Below, piece after piece: positions 1 to 64,000 of a stretch of 64,000 nt of DNA. The stretch's first letter is position 1; the number at the start of each line of letters is the position of its first letter. This stretch comes from Mesorhizobium terrae (GTDB taxonomy: Bacteria > Pseudomonadota > Alphaproteobacteria > Rhizobiales > Rhizobiaceae). The position numbers were made by a program, and so were the translations under genes. The notes below the pieces were generated by a model. That model was not told the DNA's origin, searched no databases, and was given only the letters and a program-made list of their open reading frames with translations. The stretch lies in the NCBI RefSeq assembly GCF_008727715.1, contig NZ_CP044218.1, forward strand, positions 1,612,001 to 1,676,000, in the 5' to 3' direction.

Positions 1-851
1 AGCGGCGCGGCCACCAGCTCTTCCACTACACGCCGGACCGGCTTTCCATGCGCGACGGCAAGGTGTTCGCCCGCATCGAGGAAATGCAGGTGCGCGATGT
101 GAAGGGCGACCATTTCACCCTTGGCGCGCCAGTGCGCACCGACCTGTCGGAAATGGACGTGATCCTGCTGCGCCAGGACCCGCCCTTCGACATGAACTAC
201 ATCACCACCACGCACATTCTGGAGCGCATCCATCCGAAGACGCTGGTGGTCAACGACCCGGCCTGGGTGCGCAACAGCCCGGAGAAGATCTTCGTCACCG
301 AATTCGCCGACCTGATGCCGGAAACGCTGATCACCAAGGATCCGCAGGAGGTTGCCGCCTTCCGCAAGGAGTTCGGCGACATCATCGTCAAGCCGCTCTA
401 CGGCAATGGCGGCGCCGGCATCTTCCACCTGCACGAGGCCGACCGCAATCTCGGCTCGCTGTTGGAAATGTTCGGCCAGCTGTTCCGCGAACCCTATATC
501 GTCCAGCGCTACCTGAAGGACGTGCGCAAGGGCGACAAGCGTATCATCCTGATCGATGGCGAGCCTGTCGGCGCCATCAACCGGGTGCCGTCGGACACGG
601 AATCGCGCTCCAACATGCATGTCGGAGGCCGCGCCGAGAAGACCGAACTGACGGCACGCGAACGCGAGATCTGCGCCCGCATCGGCCCGGCGCTGAGGGA
701 ACGCGGTTTTATCCTTGTCGGCATCGACGTGATCGGCGACTACATGACTGAGATCAACGTCACCTCGCCGACCGGCATCCGCGAGGTGAAGCGTTTTGGC
801 GGCGCCGACATCGCCGCCCTGTTCTGGGACGCGGTGGAGGCGAAGCGGTGA
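1..851 (+). CDS. gshB: Glutathione synthetase, C-terminal part (5' end outside window)
   Basis: ATP-grasp ligase that joins gamma-glutamylcysteine and glycine to make glutathione in the cytosol. The reading frame is open from base 3, before the first in-window ATG at 48, and encodes [17 protein letters not shown], a typical internal GshB stretch, so the gene starts upstream of the window. The glycine-rich loop YGNGGAGIF and the C-terminal metal/substrate motif [12 protein letters not shown] are present. The last bases overlap the start of the next gene by 4 nt. About 283 of the usual ~315 residues are visible. Family assignment is secure; only the N-terminus is missing. Confidence 0.95.
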
Positions 852-1258
852 CCCTGAAGACCTATACCGGCAGTTGCCATTGCGGCGCCGTCCGCTTCGA
901 GGCGGATGTCGACATCGCTGCCGGTACGGGGAAATGCAACTGCACGATCTGCACCAAGATGCGGCTGTGGTCCGTGGAGGCGCGCGCGGAAACATTCCGC
1001 CTTGTCGCCGGCGAAAGCGAGCTGACCGACTACCAGGGCAAGAACGACGTCGCGCACCACTTCTTCTGCAAACATTGCGGCGTGCGGGGCTTCGAGCGGG
1101 TGGACACACCCAACATGACCGGCGCCACCTATTTCAATATCAATGTCGCCTGCCTGGATGGCGTCGACATCGACGAACTGATGGCTGCCCCCGTGACCTA
1201 TCGCGACGGCCGCAACGACGACTGGGGTTCGACGCCCGCGGAGACCCGGCACCTCTAA
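848..1258 (+). CDS. GFA/CENP-V family zinc protein
   Basis: Protein of 136 aa with the glutathione-dependent formaldehyde-activating (GFA) fold. Zinc ligands are visible as C10-x-C12, C30-x-C32-x2-C35 and C74-x2-C77, the expected family pattern. The GTG start at 848 overlaps the gshB stop (GTGA), so the two are probably cotranscribed. That pairing is suggestive, because some GFA proteins bind glutathione adducts. Most members are uncharacterised and formaldehyde activation should not be assumed. A second member lies at 39142-39498. Confidence 0.85.
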
Positions 1259-1430
1259 GCGGTGGAGTTGGCGATGTTCCGCCCGATTCAACCGCATACA
1301 ACCCGGCCTACAGCCTGGGCGCGACGATGTTCCCTTATTGTTCTTGCTTTGATCGATAATCCATGCTTGTCTTCGGCCGTTAGCCAGACTTGATCGCCCG
1401 GACATGGGCGGCCACTGCTTCGGGGGCAGC

Positions 1431-2963
1431 ATGGTTTCGCGGGTCCGTACGGTTGCATTCCAGGGCATCGAGGCCGTGCCTGTCGATGTGCAGGTGATGG
1501 TCGCGCCCGGCAAGGTCGGCATGCAGATCGTCGGCCTGCCGGACAAGGCGGTCGCCGAAAGCCGCGAGCGGGTGCAGGCGGCCCTTCACGCCTCCGGACT
1601 GTCGATGCCGGCGCGCAAGGTGACGGTCAATCTCGCACCGGCGGACCTGCCCAAGGAAGGCAGCCATTACGATTTGCCGATCGCGCTTGGCCTGATGGCG
1701 GCGCTTGGCGCCATCCCCGGCGATATGCTGGCGGCCTATGTCGTACTGGGCGAGCTTTCGCTGGACGGCACGATCGCGGCGGTGGCCGGCGCGCTGCCGG
1801 CGGCGATCGGCGCCAATGCCGAAGGGCGCGGGCTGATCTGCCCCCATGCCTGCGGCCCGGAGGCGGCGTGGGCCGGGCCCGATATCGACATTTTGGCGCC
1901 GCGCAGCCTGATCGCCATGGCCAATCATTTCCGCGGCACGCAGGTTCTGTCGCGGCCGGAACCCGGCGTGCACCACGGCGCCCGCGACCTGCCCGATCTC
2001 GCCGACATCAAGGGGCAGGAAAGCGCCAAGCGGGCGCTGGAGGTTGCCGCCGCCGGCGGGCACAATCTCTTGATGGTTGGACCGCCCGGATCCGGCAAAT
2101 CCATGCTGGCCCAGCGCCTGCCGTCCATCCTGCCGCCGCTGGCGCCGAAGGAACTTCTGGAAGTGTCGATGATCGCCTCGGTCGCCGGCGAGCTGGCCGA
2201 AGGCAAATTGACCGACAGGCGGCCGTTCCGGGCGCCGCATCATTCCGCCTCCATGGCTGCCATGGTCGGCGGCGGGCTGCGGGCCCGTCCGGGCGAGGTC
2301 TCGCTTGCCCATCACGGTGTGCTGTTCCTCGATGAGTTTCCCGAATTCTCGCCGCAGACGCTGGATGCGCTGCGCCAGCCGCTGGAAAGCGGAGACTGCA
2401 TGATCGCGCGCGCCAACCATCGGGTTACCTATCCGGCGCGCATCCAGTTGGTTGCCGCGATGAATCCGTGCCGATGCGGCATGGCCGGCGAGCCCGGCTA
2501 TCGTTGCCTGCGCGGCGACCGTTGCCGCATCGACTACCAGGCCCGCATCTCCGGGCCGCTGCTCGACCGTATCGATCTCAAGGTCGACGTGCCGGCGGTT
2601 TCGGCCAGCGACCTGATCAAACCGGCGCGGACGGAACCGAGCGCGATCGTCGCCGGGCGGGTCAGCCGTGCCCGCCAGATCCAGCGGCTGCGCTTCGAGG
2701 CGCGCGGTCTCGCCGGCGAGACACTCAATGCCCATTGCGCGCCCGGCGTCATCGAGGACATCGCTAGGCCCGATGCCAATGGCATGGCGCTGCTTGGCGA
2801 GGCCAGCGAGAAGCTCGGCTTTTCGGCGCGCGCCTATCATCGTGTGCTGAAGGTTGCCCGCACGCTGGCCGATCTCGACGACTGCGAGACGGTCAGCCGC
2901 ATTCATCTGGCCGAGGCGATCTCCTATCGCATGGCGTCGGAGCGGCTGTCGCAGGCGGCGTAG
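1431..2963 (+). CDS. YifB/ComM family Mg-chelatase-like AAA+ ATPase
   Basis: 510-aa protein with the ComM/YifB layout: an N-terminal ribosomal protein S5-fold/Lon-like domain (to about residue 170), a Mg-chelatase AAA+ core and a C-terminal helical lid. Walker A is GPPGSGKS near residue 217 and a DEF Walker-B-like motif (FLDEFPEF) lies near 300. A cysteine cluster (CRCGMAGEPGYRC) near 345 is typical of the family. ComM is a hexameric helicase promoting branch migration during natural transformation; many non-competent bacteria keep it with an unclear role. I chose ATG 1431 because family members begin MVSRV; an upstream in-frame ATG at 1404 gives an atypical extension. Confidence 0.93.
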   Translation: MVSRVRTVAFQGIEAVPVDVQVMVAPGKVGMQIVGLPDKAVAESRERVQAALHASGLSMPARKVTVNLAPADLPKEGSHYDLPIALGLMAALGAIPGDMLAAYVVLGELSLDGTIAAVAGALPAAIGANAEGRGLICPHACGPEAAWAGPDIDILAPRSLIAMANHFRGTQVLSRPEPGVHHGARDLPDLADIKGQESAKRALEVAAAGGHNLLMVGPPGSGKSMLAQRLPSILPPLAPKELLEVSMIASVAGELAEGKLTDRRPFRAPHHSASMAAMVGGGLRARPGEVSLAHHGVLFLDEFPEFSPQTLDALRQPLESGDCMIARANHRVTYPARIQLVAAMNPCRCGMAGEPGYRCLRGDRCRIDYQARISGPLLDRIDLKVDVPAVSASDLIKPARTEPSAIVAGRVSRARQIQRLRFEARGLAGETLNAHCAPGVIEDIARPDANGMALLGEASEKLGFSARAYHRVLKVARTLADLDDCETVSRIHLAEAISYRMASERLSQAA

Positions 2964-3150
2964 GCTGGAAACCGGGCCAGCCAGGACGATGTTTGGGCGA
3001 TTTCAGACGAATCGGCCGGCAGCAAATCGAATAGGCCCATGAGAGCCACCCATCGCGCGCCAGAGCCGCTGTGCAGCCTGCGCGAAGGCCAGCGCGCAGC
3101 AGCACCCAAGGTCGCTGCCGCGATCGCCTTCATTCTGGGAAACTCGAAAT

Positions 3151-3774
3151 TTACTGGACCGCGCCGACCAGAACCTGTTGGCCATCGCGGATGGAAACCC
3201 AGCGGCCGGTGTTGTCGATGGCCTGGCGTTTCAGATAGCGATAGCCGGTCTGGTCCCATGACTTGACCTTGTCGGTCAGGTTGTCGAGCACGAAATCGCC
3301 CTTGTCGGTGCGCACCGTCAGTACGGCATGGCCCTCGCCGTCGGGCTTGCGCACCACGGTGATGAGCAGGTCCGACAGGGAAACGCCGAGCCTCGCCAGC
3401 CGGCGGCGCTTTTCCAGCACATAGTCCTCGCAGTCGCCGACACCCTTGTCGGGATAGGCCCAGACTTCGTCCTTGCCGTAGATTTCGAGATCGCTCATCG
3501 GCTTGACCGCCGCGTTGACCGAAGCGGTGACGCTGGTGAGCTTGCCCCACAGTCCCGCGGTGAGGCGCGCCGGCGCAAGGTCTTTCGGGCGCACCGAACA
3601 TTCGGCGGGGCGGGTCTTGCAGAAATCGTAGTGGCCGATCGGCTGCGAGGTCGGTCCGCCCGTCGCCATGACGCTGGCCGCCGCCGCCGGCAGCGTGAAC
3701 CACGTCGCCACGGTCAGCCCAATCGCCGCCGCCGCGAAGAAACGCAAGCCGTGTGCCGCCGGTGAGGAGTTCAT
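3151..3774 (-). CDS. Secreted transglutaminase-like cysteine peptidase (BTLCP family)
   Basis: 207-aa exported protein. The N-terminus has a signal peptide ending in an AAAAS-type site near residue 34. The papain/transglutaminase-like core has the catalytic Cys in GVGDCEDYVLEK (about residue 114), His in GEGHAVLTV (about 148) and Asp in VLDNLTDKV. This is the bacterial transglutaminase-like cysteine proteinase family (PF06035), common in alphaproteobacteria. In Pseudomonas the LapG relative cleaves a surface adhesin, but no LapD or adhesin gene lies here, so the substrate is unknown. It appears monocistronic. Confidence 0.88.
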   Translation of the reverse strand: MNSSPAAHGLRFFAAAAIGLTVATWFTLPAAAASVMATGGPTSQPIGHYDFCKTRPAECSVRPKDLAPARLTAGLWGKLTSVTASVNAAVKPMSDLEIYGKDEVWAYPDKGVGDCEDYVLEKRRRLARLGVSLSDLLITVVRKPDGEGHAVLTVRTDKGDFVLDNLTDKVKSWDQTGYRYLKRQAIDNTGRWVSIRDGQQVLVGAVQ

Positions 3775-4023
3775 TGTCCCCCGCTCGCCCCTGTTCTTAA
3801 CAAAACGTTAAAGGCGATTTACATGGCGTGTCAATTCACCCGAAGGACGGATTCACGTCGAGGGTTAATTGCATCCAGGCGACAGCGGTGATTGTGCAAC
3901 ACCCGTCCACAGCCGCGACATCCCGTCGGGCCGGCGATACGGACCATGCGATTGAAGGGGCTGACGCGCCCCGCCGACGGCCGCCGCTCACGGCACCATC
4001 GCGCCGATGGCGCCGCGCCAGTT

Positions 4024-5301
4024 CTAGGCCTGGGCGGCGCGAACGGTCTTGCGCTTCACCGCCACCTTGTTGGTGCGGCCATAGCTGGTGATGAAGTCGA
4101 CGATGCGCGGCACGATCTCGGCGCGGAAGCGCGAGCCGTTGAAGACGCCGTAATGGCCGACCGCCGGCTGCATGTAATGCACTTTCATGTCGGCTGGAAT
4201 GTTGACGCACAGGCCCTGCGCGGCCTCGGTCTGGCCGATGCCGGAAATGTCGTCGTTCTCGCCCTCGACCGTGAACAGCGCGACATTGCGGATGGCCGCG
4301 GGATCGACCCGCGTGCCGCGATGCTTCATCTCGCCCTTGGGCAGAGCGTGGCGCACGAACACCGTTTCCACCGTCTGCAGGTAGAATTCGGCGGTCAGGT
4401 CCATCACCGCCAGATATTCGTCGTAGAAGTCGCGGTGCTTCTCGGCATTGTCGCCGTCGTTCTTCACCAGATGCATGAAGAAGTCCTTGTGGGCGATGAT
4501 GTGCCGGTCAAGGTTCATGCTCATGAAGCCGGACAGCTGCAGGAACCCCGGATAGACGTCGCGACCGAAGCCCGGAACCGGCCAGGGCGCCTGCATGACG
4601 ACGTTGTCGCGGAACCAGTCGATGCCCTTTTCCTCGGCCAGGAGGTTGACCGCGGTCGGGTTGCGGCGCGTGTCGATCGGCCCGCCCATCAGCGTCATGG
4701 TGGCCGGCACGAAGCTGTCGCCGCGCGCCTCCATCAGCGCCACCGCCGCCAATACCGGCACGGAAGGCTGGCAAACCGCCATCACATGCGTGTCTGGCCC
4801 CAGCGCGTGCAGCATCTCGACGATGTAGTCGATATAGTCGTCGAGATCGAAGCGGCCGGCCGAAACCGGCACCATGCGGGCATCGACCCAGTCGGTGATG
4901 TGCACGTCCGCGTAAGGCAGCATCGCCTCGACCGTGCCGCGCAGCAGCGTCGCGTAGTGGCCCGACATCGGCGCCACGATCAAAAGCTTCGGGTCGGCCC
5001 GGCGTCCGGCCGGAACCTCGCGCTTGAACTGGATGAGATTGCAGAACGGCTTCGACCAGACGGTCCGCTCGGTGACTGCGACCGGTTTCCAATCGACCAC
5101 GGTCTTGTCGAGACCGAAGGCCGGTTTGCCATAACGACGCGTGGTGCGCTCGAACAATTCCGCCGTCGCGGCGACCGAACGGCCCCACGGCGTGTGCGAG
5201 AACGGGTTCAGCGGATTGCTGTAGAGAACCCGCACCGCCTCGGCATAGGCGCGCGCCGGCTGCAAGGCCGCATGGTTCATCTCGTAGAGCTGATAAAACA
5301 T
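4024..5301 (-). CDS. phaZ: Intracellular polyhydroxyalkanoate depolymerase
   Basis: 425-aa protein of the intracellular PHB depolymerase family, which mobilises stored polyhydroxybutyrate granules. The catalytic residue is the cysteine of AVCQPSVP (C177), used in place of the usual lipase-box serine. The partner Asp is likely in EGENDDISG and the His in VGHYGVF near the C-terminus. ATG 5301 gives the family N-terminus MFYQLYEMNHA; a longer frame to 5361 adds an arginine-rich stretch not typical of the family. It stands alone with a palindromic upstream region (5365-5397). Confidence 0.94.
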   Translation of the reverse strand: MFYQLYEMNHAALQPARAYAEAVRVLYSNPLNPFSHTPWGRSVAATAELFERTTRRYGKPAFGLDKTVVDWKPVAVTERTVWSKPFCNLIQFKREVPAGRRADPKLLIVAPMSGHYATLLRGTVEAMLPYADVHITDWVDARMVPVSAGRFDLDDYIDYIVEMLHALGPDTHVMAVCQPSVPVLAAVALMEARGDSFVPATMTLMGGPIDTRRNPTAVNLLAEEKGIDWFRDNVVMQAPWPVPGFGRDVYPGFLQLSGFMSMNLDRHIIAHKDFFMHLVKNDGDNAEKHRDFYDEYLAVMDLTAEFYLQTVETVFVRHALPKGEMKHRGTRVDPAAIRNVALFTVEGENDDISGIGQTEAAQGLCVNIPADMKVHYMQPAVGHYGVFNGSRFRAEIVPRIVDFITSYGRTNKVAVKRKTVRAAQA

Positions 5302-5615
5302 CCAGGATCTCCGCTGCCCCAGAAACCGAAAAAAGGACGACGAGCGGCGTCGAGCTTTCACTGTGTCGCAACGAAGTTAACAACAAATTGTTGCGACGCA
5401 ATAGATCACGTAACGTGAGTTATCCCCATACTTTAGGCCAAAGCCTTGGAAAAGGTAGGGCTAGCGCGCCAGCCGGCTATGGGTGCAAGCGCGAAGACGG
5501 CGCCCTCGGCGGCCAGCTGCCAGAGCCGGTCGCGCTCAAGGCCGAACAGGCCAGACAAAGAAAAAGCGCCGCTCGCGCGGCGCTTTCTCAGGTTCCAGGT
5601 CCGGTTTGTGGCCGA
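5302..5615. other. Intergenic region upstream of phaZ, with inverted repeat
   Basis: Stretch of 314 bp between the 5' end of phaZ and the 3' end of the RlpA-like gene. An 8-bp inverted repeat GTCGCAAC (5365-5372) / GTTGCGAC (5390-5397) with an AT-rich 17-nt spacer lies about 65-95 bp upstream of the phaZ start, where an operator would be expected. The only other structure seen is the terminator at 5561-5586. No convincing gene lies here. Confidence 0.4.
5561..5586 (-). terminator. Rho-independent terminator of the RlpA-like gene
   Basis: Perfect 10-bp stem AAAGCGCCGC / GCGGCGCTTT with a 4-nt loop, followed on the minus strand by a T-rich run. It starts about 30 nt past the stop codon of the gene at 5616-5978. 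Confidence 0.85.
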
Positions 5616-5978
5616 CTATACCCTGGCCACGCAGACCGGGGCCTGGCCCGAGCTGACGAAACCGAGCTGGCTCGCGGCGCCGCGCGACAGGTCGAGCATG
5701 CGGCCCTTGATGAAGGGGCCACGGTCGTTGATGCGCACCACGACGCTTTTGCCGTTGTTTTTGTTGGTGACCTTGATCCGCGTGCCGAAGGGCAGGCTGC
5801 GATGCGCAGCGGTCAGGGCGGAGGGGTTCATGCGCTCGCCGGATGCGGTCTTGGAGTGAAGGGCATACCAGGAAGCACGGCCGCACTGGGTGGCGGCGGA
5901 GGAGGCGGACGCGCCGGCGGCAAGGCCGACTGCGACGGTGACCGCAACAAACGCGGCCTTCTTCTTGTTGATTGTCAT
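5616..5978 (-). CDS. Septal ring lytic transglycosylase RlpA-like protein
   Basis: 120-aa exported protein. A signal peptide (about residues 1-29, ending ASSAA) precedes a double-psi beta-barrel domain containing [25 protein letters not shown] and the conserved [10 protein letters not shown], whose Asp is the presumed catalytic residue. There is no lipobox cysteine and no SPOR domain, so it is a short periplasmic version rather than the full RlpA lipoprotein. RlpA cleaves glycan strands lacking stem peptides; activity here is inferred from family. Confidence 0.85.
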
Positions 5979-6060
5979 TCCGAGGGAACGGCTCCGTTAA
6001 CAGATAACGGGGCGTTAAGGACAAATGCGGCGGCAAATCCGGCCAGTTTCTGGCGAAAGC

Positions 6061-6198
6061 GTGGCAACGGCACACGTTTTGATTCACCTGGAAACAGTCT
6101 GTCAGAATATTGTCCGACAAATTCGCAGGATCATCGAACGAATCAACGAGCTCCAGGACAGGATCGTCCTAGCCCGCGATGATCTGATCTCCAAGTAG
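6061..6198 (+). CDS. Possible 45-aa coiled-coil small protein
   Basis: A GTG-initiated frame of 45 codons ending in TAG at 6196-6198. From about residue 17 the peptide reads as an amphipathic helix (IVRQIRRIIERINELQDR) with Ile/Leu at heptad-like spacing, unlike a random frame. No good Shine-Dalgarno precedes GTG 6061, and TTG 6079 is an alternative start. It lies in an otherwise gene-free stretch (5979-6453). I do not recognise a family; it could be chance. Confidence 0.3.
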   Translation: MATAHVLIHLETVCQNIVRQIRRIIERINELQDRIVLARDDLISK

Positions 6199-6383
6199 AA
6201 TAGATGGAAATATTCAAATGATCTCATCCAGCCACGCAGCACCCGTCGGTGAGATTGCAAACGGATCGGCTGCCATCACCCGGTGGCCAACGATATTCCA
6301 TGCCCTGGAAAATTGATCTGGCGCGGCCGCAAGGCGTCACCGAACCTGCATTGCGGGGAGAACCGGCGGGCGTGACGTCCAAA

Positions 6384-6414
6384 AACAAAAAAGCCCGGCA
6401 ATGCCGGGCTTTTT
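6384..6414 (-). terminator. Rho-independent terminator downstream of tRNA-Leu
   Basis: Stem AGCCCGGC / GCCGGGCT with a 3-nt loop, flanked by A/T runs on both sides. On the minus strand it ends in TTTTTTGTTTTT, about 40 nt after the tRNA-Leu 3' end. It could also work on the plus strand. Confidence 0.85.
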
Positions 6415-6453
6415 GGTGCTCGCCGATCCGTTACCGGGTCGGCTGCGGAAAAC

Positions 6454-6538
6454 TGGTGCCCAGAAGAGGACTCGAACCTCCACGCCTCGCGGCACACGGA
6501 CCTGAACCGTGCGCGTCTACCAATTCCGCCATCTGGGC
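6454..6538 (-). tRNA. tRNA-Leu (anticodon CAG)
   Basis: On the minus strand the 7-bp acceptor stem GCCCAGA / TCTGGGC, a long-variable-arm layout and the T-arm GGTTCGAGTCC are all visible. The anticodon loop TTCAGGT gives anticodon CAG (leucine CUG). The 3' CCA is encoded (TGG at 6454-6456 on the plus strand). A promoter and a terminator flank it, so it is its own transcription unit. Confidence 0.97.
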
Positions 6539-6549
6539 TGGTGGGCGCT

Positions 6550-6578
6550 CATGTAAGCGGGCGAACCGACCCTGTCAA
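6550..6578 (-). promoter_or_regulatory. Sigma-70-type promoter of tRNA-Leu
   Basis: On the minus strand a consensus -35 TTGACA (6573-6578) is followed after exactly 17 nt by TACATG (6550-6555) as the -10. The predicted start lies a few bases before the mature tRNA 5' end at 6538. Confidence 0.6.
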
Positions 6579-6643
6579 CGCGCTTTTTTCAAGCAAGGCG
6601 ACGGGCGGGCGCAAAAGCCGCGGGCGAGCGCCGGCAAAATGCT

Positions 6644-7264
6644 TCAACCGGCGAGAACTTCCTTCGAGGCGACCGTCGAATCGGCGTTCAGCGTGTAGAT
6701 GACCGGCACGCCGGTGCCGAGCTCCAGCTTGACGATTTCATCGCCCGTCAGGCCGTCCAGCGCCATGATCAGCGCGCGCAGCGAATTGCCGTGGGCCGCC
6801 ACCAGCACAGTGCCGCCGGACAGCACATGCGGCTGCAGCGTGTGCAGGTAATAGGGCCAGACGCGCGCGCCGGTGTCCTTCAGGCTTTCGCCGCCGGGCG
6901 GCGGCACGTCATAGGAACGGCGCCAGACATGGACCTGGTCCTCGCCCCATTTCTGACGGGCATCGTCCTTGTTGAGGCCGGACAGTTCGCCGTAATCGCG
7001 TTCGTTCAGCGCCTGGTCGCGCACCGTCTCCAGATCGCTCTGGCCGACGGCGTCGAGAATGTGCTGGCAGGTCTTCTGCGCACGCTTCAGCACCGAGGTG
7101 AAGGCGATATCGAATTTCAACCCGCGCGCCTTGAGCTTGGCGCCGGCGGCCTTGGCTTCCGCGTGCCCCTGTTCGGTCAGGTCGACATCGCGCCAGCCGG
7201 TGAACAGGTTCTTCAGGTTCCATTCGCTCTGGCCGTGGCGCACGAGCACGAGGGTTCGCGACAT
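6644..7264 (-). CDS. gpmA: 2,3-bisphosphoglycerate-dependent phosphoglycerate mutase
   Basis: 206-aa glycolytic enzyme interconverting 3- and 2-phosphoglycerate. The phosphohistidine motif [10 protein letters not shown] (H10) opens the protein, followed by [25 protein letters not shown] and the second catalytic His in [11 protein letters not shown]. It is shorter than the ~250-aa E. coli GpmA, as usual for alphaproteobacteria. The start is 25 nt downstream of the dapB stop, so gpmA probably belongs to the dapB/ABC exporter transcription unit. Confidence 0.95.
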
Positions 7265-7288
7265 ATTTTATCCCTTCACGAGTGTGGA

Positions 7289-8106
7289 TCAGGCGCCCTG
7301 GCCGAGGCCAAGCACGTCCCGCATCGAATAGAGGCCGGGCTTGCGCCCATGCGCCCACAGCGCCGCCTTGACGGCGCCACGGGCAAAGATGGTCCGGTCC
7401 TCGGCATGATGGCTGAGCGCAATGCGCTCGCCGGGGCCGGCCAAGAAGACCGAATGCTCGCCGACCACCGAGCCGCCGCGCAGCGTGGCGAAACCGATGG
7501 CCTGCGCTTTGCGGGCGCCGGTGTGGCCGTCCCGCGTGCGCACGCTGTTTTCGGCAAGCGCGATGCTGCGTCCTGCCGCCGCCGCCTCACCCAGAAGCAG
7601 TGCTGTGCCCGACGGCGCGTCGACCTTGTTGCGATGGTGCATTTCGAGGATCTCGATGTCGAAATCCTCGGGCGGCAGCGCCTTGGCGGCCTGTTCGACC
7701 AGAACCGCGAGCAGGTTGACGCCGAGGCTCATATTGCCGGACTTGACGATGGTGGCGTGGCGGGCGGCGGCGGCGATGGCCGTGTCGTCCTCGGCCGAAC
7801 AGCCGGTGGTGCCGATGACGTGGATGATGCGCGCCTGGGCGGCATAGCCGGCGAATTCGACGGTCGCCGCCGGCGAGGTGAAGTCGAGCACGCCGTCGGC
7901 CTTGGCGAAAGCGACCAGCGGGTCGTCGCCGATCAGGACACCGATCGGGCCGACGCCGGCCAATTGTCCGATATCCTTGCCGATATGGGGCGAACCCTGC
8001 CGTTCGATGGCGGCGGAAACGGTCGCGCCCGGTATCGTGGCGATGGTGCGCACCAGCGCCTGCCCCATGCGGCCCGCGGCGCCAACAACCACCAGCTTCA
8101 TGTCGC

Positions 8107-8110
<4 letters not shown>
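7289..8110 (-). CDS. dapB: 4-hydroxy-tetrahydrodipicolinate reductase
   Basis: 273-aa NAD(P)H-dependent enzyme of the diaminopimelate/lysine pathway. The N-terminal Rossmann motif is [11 protein letters not shown], and the substrate-binding/catalytic motif [14 protein letters not shown] lies near the middle. Length and motifs match DapB. Its start overlaps the stop of the upstream ABC exporter gene by 4 nt (ATGA), indicating translational coupling. Confidence 0.96.
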
Positions 8111-9960
<1,850 letters not shown>

Positions 9961-10079
9961 ATTTCAGTCCGCTGCGCGCTGCATTCGTCGGCTCGCCCAT
10001 TGGCGTCCGGCTCCTAATAGCCGCATCGCCGCCCATTGCCTATGGCCAATGGGCAACGCGCCGAAATTGCTTGGCCGCT

Positions 10080-11102
10080 TCAAGCCCTCCAGCGGCGGCC
10101 TTCGGTCTCCACGCCAAACAGCGACGGCGCCCGCGCATAGGCGGCGAGGCCGGCCAGCGCGGCGAGTGGGTGGGTGATGACATAGACCGGGATAGACCGC
10201 ATCAATTCGCTGTGAGGTGCTTTGTCCTCGAAGGCGGCGCGGAAATTGCCAGCCTTCAGCGCCGGCACGATCTTCTGGGCGATGCCGCCGGTGAGGAAGA
10301 CGCCACCACGGCTCTTGAACACCAGCGCCAGATCGCCGGCGGTGCGGCCAAGGCAGGTGACGAAGAGCGAAACCGCTTCCTCGGCGACGGCGTCGGACTT
10401 CGCCAGCGCCGCGGCGGTGATTTCGGCCGGCTTGGTGAAGGGAGCCGCCTTGCCGTCTGCCATGGCGACGGCGCGATAAGCATTGACCAGCCCGCGGCCG
10501 CACAGGATCTGTTCGCCGGAAATGCGGCCCTCGATCTTTTCGATATGCGGAAACACCTGGAAGTCACGCGGCGAGCGCGGGCCGATGTCCATGTGGCCGC
10601 CCTCGCCCGGTACCGGAATCCAGTGACCGAGCGCATGGATCAGCCCGGCGACGCCGAGGCCGGTGCCCGGGCCGAGCACGACGCGGCTGGCATTCGGCAC
10701 CGCTGCGCCGCCGCCGATCTTTTCCATATGCTCTTCGCCCAGCGCGACCACGGCGAGCGCCTGCGCCTCGAAATCGTTGAGCACGACGACGTCGCTGAAA
10801 CCGAGATCGCGCAGCATCACCTTCGGGCGGATCACCCAGGGACAGTTGGTGAGCGGGATCTCGTCGCCGTCGACCGGACCGGCGATGGCAAGCACGGCGG
10901 AGTTCGGCCGCACGGACGAGCGGTCGAGCACGGCGGCCTGGATGGCGGCGTCGATGGTCTCGTAATCGGCGGTCTGGACGATATGCGGCTCACCGGCTTC
11001 GGCATTGGCGTCGAGGACGATGGAGAACCGCGCATTGGTGCCGCCGATGTCGCCGATGAGGATCGGGAATCTCAGCGTACCGCTTCCTTCAGTCATTCCC
11101 AT
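10080..11102 (-). CDS. glk: Glucokinase
   Basis: 340-aa ROK/ASKHA-fold kinase making glucose-6-phosphate from glucose and ATP. The phosphate-1 motif is [13 protein letters not shown], catalytic Asp is in [10 protein letters not shown], the second nucleotide loop is GPGTGLG, and [10 protein letters not shown] matches the bacterial glucokinase substrate loop. It appears monocistronic; the next gene upstream (mepA) ends with a terminator at about 11225. Confidence 0.95.
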
Positions 11103-11222
11103 CCCCGGTTCGATGCGGCGCGGTCTCGCCGTTCTCTGGTTCCGGCCGGATCGTTCGCGGCCGCGGGCCGGAGCGATTCGACCGGATGCAATATCTCAAT
11201 CGATTGAATGCTATAAACAAAC

Positions 11223-11250
11223 AAAAGCGCCCCCGAAAGGGCGCTTTTTC
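11223..11250 (-). terminator. Rho-independent terminator between mepA and glk
   Basis: Perfect stem AAAAGCGCCC / GGGCGCTTTT with a 6-nt loop. On the minus strand it continues into TTTTGTTTGTTT, 25-50 nt after the mepA stop. The symmetric A/T flanks could allow bidirectional use. Confidence 0.85.
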
Positions 11251-11275
11251 TGGTCTTCCCACCGCTTGCGCCGTT

Positions 11276-12367
11276 TCAGCCGCCCGGGCGGGGGCGCGGC
11301 AACGGAATGCCGATGGCGGGCGTCGGCGCAAAGGCATTGGCGCTGACAGGTTCGGGCGGCGTCTCGCCGACGGCCGTCGCGGCAGGCGCCTCGGCGGGTT
11401 CGGGCGAGGCGGCGACCGCAACGGGCGCGCGGCCGTCGCCATGATAGGTTGCCGCCTCGGCGGAGGCCGGCGACGGCGCCTGCAGCACCATCCGGCATTC
11501 CTTCGGCAGGTTGGCCATCGTCATGATGTCGCGCGCCTTCGGCGCATCGGGGTTCTTGTTGGGGCGCCACGGCTCCTCGGTGAACCACCAGGCCAGCGAC
11601 TTGTCGCAGCCGTCGCCCGGTGACGTCGCCGCCTGCTCCTTGCAGCCATGCGAGCCGGGCTGGCAGCCGATGCGGATGTGGAAATGATAGTCATGGCCCC
11701 AGAACGGCCTGATCTTGCGCAGCCAGGAACGATCGCCGGTGACGGTATCGCAAAGTTTCTTCTTGATGCCGGGATTGACCAGGATGCGCTCGATTTCCGG
11801 ATAGCTCGCCGCGCGCTTGAGAAGCTGGGTGTGCGCCGGTGTCCACAATTTGTCGTAGACGCGGTGGGTCTTGGGGTCGACCATCAGGGTCGCGCTCTTG
11901 TTCTCGCGCTCGGCCGAGGTCAGTTCGCGTTTCGGCATCGGCGTCAGCCAGATGTCGGCGTCGAGGCCGATCTGGTGCGAGGCATGGCCAGTCAGCATCG
12001 GGCCGCCGCGCGGCTGCGAGATGTCGCCCAGAAGCAGGCCCGGCCAGCCATCGGAGGCGGCGTCGCGGGAGAATTTCTCGAGCAGCGCGATCATCGCCGG
12101 GTGGCCCCAGCGGCGGTTGCGGGAAGGCCGCATGACCGTCCAGGTATCGCCTTCGAAGGGAATAGCGACGCCGCCAGTGAAACAGCCTTTCGAGTAGAAC
12201 CCGAAGGATTGCGGCGTGGTTGCCGCCGGCAGCTTCTCGGCGCCGAACAGGTCCTTCGCCAGTTCCTCCGCCATCGCCGGGCGCGCCTCGAATTCGACGG
12301 CGCCAACAAGCGCGGCCAGGCCCACCAGTGCGCAGGCCGCCTTGCGGGCGATGGTTCGCAGCCTCAT
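11276..12367 (-). CDS. mepA: Penicillin-insensitive murein endopeptidase
   Basis: 363-aa periplasmic LAS-family metallopeptidase (M74) cleaving D-Ala-mDAP cross-links in peptidoglycan. A signal peptide (first ~33 residues, ending ARPAMA) precedes the catalytic domain. The zinc motifs GHASHQIGLDADIWL and HDYHFHIRIGC carry the expected His/Asp ligands. It is longer than E. coli MepA (274 aa), with a Pro/Ala-rich low-complexity tail of about 70 residues. ATG 12367 was preferred to an in-frame ATG 45 nt upstream because it opens directly onto the signal peptide. Confidence 0.92.
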   Translation of the reverse strand: MRLRTIARKAACALVGLAALVGAVEFEARPAMAEELAKDLFGAEKLPAATTPQSFGFYSKGCFTGGVAIPFEGDTWTVMRPSRNRRWGHPAMIALLEKFSRDAASDGWPGLLLGDISQPRGGPMLTGHASHQIGLDADIWLTPMPKRELTSAERENKSATLMVDPKTHRVYDKLWTPAHTQLLKRAASYPEIERILVNPGIKKKLCDTVTGDRSWLRKIRPFWGHDYHFHIRIGCQPGSHGCKEQAATSPGDGCDKSLAWWFTEEPWRPNKNPDAPKARDIMTMANLPKECRMVLQAPSPASAEAATYHGDGRAPVAVAASPEPAEAPAATAVGETPPEPVSANAFAPTPAIGIPLPRPRPGG

Positions 12368-12456
12368 CCTCACCTTAGCCTCTCCCTGCTCGCGCAGTCC
12401 CTTCGGTTCCACCCCAGCCCGCGCGAATCATATCACGCCACGGCCATGCGACGCGA

Positions 12457-13362
12457 TCACGAGCGCTTCATCGGGCTGCGCGCGACGCCTTTGCCCCAGT
12501 CGCCACTCGCCCACATATGGTCGAAGGCCGAATGGTAGTCGGGGAAGCGGAATGCATAACCGCTGGCCTTGATCGCCGCGTTCGAGACACGTTTGTTCTC
12601 GCCATAGAAGGACCGGGCCATCGGCGATAGCCGAGCGGTCTCGAAATCCGTCTCCGGCGGCGGCTCAACACCCATCAGCGACGCCGCATAAGTCACCACG
12701 TCCTGCGGCGGCGCCGGCAGATCGTCGGTGACGTTGAAGACGCCGCCCAGCTCCTGTCCGGCCAGATGGCGCAAGGCGCCGGCAATGTCGTCGCGATGGA
12801 TGCGGTTGAACACCTGCCCCGGCTTGATCAGGCGCTTGGCGCTGCCGTCGGTGAGATTGACCAAGGCGTTGCGGCCGGGACCGTAGATGCCGGAAAGGCG
12901 CAGCACCGCGACCGGTCGGTTAATGTCGCGGCCAAGGTCCAGCCAGGCCCGTTCCGCCGCCAATCGGGCGACGGAGCGACCGGAAACCGGGCGGCATTCG
13001 CTGTTCTCGTCCACCCAGTCGCCGCCATGGTCGCCATAGACGCCGACCGTCGACAGATAGCCGATCCAGCGCAAGGCCGGCATGCGTTCGGCAAGCGTTT
13101 CCCGCGCGGCTTTCAGCACCAGGTCGCCGTCCGCCTCGGGAGCGATGGAAATCACCAGATGCGTGGTCCTTTTGAGTGCCGCCGCGATCTCGTCCGTCAA
13201 CGTCCCGTCAAAGCCCAAGGGTTCAATCCCCGCCTGCCGGAGCGCGTCGAACTTGTCCGGCGAACGCGTGGTGCCGGCAAAGCCACCGAAATCGCCGTTC
13301 AGGCGGGCAAAGCCCTGCGCGGAATAACCGGCGCCGAAAATGAATATGCTGTTGCCGGTCAT
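12457..13362 (-). CDS. SDR family NAD(P)-dependent oxidoreductase (YeeZ-like)
   Basis: 301-aa atypical/extended SDR with an N-terminal dinucleotide motif [13 protein letters not shown]. The interior reads like nucleoside-sugar epimerase relatives ([27 protein letters not shown]). The substrate is unknown. Its start overlaps the 3' end of queG by 4 nt, so it is translated from the same transcript as queG. Confidence 0.85.
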
Positions 13363-14525
13363 GCCGTCGTTCCCTTGCTCGTCGCCTCATCCAGCGCCGA
13401 CCGCCACTCGTCGCAGACGACCGCGTCGTCCTCGCCCGGCAGCGCCGCCTCGGCCAGATCGCCGAATGTAGCGCGCGCCATCAGTCGCGACAGTGCCCAC
13501 ACCGCCGCACCCCGCACCAGCGGCGAAGCGTCGGCCAGAAGCGCGCGCACGGATGCGACGAGGCTTCCCTCGCCCGAATTTCCGGCGGCGATCAAGACGT
13601 TGCGGATGAAGCGGTCACGGCCGATACGCTTGACCGGCGAACCGGAAAAGAAGGTACGGAAGGCGGCATCGTCAAGCGCAAGCAAATCGGCCAGCCGCGG
13701 CTCGCGCAATTCGGCGCGCGCGACGAGTTTTGCCTCCGACGCGGCCTGCGCGAATTTGTTCCACGGGCACGCGGCCAGGCAATCGTCGCAGCCATAGATG
13801 CGGTTGCCGATGGCGGCGCGGAATTCGTGTGGGATCGGCCCCTTGTTCTCGATGGTGAGATAGGAGATGCAGCGGCGCGCATCGAGCCGGTAAGGGGCGG
13901 GAAAGGCCGCGGTCGGGCAAGCGTCGAGACAGGCGCGACAGGACCCGCAATGGTCCTCCTCGGCAGCGTCCGGCGTAAGTTCGGCGGTGGTGAAGATGGT
14001 GCCGAGGAACAGCCAGGAGCCGTGCGGGCGGCTGACCAGATTGGTGTGCTTGCCCTGCCAGCCCAGTCCGGCGGCTTCCGCCAGCGGTTTTTCCATCACC
14101 GGCGCGGTGTCGACAAAAACCTTGACGTCGCCGCCAGCCACGGCGACCAGCTTGCCGGCCAGCTCCTTCAGCCGGCCCTTGATGATGTCGTGGTAGTCGC
14201 GGTTCCGGGCATAGACCGAGATGGCGCCGCGGTCCGGCCTTTGCTGGAGCAGGCGCGGATCGCGATCCGGACCATAGTTCATCGCCAAAACGATGATGGA
14301 ACGCACATCCGGCCACAGCACCGACGGATCGGCTCGGCGCTGCAGCGTCTCGGCCATCCAGCCCATCGAACCGTGAAAACCGGCGGCGACGAATTCGGCG
14401 AGCCGCGCCGGCGCCTGCGGAATGGCATTTGGCGTGGTGACGGCGACGGCATCGAAACCGGCGCGCCGCGCCTCCCGGTCGATCAGTTGACGCAGCTTTG
14501 CCGGATCAGAAATCGAGGTCCGCAT
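13359..14525 (-). CDS. queG: Epoxyqueuosine reductase
   Basis: 388-aa cobalamin-dependent iron-sulfur enzyme for the last step of queuosine synthesis in tRNA. Two ferredoxin-like [4Fe-4S] motifs are clear: [12 protein letters not shown] near residue 195 and [10 protein letters not shown] near residue 245. A C-terminal HEAT-like region, typical of QueG, follows. The 5' end overlaps the upstream GST gene by 20 nt and the 3' end overlaps the SDR gene by 4 nt, giving a GST-queG-SDR operon. Confidence 0.95.
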
Positions 14526-15198
14526 AATGCGATACCGGCGACAGGCCCCGCACCCGGTCGGCCAGCAGCGGGCGGAAGGAGGGGCGCGATTTCACGCGGG
14601 TGTACCATTCGCGGGCGGCGCCGTATTCGCGCCAGTCGATCTCGCCCAGATAATCGAGCACCGAAAGGGCGGCGGCGGCGGCAAGATCCGCATAGGTGAT
14701 GCGGCTGCCGGCCAGCCAGTGGCGCGTGCCGGCCAGCCAGTTGGTGTATTTCATATGCTGGCGGATGTTGGCGCGGGCGGCGCGGATCGCGGTCGAATCG
14801 GGCGAGCCGCCACCGGCTTCCGCCGGCATGTGCGGCTTCAGGACGCGTTCGCGCACGAGATGGCGGGTCACCTCGGTCTCAGTCTTGGCCAGATACCAGT
14901 CGGTGAGGCGGCGAATCTCGGCGCGCTCCATCGGCCCTTCGACGAACAGGCGCTTGTCGCGCTTCAACACGCCGCGCGTCTCGTCCAGATATTCGGCGAT
15001 GACGCCGGCGCCGATGATCGGCACGTCGCCTTCGGCCAGCAGGATGGGCAAGGTGCCGGCGGGATTGAGCGCCAGGAACTCCTTGCGGCGGGTCCACGGC
15101 TTCTCTTCGATCAGCGCCAGCTCCTCGCCATACTCGCCGAAGGCGAGGCGTACGAAGCGGCAACTGGCGAACATGGGGTGGTGGAAAAGCGTCAGCAT
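14506..15198 (-). CDS. Glutathione S-transferase family protein
   Basis: 230-aa protein with an N-terminal thioredoxin-like GST domain ([15 protein letters not shown] start, cis-Pro in GTLPILL, ESGAV-like [11 protein letters not shown]) and a helical C-terminal domain. ATG 15198 was chosen because it starts the beta strand of the GST fold; the frame stays open upstream, but that stretch is not GST-like. First gene of the queG operon. The substrate is unknown; three other GSTs occur in the window. Confidence 0.87.
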
Positions 15199-15447
15199 AG
15201 TCTCGAATGATATATGCGCTGGCGAATCGTTGGCCGCGCCGATAAGTCTTGGTCGCCCGATTCCACGGGCTGTCAGGGTGCTGCGAGCTATAGGAGCAGT
15301 TGAGCACGCTGACAAGCAAGCCCCGACGCGGGATTCGCCACAGTTTGCGACTTTGGCCGAATGCCGGTGCGTCGGTTCGACAGTTCGAGCGCGAGCAAGG
15401 GCAAGACCGGACCCGCTTTTGCCGATCGCGCCCTCCGCGAGGTTGCT

Positions 15448-16386
15448 ATGGAATTCTGGACTTTGGTGGAAGCGCTGCTGCTCGGCCTGCTCGAAGGGCT
15501 GACGGAATTCCTTCCGGTGTCCTCGACGGGCCACATCCTTTTGGCCGGCCATTTTCTCGGCTTCGAATCGACCGGCAAGGTGTTCGAGGTGCTGATCCAG
15601 CTCGGCGCCATCCTCGCGATTCTCAGCCTCTATGCGGGCCGGATCTGGGCATTCCTGCGCCAGCCCGGCGCCTTCGGCCTGCTGGTCGAGGCGGCGATCG
15701 GCTCCATCGCCTCGTTAGTGTGGCTGGTTGGCTGCGCCTTCGAATTCGTCGCGGCGAAGGTGAAACGCCGGCGTGTCAACATGTTCCTGCCGCCCGAATT
15801 GCCGAAGGACCCGAGCGTGCGCCTGCTGGTCGGCGTGTTCCTGGCCTTCCTGCCGGCCGCCGTGATCGGCGCGCTGGCGCATGATTTCATCAAGACGGTG
15901 CTGTTCGAAACGCCGAAGCTGATCTGCATCATGCTGATCCTGGGCGGCATCGTGCTGTTGTGGATCGACAGGCTGGACCTGAAGCCGAAATATCACAACG
16001 CCTCGGAACTGCCGCTGTCGATGTGCCTCAAGATCGGCCTGTTCCAGTGCCTGGCAATGATCCCCGGCACCTCGCGCTCCGGCGCCACCATCGTCGGCTC
16101 GCTGCTGATGGGGGTCGACAAGCGCGCCGCCGCCGAATTTTCGTTCTTCCTCGCCATCCCCACCATGCTGGGCGCCTTCACGCTCGATCTGATCAAGAAC
16201 CGGCACGCCCTGACGAGCGGAGACTTCCCGATCATCGCCGTCGGCTTCGTGGCGGCCTTCATCGTCGCCGTCATCGTGGTGCGCAGCCTGCTCGGCTACG
16301 TCTCCCGGCACGGCTATTCGCTGTTCGGCTGGTGGCGGCTGATCGTCGGCGGCGTCGGCCTGGCCGCCCTGTTCATCTGGGGTTGA
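15448..16386 (+). CDS. uppP: Undecaprenyl-diphosphatase
   Basis: 312-aa integral membrane protein (BacA family) that dephosphorylates undecaprenyl pyrophosphate to recycle the peptidoglycan lipid carrier; overproduction is known to give bacitracin resistance. Both active-site motifs are present: [14 protein letters not shown] near the N-terminus and [10 protein letters not shown] near residue 210. Hydrophobic segments fit about eight membrane helices. ATG 15448 gives the family start [13 protein letters not shown]; an in-frame ATG at 15361 would add a non-family leader. Confidence 0.95.
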
Positions 16387-16451
16387 GCGCGAAGAAGGCG
16401 GGGCGGAACGGGCGAAATCCTACGATCGCCTCGATCACAAGTCTGTACCGA

Positions 16452-17147
16452 TCAGGACAGCTCGTCGATCAGTGAATGCAGGATACCGTTAAGTACGGCC
16501 GGCTTCTCGAAGGGAACATAGTGCCCGCACTGCGGGACGATAGTCAGGCGTCCGTCCTTTGCCGAGCGCGCCTGTCTGATCGTAACGACAGGACCGGGTG
16601 CCACGTCATTCTCCCCTGAGATGCAGACGACCGGACATTCGAGGCGCGGTAGAAAATCGTTTCTGTCAGGCCTGGTATGAAATGCCTCCACGCCTTTTGC
16701 GATTGCTCGCCAGTCTAAGTTCGTTGCCCAGGACTTTGCTCGAGCCCGCAAAGCAGAAGGCGCAAATGAGGAGATCAACGGATCCCAGTATAGATCCCAC
16801 GCCGCCCCCACACCGCTATTGCCGAGTAGCTCAGCAGCCTCGGTCCGCAGTGCGGAATCGCGACGGTGTCCAGCGTTGGCACCAATCAGCACAACGGCCG
16901 CAATGCGCTCAGGTGCCAGGACGGCCATCTCCAAAGCGCAGGAGCCGCCTACCGAATTACCGACGACGATCAACCGGTCGCCCCTGAGGCTGCCAAGGAT
17001 TTCCGAAGCCCATTGGGGCAGGGTTTCACCAAGACCGTACATCGTAGGGGCATGCGTGTGGCCGGGCAGGACATTCTGTTGTTCTGTCCACATTGCTGCG
17101 TCGAACGGCAGCGCATGCAAAAGCACGAGTTCCAGTTGGCTCTCCAT
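16452..17147 (-). CDS. Alpha/beta hydrolase
   Basis: 231-aa single-domain alpha/beta hydrolase. The nucleophile elbow is GNSVGG (Ser near residue 90), the acid is probably Asp in CISGENDVAPG and the base His in CGHYVPFEKP. There is no signal peptide. The sequence resembles the 3-oxoadipate enol-lactonase/esterase group, but the substrate cannot be read. Its frame is less GC-biased than its neighbours. Confidence 0.82.
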   Translation of the reverse strand: MESQLELVLLHALPFDAAMWTEQQNVLPGHTHAPTMYGLGETLPQWASEILGSLRGDRLIVVGNSVGGSCALEMAVLAPERIAAVVLIGANAGHRRDSALRTEAAELLGNSGVGAAWDLYWDPLISSFAPSALRARAKSWATNLDWRAIAKGVEAFHTRPDRNDFLPRLECPVVCISGENDVAPGPVVTIRQARSAKDGRLTIVPQCGHYVPFEKPAVLNGILHSLIDELS

Positions 17148-17198
17148 CGTCTACGTCATCCGGCCCAGCGCGTTAACGACGCCCCGCATACGACCAAA

Positions 17199-17224
17199 AA
17201 GGCCGGATTGCTCCAGCCTTTTTC
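17199..17224 (-). terminator. Rho-independent terminator after the NDUFA9-like gene
   Basis: On the minus strand the stem AGGCTGGA / TCCGGCCT with loop GCAA is flanked by A and T runs (AAAAAGG...CCTTTTT). It starts about 25 nt past the stop at 17248. Confidence 0.8.
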
Positions 17225-17247
17225 TAGCACGCGAGATATCAGAAAGA

Positions 17248-18222
17248 TCAGGCAGCGGGCTTGCGCTGGAACTGACCGGCGGCGCGGAAACGCCACAGAT
17301 AGCTGGGCAGGATGGTGCCGACCGATTTCGCGGTGATGCCGAGCGCGGCGAGTGTGCGGCCTTCCTTGGCGGCGGCATCGGAAACCACATTGTCCGACTG
17401 CAGCAGCGTAACCTGGTCGCCGGTCAAAAGCGGATTTGGCAGCAGGCCGAGGATCGACGCCTGAAGCCGCGCCACCCACCACGGCATCGCCACCAGCAGG
17501 CGCTTGCGCTCGATCACCGTCAGCATTTCCTGCAGGCATTGCTTGAAGGTCAGCACGTTCGGCCCGCCGAGTTCATAGACGCGGCCGCCTTCGACCTTAC
17601 CCTCGACCGAACGCGCGATCGCCTCGGCGACGTCGCCGACATAGACCGGCTGGAAACGGGTCTCGCCGCCGCCGATCAGCGGCAGCACGGGCGAAAAGCG
17701 CGCCATCGCGGCGAAGCGGTTGAAGAAACCGTCCTCGGGGCCGAAATTGATCGACGGGCGATAGATCACCGCGTCTTGCTTGGTGTCGAAAACGGCCTTC
17801 TCGCCCAGCGCCTTGGTGCGGGCGTAGTCGGATTGGGAATCGGCGCTGGCGCCGAGTGCCGAGACATGGGTGAGGCCTGCGCCGACCGAGCGGGCGGCCT
17901 CGGCGACGGCGCGAGCGCCGAAATCATGCACCACGCCGAAGCGCTGGCGGCCGCTTTCATGGAGGATGCCGACGAGATTGATGACGTGATCGGCGCCCTG
18001 GACGGCGTTGTCGACCGACCAGCGCACGCGGATATTGGCCTGGACCGCCTGGATCTGGCCGACATTGCCGAGCGGCTGCAGATGGCCGGCGAGATCGGGA
18101 CGGCGGCAGGCGACCCTGACGCGATAGCCGCGCTTGGCCAGCGCGCGCACGACATGCCGCCCGACAAAGCCTGAGCCGCCGAAAACGACGACGAGCTTGG
18201 GGGTTTGCAGGATTTCGGTCAT
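17248..18222 (-). CDS. Complex I NDUFA9-like NAD(P)-binding protein
   Basis: 324-aa atypical SDR of the NDUFA9/39-kDa family. The N-terminal Rossmann motif is VVFGGSGFVGRHVVRAL; INLVGILHESGRQRF and YRPSINFGPEDGFFNRF match the complex I-associated subgroup. In alphaproteobacteria the relative is often a free-standing protein outside the nuo operon, as here. The start chosen (18222, MTEILQTPK) omits a 14-residue upstream extension. A role in complex I assembly is inferred from homology only. Confidence 0.85.
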   Translation of the reverse strand: MTEILQTPKLVVVFGGSGFVGRHVVRALAKRGYRVRVACRRPDLAGHLQPLGNVGQIQAVQANIRVRWSVDNAVQGADHVINLVGILHESGRQRFGVVHDFGARAVAEAARSVGAGLTHVSALGASADSQSDYARTKALGEKAVFDTKQDAVIYRPSINFGPEDGFFNRFAAMARFSPVLPLIGGGETRFQPVYVGDVAEAIARSVEGKVEGGRVYELGGPNVLTFKQCLQEMLTVIERKRLLVAMPWWVARLQASILGLLPNPLLTGDQVTLLQSDNVVSDAAAKEGRTLAALGITAKSVGTILPSYLWRFRAAGQFQRKPAA

Positions 18223-18352
18223 GGCTGGCTCCGGCGCTCGAAAGCTTGGCTGAAGCCGTTTCATAGTCGGTTTCGCGCCAAAGGCAAAGGGCGACAGGAG
18301 GTCGCCGCGGCTTCATCTTTGGGGCAGCCAGTCCGCCCGCGAAAGCGGACGG

Positions 18353-19354
18353 CTAGCGCTTGTGCCGCTCGGCGAAATCGGCGATGCGCTCGACGATGTC
18401 CTTGGAGACGGTGATGCCGCGCGCGGCCGCTTTTTCGGTGGCCGTCGCCTTCGAGACCCCGGGTATGTGGACGCCGTAGCGGCGATTGAGCCGCGCCAGC
18501 TGATCCTTCATGCGCTTTTCGAAATCGGGATCGAGCAGCTTGGGTTCGATCGCCAGGATGAACAGGCCGGTGCCGGGGTTGTCCGGCCCGCCGGTGAACC
18601 AGGGCGCGTCGAGCGACCAGTTGGCGCCCGACAGGCCGGCCGCCAGCACCTCCACCATCAGCGCGATGTTGGCGCCGCGCTGGCCGCCGAAAGCCAGCAG
18701 CGCGCCCTTCATGGCGGCTGCGGGGTCGGTGGTCGGGTTACCCGCATTGTCGAGGGCCCAACCCTCGGGGATCGCCTTGCCGTCGGCGGCCGCCTTGCGG
18801 ATGTTGACGAAGGCGGTCGCGCTCGAAGACTGGTCGATGATCAGCGGCGGGCCGTCGGCGGCCGGGCAGGCAAACGACATCGGATTGGTGCAATAGACCG
18901 GCTTGGTCGAGCCGGAGCCGGCAAGCACCGCCGGGCCGTTGGTGGCGCCGAAAGCGACCAGGCCCTGTTCGGCGAGACGGCCGGTGAAATAGCCGAGCGC
19001 GCCGGCCGTATAGGCGTTCTTCTGCGAGAAGATGGCGACGCCGAACAGCCGCGCCGTCTTGGCAAGATCCTCGGCGATGCGGTCGAAGCCGGTATGGGCG
19101 GCACCGCCCCGTGCGTCCGAAAGATAGATGGCGAGCGCCGGGCGGGAGATGGCCGGTTCGGCCTTGCCGTTGATGCGGCCGGCCTCGAGCGCTTCCAGAT
19201 AGTCGATATAGTGCGACAGGCCGACGGCCTTGTTGCCTTCCGCCTCGGCAGCGATCGCCGCGGTAGCGATCGAGCGGGCGGTTTCATCGCTGGCGCCGGC
19301 CCCGAGCGCCGCCATGCGGCATAGGGCACTGGCCTGTTCGAGACTGAGCTGCAT
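18353..19354 (-). CDS. Ldh family oxidoreductase (malate/L-lactate dehydrogenase type)
   Basis: 333-aa NAD(P)H oxidoreductase of the LDH2/MDH2 family. Members include malate, ureidoglycolate, sulfolactate and delta1-piperideine-2-carboxylate reductases. Family hallmarks seen are GLSHYIDYLEALEAG, NAYTAGALGYFTGRLAEQG, a TNPMSFACPA loop and the C-terminal PGTGLFILAIEP. It lies 125 nt downstream of, and on the same strand as, a polar amino acid ABC transporter. A cyclic-imine (DpkA-like) or 2-keto acid reductase role in amino acid catabolism is therefore the best guess. ATG 19354 starts the conserved MQLSLEQA. A hairpin without a T run follows the stop. Confidence 0.85.
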   Translation of the reverse strand: MQLSLEQASALCRMAALGAGASDETARSIATAAIAAEAEGNKAVGLSHYIDYLEALEAGRINGKAEPAISRPALAIYLSDARGGAAHTGFDRIAEDLAKTARLFGVAIFSQKNAYTAGALGYFTGRLAEQGLVAFGATNGPAVLAGSGSTKPVYCTNPMSFACPAADGPPLIIDQSSSATAFVNIRKAAADGKAIPEGWALDNAGNPTTDPAAAMKGALLAFGGQRGANIALMVEVLAAGLSGANWSLDAPWFTGGPDNPGTGLFILAIEPKLLDPDFEKRMKDQLARLNRRYGVHIPGVSKATATEKAAARGITVSKDIVERIADFAERHKR

Positions 19355-19478
19355 CCCATCCCCCTGAACCGGACCCGGCGGCGCCACGCGCAGCCTGGTG
19401 TCGACGCCGCCAAAAATTCCGCGCCCACCCCCTGGGCCAGCCTGTCGCACGATCTCTGCCGCAAGAGCGCGAAGCGGG

Positions 19479-20282
19479 TCAACCCAGTCTCGCCGGGATC
19501 CGCTGTTCGAGCTTGCGGAAGCCGAAAACGAGGACGCCGGTAATGGCCATATAGACCACCGCCAGCAGCAGCAAGGGCTCATAGGTGACGAAGGTCTCCT
19601 GCCGGACCCGCGACGCCACGGAATAGATGTCGACCATGGTGATGGTCGCCACCAGCGGCGTTGCCTTGAGCTGCAGAACCGTCTCGCCGGCCAGCGTCGG
19701 CAAGGCGCGCCGCAAGGCCTGTGGCAGCCAGATGCGCCGGAAGGCGGTCCAGCGGCGCATGCCGAAGGCGCGCGCTGCTTCGAGCTGTCCTCTCGGCACG
19801 CCGGCGAAGGCGCCGCGCATCACCTCGCCCTCGTAGCCGGCATAGGACAAGGTCAGCGCCAGGACGGCATAGGGCCAGGCCTGCCGGAGATACGGCCAGA
19901 GGAAGGAGTCGCGGATCCACGGGAATTGCGGGAACAGGGAGCCCAGTCCGTAATAGAGCAGCCACAATTGCAACAGCAGCGGCGTGCCGCGGATGACCGT
20001 GCAGAACAGCCGCGCCGGCACCGCCAGGAATGCCGGACCGGCGACCTGGGCGAAGCCGATCGGGATCGCCAGCGAAATGCCCAGAACCGACGTCACCGCC
20101 AGAAGCCAGATGGTGCGCCAGATGCCTTGCAGGGCAAGCGGCAGATAGGCGGGCAGCCAGTCCCAGCGCATGAAGAAGATCGAGGCGAGCACGATCGCCG
20201 CCGCGATGATCATCAGCACGATGCGGTGCGGCTGCAGCCATTCCGACCTTCGCTGGGGAACCGATGTCGTTGCCATAGCCAT
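19479..20282 (-). CDS. Polar amino acid ABC transporter permease (HisM-type)
   Basis: 267-aa inner-membrane permease of the His/Glu/Gln/Arg/opine family. About five hydrophobic segments are visible, and the EAA loop EAARAFGMRRWTAFRRIWLPQ contacts the ATPase. It forms the second half of a heterodimeric pore with the adjacent permease, whose stop codon overlaps its start by one base. Substrate class (basic or opine-like amino acids) is inferred from family and neighbours. Confidence 0.9.
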   Translation of the reverse strand: MAMATTSVPQRRSEWLQPHRIVLMIIAAAIVLASIFFMRWDWLPAYLPLALQGIWRTIWLLAVTSVLGISLAIPIGFAQVAGPAFLAVPARLFCTVIRGTPLLLQLWLLYYGLGSLFPQFPWIRDSFLWPYLRQAWPYAVLALTLSYAGYEGEVMRGAFAGVPRGQLEAARAFGMRRWTAFRRIWLPQALRRALPTLAGETVLQLKATPLVATITMVDIYSVASRVRQETFVTYEPLLLLAVVYMAITGVLVFGFRKLEQRIPARLG

Positions 20283-20947
20283 CAGCGTGTCTCCGCCAAA
20301 GGCGGCATGCCGCGCCGCGAATAGCGTTCGAAACGCGAAATGATCAGGTTGGAGACCAGGGTCAGCGCCAGATAGAGCACGCCGGCGGCAATGAAGAAGG
20401 TGAAATAGGCCTTGGTGGCGCCAGCAGCGAGCCGCGTCGTCTGCGTCAGCTCATTGAAGCCGACGACGGCCAGCAGGGCGGTGTCCTTGGTGGCGATCAG
20501 CCACAGATTGGCGAGGCCCGGAATGGCGAAGGGCGCCATCGCCGGCAGGGTGATGCGCCGCAATTGCAGCGCCGGCGACATACCATAGGCCCGTGCCGCC
20601 TCGATCTGGCCCTGCGGAATGGCGAGGATGGCGCCGCGCAGCACTTCGGTGGAATAGGCGCCCTGGACGACGCCGAGCACGCAGATGCCGGCGATCAGGC
20701 CGTTGATGTCGACCGGCGCATAGCCCATCAAGGTGAGCAGGCGGTTCACCAGGTCGGTCCCCGCGAAATAGAGCAAAAGGATCAGCACCAGTTCCGGCAC
20801 CGCGCGCACCACGGTGGTGTAGAGGCCGAACAGGTCGCGCACCATCGGGCTGCCGTAAAGCTTGCCATAGGCGCCGCAGATGCCGATCAGAAGGCCAAGG
20901 CCGAACGAACCGCAGGCGATGCCGACCGAAGCGAGCAGGCCACGCAA
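20282..20947 (-). CDS. Polar amino acid ABC transporter permease (HisQ-type), uncertain start
   Basis: 221 aa from TTG 20947, the most upstream canonical start. It has the usual helices and the EAA loop EAARAYGMSPALQLRRITLPA. Homologues normally carry about 25 more N-terminal residues, and the frame continues upstream with a plausible N-terminus (TDIFLSASAAGLADLLAFSP). No ATG, GTG or TTG precedes it. The coding region probably begins near 21031, at CTG after the purine-rich GGGGTAACGACG, or at an original GTG mutated to the GTA at 21040. Pairs with the HisM-type permease. Confidence 0.85.
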   Translation of the reverse strand: MRGLLASVGIACGSFGLGLLIGICGAYGKLYGSPMVRDLFGLYTTVVRAVPELVLILLLYFAGTDLVNRLLTLMGYAPVDINGLIAGICVLGVVQGAYSTEVLRGAILAIPQGQIEAARAYGMSPALQLRRITLPAMAPFAIPGLANLWLIATKDTALLAVVGFNELTQTTRLAAGATKAYFTFFIAAGVLYLALTLVSNLIISRFERYSRRGMPPLAETR

Positions 20948-21204
20948 AAGATTGCCACCCCAGCCAGGCGGACTGAATGCCAGGAGGTCGGCGAGGCCGG
21001 CCGCCGAGGCCGAAAGGAAGATGTCTGTCAGCGTCGTTACCCCGACTGGACGGCGGCACCACGGACCGCCGCTGCAGAATTGCTTCGAATGAGCCGGCCC
21101 GCCCCCCGACGTGCCGGCTCATGACCCGGCGTCGGCGCAGAGCGCCCGCCGGATGCGCGCGTCGCCGGTGACGGCGCCACGCGGAGCGGTTTCAGTCCGC
21201 GACC

Positions 21205-22002
21205 CTAGTTGGACTGGACCTCGTCGCCATAGACATCGAAGGTGAAGTACTTCTTGGTGATCTCGGCATATTTGCCGTTGGTGCGGATGGCCTTGATGGC
21301 CGTGTTGATCTTGCCCTTCAGCTCGTCGTCGCCCTTGCGCACGCCGGCGCCGACGCCCGGGCCGAGCACTTCGAGATCGGGCGCGACATTGCCCTTCATG
21401 TCGCAGCAGGCCTTGCCCTGGTCCGACTGCAGGAAAGCATCGAGCGCGATCTGGTCGGCCTGGGTGGCGTCGATGCGGCCGGCGGCGAGGTCCTGATTGG
21501 CCTCGTCCTGGGTCTGGTATTCCTTGATCTCGGCCGCGGTCGAGCCGAAATGCTTCTTGGCGTAGGCGGCGTGGATGGTGGACACCTGAACGCCGATCAC
21601 CTTGCCCTTCAGCCCTTCCGGCGTCGCGTCGAACTTCTGGCCCTTGGCGCCGGCGATCGAGGTCGGGGTGTTGTAATATTTGTCGGAGAAGTCGATCTCC
21701 TTCTTGCGCTCGTCGGTGATCGACATCGAGTTCATAATGGTGTCGATCTTCTTGGTCTTGAGGCCGGGGATCAGCCCATCCCACGGAATCGGCGTCAGCA
21801 CGCAATCGAGCTTGGCCTCGGCGCAGATCGCCATGGCGATGTCGACCTCCCAGCCACCCCACTTGCCGGACGCATCCTGCGAGTAGAAGGGCGGATAGGC
21901 TTCAGGCGAGAAGCCGACCTTCACCTGCTCGGCGCTGGCCGCGAAGGTTCCCGCCAGCGCGAGCGCGGCGGCGGCGACTGCGGTCTTGAGAAATGTTTTC
22001 AT
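21205..22002 (-). CDS. Amino acid ABC transporter periplasmic binding protein
   Basis: 265-aa family 3 solute-binding protein. The signal peptide is MKTFLKTAVAAAALALAG with cleavage near residue 24. The mature start VKVGFSPEAYPPFYSQDASG, the WDGLIPGLKTKKID stretch and the TDERKKEIDFSDKYY signature are classical for Lys/Arg/ornithine/His/opine binders. ATG 22002 follows a good ribosome site (GGGAGAACTGG). The ligand cannot be fixed from sequence; neighbouring genes point to arginine-like compounds. Confidence 0.92.
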   Translation of the reverse strand: MKTFLKTAVAAAALALAGTFAASAEQVKVGFSPEAYPPFYSQDASGKWGGWEVDIAMAICAEAKLDCVLTPIPWDGLIPGLKTKKIDTIMNSMSITDERKKEIDFSDKYYNTPTSIAGAKGQKFDATPEGLKGKVIGVQVSTIHAAYAKKHFGSTAAEIKEYQTQDEANQDLAAGRIDATQADQIALDAFLQSDQGKACCDMKGNVAPDLEVLGPGVGAGVRKGDDELKGKINTAIKAIRTNGKYAEITKKYFTFDVYGDEVQSN

Positions 22003-22079
22003 TCCAGTTCTCCCGTTGTTTTTCATGTTCCCAGTATTTTTTTCGTCTTCTCTTTCCGGCATGCCGAGACCCCGAAGGG

Positions 22080-22916
22080 TCATCCAACATTGCGCAGAAA
22101 CTGTTTCAGCCGCTCGGATTTCGGCGCGCCGAACACCTGCTCGGGCGGCCCCTCTTCCTCGACCAGCCCGTTGTGCAGGTAGATGACATGCGTCGCCACC
22201 TCGCGGGCAAACTTCATTTCATGGGTGACGAGCACCATGGTGCGCCCCTCGCGCGCCAGGTCGCCGATCACCTTCAAGACCTCGCCGACCAGTTCGGGGT
22301 CCAGCGCCGAGGTCGGCTCGTCGAACAGCATGACCCTGGGCTGGATGGCGAGCGCCCTGGCGATGGCGGCGCGCTGCTGCTGGCCGCCGGACAGGAAGGC
22401 CGGGTAGACGTCGCGCTTCTCGGCGAGGCCGACGCGGGCCAGCAGCTTTTCGGCCGTGGCGATCGCCTCGTCGCGCCTGACGCCCAGAACATGCACCGGA
22501 ACCTCGATGACGTTCTGCAAGAGCGTCATGTGGCTCCACAGATTGAAGCTCTGGAACACCATGCCGAGCTTGGAGCGAATGCGCTCGATCTGCCGGCGGT
22601 CGGCGGGCACGGTATGGCCATGGCTGTCGGCCTTGAGCTTGATCTCCTCGCCATTGACACGGATGATGCCGCTTGTCGGGTTTTCCAGGCAGTTGATGCA
22701 GCGCAAGAGGGTGGATTTGCCCGAGCCGCTGCCGCCGATGATGGCCACCACCTCGCCGTCGCGCGCCGACAAGGACACGCCTTTCAGCACGTGAAGCTCG
22801 CCGAATTTCTTGTGCAGGTCCTCGACATGAATGGCTTCGGCGGCGCTGTTCAGCACCTTGCCGGACGGAGCGGATGCGGCGCTCGCGACGCTCACCGGCG
22901 ACCCTCTGCGCGACAT
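22080..22916 (-). CDS. Amino acid ABC transporter ATP-binding protein
   Basis: 278-aa ATPase of the HisP/GlnQ group. Walker A is GGSGSGKST, signature LSGGQQQR, Walker B VMLFDEPTSALD and the switch His is in VLVTHEMKF. An N-terminal extension of about 28 residues rich in Ser/Ala precedes the domain. First gene of the transporter operon (ATPase, binding protein, two permeases, Ldh-family enzyme), divergent from the dimethylargininase-like gene. Confidence 0.93.
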   Translation of the reverse strand: MSRRGSPVSVASAASAPSGKVLNSAAEAIHVEDLHKKFGELHVLKGVSLSARDGEVVAIIGGSGSGKSTLLRCINCLENPTSGIIRVNGEEIKLKADSHGHTVPADRRQIERIRSKLGMVFQSFNLWSHMTLLQNVIEVPVHVLGVRRDEAIATAEKLLARVGLAEKRDVYPAFLSGGQQQRAAIARALAIQPRVMLFDEPTSALDPELVGEVLKVIGDLAREGRTMVLVTHEMKFAREVATHVIYLHNGLVEEEGPPEQVFGAPKSERLKQFLRNVG

Positions 22917-23026
22917 TCGACCTCTCGTCGAACAGCTATCCGGCTAATCAACATACGCTGTACTGTCCCGCTCCAGACTTCAGCATGGACCCGGCAGCGC
23001 CGGCCCGTCAATCCTCGCCATTACGG

Positions 23027-23057
23027 CACTTGCGGCCTTGTTACGCAAGTGTATAAA
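23027..23057 (+). promoter_or_regulatory. Promoter with overlapping inverted-repeat operator
   Basis: A -35-like TTGCGG (23030-23035) and -10-like TATAAA (23052-23057) are 16 nt apart, about 50 bp upstream of the dimethylargininase-like gene. A perfect inverted repeat CACTTGCG (23027-23034) / CGCAAGTG (23044-23051) fills the promoter, an arrangement typical of a repressor operator. The TetR protein at 23976 is the obvious candidate; this is inference. Confidence 0.5.
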
Positions 23058-23106
23058 TAGCCTTTCATGAAATTTCTTCGATTTTTTTCAACCTAAAAGG
23101 GCATCG

Positions 23107-23979
23107 ATGAGCGCTTTCGGATCTCAGTCCATGGCGGCGCCGCTGCGGCGCGTGCTGATGCGGTCGGCGGCCAACGCCATGCGCGGCGCCGACAGGGCAG
23201 CCTGGCATTACGGGCCGGGCTTCGACCCGGCGAAAGCGGCCGTGCAGCACGCCGCGCTTGCCGATCTGGTCGCGGCGTCCGGCGCCGAAATCGAATGGGT
23301 CGAGGACCGGGCCGACGGGCTTTCGGACTCGGTGTTCACCCATGATCCATCACTGATGACCGACCGTGGCGCCCTGATCCTGTCGATGGGCAAGGCGTTG
23401 CGCGCCGGAGAACCAGCGCTGCACGAAGAGACCTATACGAAGCTGGGCATTCCGATCCTCGGCCGCGTCGAGGCGCCCGGCCAGGTCGAGGGTGGCGACT
23501 GCGTGTGGGTAGATGCCCGCACCCTGGCCATCGGCCGCGGCGTGCGCACCAACCAGGCCGGTATCCAGCAGGTCTCGAACCTGTTGTCGCCGCTGGGTAT
23601 CGCCGTTTACGGCTTCGACCTGCCGCTGTGGCATGGCGAGGAGGCCTGCCTGCATCTGATGTCGGTGATCAGCCCGCTGGCCGACGATCTTGCGCTGGTC
23701 TATTCGCCGCTGCTGCCGGCGCCGTTCTACCAGATGCTCAGGGAGCGCGGCATTCGGCTGGTCGAAGGCGATGCCGGCGAATTCGCCGCCTCCAACGGCC
23801 TCAGCCTCAATGTCCTGCCGACCAGCCCCGGACAGGTGATCGCCGTCGCCGGCTTCCCCAAGACCAAGGCCGCGATGGAAGCGGCGGGCTGCACGGTGGC
23901 GACCTTCGAGGCCGACGCGCTGTGCATCGCCTGCGAGGGCGGACCGACCTGCCTGACCCGGCCGATCCTGCGGCAATGA
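23107..23979 (+). CDS. Dimethylarginine dimethylaminohydrolase-like amidinohydrolase
   Basis: 290-aa member of the guanidino-group-modifying superfamily (DDAH/arginine deiminase). The acid motif SVFTHDPSLM, the EGGDCVWVD loop, catalytic His in CLHLMSVI (H183) and the C-terminal nucleophile Cys in GGPTCLTRPI (C282) are all in place. DDAH hydrolyses methylarginines to citrulline plus methylamines; close relatives act on arginine. An AAGGG ribosome site sits 5-6 nt before ATG 23107. It overlaps the TetR gene by 4 nt and opens the catabolic arm of the island. Confidence 0.88.
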   Translation: MSAFGSQSMAAPLRRVLMRSAANAMRGADRAAWHYGPGFDPAKAAVQHAALADLVAASGAEIEWVEDRADGLSDSVFTHDPSLMTDRGALILSMGKALRAGEPALHEETYTKLGIPILGRVEAPGQVEGGDCVWVDARTLAIGRGVRTNQAGIQQVSNLLSPLGIAVYGFDLPLWHGEEACLHLMSVISPLADDLALVYSPLLPAPFYQMLRERGIRLVEGDAGEFAASNGLSLNVLPTSPGQVIAVAGFPKTKAAMEAAGCTVATFEADALCIACEGGPTCLTRPILRQ

Positions 23980-24623
23980 ATGCGCCGGTCCGCCGCAAGT
24001 TCCGCCGCGAAGGCGAGGAGCGGCGGCGGCAGGATCTTGTCGAGGCGACCCTGGATTGCGTGGCCGAACGCGGACTGCAAGGGGCCACCTTGCGCGCCAT
24101 CGCGCTGCGCGCCGGCGTCACCGCCGGGCTGATCCGGCATTATTTCCCCAGCAAGGAAGACTTGTTGCAGGCAGCCTACGCGACATTGGTCGGCCGCATG
24201 ACCGAGCAGGCCAAGGCGGCACTTGCCATGGATGGCGCCACGCCGCGCCAGCGGCTTGCAGCCTTCGTCGCCGCCAATCTCGAGGCGCCGATCGTCGACC
24301 AGCGGGTGTTTTCGCTGTGGGCGACCTTCATCGGCCGCGCCAATTCCGACCCGGCGTTGGCCAGCGCGCATCGCGAGGGTTATCTCGGCTTCCGCAACGA
24401 GGTCGAGGCGCTCGTGGCCGAAGTGCTGGCGGCGAAGGGTCGCGCGCCCGACAAGGCCCGCTTGCGCGGCCACGCCATCGCCGTCAATGCCGTCATCGAC
24501 GGCCTGTGGCTCGAAGGCTGCCTTGCCGGCGAGATGTTTTCGGCCGGCGAACTCGCCGCCATCGGCATCAGGACCGTCGAGGCCGAACTGGAACTCGGCC
24601 CGGAGGAGGAGACCAAGACATGA
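23976..24623 (+). CDS. TetR/AcrR family regulator (BetI-like)
   Basis: 215-aa repressor with an N-terminal TetR helix-turn-helix (TLRAIALRAGVTAGLIRHYF, then FPSKEDLL) and a C-terminal ligand domain resembling the BetI group (FSLWATFIGRANSDPALAS). The start ATG 23976 overlaps the stop of the preceding hydrolase gene (ATGA) and its stop overlaps the next start, so it sits inside the operon it probably controls. The ligand is unknown; a guanidino compound is plausible from context. Confidence 0.9.
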   Translation: MNAPVRRKFRREGEERRRQDLVEATLDCVAERGLQGATLRAIALRAGVTAGLIRHYFPSKEDLLQAAYATLVGRMTEQAKAALAMDGATPRQRLAAFVAANLEAPIVDQRVFSLWATFIGRANSDPALASAHREGYLGFRNEVEALVAEVLAAKGRAPDKARLRGHAIAVNAVIDGLWLEGCLAGEMFSAGELAAIGIRTVEAELELGPEEETKT

Positions 24624-26203
24624 CCACCGTTGGCGAAGCGCTCATCGCGCTGCTCGAAGCCCATGGCGTCGACACCGTGTTCGGCATTCCGGGCGTGCAC
24701 ACGGTCGAGCTTTATCGCGGCCTTGCCCGATCTGGCATTCGCCACATCACGCCGCGCCACGAGCAAGGCGCCGGCTTCATGGCCGACGGTTATGCACGCG
24801 CCTCCGGCAGGCCGGGCGTCGCTTTCGTCATCACAGGGCCGGGCCTCACCAACACCATCACCGCCATGGGTCAGGCACGGGCCGATTCAGTGCCGATGCT
24901 GGTCATTTCCGGCGTCAACGCCACGCCGACGCTCGGACGCGGCCTCGGCTACCTGCATGAACTGCCCGACCAGCGCGGCATGATGGCGAAGGTGGCACTG
25001 TTTTCCGAACGCGTCACGGAGCCCGCGCAATTGCCAAGTGTGCTGGCGCGCGCCTTCGACCTGTTCAAGACGGCGCGGCCCGGCCCGGTTCACATCGAAA
25101 TTCCCCTCGACGTGATGGGCCAGCCGGCCGACGGGCTGAAAGCGACCGGGCAGCCGCCACGCACCAAGGCGCTCGATATGGCGGCGATCGAAAAGGCGGC
25201 GGCGTTGGCAACGGCCGCCGCGCGCCCGCTGATCCTGGCCGGCGGCGGCGCCAGGGGTGCCGGCACCCTGCTTCGGCATCTTGCCGAGCGCCTCGACGCG
25301 CCGGTGATCCAGACTGCCAATGCGCGCGGCCTCATGCACGGCCACGCGCTCACCGTTCCCGCCAGCCCGAGCCTGAAGGCGGTGCGCGCGCTGATGGCCG
25401 ACGCCGATTTCGTGCTGGCGGTCGGCACCGAATTCGGCCCGACCGACTATGACATGTACGGCGATGGCGGCTTCGCGGCACCGGCCCAACTGGTGCGCAT
25501 CGACATCGACGCGGACCAGCTCGCCCGCCACCCGGCGACAATCGCCATCGAGGCCGATTGCGCGGAGGCGCTCGCGGCATTGCTGAAGGCAGTGGCACAG
25601 GATGCCGGCGCGGCCACCAAGCAAGGGGCGCCGCGCGCCGCCTCGGCTCGGGCCGCCGCCTTCGCCGAGATCGGCCCGGCCATGCAGGCGCAGGTCGCGG
25701 CCGTGGAGACGATCCGCAACGCGCTGCCAAACGCCATCATCGTCGGCGATTCCACCCAGCCCGTCTATGCGGCCAACCTCTATTACGACCACGACCGGCC
25801 GTCCGGCTGGTTCAATGCCGCGACCGGCTTCGGCGCGCTGGGCTTCGGCCCGCCGGCTGCGATCGGCGCGGCGCTGGCCGTAGCGGACGCCACGGTCGTC
25901 TGCCTCACCGGCGACGGCGGCTTCCAGTTCACCCTGCCCGAGGTCGGCGCGGCGCTCGACGCCGGAACCCCGGTGATCTTCGTGGTCTGGAACAATCGCG
26001 GCTACCGCGAGATCGAGACCTCGATGCGCGATGTCGGTGTCGAACCGGTCGGCGTCTCGCCGGCGCCGCCGGATTTCTGCAAGCTGGCCGAAGCCTACGG
26101 CATCGGCTCGCACCGGCTCGACGGCCCGGCGGGCCTGGCGCAAGCTTTGGGTAAGGCACGCGCGACAAAAAAGCCTTTCCTCATCGAGATTTCGGTTGAG
26201 TGA
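24620..26203 (+). CDS. ThDP-dependent 5-guanidino-2-oxopentanoate decarboxylase (AruI-like)
   Basis: 527-aa thiamine diphosphate enzyme of the acetolactate synthase fold. The PYR-domain glutamate is in TPRHEQGAGFMADGYA and the ThDP motif is GDGGFQFTLPEVGAAL ending in NN about residue 455. The N-terminal FGIPGVHTVELYRGL is characteristic of the AruI group, which decarboxylates 2-ketoarginine in the arginine transaminase pathway. No AruH-like transaminase lies in the window. Four-nt overlap with the TetR gene. The specific substrate remains an inference. Confidence 0.83.
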   Translation: MTTVGEALIALLEAHGVDTVFGIPGVHTVELYRGLARSGIRHITPRHEQGAGFMADGYARASGRPGVAFVITGPGLTNTITAMGQARADSVPMLVISGVNATPTLGRGLGYLHELPDQRGMMAKVALFSERVTEPAQLPSVLARAFDLFKTARPGPVHIEIPLDVMGQPADGLKATGQPPRTKALDMAAIEKAAALATAAARPLILAGGGARGAGTLLRHLAERLDAPVIQTANARGLMHGHALTVPASPSLKAVRALMADADFVLAVGTEFGPTDYDMYGDGGFAAPAQLVRIDIDADQLARHPATIAIEADCAEALAALLKAVAQDAGAATKQGAPRAASARAAAFAEIGPAMQAQVAAVETIRNALPNAIIVGDSTQPVYAANLYYDHDRPSGWFNAATGFGALGFGPPAAIGAALAVADATVVCLTGDGGFQFTLPEVGAALDAGTPVIFVVWNNRGYREIETSMRDVGVEPVGVSPAPPDFCKLAEAYGIGSHRLDGPAGLAQALGKARATKKPFLIEISVE

Positions 26204-26260
26204 TCGCCCGAAAGGCGCGACTTTCCATAATCTTCTTTCCACGAGCAGGAGTTGTCGCGA

Positions 26261-26968
26261 ATGGCGGCTACGCTGGAACAAAAACATGTGGTGGTGACCG
26301 GCGGCACGGGCGCGCTCGGCAGTGCCGTGGTGACGCGGCTGTTGCAGGAAGGCGCGATCTGTCACGTGCCGAACAGCCATGCCGCGGCACCCGCCCATTT
26401 CCCCTTCACCAAGCACGAGCGCGTGCGGCTGGTGAACAATGTCTATCTGGAGGACACCGAGGCCGTCACCGCCTTCTATGCCGGCGTGCCGGACCTGTGG
26501 GCGTCGATCCATCTTGCCGGCGGTTTCGCCATGGCGCCGGTGGAGAAGACCGAATCGGCCGCCTACAACGAGATGATGGACACCAATGCCCGCACCGCCT
26601 TCCTGTGCAGCCGGGCGGCGGTGCGCGCCATGCTTGCCTCCGGCACGGCCGGGCGCATCGTCAATGTCTCGGCGCGGCCCGGGCTTGACCCGAGGCGCGG
26701 CGCCGGCATGGTCGCCTATGCGGCAAGCAAGGCCGCGGTGGCGGCGATGACGGTGGCGCTGGCTGAGGAGCTGAAGGGCAAGGGTATCCTCGTCAACGCG
26801 ATCGCCCCTTCCACGCTCGACACGCCGACCAACCGCGCCGACATGCCCGACGCCGATTTTTCGAAATGGGTGAGCCTGGACGCGGCGGCCGAAACGATCG
26901 TCTATCTCGCCTCGCCCAGCAACGAGGCGATGAACGGCACGCTGGTGCCGCTTTACGGCAAGGCCTAG
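26261..26968 (+). CDS. SDR family oxidoreductase
   Basis: 235-aa classical short-chain dehydrogenase. The cofactor motif is TGGTGALGSAVV, catalytic Ser is in IVNVSARPG and the YxxxK pair is in AYAASKAAVAA. ATG 26261 follows AGGAG at 9 nt; a TTG three codons earlier is less likely. It lies 57 nt behind the AruI-like gene and probably belongs to the same operon. Substrate unknown. Confidence 0.87.
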   Translation: MAATLEQKHVVVTGGTGALGSAVVTRLLQEGAICHVPNSHAAAPAHFPFTKHERVRLVNNVYLEDTEAVTAFYAGVPDLWASIHLAGGFAMAPVEKTESAAYNEMMDTNARTAFLCSRAAVRAMLASGTAGRIVNVSARPGLDPRRGAGMVAYAASKAAVAAMTVALAEELKGKGILVNAIAPSTLDTPTNRADMPDADFSKWVSLDAAAETIVYLASPSNEAMNGTLVPLYGKA

Positions 26969-27006
26969 ATCGGGGTCTCTCCCGACAGTTCGCTGCAGGC
27001 CGCCGG

Positions 27007-27387
27007 TCAACCGGCGTCGGCGGCCTCGTCGATCATGGCCTCGATGTTGTAGCCATTCGGATCGATCACGAAGGCCGCGTAATAGTTCGGCGTATAAGCG
27101 GGGCGCGGTCCCGGCGCGCCGTTGTCAGCCGCTCCGGCTGCCAGTGCCGCCTGATAAAAAGCGTCCACTTGCGCATGGCTTTTGGCGCGGAAAGCGACAT
27201 GCACGCGGGTCAATGGTCCGGGGCTGGCTGCCTGCATGATCTCGAACAGGCCGTCGCCGATGTTGAAGGCCCAGAAGACACCCTCCTCTCCGAAGGAAAG
27301 CTGGTAGCCGAGTGGCACGAAAGCCTTCTCGTAAAACAGCTTGCTCGCGGCGAGGTCGCTGACGGCGACGGTGACATGATCGATCAT
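27007..27387 (-). CDS. VOC family protein (glyoxalase-like)
   Basis: 126-aa vicinal oxygen chelate domain with the typical opening MIDHVTVAVSDLAASKLFYE and a second module ending NGYNIEAMID. Residues fit a metal-binding dioxygenase/glyoxalase fold, but no specific activity can be assigned. Convergent with the SDR gene. ATG 27387 gives the family N-terminus; upstream in-frame sequence is not conserved-looking. Confidence 0.85.
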   Translation of the reverse strand: MIDHVTVAVSDLAASKLFYEKAFVPLGYQLSFGEEGVFWAFNIGDGLFEIMQAASPGPLTRVHVAFRAKSHAQVDAFYQAALAAGAADNGAPGPRPAYTPNYYAAFVIDPNGYNIEAMIDEAADAG

Positions 27388-27486
27388 TGAGAACCACCCC
27401 GGGACAAACACCAGCATGACGCCGGCGGCGGCAATGTCCCCGGACGGTTGACGACTTTCAAGACGGCCCGTTCGGGACAAGACAAC

Positions 27487-27520
27487 AAAAAACCCGCCGG
27501 ATCGCTCCAGCGGGTTCTTT
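27487..27520 (-). terminator. Rho-independent terminator of rpsA
   Basis: On the minus strand the stem AACCCGC / GCGGGTT with an inner GGA/TCC extension and a 4-nt loop is followed by TTTTTTGTTG. It lies about 50 nt past the rpsA stop. Confidence 0.85.
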
Positions 27521-27569
27521 TGTCTCTGTGTCGCGCCGCCGAGAGCGGCGCGGCAATGGTGCGGTCGGC

Positions 27570-29270
27570 TTAGTTGCCGCCCTGCTTCTTCAGCGCGGCA
27601 CCCAGGATGTCGCCCAGCGAAGCGCCGGAGTCGGTCGAGCCGTACTGAGCGACCGCTTCCTTCTCCTCGGCGATTTCCAGCGCCTTGATCGAGACCTGCA
27701 GCTTGCGGGTCTTCTTGTCGAAGGCGATGACGCGGGCGTCGACCTTCTGACCGACGGTGAAGCGCTCGGGGCGCTGCTCGTCACGGTCACGCGACAGGTC
27801 GGAACGCTTGATGAAGGTGTCGATGCCGCTTTCAACAAGCCGCACTTCCAGACCGCCATCCTTCACGCCGGTGACCTCGCAGGTGACGACGGCGTTCTTG
27901 CGCAGTTCGCCCGACGTGGCGGCTTCGCCGGCCGTGTCGCGCTGCAGCTGCTTGACGCCGAGCGAGATGCGCTCCTTGTCGATGTCGACGTCGAGAACCT
28001 GCGCCTTGACCATGTCGCCGCGATTGTACTCTTCGATGACCTGCTCGCCCGGACGGTTCCAGTCGAGATCCGACAGGTGGACCATGCCGTCCACGTCGCC
28101 GTCGAGGCCGATGAACAGACCGAACTCGGTCTTGTTCTTGACTTCGCCTTCCACGGTCGAGCCGACCGGGTGGTTGGCGGCGAAGGCGTGCCACGGGTTC
28201 TCCAGCGTCTGCTTGAGACCGAGCGAGATGCGGCGCTTGGCCGGATCGACCTCGAGCACGACCACGTCGACCTGCTGAGTGGTCGACAGGATCTTGCCGG
28301 GGTGCACGTTCTTCTTGGTCCACGACATTTCCGAAACGTGGATGAGGCCTTCGATGCCCGGCTCCAGCTCGACGAACGCGCCATAGTCGGTGATGTTGGT
28401 GACGGTGCCGGTGATCTTCTTGCCGATCGGGAACTTGGTGCCGATATCCGACCACGGATCCGACTCGAGCTGCTTCATGCCGAGCGAGATACGGTGGGTT
28501 TCCTGGTTGATGCGGATGATCTGCACCTTGACAGTCTGGCCGATGTTGAGGATCTCGGTCGGATGGTTGACGCGGCGCCAGGCCATGTCGGTGACGTGCA
28601 GCAGGCCGTCGATGCCGCCGAGGTCAACGAACGCACCGTAGTCGGTGATGTTCTTGACCACGCCCTCGACAACCTGACCCTCTTCGAGGTTCTGGACGAT
28701 CTCGGAGCGCTGTTCTGCACGGCTCTCTTCGAGAACTGTGCGGCGCGACACGACGATGTTGCCGCGACGGCGATCCATCTTGAGGATCTCGAAGGGCTGC
28801 GGGTTGTGCATGAGCGGGGTGACGTCGCGGATCGGACGGATGTCGACCTGCGAACGCGGCAGGAAGGCAACGGCGCCGTCCAGATCGACGGTGAAGCCAC
28901 CCTTGACCTGGTTGAAGATGACGCCTTCGACGCGCTCGCCCTTGGCGAACTTCTCTTCCAGCTTGACCCAGCTTTCCTCGCGGCGCGCCTTGTCGCGCGA
29001 GAGCATGGCTTCGCCCAGCGCGTTTTCGATGCGCTCGACATAAACTTCGACGGTATCGCCGACCTTGAGGCCGCCTTCCTTGCCCTTGGCGCCGAATTCC
29101 TTCAGTGCCACGCGGCCTTCGACCTTGAGGCCGACGTCGATGATGGCCATGTCCTTTTCAATGGCGGTAACGGTACCGCGCACGACCTGGCCTTCGCCCG
29201 AGTGACCGTCCGAGAACGATTCTTCGAGCATGCTCGCGAAATCGTCGCGAGTGGGAATAGCTTGAGACAT
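27570..29270 (-). CDS. rpsA: 30S ribosomal protein S1
   Basis: 566-aa S1 with six OB-fold S1 repeats, several showing the typical [10 protein letters not shown] / HVSEMSW pattern. The first two repeats bind the ribosome and the rest bind mRNA. Length matches alphaproteobacterial S1. ATG 29270 has AGGAG upstream (TCAGGAGAAAATATG). It follows cmk by 193 nt, the usual cmk-rpsA arrangement, and ends at a clear terminator. Confidence 0.98.
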
Positions 29271-29463
29271 ATTTTCTCCTGAAAAGCCTCTCCTGGAGGC
29301 TGGCGCCGTGGGTTAGCGTTGCGATGACCTGCCGACATTCCGGGTCAAGACCCTTGGCCGCGATGAAGCGGCGGTTCGGCGCAGAAGAATGCTGGCAGGC
29401 CGGTTTTGGTCCGATATGGGTATCTTCGCGCCGCAGACAACAGCGATCGGCGAAAAACCCTGA

Positions 29464-30114
29464 TCAGGCCTCGTCTCTCTTGGCCAGGACGTCGTCAACG
29501 ATCGCCTTGGCCGCCAGAAACGCGGCTTCTATATCCATTTGCGAGGTATCAAGCAAGTGCGCGTCGGCGGCAGGCTTCAAAGGCGAGTCGGCGCGGCCCA
29601 TGTCGCGCTCGTCGCGGCGTTGGATATCGGCAAGGATCGCGGCGAAATCGGCCGATCCGCCATTTTCCTCGATTTCGGCCAGGCGCCGCCCGGCACGAAC
29701 CTCGGCGCTGGCCGTCACATAGAGCTTCACGGCGGCGTCGGGGCACACCACGGTGCCGATGTCGCGGCCGTCGAGCACCGCCCCGGAAGACTGGGTTGCG
29801 AAGGCGCGCTGCTTGTCGACGAGGATCCTGCGCACCTCGGGAATGACCGCGACCCTGGACGCGGCCTCGCCGACGGCGTGCGCCGACAGGATGCGCTTGT
29901 CGAGCCCCGACAGTTCGACCAGCCGCGCCGCCTCGATGGCATGCGGCTCATCGCCCAGCGGCCAGCCTTTCGTCAGAAGCATATGCGCGACGGCGCGATA
30001 GGTGAGGCCGGTGTCGAGATGCGGCAGGTGGTAATAGTCGGCCAGCCGGCGGGCCAACGTGCCCTTGCCCGCGCCTGCCGGGCCGTCGATGGCGATGGTG
30101 AGAGGGTTTGGCAT
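29464..30114 (-). CDS. cmk: Cytidylate kinase
   Basis: 216-aa P-loop nucleoside monophosphate kinase phosphorylating CMP/dCMP. P-loop GPAGAGKGT near the N-terminus, then [11 protein letters not shown], the [15 protein letters not shown]-binding segment and the [17 protein letters not shown] lid, all typical of Cmk. Start ATG 30114 gives [11 protein letters not shown]; the frame stays open for 16 upstream codons that look non-coding. Followed by rpsA. Confidence 0.96.
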
Positions 30115-30322
30115 GGTCCTGCTTGAAGCCGAGACGGAGACGGAAGGCAAGGGTGTCTTCACTTGCCGTCACGCATTCGCGTCACAGGCGCATGGGAGGC
30201 CGCTTCGCCCGGCGGCGCACTATTTCGTGAACGGCAGGCCAGAAACATTCGTTTGTTTGTCCCCGTACTCACAAATGAGGCCTGCACAAGCCGGCCTCTT
30301 CAACCCTACGGGAGGACTTAGC

Positions 30323-30598
30323 GTGACGAAGAAAATTCTTTGCCTTTGTGCGTTGGCGGCCTCGATCCTCGCCGGCCCGGCCTTTGCCGGAGCCCTCGAT
30401 GAACCGGCTGTGATGACGCCGTTTTTCACCGATAGCGGCATGAAGACCATGAAGCCCAAGGACGACATGATGAAAGCCTGGCAGGCTATGTCCAAGGACG
30501 ATCAGGGCCGGATGACGAAGGAGTGCCAGGATGCGGCCATGAGCAAGCCCCATGCCGAATTCTGCGCCGACGTGATGCAGTTCGCCGGCCACAAATAG
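30323..30598 (+). CDS. Small exported protein of unknown function
   Basis: 91 aa from a GTG start with a strong ribosome site (GGGAGGACTTA). The N-terminus is a clear signal peptide (MTKKILCLCALAASILAG, cleavage after PAFA near residue 22). The mature part is about 68 residues, lysine- and methionine-rich, with two cysteines (CQDAAMSKPHAEFC) that could pair in the periplasm. I do not recognise a named family. A very stable hairpin (30619-30645) follows. Confidence 0.75.
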   Translation: MTKKILCLCALAASILAGPAFAGALDEPAVMTPFFTDSGMKTMKPKDDMMKAWQAMSKDDQGRMTKECQDAAMSKPHAEFCADVMQFAGHK

Positions 30599-30618
30599 CC
30601 GGCAACCCTACGACACTA

Positions 30619-30645
30619 CCCCGCCCCGGCTCAGCCGGGGCGGGG
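30619..30645. terminator. GC-rich hairpin, possible convergent terminator
   Basis: Perfect 12-bp stem CCCCGCCCCGGC / GCCGGGGCGGGG with loop TCA, 20 nt after the small exported protein gene. No T run follows on either strand, so termination is uncertain, but the position between convergent genes fits. Confidence 0.45.
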
Positions 30646-30746
30646 CAGGCCCCCAGGCCCATCGGCATCGGCGGCGCCGATTTCGGCCATGTGCAACATA
30701 AGAGGCGGCCGATCGAACCGTTCGACTGGGCCGGTCGCCGCTGCGA

Positions 30747-30962
30747 TCAATGCGCGCCCGCGCCGGTGAGCAGTTCCAGCATCTCGCTGCGCGAAAACTG
30801 CATGGTGTAGCGATATTGGGATTTGTCGTCGTAGAGGCCGCCGGCACAGAAACGCAGCTTTATGTCGTCACCGTCGACGTCCATCTCAACGAGTTCGAGC
30901 GGCTGACTAAGGATTATCTTCTCGACCCCGAGCCGCTTTGCCGGCCTGACTTTTATGTTCAT
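30747..30962 (-). CDS. Small hypothetical protein
   Basis: 71-aa protein (MNIKVRPAKRLGVEKIILSQ start) with mixed charged composition and no signal peptide or membrane segment. A purine-rich AGGGG lies about 8 nt before ATG 30962. Its codon usage and the absence of a better gene in the interval support it. No recognised domain. Confidence 0.6.
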   Translation of the reverse strand: MNIKVRPAKRLGVEKIILSQPLELVEMDVDGDDIKLRFCAGGLYDDKSQYRYTMQFSRSEMLELLTGAGAH

Positions 30963-31298
30963 GGCAAATACCCCTGTCGCATCGAACCGGTGTAACTGGA
31001 CGAGGGGTAGTGCCCATTATCCGCACCCAGAGGCCCGCACAAATGTCGCCATTTGCGTCCAGGCCCAGGCCGGATGAACTGCCTCATCGGGATGAGGCCC
31101 ACGTACATCTGAGCGCCTTATCTTTTTTCCCTTTCCCGGGATTTGTCAAATTTTCCCGAATCGGCCGAGCGTTGGACATGGAGTTCCACCGGCCTGCGCG
31201 ATGCCTGCAACGCGATGTGGATTGCCGACTGCGGCCCCGTCCGCGCCGGTAATAATCCCCTCGCCGCCTCAACGGCTTGGCGAAAGCAGGAAGGGTTC
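30963..31298. other. Non-coding stretch, first part of a 1.18-kb gene-free interval
   Basis: The whole interval 30963-32142 lacks a convincing protein gene. This first part shows no clear structure beyond the likely promoter region of the small gene at 30747-30962. The rest holds palindromic repeats and a candidate structured RNA, listed separately. Apparent reading frames here are irregular and run through the repeats. Confidence 0.5.
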
Positions 31299-31348
31299 GT
31301 CATTCCCGACCGCGTGAGCGAGGAACGAGCGGAGCGTGTCGGGAATCC
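31299..31348. repeat. Palindromic intergenic repeat element
   Basis: About 50 bp beginning CGTCATTCCCGAC and ending GTCGGGAATCC, so the ends pair (ATTCCCGAC 31302-31310 with GTCGGGAAT 31338-31346). The core carries GAGCGAGGAACGAGCGGAGC. This is the style of the short palindromic repeats scattered between rhizobial genes. A related, larger inverted pair lies at 31871-32074. Confidence 0.6.
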
Positions 31349-31549
31349 ATACCGGAACGCCGATGCACCGGCGCGGTGCAGGATGTGGATAGAAAGCGCT
31401 GCGGTAGGCGCAAGCTCAAAGAAAGAACCGTGTCCCTTCAATCCCTTATCGAAAACCGCACGAAAACCACGCCCGGATTTGCCCACACGTTCGGGGTTTG
31501 CACGACAATCGGCCCATCGCCCTCACGGGAACCTGGTGCGCACCGGGTA

Positions 31550-31804
31550 TCAGGGAGGGCGCCGGTGCCGGACTGGCAGCGCTAACGGTGGCGCTGTCTG
31601 GTGACGAGCCCTAAGTCCGGGCCCTGGAAAAACCCGGCCGCCGAAAATGGCGGCTTCGAGGTCCGAAGTCTGCCGTCGCGAAGGACGGCGAGGTCGGTCC
31701 GGGGCAAGAACACTGGCGGGGCGCCCGGAAGGCGCCACGTGCTATTTGCTAAGAGGCACCGACCCGGCGCCCCGCTTCCCACCTCCTGCAAGGGAGTGTT
31801 TTTT
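31550..31804 (+). ncRNA. Candidate structured non-coding RNA, family not identified
   Basis: Roughly 250 nt able to form one closed structure. The 5' segment 31557-31563 (GGGCGCC) pairs with 31766-31772 and 31564-31569 (GGTGCC) pairs with 31755-31760, a 13-bp long-range helix with one bulge. Inside are local hairpins: 31575-31582/31591-31598, 31637-31642/31649-31654, 31672-31677/31684-31689 and 31720-31725/31731-31736. A Rho-independent terminator with six T's closes it. I looked for tmRNA, RNase P, SRP RNA and common riboswitch cores and found none; 6S RNA cannot be excluded. The next plus-strand gene is 1.9 kb away, so it is not an obvious leader. Confidence 0.45.
31780..31804 (+). terminator. 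Rho-independent terminator of the candidate RNA
   Basis: Stem CAC(C)TCCT / GGGAGTG with one bulged C and a 4-nt loop, then TTTTTT (31799-31804). The orientation shows plus-strand transcription through a region with no protein gene. Confidence 0.65.
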
Positions 31805-31870
31805 GACAATGGCCAGGGCGGATTTCCGCAGCGTGGCGATGAAGAAGTGTATTCAAGCCCGCCACGCCAC

Positions 31871-32074
31871 CGTCATTCCGGCCGAGCGCAGCGAGAGCCG
31901 GAACCCATTGGCCGCAACATCGTCGAGCCCGGCCCGGTCCTCGTCTGGAACCGTGCACGCAGCCGGACCGGCGCTGCATGTTTCATAGCTGTCGACGCGA
32001 ACCCAGGACCCGGCCGTGCTGCTCAATGGGTTCCGGGTCGGCGCTCGGCTTCGCCTCGCTTGCCCGGAATGACG
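31871..32074. repeat. Inverted-repeat element (MITE-like or paired palindromic repeat)
   Basis: Left arm 31871-31910 and right arm 32024-32074 are imperfect inverted copies. Both begin CGTCATTCCGG at the outer end and finish CCGGAACCCATTG at the inner end, around a variable GAGCG/GCGAG core. About 113 bp lie between the arms. No transposase is encoded. The outer sequence resembles the element at 31299. Confidence 0.6.
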
Positions 32075-32142
32075 AAGGCGTGGGATGGGACGAGCCGCCG
32101 GTCGTCCGGCGGACTGATGCGGGACGAACGATGCCCGCCCCG

Positions 32143-33531
<1,389 letters not shown>

Positions 33532-33697
33532 TCAAAGCCGTGGGGTGGTCGTTTTTGCAGGGACGTTCCTAACATGCCCGCATCTGGCCGTCATCCCGAA
33601 AAAGGCGGCAAAACCGCTCTCCGCGCCCGTGGCTTTTGGCTTTGACAGCGCCGCAAACTGCGATTAAGGGGACCAATCTTTTTGTACGAGGCTTGCC

Positions 33698-34081
33698 GTG
33701 GCAAAAGCAGAACTTGGCATCAAACGCATCGACCCCGAGACGGGTCGCAAATTCTACGATCTGAACAAGGATCCGATCGTCTCTCCCTATACGGGCAAGA
33801 GCTATCCCCGTTCCTATTTCGACGACGGCAAGGCCGCCGCGGCTGTGGAAGAGGAAGAGGTCGAGGACAAGGAAGTCGACACCGAGGAAGAGGGCGCCGA
33901 ACTGGTGTCGCTCGAGGACGCCGATGGCGAGGCGAAGGGCGACGACCTGCCGGATCTCGGCGACGATGACGACGTCGAACTCGACGACGATGACGACGAC
34001 ACCTTCCTCGAGGACGAGGAAGAAGAAGATGACGACGTTTCCGACATGATCGGCGTCGGCGACGACGAAGAGGACATCTGA
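33698..34081 (+). CDS. TIGR02300 family (FYDLN acid domain) protein
   Basis: 127-aa alphaproteobacterial protein with the conserved head AKAELGIKRIDPETGRKFYD, then LNKDPIVSPYTGKSYP. The C-terminal ~80 residues are almost entirely Asp/Glu, including DDDDDD- and EEEEDDD-type runs. The GTG start at 33698 gives the family N-terminus. Function is unknown; the acidic tail suggests binding to basic partners. Divergent from aroA. Confidence 0.93.
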   Translation: MAKAELGIKRIDPETGRKFYDLNKDPIVSPYTGKSYPRSYFDDGKAAAAVEEEEVEDKEVDTEEEGAELVSLEDADGEAKGDDLPDLGDDDDVELDDDDDDTFLEDEEEEDDDVSDMIGVGDDEEDI

Positions 34082-34256
34082 TGTCCGGGCGGGCGCGACG
34101 CGTCCGCCAACTTTCGAGCCGGCTTTCCGAAAAAAGCTGTTTCGAGAGGCTTGCTATCAGGGCAAGGCGGCGCTAGAAGCCGCCTGCACTGACTTGGCGG
34201 GGTCCCAACCCTGCCAGAATTTCTCGCCGGCAACGGCGACCGGCGCAGGCCGGAGT

Positions 34257-34332
34257 GGGGCCATAGCTCAGCTGGGAGAGCGCCTGCATGGCATGCAGGA
34301 GGTCAGCGGTTCGATCCCGCTTGGCTCCACCA
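34257..34332 (+). tRNA. tRNA-Ala (anticodon GGC)
   Basis: 76 nt with encoded CCA. Acceptor stem GGGGCCA / TGGCTCC shows the G3:U70 pair that identifies alanine tRNAs. Anticodon stem CCTGC / GCAGG encloses loop ATGGCAT, giving GGC. A possible promoter (TTGCTA, 17 nt, TAGAAG at 34151-34179) lies upstream. Confidence 0.97.
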
Positions 34333-34497
34333 AATCTTCCCCGATAGGCTGGTATTTTACGCCGGGCTCCGCTGCGGCCGCGCCGTCCAATCTCGCTCCC
34401 ATCATTTTGTCTGGCAAATAGCGCGGGCACCCGGCGCCCATCTTGCGCAAACCCTCGCCACGGCGCTTTGCTGGCGTCGGGCGAATCGGAGTGCGAA

Positions 34498-35598
34498 ATG
34501 GAAACGATCACAATCAAGGCAAAGGGCATTTCGGTCTCGGTCGACCTGGCGGTCGGCCATATCGCCGACCTGACCATCGAGGCCGGCGGTCGCCAGCTGA
34601 AGCCCCTGCATCGCGCCCCGTGGATCGACGAGCCGCAGCAGGACATGCCGCAGGGCCTGCCCGACGGCGTGACCCGGCTGTCCGGCGATTTTCTGTGCGC
34701 GCCGTTCTCGCGCAGCGACGTGGAGGAAGCGCCGCTGCATGGCTGGACCGCCAACAGCCCCTGGGACCTGGTGGAAAGTGCCGCAACCGCCGATGGCTGG
34801 CGCGCGGTGTTCCGCCTGCGGCGCCCGGTGATGGGCGCGACGGTGGAAAAGACATTCACCCTGCGCGACGGCCACCCGTTTCTCTACCAGGAACATGCCT
34901 TCGTCGGCGGCGCGGGCGCAGTCCCCGTCGCCCATCACCCGATGACCGTCATGCGCGACGGCGGGCACCTTGCCTTTTCGCCGAAGCGCGCGGCCGTCAC
35001 TGAAGGCGATCCGCTGGAGCCGGACCCTGCGCGTGGCCGTTACCTGCTCGCCTATCCGGCGCGCAGCACGGACCTTGCCCGCTTCCCCGCCAAGGATGGC
35101 GGGACGGTGGATCTGAGCGAATACCGGATGGACCGGCGTCACGAGGATTTCCTCACCCTGGTGGAGGCCGATCATGGCGGCCCCGGCTGGACCGCGGTTT
35201 CGCGCACGGCCGAACAGGATATCGTGCTCGTTCTGAAGAACCCCGCCGAACTGCCGGTGACCATGTTGTGGGTTTCGAATGGCGGGCGCGACTACGCGCC
35301 GTGGAACGGCCGTCACCGCGGCGTGCTCGGCATCGAGGACGGGCGCACAGCCGTCGGCCACTCGACCTCGCTCGGCGACAACTGGCTGAAACGGGAGGGC
35401 GTGGCGACCGCCTTCGAACTCGGAGCCGACCGGCGCGTCTCGTTCCGGCACGTCATCGGCGCCCTGCCGGCGGCGACCGCGCAGGCGCCGCGCGACGTTT
35501 CGGCGGCACCCGACAGGTTGCGCGTTGCCACCGCCGACGGCTCCGTGCTGGAGGTTCCGTATGACGGCGACTTCCTGCGGATCGGCCGCGCCGGCTGA
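34498..35598 (+). CDS. Galactose mutarotase-like fold protein, function unknown
   Basis: 366-aa cytosolic protein of aldose-1-epimerase type: beta-rich sequence, HHPMTVMRDGGHLAFSP and YAPWNGRHRGVLGIEDGRT resemble the carbohydrate-binding core of mutarotases and YeaD/GalM relatives. It has no signal peptide. ATG 34498 precedes METITIKAKGIS; the frame is open 10 codons further. It sits between tRNA-Ala and a small-molecule kinase on the same strand (76-nt gap), which may link it to sugar metabolism. The substrate is unknown. Confidence 0.7.
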   Translation: METITIKAKGISVSVDLAVGHIADLTIEAGGRQLKPLHRAPWIDEPQQDMPQGLPDGVTRLSGDFLCAPFSRSDVEEAPLHGWTANSPWDLVESAATADGWRAVFRLRRPVMGATVEKTFTLRDGHPFLYQEHAFVGGAGAVPVAHHPMTVMRDGGHLAFSPKRAAVTEGDPLEPDPARGRYLLAYPARSTDLARFPAKDGGTVDLSEYRMDRRHEDFLTLVEADHGGPGWTAVSRTAEQDIVLVLKNPAELPVTMLWVSNGGRDYAPWNGRHRGVLGIEDGRTAVGHSTSLGDNWLKREGVATAFELGADRRVSFRHVIGALPAATAQAPRDVSAAPDRLRVATADGSVLEVPYDGDFLRIGRAG

Positions 35599-35674
35599 GC
35601 CGCCGAAAGGCGTTTGAAAGTTTCGACGGCGACGGGCACAATCGCCTTACCGACGGCCCCGCAGGGAGCACTTG

Positions 35675-36292
35675 ATGTCCGAGATCGCGACCATCGCCGC
35701 CACCATCTTCAAGCGCGCCGGCAAGGCCCAGCGCTTCATCGTTGCCATCGCGGGGCCGCCCGGCGCCGGAAAATCGACCTTGTCGGCGGCCCTGCACGAT
35801 GTGCTGCCCGCCGGTACGGCGGAGGTGGTGCCAATGGACGGGTTCCACTTTGACGACAGCGTGCTGGAGAAACGGGGCCTGCGGCCCCGCAAGGGCGCGC
35901 CGGAAACCTTCGATTTCGCCGGTTTCGAGGTTTTGCTGAAACGCATCCGCGCCGGCGAGCCGGACATCGCCATTCCGGTCTTCGACCGCAGCATCGAATT
36001 GTCACGGGCGGCGGCATCCATCATCGCCACCGACACGCGCTTCATCCTAGCCGAAGGCAATTACCTTCTGCTGGACGAAGAGCCTTGGAACCGGCTGGCG
36101 CCGCTGTTCGACCTCACCATCTTCGTGGACGTGACGCGCGGAGAACTCGAAAAGCGTCTGCGCCAGCGCTGGCACGAGCACGGCCGCAGCGACGAAGACG
36201 CGATCGCCTGGATCACGTCCAACGACATGCCCAATATCGAGCGCGTGCTGGCGCGCCGCCGCCCGGCGGATTTGATCATCCGCCAGGGCTGA
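35675..36292 (+). CDS. P-loop nucleoside/nucleotide kinase family protein
   Basis: 205-aa kinase of the uridine kinase/phosphoribulokinase/PanK-like group. Walker A GPPGAGKSTLSAAL is near residue 30, the substrate Asp is in VPMDGFHFDD, and a lid with several arginines (ELEKRLRQRWHEHGRSD) follows. Rhizobial relatives include FrcK-like proteins of sugar operons. The substrate here is unknown. GGGAG ribosome site before ATG 35675 (a TTG one codon earlier is possible). Confidence 0.83.
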   Translation: MSEIATIAATIFKRAGKAQRFIVAIAGPPGAGKSTLSAALHDVLPAGTAEVVPMDGFHFDDSVLEKRGLRPRKGAPETFDFAGFEVLLKRIRAGEPDIAIPVFDRSIELSRAAASIIATDTRFILAEGNYLLLDEEPWNRLAPLFDLTIFVDVTRGELEKRLRQRWHEHGRSDEDAIAWITSNDMPNIERVLARRRPADLIIRQG

Positions 36293-36315
36293 GCAGGCAA
36301 GCTAGCGGGTAACGC

Positions 36316-37020
36316 TCAGGGCTTGGCGGGAATGTTGAGACCGCGCTGCACGGCGGGCCTCGCCAGACCGCGCTCCAGCCACGCAGCGACATTCTTGAAA
36401 TCGGCGAAGCCGACCAGCTCGCCCGCTTCATAGAAGCCGATGAGATTACGCACCCAGCCGAGCATGGAAATATCGGCGATGGTGTAGTCGTCGCCCATGA
36501 TCCAGCTTCGACCTCCGAGGCGCTTGTCGAGCACGCCCAGCAGGCGGCGCGTTTCATTGCGGTAGCGCTCCAGCGGGCGTTTGTCGGAAATCTCGCGGCC
36601 GGCGAATTTGTGGAAGAAACCGAGCTGGCCGAACATCGGGCCGACCGCCGCCATCTGGAAGAACACCCACTGGATGGTCTCGTAGCGCAGCGCCGTATCC
36701 GCGGGCAGGAACTTGCCTGTCTTTTCGGCAAGATAGAGCAGGATGGCGCCGGATTCGAACAAAGGCAGCGGTTTGCCGCCCGGACCGTTCGGATCGATGA
36801 TCGACGGAATCTTGCCGTTCGGGTTCAGCGAAAGGAATTCCGGGGTCCAGCTCTCGTCCTGTCCTATGTTGATGTAGTGGGCCTCGTAGGGCAGGCCGAG
36901 CTCCTCCAGCATGATCGACACCTTGACGCCGTTCGGCGTGGCGGTCGAATAGAGCTGGAGACGATCGGGGTGCTGGGCCGGCCAGCGCGCATTGATCGGG
37001 AAAGCAGAAAGATCGGTCAT
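36316..37020 (-). CDS. Glutathione S-transferase (YghU/Ure2-like)
   Basis: 234-aa GST of the nu/Ure2p-like class: long N-terminus, then LQLYSTATPNGVKVSIMLEE (Thr/Asn active site), cis-Pro loop GKIPSIIDP, FESGAILLYLAEK, and a C-terminal helical domain with DDYTIADISMLGW. Members have disulfide-bond reductase or peroxidase activity with two glutathiones. ATG 37020 is preferred over an upstream in-frame ATG at 37053. Confidence 0.88.
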   Translation of the reverse strand: MTDLSAFPINARWPAQHPDRLQLYSTATPNGVKVSIMLEELGLPYEAHYINIGQDESWTPEFLSLNPNGKIPSIIDPNGPGGKPLPLFESGAILLYLAEKTGKFLPADTALRYETIQWVFFQMAAVGPMFGQLGFFHKFAGREISDKRPLERYRNETRRLLGVLDKRLGGRSWIMGDDYTIADISMLGWVRNLIGFYEAGELVGFADFKNVAAWLERGLARPAVQRGLNIPAKP

Positions 37021-37112
37021 CTGTTGCCTCGGAAAGAGGCGGCGCGAATGCACCGCCGTGGTGGGTGCAAGCTATCTAGACGCGCCGGCGCCGCATTCAA
37101 GACGCCACGCGA

Positions 37113-38321
37113 TCAGACCGCCTTGAAGGCCAGCACCGCGTTGGTGCCGCCAAACGCGAAGGCGTTGCTCAGCGCAGTGCGCACTGGGCGTTCGCGCGCG
37201 ACATTCGGCGTGACGTCGAGGTCGCAATCCGGGTCCGGCTCGCGATAATTGGCCGTCGGCGGCACGACGCCGTCGCGAATGGCCATGATGCAGGCGATCA
37301 TCTCCAGCGCGCCGGAAGCGCCAAGGGCATGGCCGTGCATCGACTTGGTCGACGAGACCGACAATTTATAGGCGTGGTCGCCGAAGGCCCGCTTGATGGC
37401 GGCGGTTTCGATCTGGTCGTTGGCCTTGGTGCCGGTGCCGTGCGCGTTGAGATAATCGACGTCTTCGGGGTTGAACCCGGCGTCGGCCAGACAGAAACGC
37501 ATCGCCGCCTCGGGTCCCTCGACGGTCGGCGCGACGATGTCGGAAGCATCGGCGGAGATGCCGACGCCGGCGATTTCACCAAGGATCGTGGCGCCCCGCG
37601 CCACGGCATGTTCGTAGCTTTCCAGCACGGCCATGCCTGCGCCCTCGCCCATGACCAGGCCCTGGCGGTCAGCCGAAAAGGGCCGGCAGGTGTCCGGCGA
37701 CAGCACACGCAGCGCTTCCCAGGCCTTCATGATGCCCCAGACGAGCGGCGCGTCGGTGCCGCCGGTCAGCATCACGTCGGCACGACCGAGCCTGATCTGG
37801 TCCACGGCCGAGGCAATGGCGTGGTTAGCGGAAGAGCAGGCCGAGGTCACACCGAAGACAGGCCCGCGCAGGCCGAATTCCATGCTGACCTGGCCGGCGG
37901 CAGCGCCGGGCATGACCTTCGGCACGGAAAAGATGTCGGCGCGGTTTTTGCCATTAAGCAGAAGCGCGCGATAATTTTCCTCGATCGCCTCCCAGCCGCA
38001 CACGCCGACGCCAACCGTGGCGCCGAAGCGGTAGGTGTTGTCCTGGCCGACGACGAGGCCGGACTGGCGCATCGCCTCCTTGGCGGCAATGATGGCCAGC
38101 AGGCTGAAACGGTCCATGGTGACTAGGCGCCGGCGCTCGAGGCCATGCTCGGGCAGCGTTCTGATTTCGCTACCGACCTGTACCTTGAGCTGGTGCAGGT
38201 CCGCGCCGACCACCTGTCCGATGGCCGAGCGCCCTGCCTTCATCTCGTTCCAGATCGAGGCGGCGTCGGTGCCAAGACCGCAAATGCCACCGATGCCGGT
38301 AATGACGACGCGCTTGCGCAT
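37113..38321 (-). CDS. NodE-like beta-ketoacyl-ACP synthase
   Basis: 402-aa condensing enzyme of the KAS II fold. The triad is complete: C162 in [12 protein letters not shown]294 in [11 protein letters not shown] and H331 in [12 protein letters not shown], with K326. Large parts match rhizobial NodE nearly word for word from memory (RRVVITGxGGxCGLGTDA-like head, [28 protein letters not shown]). NodE with NodF makes polyunsaturated acyl chains of Nod factors. No nodABC or nod box is visible, so this may be a housekeeping paralogue making a special acyl chain. It starts 11 nt after the ACP gene. Confidence 0.88.
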
Positions 38322-38332
38322 GAAAATCCCGG

Positions 38333-38587
38333 TCAGGCTTTCTTCGCGATCAGCGCGCGAACCGCCTCGACCATGTCGCCGACATTCTTGAGATTGCTCC
38401 AGGCGTCGACCGTGTTCATCTCGATCTCGATGTTATAGGCCTCCTCGAGATCGAAGATGATCTCGGTGAGCTCGAGCGAATGGATGCCGAGCGCCGTCAG
38501 CTCGGTATTGGTCGTGATCTCCTCGCCGCCAGGCTCCGCGTGAGCCTTGATCTTCGCGATGATCTCGGTCGCCAATTCGTCAGCCAT
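38333..38587 (-). CDS. NodF-like acyl carrier protein with HSL phosphopantetheine site
   Basis: 84-aa acidic helical carrier protein. The C-terminal half ([17 protein letters not shown], then MVEAVRALI) is strikingly like rhizobial NodF. The prosthetic-group serine is S37 in [10 protein letters not shown], where the normal motif is DSL; Asp is replaced by His36. Start 38587 gives [13 protein letters not shown] as in NodF; an in-frame start six codons upstream is possible. First gene of a two-gene operon with the NodE-like synthase. Confidence 0.88.
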
Positions 38588-38841
38588 TCGAAGTCCTTCC
38601 CCCAAAACCGCATTTCTTTGCCTGGGTGGCGCCGTGGCGCCCTTGCTTTCACTGCTCCTGACGGAAGCATCAATTTCCTAGAGCCGCCTGATATGGCGGC
38701 ATCAAGGCCGCCTCCTCTATAGAAACCGAAACGAAATGAGGCAATAAGCGATCTCGACAAAGCCGCGCGCGTGCTTAACTTGGACGGCAGGCATTTCAGG
38801 AAGAGCGGCGCCGCAGCCGCCGACCGTCGCTGGAGGAAAAG

Positions 38842-39099
38842 ATGCTCGAATTGCGCCCGGGATGCGAATGCTGCGACAAGGACCTGCCGCCCGGCGCCAC
38901 CAACGCCATGATCTGCACATTCGAATGCACATTCTGCGCGGATTGCGCCGAGACGGTGCTGAAGGGCGTATGTCCCAACTGCGGCGGCAATTTTTCGCCA
39001 CGGCCTATCCGCCCGGCGGCACTGCTTGAAAAGTATCCGGCTTCGACCAAGCGGATCGTGAAAGCCGCAGGCTGTCTGCCGCAGAGTGACGCCGCATAA
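38842..39099 (+). CDS. DUF1272 domain-containing small cysteine-rich protein
   Basis: 85-aa protein with eight conserved cysteines in CECCDKDLPPG, CTFECTFCADCAE and CPNCGG, a likely zinc-ribbon pattern. It matches DUF1272 (PF06906). Function unknown. ATG 38842 follows GGAGGAAAAG. It is followed by another zinc-binding protein (GFA) 42 nt downstream on the same strand. Confidence 0.9.
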   Translation: MLELRPGCECCDKDLPPGATNAMICTFECTFCADCAETVLKGVCPNCGGNFSPRPIRPAALLEKYPASTKRIVKAAGCLPQSDAA

Positions 39100-39141
39100 A
39101 CGCCTATCCGCGCCGACCATGGAATACGGGGGACTTACCTA

Positions 39142-39498
39142 ATGGCAACGAAGCTCTATCAGGGTAGCTGCCACTGTGGCGCGGTTCGGTACGAGGCCAG
39201 CGTAGACCTTGACCACACCATATCCTGCAACTGTTCGCGATGCGGCAGGTTGGGCAGCATCCTGATCTTCACCCCGGCGGAGAACTTCACCCTCGTTTCC
39301 GGCGAAGACGTGCTGACCGATTATCTGTTCAACAAACACGTCATCCACCACCTGTTCTGCCGGGTCTGCGGCATCGAATCCTTTGCCCGCGGAACAAAGC
39401 CCGACGGCACGGCGATGATCGCCATCAATGCGCGCTGCCTGGAAGAAGTCGATCCGGACGCCCTGACGCCGCAGAAGGTAGACGGCCGCAGCTTCTAG
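39142..39498 (+). CDS. GFA/CENP-V family zinc protein
   Basis: 118-aa protein with the GFA zinc ligands C10-x-C12, C29-x-C31-x2-C34 and C73-x2-C76. It is similar in layout to the GFA protein at 848-1258 but clearly distinct. No specific activity can be assigned. Part of a same-strand series of small genes (DUF1272, GFA, membrane protein, GST). Confidence 0.87.
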   Translation: MATKLYQGSCHCGAVRYEASVDLDHTISCNCSRCGRLGSILIFTPAENFTLVSGEDVLTDYLFNKHVIHHLFCRVCGIESFARGTKPDGTAMIAINARCLEEVDPDALTPQKVDGRSF

Positions 39499-39539
39499 AT
39501 CGCCACCGAACCCTGAGCATGTGACAACTGTAGGTCTCG

Positions 39540-40133
39540 ATGGATCAGCCTCTTCCGCAAGCGCACGACATATTCCCGCATCTGCGTATCGTCATGGGCA
39601 TGGTGATCGGCCTCGGCGTCACCCGCCTGCTTTCCGGTGTCGCCCGGATTATCCAGCATCCAAAGCTCTACAGGCTCTATCCGGTGCATCTGGCCTGGGT
39701 GGCGTCGTTGCTACTGATGCTGGTGCATTTCTGGTGGTGGCAGTTCAGCCTGTACCAGATCCCGGACTGGACCTTCGGCAAATACCTTTTCATCATCGGC
39801 TACGCGATAACGCTCTACCTGATGTGCGCGCTGCTGTTTCCCGATTCCATGCAGGATTACGCGGGCTACGAGGACTATTTCTTCACACGACGCGCGTGGT
39901 TCTTCGGCCTGCTGGGGGCGACCTATCTGCTCGATGTCGTCGACACGCTCTTAAAGGGCGAGGCGCACTTCGCACGCTTCGGCCACGAGTATCTGATCCG
40001 TACGCCGTTGTTCGTGATCCTGTGTGGCATAGCGATCCTCACCACCAACCGGCGCTTTCATCTCGCCTTGATCGTCTTCACGCTGATTTATCAGGCGTCC
40101 TGGATCCTGCGGCTCTTCGACACGATCGTTTGA
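39540..40133 (+). CDS. Multi-pass membrane protein of unknown function
   Basis: 197 aa with about six hydrophobic segments (for example RIVMGMVIGLGVTRLLSGVA, HLAWVASLLLMLVHFWWW, LFVILCGIAILTT). Aromatic-rich, positively charged loops fit an inner-membrane protein. No recognised domain. It lies 41 nt after the GFA gene and 59 nt before a GST gene, all on the plus strand. Confidence 0.75.
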   Translation: MDQPLPQAHDIFPHLRIVMGMVIGLGVTRLLSGVARIIQHPKLYRLYPVHLAWVASLLLMLVHFWWWQFSLYQIPDWTFGKYLFIIGYAITLYLMCALLFPDSMQDYAGYEDYFFTRRAWFFGLLGATYLLDVVDTLLKGEAHFARFGHEYLIRTPLFVILCGIAILTTNRRFHLALIVFTLIYQASWILRLFDTIV

Positions 40134-40192
40134 GCAGCCTTGGGCCGGCTGTCGGAATGATCTAGGTTCTTACCGTCCAAGGGAGTTTTGGA

Positions 40193-40795
40193 ATGTACAA
40201 GGCCGTCGGATCGCGTGGATCGCGGGTTTCCCGCGTCGTGTGGATGCTGGAGGAGCTCGGCGAACCTTATGAATTCGTCCCGGTGAAATTGCGCTCTCCG
40301 GAAGCCTATGCGCTGAACCCTTCCGGCAAGGTGCCGATCCTGGTCGACGACGACTTCGTGCTGACCGATTCCGCGGCCATCTGCGTTTATCTGGCCGAAA
40401 AACATGCCGACAAGGGCATGGGCGCCAATCCGGGCCTCACCGGACGCGCCGAGATGGATTCCTGGATGCAATTCGCACAATCGGAATTCGAGGCGCCACT
40501 GTGGAACAAGCTGCGCCACCGCTTCATTCTGCCAAGCGAGTTGCGGGTCGATGTCGGCCCCGCCGCCACTCATGATTTCGCCTCCGAGGTCGACGCGCTC
40601 GACCGCCGACTGGGCGATAAGACCTATGCGCTGGGCGATCGGTTTTCCGCGATCGACGTGCTGCTTGGCGAGATGGGCGCCTGGGCCCGCGCGGGCAAGT
40701 TCCAGATCGCGTCCGACCGCGTCAACGCCTATATGGACCGCGTGCTGTCGCGCCCGGCGCGGACACGCGCGCAGGCCAAGTGCGCGCCCGCCTAA
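40193..40795 (+). CDS. Glutathione S-transferase family protein
   Basis: 200-aa GST: N-terminal thioredoxin-like domain with SRGSRVSRVVWMLEELGEPY, cis-Pro loop GKVPILVDDDF and TDSAAICVYLAEK, then an alpha-helical domain with GDRFSAIDVLLGEMG. Substrate unknown. A GGGAG-type ribosome site precedes ATG 40193. Confidence 0.9.
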   Translation: MYKAVGSRGSRVSRVVWMLEELGEPYEFVPVKLRSPEAYALNPSGKVPILVDDDFVLTDSAAICVYLAEKHADKGMGANPGLTGRAEMDSWMQFAQSEFEAPLWNKLRHRFILPSELRVDVGPAATHDFASEVDALDRRLGDKTYALGDRFSAIDVLLGEMGAWARAGKFQIASDRVNAYMDRVLSRPARTRAQAKCAPA

Positions 40796-40851
40796 GACGC
40801 AGCCCAAACCATCCGCCCAACATCAACGCCCAGAGATCCTTCGCGCACCAG

Positions 40852-41292
40852 ATGATTGTCCTTGCCTTCGCCCTTTCCGCGGTTCTGATCGCGATCACCT
40901 CGCTCCATGTCTACTGGGGCATCGGCGGCATCTGGCCGGGCACTGACGCAGCCTCTTGCGCCCGGACGGTGGTGGGCGCGAAAGGCGTTCAGGAGATGCC
41001 AACACCTTTCGCCTGTTTCGCCGTCGCCGCCTGCCTGGTGCTGGTCACACTGTGGCCGCTTGCGCTGATGGGCATCTTCGCGACACCGTTCCCGCAAGGC
41101 GGCCTCGCTGGCGCCGCTGTTCTGATTGCCATGGTCTTCATCGGCCGCGGCCTGGTCGCCTTCACGCCCTGGTGGCGTCGCCTCACCCCCGAACAGCCCT
41201 TCGCCCGGCTCGACCGGTTGTATTATTCGCCGCTCTGCCTGCTGATCGGCGCGGGGTTCGCGATCCTCGGCGTGTCGCAGTTCCCGGCTTGA
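40852..41292 (+). CDS. DUF3995 domain-containing membrane protein
   Basis: 146-aa protein with four hydrophobic helices and the family opening (ALSAVLIAITSLHVYWGIGG) followed by a CARTVVGAKG loop. It matches DUF3995 (PF13160), function unknown. ATG 40852 gives a hydrophobic start; the frame remains open upstream but is not membrane-like and overlaps the GST gene. Confidence 0.85.
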   Translation: MIVLAFALSAVLIAITSLHVYWGIGGIWPGTDAASCARTVVGAKGVQEMPTPFACFAVAACLVLVTLWPLALMGIFATPFPQGGLAGAAVLIAMVFIGRGLVAFTPWWRRLTPEQPFARLDRLYYSPLCLLIGAGFAILGVSQFPA

Positions 41293-41374
41293 GAAGATCG
41301 GGCTGGATCAGCGCTTTCCCGTTGCCGCTGCGGCCTGGACACGGCATTCTCGGCGTCTCAGGGAGAAAACAACG

Positions 41375-42142
41375 ATGAGCCTCGCGCGCCTGCAGAAGGA
41401 AACACCAACCAATTTGCCCTTCTATGAAGAGCGCGTCGATCTTGCCTGCGCGTTCCGCTGGACGGCGCGGCTCAACATGCACGAAGCCGTGGCGAACCAT
41501 TTCTCGCTGGCCGTCAACGATGACGGCACGCGCTTCCTGATGAACCCCAACCAGGTGCATTTCTCGCGCGTCAAGGCAAGCGATCTGCTTTTGATCGACG
41601 CCAACGATCCCGAAACGCTGGAAGGCCCCAACGCTCCCGATCCGACCGCCTGGGGCCTGCACGGCGCCATCCACCGCCGGGTGCCGCATGCGCGCTGCGT
41701 GATGCACGTGCATTCGATCCATGCCACCGTACTCGCCTCGCTGGCCGACTCGACATTGCCGCCGATCGACCAGAACACGGCTGGTTTCTTCAACCGCTAT
41801 GTCGTCGACGGGCATTATGGCGGCCTGGCTTTCGAGGAAGAGGGCGAGCGCTGTTCGCAGCTGCTGGCCGATCCCAAGCACAAGGTGATGATCATGGGCA
41901 ATCACGGCGTGCTGGTGATCGGCGATACGGTGGCGGATGCCTTCAACCGCATGTTCTATTTCGAACGGGCGGCCGAAACCTACATCAAGGCCCTGTGGAC
42001 CGGGCGGCCGCTGCGCGTGCTTTCCGACGCGATCGCCGAAAAGACGGCCGCCGAAATGGACGACTATCCCGGCCAGGCCGAACGGCATCTGGCGGAGTTG
42101 AAGGCAATCCTCGACGAGCAGGAACCTGTCTACCGCAACTGA
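41375..42142 (+). CDS. Class II aldolase/adducin family protein
   Basis: 255-aa zinc-dependent aldolase-fold protein. Metal ligands are likely the histidines in MHVHSIHATV and the one in GNHGVLVIGDT. Family members are fuculose-phosphate aldolase-type enzymes or decarboxylases; substrate is unknown. It is longer than sugar-phosphate aldolases and resembles the rhizobial adducin-like group. The HAD phosphatase gene downstream is convergent. Confidence 0.88.
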   Translation: MSLARLQKETPTNLPFYEERVDLACAFRWTARLNMHEAVANHFSLAVNDDGTRFLMNPNQVHFSRVKASDLLLIDANDPETLEGPNAPDPTAWGLHGAIHRRVPHARCVMHVHSIHATVLASLADSTLPPIDQNTAGFFNRYVVDGHYGGLAFEEEGERCSQLLADPKHKVMIMGNHGVLVIGDTVADAFNRMFYFERAAETYIKALWTGRPLRVLSDAIAEKTAAEMDDYPGQAERHLAELKAILDEQEPVYRN

Positions 42143-42151
42143 CGCGTTGCG

Positions 42152-42784
42152 TCAGAGGCCGAGTTCGGCGCGCAATTCTTCCGGTGTGAGTATAGCAACG
42201 GCGCCTGCCGGACCGGGCATCGGCTTCTCCGGCCAGAAGATCGTCTTCATGCCGGCGGCTAGGCCGGACATCGCCCCGGTCGTGCTGTCGTCGATGGCCA
42301 CGGCGTCCTTGGGATCGACACCGAACAGCCAGGCAGCGCGCAGGAACGGCTCCGGGTGAGGCTTGCCTTCGCGCACGTCGTTGCGACTCACCGTCTTCAT
42401 GCCGGCATGGGACAGGCCGACGGCGCCGAGATTGGCGTCGACGATCATGCGGTCGGAATTCGAAACCACCGCCTGTGGCACCCCGCGCGCCTGTAGCTCG
42501 CGGTAGATCTCAATCGCGCCCGGTCGCGGCTGCAGGCCGCAGACATTGGCGAGATAATAATCGTATTTGCGGGCGATCCACTCGTCGAAGGGCAAGGCGA
42601 GGCCGAATTCATCGCGCATCATGTCGTAGACGAAGGCGGCGGTCTTGCCGAGCACCCGCTCGTGCAGATCGGCGGGCGCGGTCAGGCCGACACCGCGCAT
42701 GGCGGAAACCAGCGCCGCATCATGCAATGGCTCGCTGTCGACAAGCGTTCCGTCCATGTCCCAGAAAACGGCTTTCGGCGTCAT
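42152..42784 (-). CDS. HAD family hydrolase (beta-phosphoglucomutase/phosphatase type)
   Basis: 210-aa HAD superfamily member. Motif I FWDMDGTLVDSEP carries nucleophile D9 and D11, motif II is VVSNSD, the motif III Lys is in EGKPHPEPFL and motif IV is AIDDSTTG. A helical cap between motifs I and II puts it in subfamily IA, as in sugar-phosphate phosphatases and beta-phosphoglucomutases. Start ATG 42784 begins the fold. Confidence 0.9.
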   Translation of the reverse strand: MTPKAVFWDMDGTLVDSEPLHDAALVSAMRGVGLTAPADLHERVLGKTAAFVYDMMRDEFGLALPFDEWIARKYDYYLANVCGLQPRPGAIEIYRELQARGVPQAVVSNSDRMIVDANLGAVGLSHAGMKTVSRNDVREGKPHPEPFLRAAWLFGVDPKDAVAIDDSTTGAMSGLAAGMKTIFWPEKPMPGPAGAVAILTPEELRAELGL

Positions 42785-42869
42785 CGGCGATCCTTTCGAC
42801 GCTGCTTCATAGAGGATTTGCGCAGCGTGACAACGGCTAACGCGCCCAGTGCGGCTATTTCCGCGAACC

Positions 42870-44285
42870 TCAGCGGAAGAAAACGAAGCCGATGACGACG
42901 AAGGCCGGAATGAGTATCGCGCCGGACCATAGCATATAGCCGAAAAAACCGGGCATCTTGACGCCCTGGTGGCGCGCGATGGCATAGACCATGAAATTCG
43001 GCGCGTTGCCGATATAGGTGTTGGCGCCCATGAAGACGGCGCCAGCCGAGATCGCGGCCAAGGTCTTCGCCAGCCCCGTCATCATGTGTTGCGCGTCACC
43101 GCCGGCCAGTTCGAAGAAGACGAGATAGGTCGGCGCATTGTCGAGGAACGAGGACAAGGCGCCGGTCAGCCAGAAATAGGCGAGATTGTCGGGCGCGCCA
43201 TCCGCCCCGGTCACCAGGGCAACGAGCGGCGCCAGCCCGCCGTTGGTGCCCGCCTTGAGGATGGCGATCACCGGGACGATACAAACGAAAATGGCGGCGA
43301 ACAGTTTCGCCACTTCGGCGATCGGCCCCCAGGCGAAGCCGTTGGCCTGGCGGTATTCCTTGCGCGACACCGCCAGCGACAGCAAGGCCAGCGCCATTAT
43401 CAGTGCGTCACGCACCAGGTTCTGCAGTTCGACCGCGACACCCAGCACGGAAAGCTCGACGCCCGGCTTCCAATAGGCCGACAAAAGGATCGCGCCGATG
43501 ACACCGGCCAGCAGCGGCAGATTGGCCAGGCCACGGATGCGCACCCTGGAATCCGGCGTCGGGTCCTTGATTTTTGGCTGCCCGGCCTCGCGCCGATGCA
43601 AGACCAGATCAAGCGCCAGAAAAGCCGCCAGAACGATGACGCCGGCAAGCAAGGTCTGCTGCCAGATATGCGTCGTCGTCCAGAAGAAGTCGACGCCGCG
43701 CAGGAAACCGACGAACAGCGGCGGGTCGCCGAGCGGCGTCAGCGCGCCGCCGATGTTGGAGACCAGGAAAATGAAGAAGATGACGACATGGGCGTTGAAC
43801 GGCCGGTTGTCGTTGGCGCGGATGACCGGGCGGATCATGATCATCGACGCACCGGTGGTGCCTACCACGGAAGCAAGCAGCGCGCCCAGCAGCAGGAGGC
43901 CGGCGTTGACGAGCGGCGTGCCATGGATGTTGCCGGCGACCAGAATGCCGCCGGAAATGGTGAACAACGCAAACAAAAGCACGATGAACGACAGATATTC
44001 GGTGATGAGCGTGTGCAGAACGGCATTCACCGCCAGCCCCGGTCCAAAGACCAGCGCCAGTGGCACGACCACAAGCACGGCCCAAAGCCCGGCGATCTTG
44101 CCGTAGTGATGTTCCCACAGATGGTGGAACAGCAATGGTCCGGTGGCGATCGACAAAAGCAGTCCGGCAAACGGCAAGGCCCACCACAACGACATCGTCG
44201 TTCCCGGCAAACCCTCGGTAGCCGAGGCCGGCGCCGCTGCCAAAACACAGCACGCGACCAGCGCCACAATCTTCGAAATATGCAC
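42870..44285 (-). CDS. Sodium:proton antiporter-like membrane protein (IT superfamily)
   Basis: About 471 aa with a cleavable-looking N-terminus (IVALVACCVLAAAPASA) and roughly twelve membrane segments. Conserved stretches LTPLGDPPLFVGFLRG and SFLDNAPTYLVFFELAGG are signatures of the NhaD/CitM-like ion transporter superfamily. Likely an Na+/H+ antiporter or related carboxylate carrier. The start is uncertain: GTG 44285 sits right after GGGGGAGG, so spacing is poor, but it opens onto the signal-like segment. Confidence 0.82.
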   Translation of the reverse strand: MHISKIVALVACCVLAAAPASATEGLPGTTMSLWWALPFAGLLLSIATGPLLFHHLWEHHYGKIAGLWAVLVVVPLALVFGPGLAVNAVLHTLITEYLSFIVLLFALFTISGGILVAGNIHGTPLVNAGLLLLGALLASVVGTTGASMIMIRPVIRANDNRPFNAHVVIFFIFLVSNIGGALTPLGDPPLFVGFLRGVDFFWTTTHIWQQTLLAGVIVLAAFLALDLVLHRREAGQPKIKDPTPDSRVRIRGLANLPLLAGVIGAILLSAYWKPGVELSVLGVAVELQNLVRDALIMALALLSLAVSRKEYRQANGFAWGPIAEVAKLFAAIFVCIVPVIAILKAGTNGGLAPLVALVTGADGAPDNLAYFWLTGALSSFLDNAPTYLVFFELAGGDAQHMMTGLAKTLAAISAGAVFMGANTYIGNAPNFMVYAIARHQGVKMPGFFGYMLWSGAILIPAFVVIGFVFFR

Positions 44286-44340
44286 CCTCCCCCAGCCCTT
44301 CACTTGCTTCAGCCGACTGCGTGCCGTTGCCTGGACACCA

Positions 44341-44940
44341 TCAGACCAAGGTGACGCCAGCGGCTCGCATGCGCCCGAGCATGGTGTCGACCGAACCATT
44401 CAGGTCGATGCCACGGCAGGCGTCGAGGCGTACCGTCGTGGCAAATCCCTGTTTAGCGGCGTCGAGTGCGGAGAAGGCCACGCAGAAATCCGTGGCGAGA
44501 CCGACCAGCGTGATCGCGCCGATGTTGCGCTCGCGCAAATAGCCGGCAAGGCCGGTCGGCGTGACATGGTCGTTCTCGAAGAAGGCGGAATAGCTGTCGA
44601 TGCCCGGGCGAAATCCCTTGCGGATGATCAGTTCGGCCTTGCTCCAGGCCAGGCCCGAATGGAAATCCGAGCCGATGCTGCCCTGGATGCAATGGTCCGG
44701 CCACAGGGTTTGCGGCCCGTAGGGCATTTCGATCATTTCGAAAGGCTGCTTGCCCGGATGGCTGGAAGCGAAGCTGGAATGGCCGGCCGGGTGCCAGTCC
44801 TGCGTCATCACCACGTGCTCGGCATTGCGGATCAGGTCGTTGACCAACGGGACGATCTCGTCGCCGCCCGTCACTGCAAGAGCGCCACCGGGACAAAAGT
44901 CGTTCTGCAGGTCGACGACGATCAGCGCTTCATCAGCCAT
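44341..44940 (-). CDS. pncA: Nicotinamidase
   Basis: 199-aa isochorismatase-fold amidase converting nicotinamide to nicotinate for NAD salvage. Catalytic Asp in IVVDLQNDFCPGG, metal ligands in TQDWHPAGHSSF, Lys in IIRKGFRPG and nucleophile Cys in LATDFCVAFSA are all present. It is divergent from the molybdenum hydroxylase operon, which includes a 6-hydroxynicotinate reductase homologue, so a link to nicotinate metabolism is possible but not shown. Confidence 0.95.
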   Translation of the reverse strand: MADEALIVVDLQNDFCPGGALAVTGGDEIVPLVNDLIRNAEHVVMTQDWHPAGHSSFASSHPGKQPFEMIEMPYGPQTLWPDHCIQGSIGSDFHSGLAWSKAELIIRKGFRPGIDSYSAFFENDHVTPTGLAGYLRERNIGAITLVGLATDFCVAFSALDAAKQGFATTVRLDACRGIDLNGSVDTMLGRMRAAGVTLV

Positions 44941-45066
44941 GGAGCCACCTTTCAGCCAATTGGGAGGCCGCCTTGGCGACCGGGGTGCAGAAACTCGACC
45001 AGATGACCGCCGGCGTCAACCTCCAACGCCCGCGACCGTCATCGAAGTCGATGCACCACCTGTGCT

Positions 45067-45107
45067 TTGACAAAGACCACCATGCTGATATCATTTGCAT
45101 ACGAATG
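45067..45107 (+). promoter_or_regulatory. Promoter and palindromic operator of the molybdenum hydroxylase operon
   Basis: Consensus-like -35 TTGACA (45067-45072), 16-nt spacer and -10 TATCAT (45089-45094). The palindrome CATTTGCATACGAATG (45092-45107) overlaps the -10 and start site, as expected for repression. It lies 72 bp before the first gene. A close copy lies at 56193-56208. Confidence 0.6.
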
Positions 45108-45178
45108 AATTTGCCGGCGATGCACCGGCCGATCTTCAGGGGAAAAGGCCTCTTTCGAGAGGCACCGGGAAGGCAGGC

Positions 45179-46039
45179 GTGATCCGTTACGCGAAACCCG
45201 CCACACTCGACCAGGCGCTCACGCTGCTCGGCGAAACCTCGTGGCGCGTGCTTGCCGGCAGCACTGATTTCTACCCTGCGCAAGGCAACCGCCCGATCCG
45301 CGAAAACATTCTCGATATCAACGGCATTGCCGCCCTGCGCGGCGTGACCGAGACCGACACGCATTGGCTGATCGGCGCCCGCACGACCTGGAGCGATATC
45401 ATCCAGCAGCCGCTTCCCGCAGCCTTTGACGCACTGAAGCAGGCGGCGCGCGAGGTTGGTTCGCCACAGATCCAGAACGTCGCAACGATAGCAGGCAATC
45501 TGTGCAACGCCTCGCCCGCAGCCGACGGCGTACCGGCCTTGCTTACGCTCGACGCCGAGGTGGAATTGCGATCGCAAGCATCTAGTCGTCACCTGCCGCT
45601 CTCCGCCTTTGTTCTTGGCAACCGCCGCACCGCGCGTAAACCCAACGAACTGGTCACTGCAATCCGTGTGTCCAAGGCAAGTGCGACCGGGACATCGGCC
45701 TTCGTCAAGCTCGGTGCACGGCGCTACCTGGTGATCTCGATTGCCATGGCGGCGGCAAGGCTGATCATCGACGACGGCATCGTCCAGCAGGCGGCGATCG
45801 CGGTCGGGGCGTGTTCGGCCGTGGCGACACGGTTGCCGGACCTGGAACGGATGCTCGTTGGCCGCCCCGCGGATCGGCAGCTCGCCGATATTGCCAACAT
45901 CGCCCCGATGCCGCAGCTGTCGCCAATCGACGATGTCCGCGGCTCCGCCGGCTACCGGCTGGAAGCGGCGCACCGGATCGTCGCCCGCGCGATCGACAGC
46001 GCCGCTGGCCTGCCGCACCAGACGGAGGTGGCGGCATGA
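45179..46039 (+). CDS. Xanthine dehydrogenase family FAD-binding subunit
   Basis: 286-aa medium subunit (CoxM/XdhB type). N-terminal FAD domain: [20 protein letters not shown] and the [20 protein letters not shown] loop, which holds flavin phosphates; C-terminal CO-dehydrogenase flavoprotein domain follows. It passes electrons from the 2Fe-2S clusters of its partner. The start is GTG 45179. The stop overlaps the start of the fused iron-sulfur/molybdenum subunit gene (ATGA). Confidence 0.9.
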
Positions 46040-48810
46040 GTATGGAGCGCGCCGACATCACCTTCCTGGTCAACGCCGCGCCCGTCACCGTCAGCGTGCC
46101 GCCGGTCTCCCGACTGTCTTGCGTTCTGCGCGACGAGTTGCGGCTCACCGGCACCAAGGTCGGCTGCGATGCCGGCGATTGCGGCGCCTGCACCGTGCTG
46201 GTCGACGGCCAACCTGTCTGCGCCTGCCTGACGCCGGCCGCCGCCGTCGCCGGGGCGGCGGTGACCACGGTCGAGGGGCTGGCGAATGGGCGCCTGTCGG
46301 CGCTGCAAGCGTCGTTTCTCAGGCACGGCGCGGCACAATGCGGCATCTGCACGCCCGGCCTGCTGGTGACCGCGACGGCGTTGCTGGAGAAAAATCCGCA
46401 CCCCAGCGAGGCGGAGGTGCGGGATGCGCTGGGCGGAATCCTGTGCCGCTGCACCGGCTACCGCAAGATCATCGCCGCCGTCATGGACGTGGCGGCGATG
46501 GAACTTGCCCACCGCGACACCGATCTCGATTTCCGCCTGCCGGAGGCTGGAAAGGCCGTTGGCGCCTCGCCCATTCGGCTGGATGGCGTGCCGAAAGTAA
46601 CAGGCGCCGAAAAGTTCGGCGGCGATTCCTTTCCCGAAAACGCGCTGGCAGTGCTTGTGCTGCGCTCGCCGCACCACCATGCCCGCTTCGCCTTTGGCGA
46701 TCTTGATGCCTGGGTAAAGGCACATCCCGGCGTGGCCGGCATTTTCACCGCCGCCGACATTCCGGGAAGGAACCGGTTCGGCGTCATCCCGGCTTTTGCC
46801 GATCAACCGGCGCTGGCGGAAGGCATGGCGCGGTTCCGTGGCGAAGCGGTGGCGCTGATCGCGGCCGAACGCGCGGTCGCCGGCGATCTCGACCTCGGCG
46901 ATTTTCCCATCGAATGGGCGCAGGAACCACACACGCTTTCGATGGAAGAGGCCCTCGCCGACGGGGCGAGTTTGATCCATCAGGATCGCGTCGCCAATCT
47001 GCTGACCAAGGGGCTTGTCGAGCGCGGCACGCCGGAGGAAGCCCTCGCGCAGGCCTTCATCACCGCATCGAGCCGCATCGAAACCTCTTTCGTCGAACAC
47101 GCCTATATCGAACCGGAGGCCGGTTTTGCCTATCTGGACGGTGACACACTGGTCGTCGTGGCCTGCACGCAGGCGCCCTATATGGACCGCGACGATACTG
47201 CCCGCGTCCTCGGCATGCCGGCCGAAAAGGTGCGCATCGTGCCGACGGCGACCGGCGGCGGCTTCGGTTCCAAGCTCGACATCTCCGTACAGCCGCTGAT
47301 CGGCCTGGTAACGCTGAAGACCGGCCGACCGGCGGCACTCGCCTTCACGCGCACCGAATCGATGATGGCGACGACCAAACGCCACCCGGCGATCATGCGG
47401 GCAACGGCCGGCGCGAGCGCGGACGGCATCATCAGCGCCATGGTGTTCGACGCAGACTTCAACACCGGCGCGTATGCGAGCTGGGGACCGACGGTCGCCA
47501 ATCGCGTGCCGGTGCATGCGAGCGGCCCCTATGCGACGCCGCACTACCGGGCCGAAGGCCGTGCCATTCACACCAACGGACCAATTTCCGGCGCTTTCCG
47601 TGGCTTCGGCGTGCCGCAGGCAACGATCATACAGGAGGCGCTCTACGATCAGCTGGCCGACCGGCTCGGCATCGACCGGCTGGCCTTCCGCCTCCGCAAC
47701 TGTCTTCGGAACGGCTCCGAAACGGTTACCGGCCAGAAACTGGAGGCGGGTGTGGGCATCGGGGCCTGCCTTGAAGCGCTCGAACCGCATTGGGCGCGCG
47801 CCATGAGCGAGGCCGAGGCCTTCAATGCCGGCGAGGAGGCGAGACATTTCTCGAGGCGGCGCGGCGTCGGCATCGCCTCCTGCTGGTATGGCTGCGGCAA
47901 CACCTCGCTGCCCAACCCGTCCACCATCAGGGTTGGCATATCGCCGGCCGGAACCGTTATCCTGCATCAGGGTGCTGTCGACATCGGCCAGGGCTCCAAC
48001 ACCGTCATTGCCCAGATCTGCGCGGATGCGCTGGGGTTGCCGCTGGAAGCGTTTGTCTTGAAGGGCGCGGACACCGCGATCTCGCCGGACGCCGGCAAGA
48101 CATCCGCCTCGCGCCAGACCTTCGTCACCGGTAAGGCAGCCGAAAAGGCCGGCCGCACGCTGCGCGAAAGCATGCTGCGTTATGCCAATGTCTCCGATGC
48201 CGCGTCGTTTTCCCTCGATGGTGGCGCGCTTGTCATCCGCGAGGGCGATGCACGGCGTCGCATCGATCTCGTTGGCCTTCCGGCGGACGCGGACGGTTTC
48301 GTGTTCCGGGCCGAGGGGACCTACGACCCGCCCACCTCGCCGCTCGACGCCAAGGGACAAGGCAGTCCCTATGCCGTTTATGGCTACGGCGCGCAGATGG
48401 CCGAGCTCGAGGTGGATCTCGCGCTGGGCACGGTGAAATTGCTGAAGATCACCGCGGCCCACGATGTCGGCAAGGCGATCAACCCGATCCTGGCCGAGGG
48501 TCAGATCGAAGGCGGTATCGCACAAGGTATCGGCATGGCGCTGATGGAAGAATACATTCCCGGCCGCACCGAGAACCTGCACGACTATCTGATCCCGACC
48601 ATCGGCGACGTGCCGCCGATCGAGACGATCCTGGTCGAGGTTCCCGATCCCGAGGGGCCGTTTGGCGCCAAGGGGCTGGGCGAACATTCGCTGATCCCGA
48701 CCGCGCCAGCCATCCTCAATGCCATCCGCCACGCCACCGGCGTGACGATGACGAAGGTGCCGGCGACGCCGTCGCGGGTGCTCGCGGCAATCCAGGCGGC
48801 ATCGCGATGA
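46036..48810 (+). CDS. Molybdenum hydroxylase, fused 2Fe-2S and molybdopterin subunits
   Basis: 924-aa fusion. Residues 1-160 form the small subunit: plant-type cluster ligands C44, C49, C52, C64, then C102, C105, C137, C139 (CGICTPG, CRCTGY). From about 185 on is the Mo subunit with [21 protein letters not shown] and the likely catalytic Glu in [10 protein letters not shown]. The enzyme class hydroxylates N-heterocycles or aldehydes with water. Separate small and large subunits are more common; the S-L fusion with a free FAD subunit is less usual. Substrate unknown. It overlaps the next gene by 4 nt. Confidence 0.92.
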
Positions 48811-50342
48811 GCGAACTGGCCGAACGCTTCGAAACCCACGACCCCGGCGAGAAGTCGGTTGCGGAGAAGATCCGCTGCGATGCCTGCCCGGTTATGTGCT
48901 ACATCGCCGACGGTCGCAGCGGCGCCTGCGACCGCTATGGAAATCGCGACGGCCGCATCGTGCGGCTCGATCCGCTGACGATCCTCGACCATGCCGCAGA
49001 GACCGGGCAGCCGGTTGTGCCCTTCGGCGCCGAGGGAGAAGCCTGGGCCGGCGAACTCGTCAACACCGGCCGGCGCTTTGTGACGGCGATCGGTGCTGGC
49101 ACCACCTATCCCGACTACAAGCCGGCGCCATTCATCGTCAGCCAGGAGGTCGAGGGCGTCGATCTCGTCACGGTAGTGACCGAAGGCATCTTCTCCTACT
49201 GCGGCGTCAAGGTGAAGATCGACACCGACCGCCATATCGGCGACGAGACGGCAACCGTGCGGTCGGCGGGCGAAGCGATCGGCCATATCACCACCGGCGA
49301 ATACGGTTCGCAGATGCTGTCGCTCGGCGGCGTGCATCATCTGACCGGCGGGTCCAAGGCGGAAGGCCGTGCCACTTGCGACGCGCTTCTGGCATTGTGC
49401 AACAAGCAACCGGTCGAGCTTACCATCGACGGCGGTGCCAGCATCGTCGTGCAGGCAGGCAAGGCGCCGGTAATCGACGGCCAACTGGAACAGCGCATGC
49501 GGGTCGGTTGCGGGTCGGCCACCATCGGCATGTTCGCGGCGCAATGGCGCGGGCTGGTCGACGAGGTCGTCGTCGTCGACGATCACATCACCGGCGTCGT
49601 TTCCGAACACCAGGCGGGCAAGGTGCTGGGCTGGGCCGACACGGGCATCCGCATCATTGGGCGCCGCTCGACGCCCGGCCGCTATTTCAAGGTATCGGAA
49701 CCCGGGCTCGGCTGGGGCGGCACGACCATCGACGACCCGCTGTCCATTCTGGGTCCATGGAACGCGGCGAAAGGCGCGCGGCCGGGCCTGTCGCTGCTGA
49801 TGGTCTCCACCACCGGCGAGCAGTTTGCCTATTACGAACTGGACGAGGCATTGCGACCGATTGAAAAACCGTTCCCGGAGCGGCTCGGCAAATCGGTCTC
49901 GCTCATTGAGGAGAATTGTGAACCGGCGCTGTGTACGGTGCTGTTCGTCGGCGGCGCCGGCGGCAGCCTGAGAGCCGGCGTGACCGAAAACCCGGTCAAC
50001 TTGACCCGCTCCGTGCAACGTCTGGAAACCTATGTCACCGTCGGAGGCGCCCCGGTCTATGTCTGGCCGGGCGGCGGTATCACCCTGATGGTCGACGTCA
50101 GCCGCGTGCCGGACGGTGCCTTCGGCTACGTGCCGACACCGGCGCTGGTGGCGCCGATCGAATTCACGCTGCGCCGCGACGACTATCTGAGGCTCGGCGG
50201 CTACGAGGCGGAAATCCGCAGCCTTGCCGACGTCTTCGCGCATGGCGGCGAATATCTTAACGCGCGCCGCAGCGCCGCTGCGCCAGGCGAAAATCCCTGG
50301 CCACCGCTGGTGCAGTTGCGACAGGGCGGAAGCGCGCGATGA
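48807..50342 (+). CDS. 6-hydroxynicotinate reductase-like iron-sulfur protein
   Basis: 511 aa. The N-terminus carries C24-x2-C27-x3-C31-x9-C41 ([20 protein letters not shown]), a likely [4Fe-4S] site. The rest, with [30 protein letters not shown] and [15 protein letters not shown], matches the 6-hydroxynicotinate reductase family first known from Eubacterium nicotinate fermentation, where it reduces the pyridone ring with ferredoxin. Many alphaproteobacterial members are uncharacterised. ATGA overlaps at both ends tie it to the Mo hydroxylase and the UPF0280 gene. Confidence 0.83.
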
Positions 50343-51247
50343 ACGCCCCCGAAGCGCACTGGCTGGCCGATGGGCGCCGGCTTCATCTCCATCATGGGCC
50401 GATAGACCTGATCATCGAAGCCTTTGGTGACGGGACCGAAATGCGGGTCGCATATGAACAGGCGGCGGCACGCTTCCAGACGATCCTGCCCGAACTGGTG
50501 ACCGAACTGCCGGCACTACGGCAACCGTCCGCGTTAAAACCTCGCGATTTCGCCGACCCCACCGCGCGGCGTATGGAGGCGGCGGTGTCGCCGCTGGCAA
50601 GAACCTTCATCACGCCGATGGCCGCGGTTGCCGGATCGGTCGCCGACGAGGTACTGGCAGCGATGCTGCGCGGCCGCAATCTCCAACGCGCCTATGTCAA
50701 CAATGGCGGCGACAGCGCGTTGCACCTCGCGCCGGGCCAATCGATGACACTGGCCATTGCCGGAACCGGACACGGCTTTTCCGACCGCATCCTGGTGCGC
50801 GCCGAAGACGCCGTGCGTGGCATTGCGACCAGCGGCTGGCGCGGCCGCTCCTTTTCGCTCGGCATTGCCGACGCGGTGACGGTTCTGGCACGCAATGGCG
50901 CCGAGGCCGACGCGGCGGCAACGCTGATTGCCAATGCCGTCGACCTGCCCGGCCATCCAGCAATCTCCCGGCGTCCAGCGCTTGCTCTGGCCCCCGACAG
51001 CGATCTCGGCGACCGGCTGGTCACGACCGGCGTCGGGACGCTCTCGCGCCAAGAAACCGCCAAGGCACTGGACAGTGGCCTGGCCGTCGCCGAAGACTTT
51101 CGGCAGCGCGGGCTGATCGAAGCAGCGGCCTTGTTTCTCAACGGCGCGGTCGCGGTCAGTGGAGAGATCGAACCGACCTCCCACTGCGACCACTCGCCAT
51201 TCCTTTCAACCGACAGATCGACCGCCAAGGACCCAGCCCATGCCTGA
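50339..51247 (+). CDS. UPF0280 family protein (ApbE-like fold)
   Basis: 302-aa protein of UPF0280. It resembles the FMN transferase ApbE fold (MAAVAGSVADEVLAAM, YVNNGGDSALHL, GIATSGWRGRSFSLGIADAV). ApbE attaches FMN to proteins, so a flavinylation or flavin-handling role for the reductase next door is possible. Function is not established. Overlaps the reductase gene by 4 nt and the next gene by 8 nt. Confidence 0.85.
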   Translation: MNAPEAHWLADGRRLHLHHGPIDLIIEAFGDGTEMRVAYEQAAARFQTILPELVTELPALRQPSALKPRDFADPTARRMEAAVSPLARTFITPMAAVAGSVADEVLAAMLRGRNLQRAYVNNGGDSALHLAPGQSMTLAIAGTGHGFSDRILVRAEDAVRGIATSGWRGRSFSLGIADAVTVLARNGAEADAAATLIANAVDLPGHPAISRRPALALAPDSDLGDRLVTTGVGTLSRQETAKALDSGLAVAEDFRQRGLIEAAALFLNGAVAVSGEIEPTSHCDHSPFLSTDRSTAKDPAHA

Positions 51248-51824
51248 ATTTCCCATTCGAAAAATCGCCGTGCTGAGCGAGGAGATCATCCATGACGGCG
51301 GGCCGGCGGCGAATATGCCGCGCCGCCGCGCTGCGGCCATGGCCTTGGTCAAGAACCCCTTTGCCGGTCGCTATGAGGAGAAGCTGCAAGGCGCCATGGA
51401 CGACCTGAAACCTCTGGGGCTGCTGTTGACGGATCGACTGATCGCCGCACTCGGCGGCGACGCGCATATCATTGACGGCTACGGCAAGGGCGCCATCGTC
51501 GGCAGCGCCGGCGAATTGGAACATGGTGCGCTGTGGCACGCGCCGGGCGGCTATGCGATGCGCGAACGGCTGGGCGAAGCCAAGGCGATCGTGCCCTCGG
51601 CCAAGAAGGTGGGAGGCTTCGGCGCGCGGCTCGACGTGCCGATCGGCCATATCAACGCCGCCTATGTGCGCTCGCATTTCGACGCCATGGAGATCGGCAT
51701 CGCCGACGGGCCTCGCCCCGACGAAATCCTGTTCTGCCTTGTCATGACCTGCGGGCCGCGCATCCACAACCGCATGGGCGGCCTGGAGGCCAAGGACATC
51801 AAGTTGTGGGACGGCCAAAGATGA
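51240..51824 (+). CDS. Amino acid synthesis family protein (DUF1185)
   Basis: 194-aa protein of the DUF1185 / amino acid synthesis family. Recognisable segments are IRKIAVLSEEIIHDGG, GYGKGAIVGSAGELEHGA and VPIGHINAAYVRSHFDAME. Members often cluster with hydantoinases and transporters for amide compounds; enzymatic role unknown. The start overlaps the UPF0280 gene end, and the stop overlaps the MarR start by 4 nt. Confidence 0.85.
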   Translation: MPEFPIRKIAVLSEEIIHDGGPAANMPRRRAAAMALVKNPFAGRYEEKLQGAMDDLKPLGLLLTDRLIAALGGDAHIIDGYGKGAIVGSAGELEHGALWHAPGGYAMRERLGEAKAIVPSAKKVGGFGARLDVPIGHINAAYVRSHFDAMEIGIADGPRPDEILFCLVMTCGPRIHNRMGGLEAKDIKLWDGQR

Positions 51825-52279
51825 CGGCCAGCAAGGCGCCGCTGACGCTCGTCGACCACGACGAGGCGGATGAAATCTATCATCTGCAAGACCAGGTCGG
51901 CTTCGTGCTGCGCAAGGCGCACCAGCGGCACCTGTCGATCTTCGCTTCGCGTATCGCAGACCTGACGCCGCCGCAATTCGCGGCGCTGGCCAGGCTCCAC
52001 GAGGTTGGCGAAACCTCGCAGAATCAGCTCGGCCAGATGATTGCCATGGATGCCGCCACCGTGAAGGGGGTCATCGACCGGCTGAAATCGCGCGGCTATG
52101 TCGATCTCAAGAAACACGAGACTGACAAGCGGCTGCTTTTGGTGTCGCTGACGGCTGCCGGGCGTAAGGCCATCGAACAACTCATACCGTTGGCGAAGGC
52201 CATCACCGGCGAGACCCTGGCGCCGCTGTCGGCCAGGGAGGCGGCGCAGTTCCTGCGCCTGCTGGCCAAGATCGCGTAA
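51821..52279 (+). CDS. MarR family transcriptional regulator
   Basis: 152-aa winged-helix regulator. The MarR core is clear: LTPPQFAALARLHEVGETSQ, NQLGQMIAMDAATVKGVIDR as recognition region and the wing LKSRGYVDLKKHETDKRLLL. It ends the molybdenum hydroxylase operon (ATGA overlap), so it probably regulates that operon and the hydantoinase pair through the palindromes at 45092 and 56193. Its ligand is likely a pathway substrate; that is inference. Confidence 0.92.
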   Translation: MTASKAPLTLVDHDEADEIYHLQDQVGFVLRKAHQRHLSIFASRIADLTPPQFAALARLHEVGETSQNQLGQMIAMDAATVKGVIDRLKSRGYVDLKKHETDKRLLLVSLTAAGRKAIEQLIPLAKAITGETLAPLSAREAAQFLRLLAKIA

Positions 52280-52319
52280 TCCACCGCTTCGTGTGCTGCG
52301 CCCGGGTGCATCCGACGGA

Positions 52320-52338
52320 CGTCAGCCCGAAGCTGACG
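52320..52338. terminator. Hairpin between convergent MarR and hydantoinase genes
   Basis: Perfect 7-bp stem CGTCAGC / GCTGACG with a 5-nt loop in the 69-bp convergent gap. No clear T run follows, so termination is tentative. Confidence 0.35.
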
Positions 52339-52348
52339 GTTGTTCGCG

Positions 52349-54043
52349 CTACGGCTCGATGCCGAACATCTTCTTCGCCTGGCTTGCCGTGTAGTAGCCC
52401 TGCGCCACATCGTGGCGGACCGCTTCGGGATCGCGCTTGCGCGGATCGCCATAACCGCCGCCGCCGGGTGTCTCGACGCGAACGCGGTCGCCCGCCTTCA
52501 GCGGGATGTCCTGTTCCTTGGAAAGATGCTGCGGCACATGCTCCTTGCCATCGCGGATCACCGTCACCGTGTTGACGGCGCCGTCGCGACCGCCCAGCAC
52601 GCCTTGCGGACCAAAGCGGCCGTGATCCATGACGAAAGAGGCACGCGCCTCGCCACGCAGCAACTCGACCTCATAGGCCAGCCCGAAGCCGCCACGATGG
52701 CGCCCCGCGCCGCCGGAGCCTTCACGCAACGCGTAGTGACGGTAGAGCACCGGGAAAGCCTGTTCCATGATCTCGACCGGCGGCGACTTGGAAATGCCAA
52801 TGGTCGAGCAGCCGTTGGCAAGCCCGTCGTGACGGGCGTTGCCGCCATAACCGCCGCCGGAAATCTGGTACATGACATAGTCGCGGCCGCGAGCCGGATC
52901 GTGGCCGCCGAGCGCGAAATTGCCGCTCGACCCAGCAGGCGCCGCCGTCACCTTGTCCGGGAGTGCCTGCACCATGGCCGCGAAAACCGCTTCCGCGATG
53001 CGCTGCGAGACTTCCGCCGCGCAACCGGAAACCGGGCGCGGATAGCTGGCATCGAGGAAAGTGCCTTCCGGGCGCTTGACGATCAACGGCTCGAAAGCGC
53101 CGGCGCTGATCGGCACATCCGGAAAGATATGGCGCATGGCGAGATAGACCGACGACAGCGTCGTGGCGAGCACGCTGTTCATCGGCCCGGCGCAGGGTTT
53201 CGATGAACCTCCGAAATCGAAAGTCAGCGTGTCGCCCTTCTTCTCCACGGCAAGCGCGATGGTCAGCGGTTCGTCGACGACGCCGTCGGAATCGACATAG
53301 GCCTTAGAGCGGTAGATGCCATCGGCGATGGCCGCTATGTTGGCACGCATCTGCTCGGCGGCGCGCTGGCGTAATTCCGCGACCGCTGCAGAGACGGTTT
53401 CGTCTCCGTAACGATCTAGGATTTCGTTGAGCCTGTCCTGCCCGACAAGCAGGGCGGCGGCCTGCGCTTTGATATCGCCGATGCGCTGGTCGGCGACACG
53501 GATGTTGGAACAGATGATGGCGTAAATCTCGGGATCGAGCACGCCTTTCTTGAACAGCTTGACTGGCGGCAGGCGCAGCCCTTCCTGTTCGACGGCGGTG
53601 GCGGAGGCGGAAAAACCGCCTGGCACGGCGCCACCAATATCCGGCCAATGGCCCGTGTTGGAGAGCCAGCAGAAGATCGCGCCGCCGCGATAGATGGGCA
53701 TGGCGAAGCGCACATCCATGAGATGCGTGCCGCCGAGATAAGGATCGTTGACGATGTAGATGTCGCCCGGTTCCGGTGGCAGGCAGCGGCCAGCGGCGAT
53801 CATCTCGATGACGATCCGGGTTGAGTACTGCATGACGCCGACGAAGACCGGCAGGCCTTGCGAGCCTTGCGCGATCAACGCGCCGTCAACGGCCGAATAG
53901 ATGCCGTCGGAACGATCGTTGGCTTCAGCGATGACCGGCGAGAAAGCGGCGCGCGAAAAGGTCAGGTCCATCTCGTCGCAGACCTGCTGCAGACCCGCCT
54001 GTATGACGGAAAGTGTAATGGCATCGAGGCTGATATGCGTCAT
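52349..54043 (-). CDS. Hydantoinase B/5-oxoprolinase beta-type subunit
   Basis: 564-aa HyuB-family protein, the partner of HyuA in ATP-dependent opening of cyclic amides (5-oxoproline, N-methylhydantoin) or in acetone/acetophenone carboxylase relatives. Motifs GDIYIVNDPYLGGTHLMD and the C-terminal GGAGRHRGGFGLAYEVELL and PGGGGYGDP are typical. Its start overlaps the hyuA stop by 4 nt. The substrate cannot be read from sequence. Confidence 0.92.
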   Translation of the reverse strand: MTHISLDAITLSVIQAGLQQVCDEMDLTFSRAAFSPVIAEANDRSDGIYSAVDGALIAQGSQGLPVFVGVMQYSTRIVIEMIAAGRCLPPEPGDIYIVNDPYLGGTHLMDVRFAMPIYRGGAIFCWLSNTGHWPDIGGAVPGGFSASATAVEQEGLRLPPVKLFKKGVLDPEIYAIICSNIRVADQRIGDIKAQAAALLVGQDRLNEILDRYGDETVSAAVAELRQRAAEQMRANIAAIADGIYRSKAYVDSDGVVDEPLTIALAVEKKGDTLTFDFGGSSKPCAGPMNSVLATTLSSVYLAMRHIFPDVPISAGAFEPLIVKRPEGTFLDASYPRPVSGCAAEVSQRIAEAVFAAMVQALPDKVTAAPAGSSGNFALGGHDPARGRDYVMYQISGGGYGGNARHDGLANGCSTIGISKSPPVEIMEQAFPVLYRHYALREGSGGAGRHRGGFGLAYEVELLRGEARASFVMDHGRFGPQGVLGGRDGAVNTVTVIRDGKEHVPQHLSKEQDIPLKAGDRVRVETPGGGGYGDPRKRDPEAVRHDVAQGYYTASQAKKMFGIEP

Positions 54044-56112
54044 CGGCTGCCCACCTCGACGATCAGATTGCCGTCGGCATCGCTGGTTGCCCTGTCGCCC
54101 GGCTCGAGCACGGTGGTGGCATCCATCTGCTCGATGATCGCCGGGCCCTCGATCTCCGCCTCGAGTGGCAGTTTTTCGCGGGCATAAACCGGCGTGTCGC
54201 GCCAGACGCCGTCATACCAGACCAGGCGAACCTCGGCGCGGGCCTCGGCCAGCTTGCTGGCGCGGCCAGCGGGGTCGATCAGCGTCGACAGATCGATCTG
54301 CGGCCGCACACCGGTAACCGAGGTGTTCAGATTGACGAGATTGGCGCGGATTTCCGGCAGCTCGACCTTGAAGCGGACAAAATAGGCCTTTTCGAAAAGC
54401 CCCTGCAGGGTGGCGCGGTCGACCCGCGCCGATGGCAGCGGCACATTGATCAGGTGGGTCTGGCCGACGAACTGCATGTCAGCGGAATGGCTGACGCGGA
54501 CCGCCTGTGGCTTCACCGCTTCCTTGGCGATCAGGCTTTCACCCTCGGCGCGATGCGCCTCGAGGATCTGTTCCACGCGCTTTTCGTCGATGCTGGCGAC
54601 GGGCTGGTTCAGCGTGTTGACGAAGTCGTGCCTCATATCGGCGACGACGCAGCCTAGCGCATTGGTGATGCCCGGCCGTGCTGGCACCAGCACGCGCGGC
54701 AGGCCAAGCTCGCGCGCCAGCGCGCTGGCGTGCAACGGACCGGCCCCGCCGAAGGCGAACAGCGTGAAGTCGCGCGGGTCGTGGCCGCGGCCAACCGACA
54801 CCATACGGATGGCGCCTGCCATCTTGATATTGGCCAGCCTCAGCACCGCGCCGGCCGCCTCGACGCCGGAGAGGCCGGTGAACAGGCCGATCTTGTCCTC
54901 GAATATCCGGGTCACGCTTTCGACGCTGACAGGATTGTCGACGGCGAGCAGTTTTTTCGGCGCCAGGCGACCGAGCACCAGATTGGCATCGGTGATGGTT
55001 GGCAGCTTGCCTCCGCGCCCGTAGCAGATCGGGCCGGGACTGGCACCGGCGCTTTCCGGCCCGACGCGGATCAGGCCGGCCGCGTCGACACGCGCGATCG
55101 AGCCGCCGCCGGCGCCGACCGTGTGCACAGCCACCATCGGCACGTGGATCGGCATGGCGTATTCCAGCTCGATCTCGTTGGAGACAGCCGGTTCGGCATC
55201 GCGGATCAGCGCCACATCGGTGGAGGTGCCGCCCATGTCATAGGTGACAAGGTTACGGTGGTCGGCACGGCGACCGGTATAGGCGGCGGCGATCACACCG
55301 GAGGCCGGACCAGACATCACCGTCTTGGCGGCTTCGTGGGCGACGAAACGCGCCGAGATCATGCCGCCATTGCCGTTCATGATGAGGAAGTCGCGCTTAT
55401 AGCCCTGGCCGGCGAGTTCATCGCGCAGCCGGGCGACATAACGCTCAAGGATCGGCTGCACGGCGGCGTTGACGGAGGCCGTCACGCCGCGCTCGAATTC
55501 GCGCGCTTCGGACAAAAGCGTGTGACCGACGGTGATATGGCCGTTCGGCCAGAGCTCGGCGGCGATCTCGGCGGCGCGGCGCTCGTGCAGCGGGTTGGCA
55601 TAGGAATGCAGGAAATGGATGACGAGCGATTCACAGCCTGCCGCCAGCAACCAACGTACCGCATGCCGCACACCCTCCTCGTCAAGCGGGACACGCACCC
55701 GGCCCGACGCTTCCACGCGCTCGTCGATTTCGAGACGCAAGAGACGCGGGATAACCGGCTCGAAGGTACCGGTCATACCATAGGCCTGCGGCCGGGTGCG
55801 CCGGCCGAGTTCGATGATGTCGCGGAAACCAGCCGTTGTGATCATGCCGGTCCGGGCCAGCCTGCGCTCCAGCACGGCGTTGGTAGTGGTGGTGGTGCCG
55901 TGGACGATCAGGTCAATGTCGGCGGGGCTGACGCCGGTGGCGCCGAGCGCCGAGACGACGCCGAAGGCCTGATTGTCGAGCGTGGTCGGCGTCTTGGCGA
56001 TGCGGACCTTGCCGCCATCGCGGCCATCGATCAGGATCAGGTCGGTAAATGTGCCGCCAACGTCGATGCCGGCGACGACATTGTCCGATTGCGCCGGAAC
56101 TTTCTCATTCAT
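54040..56112 (-). CDS. Hydantoinase A/5-oxoprolinase alpha-type subunit
   Basis: 690-aa HyuA-family protein with ASKHA ATPase fold. N-terminal nucleotide motif GIDVGGTFTDLILIDG, HGTTTTTNAVLERR, then YDMGGTSTDVALI and FGGAGPLHASALA. It phosphorylates a cyclic amide so that HyuB can hydrolyse it. Start ATG 56112 (MNEKVPAQSDN); a 21-codon upstream extension is open but not conserved-looking. The palindrome at 56193-56208 lies 81 bp upstream. Confidence 0.93.
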   Translation of the reverse strand: MNEKVPAQSDNVVAGIDVGGTFTDLILIDGRDGGKVRIAKTPTTLDNQAFGVVSALGATGVSPADIDLIVHGTTTTTNAVLERRLARTGMITTAGFRDIIELGRRTRPQAYGMTGTFEPVIPRLLRLEIDERVEASGRVRVPLDEEGVRHAVRWLLAAGCESLVIHFLHSYANPLHERRAAEIAAELWPNGHITVGHTLLSEAREFERGVTASVNAAVQPILERYVARLRDELAGQGYKRDFLIMNGNGGMISARFVAHEAAKTVMSGPASGVIAAAYTGRRADHRNLVTYDMGGTSTDVALIRDAEPAVSNEIELEYAMPIHVPMVAVHTVGAGGGSIARVDAAGLIRVGPESAGASPGPICYGRGGKLPTITDANLVLGRLAPKKLLAVDNPVSVESVTRIFEDKIGLFTGLSGVEAAGAVLRLANIKMAGAIRMVSVGRGHDPRDFTLFAFGGAGPLHASALARELGLPRVLVPARPGITNALGCVVADMRHDFVNTLNQPVASIDEKRVEQILEAHRAEGESLIAKEAVKPQAVRVSHSADMQFVGQTHLINVPLPSARVDRATLQGLFEKAYFVRFKVELPEIRANLVNLNTSVTGVRPQIDLSTLIDPAGRASKLAEARAEVRLVWYDGVWRDTPVYAREKLPLEAEIEGPAIIEQMDATTVLEPGDRATSDADGNLIVEVGSR

Positions 56113-56179
56113 CGCCGAAATCCGAAAAGTCCGAACTGCCGATGAAGGCCAGTTTGGAAAGGCGTTCCGCGGCACGATC

Positions 56180-56209
56180 TTGACGCTAAGATCATTTGTA
56201 TACTAATAG
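56180..56209. promoter_or_regulatory. Palindromic operator upstream of the hydantoinase genes and fpr
   Basis: CATTTGTATACTAATA (56193-56208), centred on the perfect GTATAC, nearly copies the operator at 45092-45107 (13 of 16 bases). On the plus strand it lies within a possible promoter (TTGACG 56180-56185, 18 nt, TAATAG 56204-56209) that could serve fpr. On the minus strand it lies 81 bp before hyuA. Confidence 0.5.
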
Positions 56210-56311
56210 ATTTCCGTTACAAGAGCCTGCCCCTAGACAATGCCGAGGCATATCGGGACCCGCAAAAGCGGCGCGCAGGAGAGCCCCAGGCAGCAGGAAA
56301 AGGTTGGTTCT

Positions 56312-57139
56312 ATGAGCACCGCTTCCGCCCAGAGCACGGATGCAGCCACGCCGTTGCAGTTCCCTATTCCGGCGAACGTTTTTGCTGAAAAGGTCGTTTC
56401 GGTGAAGCACTACACCGACCGGCTGTTTTCCTTCCGTATCACCCGGCCGCAATCGTTGCGTTTCCGCTCCGGCGAGTTCGTCATGATCGGCCTGCCGAAT
56501 GCGGAGAAGCCGGTATACCGCGCTTATTCCGTGGCGAGCCCGGCATGGGACGAAGAGCTCGAATTCTTCTCCATCAAGGTGCCGGACGGCCCGCTCACCC
56601 AGCACCTGCAGAAGATCCAGCCCGGCGACACCATTTTGATGCGCCACAAGGCGACCGGCACGCTGGTGCTGGACGCACTTACCCCGGCCAAGCGCCTGTT
56701 CATGATCTCGACCGGCACCGGCATCGCGCCCTTCGCCAGCCTGCTGCGCGACCCCGATACCTACGAGAAGTTCGAGCACGTCTATCTCACCCACACCTGC
56801 CGCGACGTGGCCGAGTTGGCCTATGGCCAGGAACTGGTGGCAGCGCTGGCGGAGGACCCGCTGATCGGCGAATTCACCAACGGGCGCGTGACGCTCTACA
56901 ATTCGACGACGCGCGAAACCTCCGAGCGTATGGGCCGCATCACGGCGCTGGTCGGCTCCGGCAAGTTCTATACCGACCTCGGTATCGAGCCGCTGAACCC
57001 GGAAACCGACCGCATCATGATCTGCGGTTCGATGCACATGCTGAAGGACGTCAAGGAAATGGCTGAAAGCCTTGGCTTCGTCGAAGGCTCGCTGAGTGCT
57101 CCAGCCACCTTCGTGGTGGAACGCGCCTTCGTCGGCTGA
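56312..57139 (+). CDS. fpr: Ferredoxin/flavodoxin--NADP reductase
   Basis: 275-aa FAD enzyme of the bacterial FPR class, exchanging electrons between NADPH and ferredoxin/flavodoxin. The FAD motif is YRAYSVASP, the pyrophosphate loop follows, the NADP motif is FMISTGTGIAPFASLLRDP, and the protein ends in VERAFVG as in class subfamily enzymes. Often linked to oxidative stress; here it might also supply reduced ferredoxin to the reductase operon next door. ATG 56312 chosen over an upstream ATG at 56240. Confidence 0.93.
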   Translation: MSTASAQSTDAATPLQFPIPANVFAEKVVSVKHYTDRLFSFRITRPQSLRFRSGEFVMIGLPNAEKPVYRAYSVASPAWDEELEFFSIKVPDGPLTQHLQKIQPGDTILMRHKATGTLVLDALTPAKRLFMISTGTGIAPFASLLRDPDTYEKFEHVYLTHTCRDVAELAYGQELVAALAEDPLIGEFTNGRVTLYNSTTRETSERMGRITALVGSGKFYTDLGIEPLNPETDRIMICGSMHMLKDVKEMAESLGFVEGSLSAPATFVVERAFVG

Positions 57140-57172
57140 TCGATGGTGGTTGCGACGTCAACCGCTCGAAGA

Positions 57173-57196
57173 AATGGCGCCCGAGGGCGCCATTTT
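57173..57196. terminator. Bidirectional Rho-independent terminator
   Basis: Perfect stem AATGGCGCC / GGCGCCATT with a 4-nt loop and A/T tails on both sides, in the gap between convergent fpr and the UgpC-type ATPase gene. It begins 34 nt after the fpr stop and touches the ATPase stop. Confidence 0.75.
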
Positions 57197-58194
57197 CATT
57201 TCACAGCCTTGCCGTCCGCATCGAAACGGTAGGTCTTGGCCGGATCCGGCGTGGCATAAAGCGTCGACCCCGGCTCGGCGTTGTAGACGCCGAAGATGCG
57301 CACCGTGATCAGGCCGGCTTTTTCGCAATCGAGATAGACATTGGTGTCGGCACCGAGATGTTCGGTGTGCACGACCGTGCCTTTCCACGAACCGGACTTC
57401 GGATCGACGGTCAGATGTTCCGGGCGCACGCCGATGGTCTTGACGGTTTCGCCCAGCCGCGCGCCGTCAACGAAGTTCATCTTCGGCGAGCCGATGAAAC
57501 CGGCGACGAATTCATTGGCCGGCGACTGGTAAAGCTCCATCGGCGCGCCGATCTGCTCGATGCGGCCGGCATTCAGCACCACGATCTTGTCGGCCAGCGT
57601 CATTGCCTCGACCTGGTCGTGAGTGACGTAGATCATCGTCGCCTTGAGCCGGCGGTGCAGCTGCGCGATCTCGAGACGCGTGTTGACGCGCAGCGCGGCA
57701 TCCAGGTTCGACAGCGGCTCGTCGAACAGGAACAGCTTCGGCTCGCGCACCACGGCGCGGCCGATGGCGACGCGCTGGCGCTGGCCACCGGAAAGTTCGG
57801 CCGGGCGGCGCTTGAGGTAGGGTTCCAGCGAAAGCATGGCGGATGCGGCGCCGATACGCTTGTCGATCTCGGCAGCCGGCTCGCCAGCCTGCTTGAGGCC
57901 GAGCGCCATGTTGTCGCGCACGCTGAGATGCGGATAGAGCGCATAGGTCTGGAACACCATGGCGATACCGCGCTTGGCCGGCGGCGTCGAAGTGACCTCC
58001 TGGCTATCGATCAGGACGCGGCCGGAGGAAGCGTCCTCCAGGCCGGCGATGACACGCAGCAGGGTCGACTTGCCACAGCCCGACGGGCCGACGAAGACGA
58101 CGAATTCGCCATCCTTCACGTCGAGGTCGATGCCCTTCAGCACGTCCACCGGCCCGAAGGATTTCTTCACATTCTCGATCTTCAGAGAGCCCAC
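57196..58194 (-). CDS. Sugar ABC transporter ATP-binding protein (UgpC/MsmK type)
   Basis: 332-aa ATPase: Walker [10 protein letters not shown], signature LSGGQRQR, Walker [13 protein letters not shown], switch His in [10 protein letters not shown], then a C-terminal OB-type (TOBE) regulatory domain. GTG 58194 gives the family start ([13 protein letters not shown]) with GAGGAAC upstream. Last gene of the amino-sugar-type operon, after the Gfo/Idh/MocA gene. Confidence 0.92.
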
Positions 58195-58214
58195 GGCTGT
58201 TCCTCGCTCGATTG

Positions 58215-59276
58215 CTAGAGTTTGACGGGATTGCCGGTGCGCACGCTTTCGTCGGCGGCAAGGCAGACGGCAAGCGAACGCACGGCATCGTCCATGTGGC
58301 GGGTGAGGTCGACATTCTCGCGAATGGCTTTCAGCACGAAAGCCTGTTCGAAATCGCACAATTCCTGGTGGCCCGGTTCGCCTTCCATGGAAAGCAGTTC
58401 GTCGGGTTTCAGGAACTTACCGTCGGCACCGGTCGCGGCCTGGTGCAGGCGGATGGTCGAGGTCTTGGTATGGGTGTCGATATCGTCCGACTTCACACCC
58501 TCGGCCATGACGATCGACACGCAGCCCTTCGGCGACATCACGTCCTTCACGAAGAAGGCGGTCTCCGAGATCATCGGGCCCCAACCGGCCTCATACCAGC
58601 CGACCGAACCGTCCTCGAACAGCACCTGCAAGTGACCGTAATTGTACATGGAGGGCGCCACCTCATCGGAGAGGCGCACGCCCATGCCACGCACTTCGAC
58701 GGGCGCGGAATCGGTGATCTGCAGCATGACGTCGAGATAATGGACGCCGCAATCGACGATCGGCGAGGTGGTCTGCATCAACTGCTTGTGCGTCTGCCAG
58801 GTATGGCCGGACGACTGCTGGTTGAGGTTCATGCGGAACACATAAGGGCCGCCCAGCTTGCGGGCCTCGGCGATCAGCCGCACCCAGGACGGGTGATGGC
58901 GCAGGATATAGCCGATCACCAGCTTCTTGCCGTTGGCCTTGGCGGCGTCGACCACCCGGCGCGCATCGGCGACCGTGGTGGCCAGCGGCTTCTCGACGAA
59001 GACATGGCAGCCAGCCTCGAAGGCGTGCACCGCATAGTCGGCATGGCTGTCCGAATAGGTGGCGATGCAGGCAAGGTCCGGTTTCTCGTCGCGCAGTGCG
59101 TCCTCGAACGAACGACGGATCTCGTGACCCGCCAGCCCGCCGGGCAGCGGCACGTCCGAACGGTTGACGAGGGCCGCAATCTCGAAGCCCGGATTGTTGT
59201 AGTAGGCCAGCGCGTGGCTGCGGCCCATATTGCCCAGGCCGGCAACGACAACGCGGAGGGGTTTGGTCGAAGTCAC
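58215..59276 (-). CDS. Gfo/Idh/MocA family oxidoreductase
   Basis: 353-aa NAD(P)-dependent sugar oxidoreductase. The N-terminal Rossmann motif is [18 protein letters not shown], the catalytic Lys is in [12 protein letters not shown], and the His/Asp region is [15 protein letters not shown]. It probably oxidises or epimerises the imported sugar or an intermediate; exact reaction unknown. Located between the permease and ATPase genes, a position often seen in rhizobial sugar operons. Confidence 0.9.
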
Positions 59277-59324
59277 TTTGATGTCCTGTGTCGGGTTTCT
59301 TTGTTGTTGCTTTGAGGACGGCGC

Positions 59325-60164
59325 TTACTTCACCGCGCCTGAGGTGATGCCGCGGATGAGCTGCCGCGAGAAGATCAGATAGAGGACCAGCACCGGCAGG
59401 ATCGCCAGCGACAGCGCCGCCAGGATAGCGTTCCAGTTGGTAACGAACTGGCCAAGGAAGATCTGCGCGCCGAGCGTCACCGTCTTGGTGGCCTCCGACG
59501 GCGCCAGGATCAGCGGGAACCACAGATCGTTCCAGATCGGGATCATGGTGAACACGGCGACCGTGGCCATGGCCGGGCGGACCAGCGGCAACACCAGCCT
59601 GAAGAAGATCGTGTATTCGGAGAGCCCGTCGATGCGGCCGGCATTTTTTAGATCGTCCGACACGCCCTTCATGAATTCCGAAAGAATGAAGATAGCGAGC
59701 GGCAGGCCCTGTGCGGTGTAGACCAGGATCAGTGCCGTCAACGTGTTGACCAGCCCCGAAGCCACCATCAGCTGCAGGATGGCGACAGTACCGAGGCGGA
59801 TCGGGATCATGATGCCGAGCGCCAGGTACAAGCCCATCAGCGTGTTGCCGCGGAAGCGGTATTCCGACAGGGCGAAGGCGGCCATGGCGCCGAACAGCAG
59901 CACGAAGAACAGCGAGACGACGGTGACGATCAGGCTGTTCTGGAAATAGAGGAAGAAATCGCCCTGGCCGAACACGGTGGTGTAGCCGATCAGGTCGAAG
60001 GTCTTCGGCGTCGGCGGCGTCAGCGGCTGCTGAAAGATCGCCTGGCGCGACTTGAACGAGTTGATGACGACGACGAAGACCGGGAACAGCGCGATGACGG
60101 TGTAGGTCAAAAGGATCGCGTGCGCGCCGATCGTGCGCGGCAGGGAAGAGGTGGCCTTACTCAT
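59325..60164 (-). CDS. Carbohydrate ABC transporter permease (MalG type)
   Basis: 279-aa permease of the carbohydrate uptake class 1 family with six expected helices. EAA loop residues lie in NAGRIDGLSEYTIFFRLVLP. It pairs with the MalF-type permease gene, whose stop is about 10 nt before this start. It ends in an ITSGAVK tail typical of MalG-like proteins. Confidence 0.92.
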   Translation of the reverse strand: MSKATSSLPRTIGAHAILLTYTVIALFPVFVVVINSFKSRQAIFQQPLTPPTPKTFDLIGYTTVFGQGDFFLYFQNSLIVTVVSLFFVLLFGAMAAFALSEYRFRGNTLMGLYLALGIMIPIRLGTVAILQLMVASGLVNTLTALILVYTAQGLPLAIFILSEFMKGVSDDLKNAGRIDGLSEYTIFFRLVLPLVRPAMATVAVFTMIPIWNDLWFPLILAPSEATKTVTLGAQIFLGQFVTNWNAILAALSLAILPVLVLYLIFSRQLIRGITSGAVK

Positions 60165-60174
60165 CGTGACGCCC

Positions 60175-61098
60175 TCAGAACTGGTAGCGGCGCAGGCGCC
60201 GCTGCACGAGGAAGAGATAGAAGCAGACGCCGATCAGGATGATCAGGAACATCATGGTGGCGATGGTGGCGCCCATGTTCGGATCGCCGACCTGCAACTG
60301 GAAACCGAAGAAGGCGCGATAGAGGAAGGTGCCCAAGATATCGGTCGAGTAGTTCGGCCCGGCCAAGGCGCCCTGCGCGGTGTAGATCAGGTCGAAGGCG
60401 TTGAAATTGCCGACGAAAGTGAGGATCGAGATGATGCCGATGGCAGGCAGGATCAGCGGCAGCTTGATCTTCCAGAACTGCGACCAGCCGGTGACGCCGT
60501 CGCATTCGGCCGCCTCGATCACCTCTTCCGGGATGGACAGAAGCGCTGCGTAGATCAGCATCATCGGGATACCGACGAACTGCCAGACCGAGATCAGGCT
60601 GAGTGCGGTGAGCGCGTATTCTTCCTTGCCGAGCCACGGCGTGAACAGGCTTTTCAGGCCGACCATGCCGAGCAGGTCGGGTGCCACGCCCCAGATCGGC
60701 GACAGGATCAGCTTCCAGGCGAAGCCGACGATGACGAAGGACAGGATCGTGGGGATGAAGATCGCGGTACGGTAGAAGGCGGTGAAACGCAGCTTCGGGC
60801 TGGAGAGCAGCGCCGCCAGCATGACACCGATCGGGTTCTGCACCAGCATGTGGATGATGAAGAACCAGACATTGTTCTTCAGCGCGTTCCAGAAATTGAA
60901 CGACCAGTTGGGGTCGCCGAACAAGGTGCGGAAGTTGTCGAAGCCGACAAAGGTTTGCACCTGCTCGATGCTACGGAACAGCGAGAGCTGCAGCGTGCCG
61001 AACAGCGGCAGGATCATAACGGCCGTGTAGACGAGCACCGCCGGCGCCAGGAAGACGCCGATGTGCAAACGGAACGGTTTTTTCGATGCTGCAGCCAT
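60175..61098 (-). CDS. Carbohydrate ABC transporter permease (MalF type)
   Basis: 307-aa permease: N-terminal basic stretch then six expected helices. EAA loop in EAAECDGVTGWSQFWKIKLPL. ATG 61098 gives MAAASKKPFRLHIGVF; 35 further upstream codons are open but look non-coding. A stable hairpin at 61292-61316 separates it from the binding-protein gene upstream. Confidence 0.92.
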   Translation of the reverse strand: MAAASKKPFRLHIGVFLAPAVLVYTAVMILPLFGTLQLSLFRSIEQVQTFVGFDNFRTLFGDPNWSFNFWNALKNNVWFFIIHMLVQNPIGVMLAALLSSPKLRFTAFYRTAIFIPTILSFVIVGFAWKLILSPIWGVAPDLLGMVGLKSLFTPWLGKEEYALTALSLISVWQFVGIPMMLIYAALLSIPEEVIEAAECDGVTGWSQFWKIKLPLILPAIGIISILTFVGNFNAFDLIYTAQGALAGPNYSTDILGTFLYRAFFGFQLQVGDPNMGATIATMMFLIILIGVCFYLFLVQRRLRRYQF

Positions 61099-61291
61099 GA
61101 GTTCGGTCCTTACCGCCTCGGGTGTCGCCGTCAAATTGTGAGAATGCCGCCCCTCGCCTGCCCGCCGAGATTTTCCCCGAACATCCGGGGAAACGACAGA
61201 CATGAAGCCGGCGCCCCTTCTCCAGTCTTCAAAGGAAGAGCGTAAGGGCGAGGAACCGCGCCGACAATCAGAATCTACAGTTCGGGACAGG

Positions 61292-61316
61292 CCGGGCCGC
61301 GATAAACGCGGCCCGG
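61292..61316 (-). terminator. Intra-operon hairpin after the solute-binding protein gene
   Basis: Perfect 10-bp GC-rich stem CCGGGCCGCG / CGCGGCCCGG with loop ATAAA, starting 14 nt after the binding-protein stop. No T run follows on the minus strand. Such hairpins commonly protect binding-protein mRNA or cause partial termination, giving more binding protein than permease. Confidence 0.55.
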
Positions 61317-61329
61317 TCGTTTCACAGTC

Positions 61330-62589
61330 TTACTTCGCCGGCTTGTACCAGCTGTCGAGACCCTTCTGCAGCTTACCGGCTGCGACTTCCGGGGTGTCGG
61401 TGCCGTTGATGACGTTGGCCGATTCAACCCAGGTCTCGTTTTCGAGGTTCGGCGTGCCGCGCGACAGAACCTGATAGGTCGAGCGGATCGTCGGCTTGCA
61501 CTTCTCGCGCCAGGAGACGAATTCCTGCGCCAGCGGATCCGCCATCTTCACCGGCGCGGAGTTCAGGCTGAAGAAGCCTGGCAGCGCGTTGGCATAGATG
61601 CCGGCGAATTCCGGCGAGGCGACCCAGGTCAGGAAGGTTTTTGCCGCGTCGGCGTTCTTGCTCTTGGCGTTGAGGCCGATGCCGATGTCGGTGTGGTCGG
61701 AGATGTAGCAGGTGTCGCCTGCCTTGCCGACCGGCGGCGGGAAGGCGCCCATCTTGAACTGCGCCTGGGTGTTGAACAGGCCGATCTCCCACGAGCCGGC
61801 CGGATAGATGGCGGCGCGGCCGAGCGTGAAGAGGTTCTGGCTGTCCGGATAGGTCTGCGCCTCGAAGCCGTCGCCGAGATAAGGCTTCCACTTGACGAGT
61901 TCGGCATAGGGTTCGACCCAGTCCTTGTCGGTCAGCTTCTGCTTGCCGGCGATCAGAGCGAGACGGCCCTCTTCACCCTTCCAGTAGTTCGGACCGATGT
62001 TCTGGTAGCCCATGGTGGCGGCTTCCCAGAGGTCCTTGGTGCCCATCGCCATCGGGATGTAGGTGCCGTCGGCCTTGATCTTGTCGAGCGCGGCGAAGAA
62101 TTCGTCGCGGGTCTGCGGCACCTTGAGGCCGAGCTTGTCGAAGGCGTCCTTGTTGTAGATGAAGCCGTGGATGACCGAGGCCATCGGCACGCAGAAGGTG
62201 GCCGAACCATCGTCGGTCGACCATGCGGACTTGGCCACGCTGGAGAAATTCTCCATGCCGGACAGCTTGGTCAGGTCGGCGAGATCGCCCTTCTTGTAGA
62301 GTTCGAGCGACTTGTCGAACGGACGGCAGGTGATGAGATCGCCGGCCGAACCAGCGGCGAGCTTGGCGCCGAGAGCGGCGTCATACTCGGTCGGCGCCGA
62401 CGGCGCGAACACCACCTTGATGCCGGGGTTCTTCGCCTCAAAGGCCGGGATCAGCTTGTCCTTCCAGATGGCGAGGTCGTCACCGCGCCAGCTTTCGATA
62501 TTGAGCGTGACATCAGCGGCGGAAGCGGTCCCGGCCAAGCCGAGTACGCTGGAGCCCAAAAGTAATGCCGTAAGAAGTTTCGTCTTCAT
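61330..62589 (-). CDS. Sugar ABC transporter solute-binding protein
   Basis: 419-aa extracellular solute-binding protein, family 1. The signal peptide is MKTKLLTALLLGSSVLGLAG, cleaved after ASA near residue 24; the mature start is ADVTLNIESWRGDDL. The carbohydrate-binding-protein signature region includes GRAAIYPAGSWEIG. Next to murQ and a BadF-type kinase, it probably binds an amino sugar or cell-wall/chitin fragment; the ligand is inferred only. Confidence 0.9.
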   Translation of the reverse strand: MKTKLLTALLLGSSVLGLAGTASAADVTLNIESWRGDDLAIWKDKLIPAFEAKNPGIKVVFAPSAPTEYDAALGAKLAAGSAGDLITCRPFDKSLELYKKGDLADLTKLSGMENFSSVAKSAWSTDDGSATFCVPMASVIHGFIYNKDAFDKLGLKVPQTRDEFFAALDKIKADGTYIPMAMGTKDLWEAATMGYQNIGPNYWKGEEGRLALIAGKQKLTDKDWVEPYAELVKWKPYLGDGFEAQTYPDSQNLFTLGRAAIYPAGSWEIGLFNTQAQFKMGAFPPPVGKAGDTCYISDHTDIGIGLNAKSKNADAAKTFLTWVASPEFAGIYANALPGFFSLNSAPVKMADPLAQEFVSWREKCKPTIRSTYQVLSRGTPNLENETWVESANVINGTDTPEVAAGKLQKGLDSWYKPAK

Positions 62590-62613
62590 GCTCAGTCTCC
62601 CTGTTGACCTTTT

Positions 62614-63552
62614 TCAGGTTCGGTTTTGACGAGATGGGAGACTTTCGCCTCCCTGCTCTCCTCTGATGGCGGAAAGGGCCGGCCTCAACCTCTGGCCAGT
62701 CTTCTCCAGTATCTTCTCGGCAGCATCGACGCTGGTGGCGCCGGCAGCGAGCAGAATGGCGGTCTTGACGGCGCCGCCGCTCATTTCGAGCGACCGTTCG
62801 GCATCGCCGCGGTCGCGCCCGGTGACGGCGGCGACAATCCGGGCAGCGCGATCGCGCAGTTTGGCGTTGTCGGCGAGAAGATTGACCATATAGCCGTCAT
62901 GGACATGGCCGAGATGGATGGCGGCCAGGGTCGACAGCATGTTGAGCGCGATTTTCTGGGCGGTGCCTGCACCCATGCGGGTGGAGCCGGCGATGACTTC
63001 CGGCGGCGTCTTCAAGAGGATCGCGACATCGGCGGCCTGCAGCAGCGGCGTCTCGCCATTGTTGGCCACGGCGATGGTTGCCGCGCCGCGACGCTTGGCT
63101 TCCAGCAATGCCCGTACGGCATAGGGGGTCGAGCCGCTGGCCGACAATGCTATCAAGCAATCGTTCTTGCCGATATTAGCACCTTCAACGGCTTCGGCCG
63201 CCTCGCCCTCGTCGTCCTCGGGGCCACCGGCGAGAGTCTGGAATGCTTCCTGCCCACCGGCAATCAGGATGGCGATGCGACTGCGGTCGATGCCGAACGT
63301 GCCCGGCAATTCGAGGGCGTCGGCCAGAGCCATCAGGCCGGAACTGCCGGCCGCGGCATAGACGAGCTTGCCACCCGCATTCAAACGATCGGCGATCAAC
63401 GCAGCTGCGGAGGCAATGGCGGGGATGGCCTCACGGACAGCGGACGCAGCCTCGATCTGGGCTTCCGCAAGCGAAGCCAAAACAGCTTCCGGAGCCCGGA
63501 CATCCAGGCCTTCCGCGTCGCGATGCTTCGCTTCGGTGCGCTTCTGCGCCAT
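62614..63552 (-). CDS. murQ: N-acetylmuramic acid 6-phosphate etherase
   Basis: 312-aa SIS-domain enzyme that splits the lactyl ether of MurNAc-6-P to give GlcNAc-6-P. Sugar-phosphate loop AAGSSGLMALADALELPGTF, GPEDDEGEAAEAVEGA, ALSASGSTPYAVRALL and TRMGAGTAQKIALNML fit the MurQ family; the N-terminus (RTEAKHRDAEGLDVRAPEAV) is somewhat divergent. ATG 63552 follows GGTGGAGG. First gene of the sugar operon, 24 nt before the binding-protein gene. Alphaproteobacterial members may act on a different amino-sugar phosphate. Confidence 0.88.
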   Translation of the reverse strand: MAQKRTEAKHRDAEGLDVRAPEAVLASLAEAQIEAASAVREAIPAIASAAALIADRLNAGGKLVYAAAGSSGLMALADALELPGTFGIDRSRIAILIAGGQEAFQTLAGGPEDDEGEAAEAVEGANIGKNDCLIALSASGSTPYAVRALLEAKRRGAATIAVANNGETPLLQAADVAILLKTPPEVIAGSTRMGAGTAQKIALNMLSTLAAIHLGHVHDGYMVNLLADNAKLRDRAARIVAAVTGRDRGDAERSLEMSGGAVKTAILLAAGATSVDAAEKILEKTGQRLRPALSAIRGEQGGESLPSRQNRT

Positions 63553-63573
63553 TCCAATTCCTCCACCTTTCTC

Positions 63574-63594
63574 GACAATACCAAAAAAATACCA
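63574..63594 (-). promoter_or_regulatory. TGGTAT direct-repeat operator, murQ side
   Basis: On the minus strand TGGTATTTTTTTGGTATTGTC, about 21 bp, lies 22 nt before the murQ start. It has two TGGTAT units 11 nt apart. It mirrors the copy at 63711-63731 with 19 of 21 bases identical. Confidence 0.6.
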
Positions 63595-63710
63595 CTTGTC
63601 CACATGCATTAGCAATTTCGCAGCAATTTCCTTTCTGACCAAACTAAATCATCCTATTTTTCATACAGTTACCGCTTTTTGAATCGAACCACAAATTTGT
63701 TCTTGGCTAT

Positions 63711-63731
63711 TGGTATTTTATTGGTATTATC
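63711..63731 (+). promoter_or_regulatory. TGGTAT direct-repeat operator, kinase side
   Basis: TGGTATTTTATTGGTATTAT plus C, 20 nt before the kinase GTG. It is the plus-strand counterpart of the copy near murQ. Symmetric placement argues for one regulator acting on both promoters, probably of the RpiR/GntR/LacI type, encoded beyond the window. Confidence 0.6.
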
Positions 63732-63751
63732 AACCGAGAGGAGATTTCAGC

Positions 63752-64000
63752 GTGACTTTCGTGCTCGGCATCGATGGCGGCGGCACCAGCTGCAGGGCGG
63801 CGCTGGCAACGGCGGACGGCGCGATCCTGGGTCGCGCCAAGGCCGGTGCCGCGAACATCCGTAGTGATCTAACCGGCGCCCGCACCAACATCGTCGAAGC
63901 CGCCAGGCAAGCGTTTCTCGCGGCCGGCGAAGACCCCGATTTGATCCCGCAGACACCAGCCGTGCTCGGATTGGCCGGCGCCAATGTCGGCACCTACAAG
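63752..64000 (+). CDS. BadF/BadG/BcrA/BcrD-type sugar kinase (GlcNAc kinase-like), 3' end outside window
   Basis: Only the first 83 codons are present. GTG 63752 follows GAGAGGAG. The N-terminal ASKHA phosphate-1 motif FVLGIDGGGTSCRAALATAD is of the BadF/N-acetylglucosamine kinase type. A GLAGANVGTYK segment ends the window. With murQ and the sugar transporter opposite, phosphorylation of GlcNAc, glucosamine or MurNAc is the likely role; specificity is inferred. Confidence 0.85.
   Translation, partial: MTFVLGIDGGGTSCRAALATADGAILGRAKAGAANIRSDLTGARTNIVEAARQAFLAAGEDPDLIPQTPAVLGLAGANVGTYK

Follow-up and report, generated by a model that had tools for sequence, protein, structure and literature searches.

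A probable MarR-controlled nicotinate regulon in Mesorhizobium terrae with a putative ATP-dependent lactam opener in place of enamidase

The DNA stretch analysed here, 64,000 nucleotides of the Mesorhizobium terrae contig NZ_CP044218.1 (the window), probably harbors one MarR-controlled regulon for the breakdown of nicotinamide and nicotinate by a reductive route, in which the HyuAB pair would open the lactam. The computed evidence comprises gene content, linkage, a shared operator-like sequence, the mutual exclusion of HyuAB and enamidase, catalytic motifs and an ApbE fold. From these data we infer the reactions, the intermediates, the binding of MarR, the electron transfer and the roles of two further proteins as follows. 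PncA would convert nicotinamide to nicotinate, which the FAD/FeS-Mo enzyme would hydroxylate to 6-hydroxynicotinate. The reductase Hnr, provided with electrons from NADPH via ferredoxin-NADP reductase, is predicted to form the delta-lactam 1,4,5,6-tetrahydro-6-oxonicotinate (THON). HyuAB would open THON at the expense of ATP, with HyuA activating the amide and the metal site of HyuB hydrolysing it; this presumably yields 2-(aminomethylene)glutarate and then 2-formylglutarate and ammonia, elsewhere the job of an ATP-independent enamidase. PF06684 may carry the ring-opened product towards glutarate, the ApbE-fold protein UPF0280 may mature the flavin site of Hnr, and 6-hydroxynicotinate may detach the MarR repressor from its two operators.

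Organization of the gene cluster

The features of the locus are listed below in the order of their position.

42870..44399, minus strand: CitMHS_2-type transporter ORF behind pncA (PF16980, 1.9e-188)
44341..44940, minus strand: pncA, nicotinamidase (NCBIfam NF008623) with a predicted nicotinamide-to-nicotinate activity; the gene is divergent from the main operon
45067..45106, plus strand: promoter-like TTGACA-N16-TATCAT (45067-45094) abutting the operator-like ATTTGCATACGAAT (45093-45106)
45179..46039, plus strand: FAD subunit of a xanthine-dehydrogenase-type Mo hydroxylase (PF00941, PF03450)
46036..48810, plus strand: fused 2x[2Fe-2S] and Mo-cofactor subunit (PF01799, PF02738, PF20256)
48807..50342, plus strand: hnr, 6-hydroxynicotinate reductase homologue (named "6-hydroxynicotinate reductase" in the source; Cys conservation)
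50339..51247, plus strand: UPF0280 protein with the fold of ApbE (flavin transferase)
51240..51824, plus strand: PF06684 protein (DUF1185, "AA_synth"; PF06684 3.2e-67; 3byq 3.4e-56)
51821..52279, plus strand: MarR-family regulator, BpsR-like (three pocket residues match BpsR)
52349..54043, minus strand: hyuB, subunit carrying the metal site in an enzyme of the ATP-dependent lactamase family (PF02538)
54040..56112, minus strand: hyuA, ATP-binding subunit (PF05378, PF01968, PF19278)
56194..56207, plus strand: second operator-like site ATTTGTATACTAAT in the hyuA/FNR intergenic region
56312..57139, plus strand: ferredoxin-NADP reductase (FNR), divergent from hyuA (2bgi, 7e-103)

The plus-strand genes for FAD, FeS-Mo, Hnr, UPF0280, PF06684 and MarR overlap by 4, 4, 4, 8 and 4 nt. 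The initial annotation had recognized the overlaps of 4-8 nt correctly, but counted five genes; there are six, because the Mo enzyme is encoded by two. Its convergence of the operon on a 5-oxoprolinase-type A/B pair is borne out by the coordinates of hyuB and hyuA, which are both located on the minus strand. The functional unit is larger than the block from 45179 to 56112, since pncA precedes it and the ferredoxin-NADP reductase gene adjoins it, and the reported absence of a transporter holds inside this block but not beyond, where the CitMHS-type ORF is found. In other families the same-strand order hyuA-hyuB-FAD-Mo-hnr-MarR-UPF0280-PF06684 is present.

The Mo hydroxylase consists of FAD and FeS-Mo subunits of the xanthine dehydrogenase type, the latter with Fe-S cysteine motifs and GLGE, and it scores below every curated cut-off shown. 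Hnr matched no Pfam or NCBIfam model. The previously noted intact N-terminal Cys4 motif is confirmed (C24, C27, C31 and C41, conserved in 86/86 aligned sequences including that of the window); altogether eight cysteines are invariant in the 86 sequences and a ninth is found in 71. A comparison of the Hnr sequence with the PDB gave weak matches only (E 0.11 or worse; 0.47 or worse in a second search). The AlphaFold model is poor (mean pLDDT 70.4) and has no Foldseek match at E <=0.001, and we therefore make no claim on the fold of Hnr. The family is large, with at least 7999 candidates scored in a protein search and all 7999 passing. Beyond the Alphaproteobacteria, one betaproteobacterial plasmid came up in the genome comparison.

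Distribution of HyuAB and enamidase

The comparison is based on 297 genomes of the window's order (order sample) and on 43 hnr-positive genomes from other orders of its class (class sample). A HyuB orthologue is present in 31 of the 297 genomes, 30 of which also harbor hnr; this ratio refers to the order sample alone, HyuB having been sought in the class sample in hnr-positive genomes only. Among the 74 hnr-positive genomes of the order sample, 29 contain HyuB only, 39 enamidase only, one (G098) both and five neither, and the corresponding numbers in the class sample are 26, 17, zero and zero. Seen from the hnr-positive genomes without HyuB, enamidase is present in 39/44 (order sample) and 17/17 (class sample). 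The alternative ring opener is, judged from its match to 2VUN (2.4e-108), a true enamidase.

The thresholds were placed at gaps in sequence identity, namely 68% vs 59% (order sample) and 65% vs 53% (class sample) for HyuB, and 71% vs 64% and 70% vs 41%, respectively, for enamidase. Unlinked enamidase homologues with 62-64% identity, which occur in the window genome (G000), G248 and G209, do not count as "enamidase present"; if they are included, the order sample comprises 26 genomes with HyuB only and four with both. The 64%-identical homologue of the window genome is located about 3 Mb from hnr in another context, and no enamidase is found near hnr in the window. Up to four HyuB candidates per genome were scored in the order sample, and some matches are partial (G184, G185, G224, G360). 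Gene clustering split some families and apparently took antisense ORFs as genes (c24, c36 and others); the counts are not based on it.

It is very probable that HyuAB takes the place of enamidase as the ring opener, because HyuB follows hnr and the two enzymes exclude each other. On the best Hnr tree of 86 rows the state changes at least eight times, although the independent-pairs test included four pairs on strongly supported branches only, with 0.05 unreachable. The unlinked homologues of three genomes, G098 with its two enzymes and the five hnr-positive genomes with neither weigh against the replacement. The co-occurrence, the mutual exclusion and the shared operator support both the earlier proposal of an ATP-dependent oxoprolinase-type pair in place of enamidase and the underlying logic of hydroxylating the ring, reducing it and then opening the lactam, with the individual reactions being predictions. 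On the independent occurrence of operon and hydantoinase pair, which would have argued against that proposal, the genome samples show that HyuB lacks hnr in 1/31 cases (order sample), while hnr is often found without HyuB and then nearly always with enamidase. In total, 56 of the 117 sampled hnr-bearing alphaproteobacteria possess a HyuB orthologue. In about half of them, a non-homologous, ATP-consuming enzyme thus seems to perform the ring opening, and it would be wrong to regard such gene sets as enamidase pathways that lack a gene.

It is very unlikely that HyuAB is unrelated to the operon, either as a chance-neighbor hydantoinase/5-oxoprolinase or as a member of the sugar ABC operon. The pair is encoded on the opposite strand in Mesorhizobium, sometimes at a distance, and the sugar ABC operon lies beyond it, but hnr accompanies nearly all HyuB orthologues, the operator-like site is conserved, and elsewhere the pair shares the strand with FAD-Mo-hnr. 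The affiliation with the sugar ABC operon was rejected, as the divergent FNR gene and an intergenic region intervene and the pair tracks hnr across genomes. This operon extends from 57199 to 62589 on the minus strand.

HyuAB as a candidate lactam opener

HyuA contains the phosphate and adenosine motifs of ATP binding (DVGGTFTD at 17, DMGGT at 292, GASPGP at 356), and HyuB exhibits the His-x2-Asp and His metal ligands (H107, D110 and H132 in DPYLGGTHLMD and HWPDIGG); the first Asp of the metal tetrad was not located by motif inspection of HyuB. The reference residues of the family were taken from PMC8453981. These features are shared with caprolactamase (CapAB), 5-oxoprolinase and N-methylhydantoinase, and the two-subunit organization resembles CapAB. 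However, the similarity to these ATP-dependent lactamases is at the family level only, because HyuA and HyuB reach 496 and 314 bits and remain below the NCBIfam equivalog cut-offs of 1000 each for CapA and CapB; the association of the HyuB orthologue with hnr is a further difference. In the searched open-access literature, no paper combines "6-hydroxynicotinate" and "hydantoinase". With the proposed reaction, an orphan branch of the oxoprolinase family gains a substrate that can be tested directly.

The family relationship admits a different chemistry, in which nicotinate is still the substrate but its ring is fully reduced by Hnr or a partner to 6-oxopiperidine-3-carboxylate, whose opening needs ATP, so that HyuAB would mark a chemically different branch. 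According to PMC8453981, the lactam that caprolactamase opens with ATP is saturated, and HyuA and HyuB match its family. This scenario is nevertheless unlikely, as no extra ring reductase was recognized in the cluster and the Hnr tree shows several switches between HyuAB and enamidase. Furthermore, no Hnr column cleanly separates the HyuAB from the enamidase group (largest total-variation distance 0.81; 469 columns, 39 vs 43 rows). Even less credible, and the least probable of the alternatives, is a downstream role of HyuAB as an ATP-dependent carboxylase of the acetophenone/acetone carboxylase type. It belongs to the same superfamily and HyuA matches 5l9w at 4.7e-88, but the closest PDB sequence is N-methylhydantoinase (8e-126), the window contains two subunits only, and the exclusion pattern with enamidase speaks against it.

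Operator-like sites, MarR and the nature of the substrate

The same operator-like palindrome is located in both divergent intergenic regions (pncA/FAD and hyuA/FNR) and conserved in relatives, where it was retrieved with at most one mismatch in 36/38 pncA/FAD and 18/20 hyuA/FNR regions. Even where about 97 kb (G136) or 72 kb (G069) separate hyuAB from hnr, the site upstream of hyuA is retained. No third site was found in the genome at <=1 mismatch. This count alone is no evidence, because the pattern was built from the window's own two sites and the reversed-pattern control likewise gave two genome matches at <=1 mismatch; the weight of the palindrome resides in its conservation and position.

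The MarR residues Tyr20, Arg31 and His37 correspond to Tyr15, Arg26 and His32 of the 6-hydroxynicotinate-responsive MarR protein BpsR from Bordetella, whereas Phe28 occupies the position of BpsR His23, so that three of the four pocket residues are kept. Among 98 hnr-linked MarR proteins, the pocket Tyr is present in 97, the Arg in 98 and the His in 82, the equivalent of His32 being missing in 16. BpsR differs also in that it governs another downstream route (nicC, nicE).

Nicotinate (vitamin B3) is most likely the substrate of the cluster rather than another ring, because of pncA and the BpsR-like MarR. The same logic of hydroxylation, reduction and opening acting on a related N-heterocycle is improbable, and slightly more so than the saturated lactam. 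The replaced His23, the low scores of the Mo hydroxylase and the deduction of enzyme substrates from sequence would be compatible with it, but the divergent nicotinamidase gene beside the shared operator, the largely retained pocket and the nicotinate-pathway enamidase as alternative ring opener argue for nicotinate. So does the cluster of Azorhizobium caulinodans and Bradyrhizobiaceae strain SG-6C, which PMC3511419 ties to nicotinate and a route via THON. It shares with the window an Hnr homologue, the first three nicotinate steps as predicted here and two conserved genes of unknown function, probably those for UPF0280 and PF06684; HyuAB, the XDH-type hydroxylase and the divergent pncA distinguish the window cluster. 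The initial annotation's possible undescribed N-heterocycle system thus appears to be a variant of this known Azorhizobium-type route.

Among the sampled genomes, the clusters of group g38 differ from that of the window in encoding enamidase together with an ABC transporter and a Mo protein that carries cytochrome c domains. The nicotinate fermentation of Eubacterium barkeri has hydroxylation, a 6-hydroxynicotinate reductase and lactam opening in common with the route predicted for the window, but is anaerobic and uses an enamidase and a four-subunit dehydrogenase. Its Hnr reportedly contains a covalent flavin and Fe-S clusters.

UPF0280, PF06684 and flanking genes

UPF0280 has an ApbE fold, and its Ser165 and Asp191 are invariant in 38 sequences. 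They were matched by eye to the ApbE catalytic set on the basis of the ApbE sequence motif. The 38 sequences contain no conserved His in the segment matching the general base, and UPF0280 hence differs from the ApbE/Ftp FMN transferases with their Ser-His-Asp triad (PMC12052999). Hnr also lacks the ApbE target: the motif D-x-x-[ST]-G-A-[ST] occurs in 0/86 sequences, and flavinylation via this standard motif was rejected. A role as a non-standard, flavin-handling maturation factor of Hnr is a lead for UPF0280, a name for which the searched open-access literature yielded no paper. The PF06684 gene lies within 10 kb of hnr in 104/120 loci, and its product may act on the ring-opened compound. Both proteins, whose names are empty or misleading, gain candidate roles in this way, UPF0280 in maturing the flavin site of an Fe-S ring reductase and PF06684 in the post-opening step. 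Only tentatively do we extend this to a widespread ATP-paying reductive nicotinate route, in which HyuAB replaces enamidase, UPF0280 is an ApbE-derived flavin-attaching or -inserting factor dedicated to Hnr, and PF06684 directs 2-formylglutarate towards glutarate. The compactness of the regulon allows a simple physiological test.

PncA is identified as nicotinamidase by NCBIfam NF008623 (213 bits vs a cut-off of 174). The genome contains no second good match, the runner-up having 31% identity (E 8e-5), and pncA lies within 10 kb of hnr in 45/120 loci and 14/57 genus labels, in a sample biased to close relatives. FNR is a candidate electron supply for Hnr and located within 10 kb of hnr in 39/120 loci; it may be a plain housekeeping enzyme, because it is the single genome match at E 1e-10 or better. 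The CitMHS_2-type ORF, which may serve uptake or efflux, adjoins pncA in many Mesorhizobium and Aminobacter loci. The true start of its copy in the window is probably internal to the ORF.

Gene content and organization

Judged from its sequence, the cluster around the 6-hydroxynicotinate reductase homologue (Hnr) is a real nicotinate-type catabolic unit and a variant of a known pathway, whose reactions we infer. The genome (6.02 Mb, two contigs, completeness rating 100%) has its closest named relatives in Mesorhizobium and shows the following features in the window:

44341-44940, minus strand: nicotinamidase gene pncA, divergent from the FAD gene (NCBIfam nicotinamidase, 213 bits against a cut-off of 174); behind it a CitMHS-type transporter ORF
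45093-45106: palindrome copy 1, ATTTGCATACGAAT, abutting a promoter-like TTGACA-N16-TATCAT
45179-46039, plus strand: FAD subunit
46036-48810, plus strand: fused FeS-Mo subunit
48807-50342, plus strand: Hnr
50339-51247, plus strand: UPF0280
51240-51824, plus strand: PF06684
51821-52279, plus strand: MarR
52349-56112, minus strand: hyuB and hyuA, convergent with the six-gene plus-strand run
56194-56207: palindrome copy 2, ATTTGTATACTAAT, in the hyuA-FNR region
56312-57139, plus strand: ferredoxin-NADP reductase (FNR), divergent from hyuA (2bgi match, 7e-103)

The six plus-strand genes from FAD to MarR overlap their neighbours by 4-8 nt. The genes of the initially annotated system (45179..56112) are present, but its boundaries have to be extended on both sides, to pncA and to FNR, for which the genome yields no second match at an E-value of 1e-10 or below. 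Near the CitMHS-pncA genes, a class II aldolase/adducin-family gene (41375-42142) exceeds the NF005689 cut-off and is likewise found in L031, a locus of a 91% relative. Past FNR, the minus strand (57199-62589) encodes a UgpC-like ATPase, two permeases and a binding protein of a sugar-type ABC system and a GFO/IDH/MocA oxidoreductase; these sugar ABC genes show no sign of regulon membership.

Distribution of the proposed ring openers

An orthologue class of HyuB (at least 68% identity; next match 59%) is present in 31 of the 297 genomes of our order-level sample, 74 of which contain hnr (hnr+), and 30 of these 31 are hnr+. The sole exception, G185, is a draft (~240 contigs, 93% complete) sharing its genus code with the hnr+ genomes G020 and G133. 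Within the genus of the window, all eight hnr+ genomes harbor the orthologue. In other families, hyuA-hyuB precedes FAD-Mo-hnr-MarR-UPF0280-PF06684 in the same orientation (L118, L138, L150). On a Pleomorphomonas plasmid the pair follows hnr-UPF0280-PF06684, and in Sagittula and Pseudosulfitobacter it comes after the FAD and Mo genes. The HyuB tree (36 rows, with long-branch warnings) places unlinked paralogues of 58-59% apart from the hnr-linked class. Loci L162-L165, which lack a nearby hnr, contain HyuAB paralogues of this kind, with 58-59% identity to the HyuB of the window.

In other hnr clusters, a neighbouring protein of ~390 residues is a true enamidase (2VUN, 2.4e-108), the non-homologous ring opener. 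Counted at 71% identity or more, it is present in 46 genomes of the order sample, 40 of them hnr+. The 74 hnr+ genomes comprise 29 with HyuB only, 39 with enamidase only, one with both (G098) and five with neither (G032, G064, G159, G245, G246); this exclusion has a Fisher p of 2e-14 with relatedness ignored. Two of the L162-L165 paralogues belong to G064 and G159, where they might be the ring opener. By genus, HyuB is found in 10 of 32 and enamidase in 22 of 32, with one genus having both and one neither, and both types occur within three of 23 families. A class-level replicate (289 genomes) with 43 hnr+ genomes outside the window's order yielded 26 with HyuB, 17 with enamidase, and none with both or neither. 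HyuAB and enamidase together within 10 kb of hnr were found in none of 120 loci.

In the best Hnr tree (86 of 117 hnr+ genomes; two rows with long branches) the ring-opener state changes at least eight times, and strongly supported branches force at least four changes for HyuAB and five for enamidase. The two enzymes never shift the same way in independent pairs, of which the four well-supported ones are too few for significance. No column of the Hnr alignment cleanly separates the HyuAB from the enamidase group, which argues for an identical Hnr product in the two groups.

A point against replacement is the presence of an enamidase of 62-64% in the window genome, G248 and G209; in the genus's other five hnr+ genomes there is no match at E 1e-60 or better. 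The second homologue of the window genome (64%) is located ~3 Mb from the cluster, at about 8400-19000 of L156 (G000:C2:4698000-4717900), a locus without Hnr. Around it are two PF06684 genes, a nucleoside hydrolase, a BMP/PnrA-type ABC transporter and a PncA-like hydrolase of low identity (31%). Judged by these neighbours it seems to belong to a different pathway, possibly one for a ring derived from a nucleoside, though it may also provide backup activity on 1,4,5,6-tetrahydro-6-oxonicotinate (THON), the delta-lactam proposed as Hnr product. Enamidase, two PF06684 genes, MarR and weak PncA-like matches recur in two more genomes of the genus (L157, L158). The replacement of enamidase by HyuAB, tentatively raised in the initial annotation, is well supported by comparative genomics, namely the co-occurrence with hnr and the exclusion in two samples.

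In L121 (4834-8361) and other loci, a Mo-cofactor protein with C-terminal cytochrome c domains replaces the FAD/FeS-Mo pair. The Pseudomonas nicotinate hydroxylase NicB is likewise a Mo protein with cytochrome c domains. By the gene content of L121-type loci, the hydroxylase is a second interchangeable step in hnr clusters.

Regulation

Comparison of the pncA-FAD and hyuA-FNR intergenic regions revealed one common imperfect palindrome. Among 44 loci scanned, mostly close relatives, the divergent pncA-FAD region is present in 38 (palindrome exact in 28, one mismatch in eight, two in one, four in one) and the hyuA-FNR region in 20 (10, eight, one and one, respectively); 15 of the 16 loci with both regions have it at no more than one mismatch in each. 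It also precedes hyuA (one mismatch) in G136 and G069, though hyuAB is ~97 kb and ~72 kb away from hnr. A scan of the whole window genome with ATTTGYATACKAAT (up to one mismatch) matched palindrome copies 1 and 2 only. This count alone proves nothing, since the pattern was drawn from both copies, which are recovered by construction, and its reversed form, run as a control, likewise matched twice (once forward, once reverse). At up to two mismatches the window contains four matches, one being the same palindrome on the opposite strand, versus 0.31 expected, and 0/100 shuffles reach that number. What favours an operator is the conservation, the location in each of the two divergent regions and the lack of sites elsewhere. 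Its regulator is presumably the operon's MarR, and the unit is probably co-regulated.

Substrate and predicted reactions

Four lines point to nicotinate as the putative substrate. First, pncA is divergent beside the shared operator-like site, and it lies within 10 kb of hnr also in other families (45/120 loci, 14/57 genus labels, in a biased sample). Second, HyuAB alternates with the enamidase of the nicotinate pathway. Third, the best PDB sequence match of the window MarR is 2nnn (Pseudomonas aeruginosa), followed by 6pcp and 6pco; since their numbering and residues agree with PMC6837509, these two are taken to be BpsR. Aligned to these two and compared with the 6-hydroxynicotinate pocket that the paper describes for BpsR, the window MarR keeps Tyr, Arg and one His, whereas His23 is Phe; 2nnn has Tyr and Arg but not the His kept by the window MarR. 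Among 98 hnr-linked MarR loci, Tyr is found in 97, Arg in 98 and His in 82 (otherwise 13 Ala, three Asn). According to the same paper, P. putida NicR is without these pocket residues. The fourth line is the SG-6C/Azorhizobium nicotinate cluster, as published in PMC3511419.

HyuA retains the two phosphate motifs together with the adenosine motif, HyuB the metal-site His-x2-Asp and His; these A-subunit ATP and B-subunit metal motifs are required by caprolactamase (PMC8453981). HyuAB would likely open the THON lactam in an ATP-dependent reaction, and Hnr could receive electrons from NADPH via FNR, whose gene adjoins the operator-bearing region. Several hyuAB loci (L118, L150, L151, L167-L169) have a type III CoA-transferase after the cassette; its best match is succinate-glutarate CoA-transferase, at 233 bits below the cut-off of 750. 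This placement would fit glutarate as the end product, which PMC3511419, citing Kitts 1992, states for Azorhizobium.

Occurrence on plasmids

A betaproteobacterial plasmid of Comamonadaceae (L114, CP099606.1) carries the hnr-UPF0280-PF06684 cassette with enamidase. Altogether, hnr is located on 26 plasmid records, typed in PLSDB as 23 non-mobilizable, two mobilizable and one conjugative.
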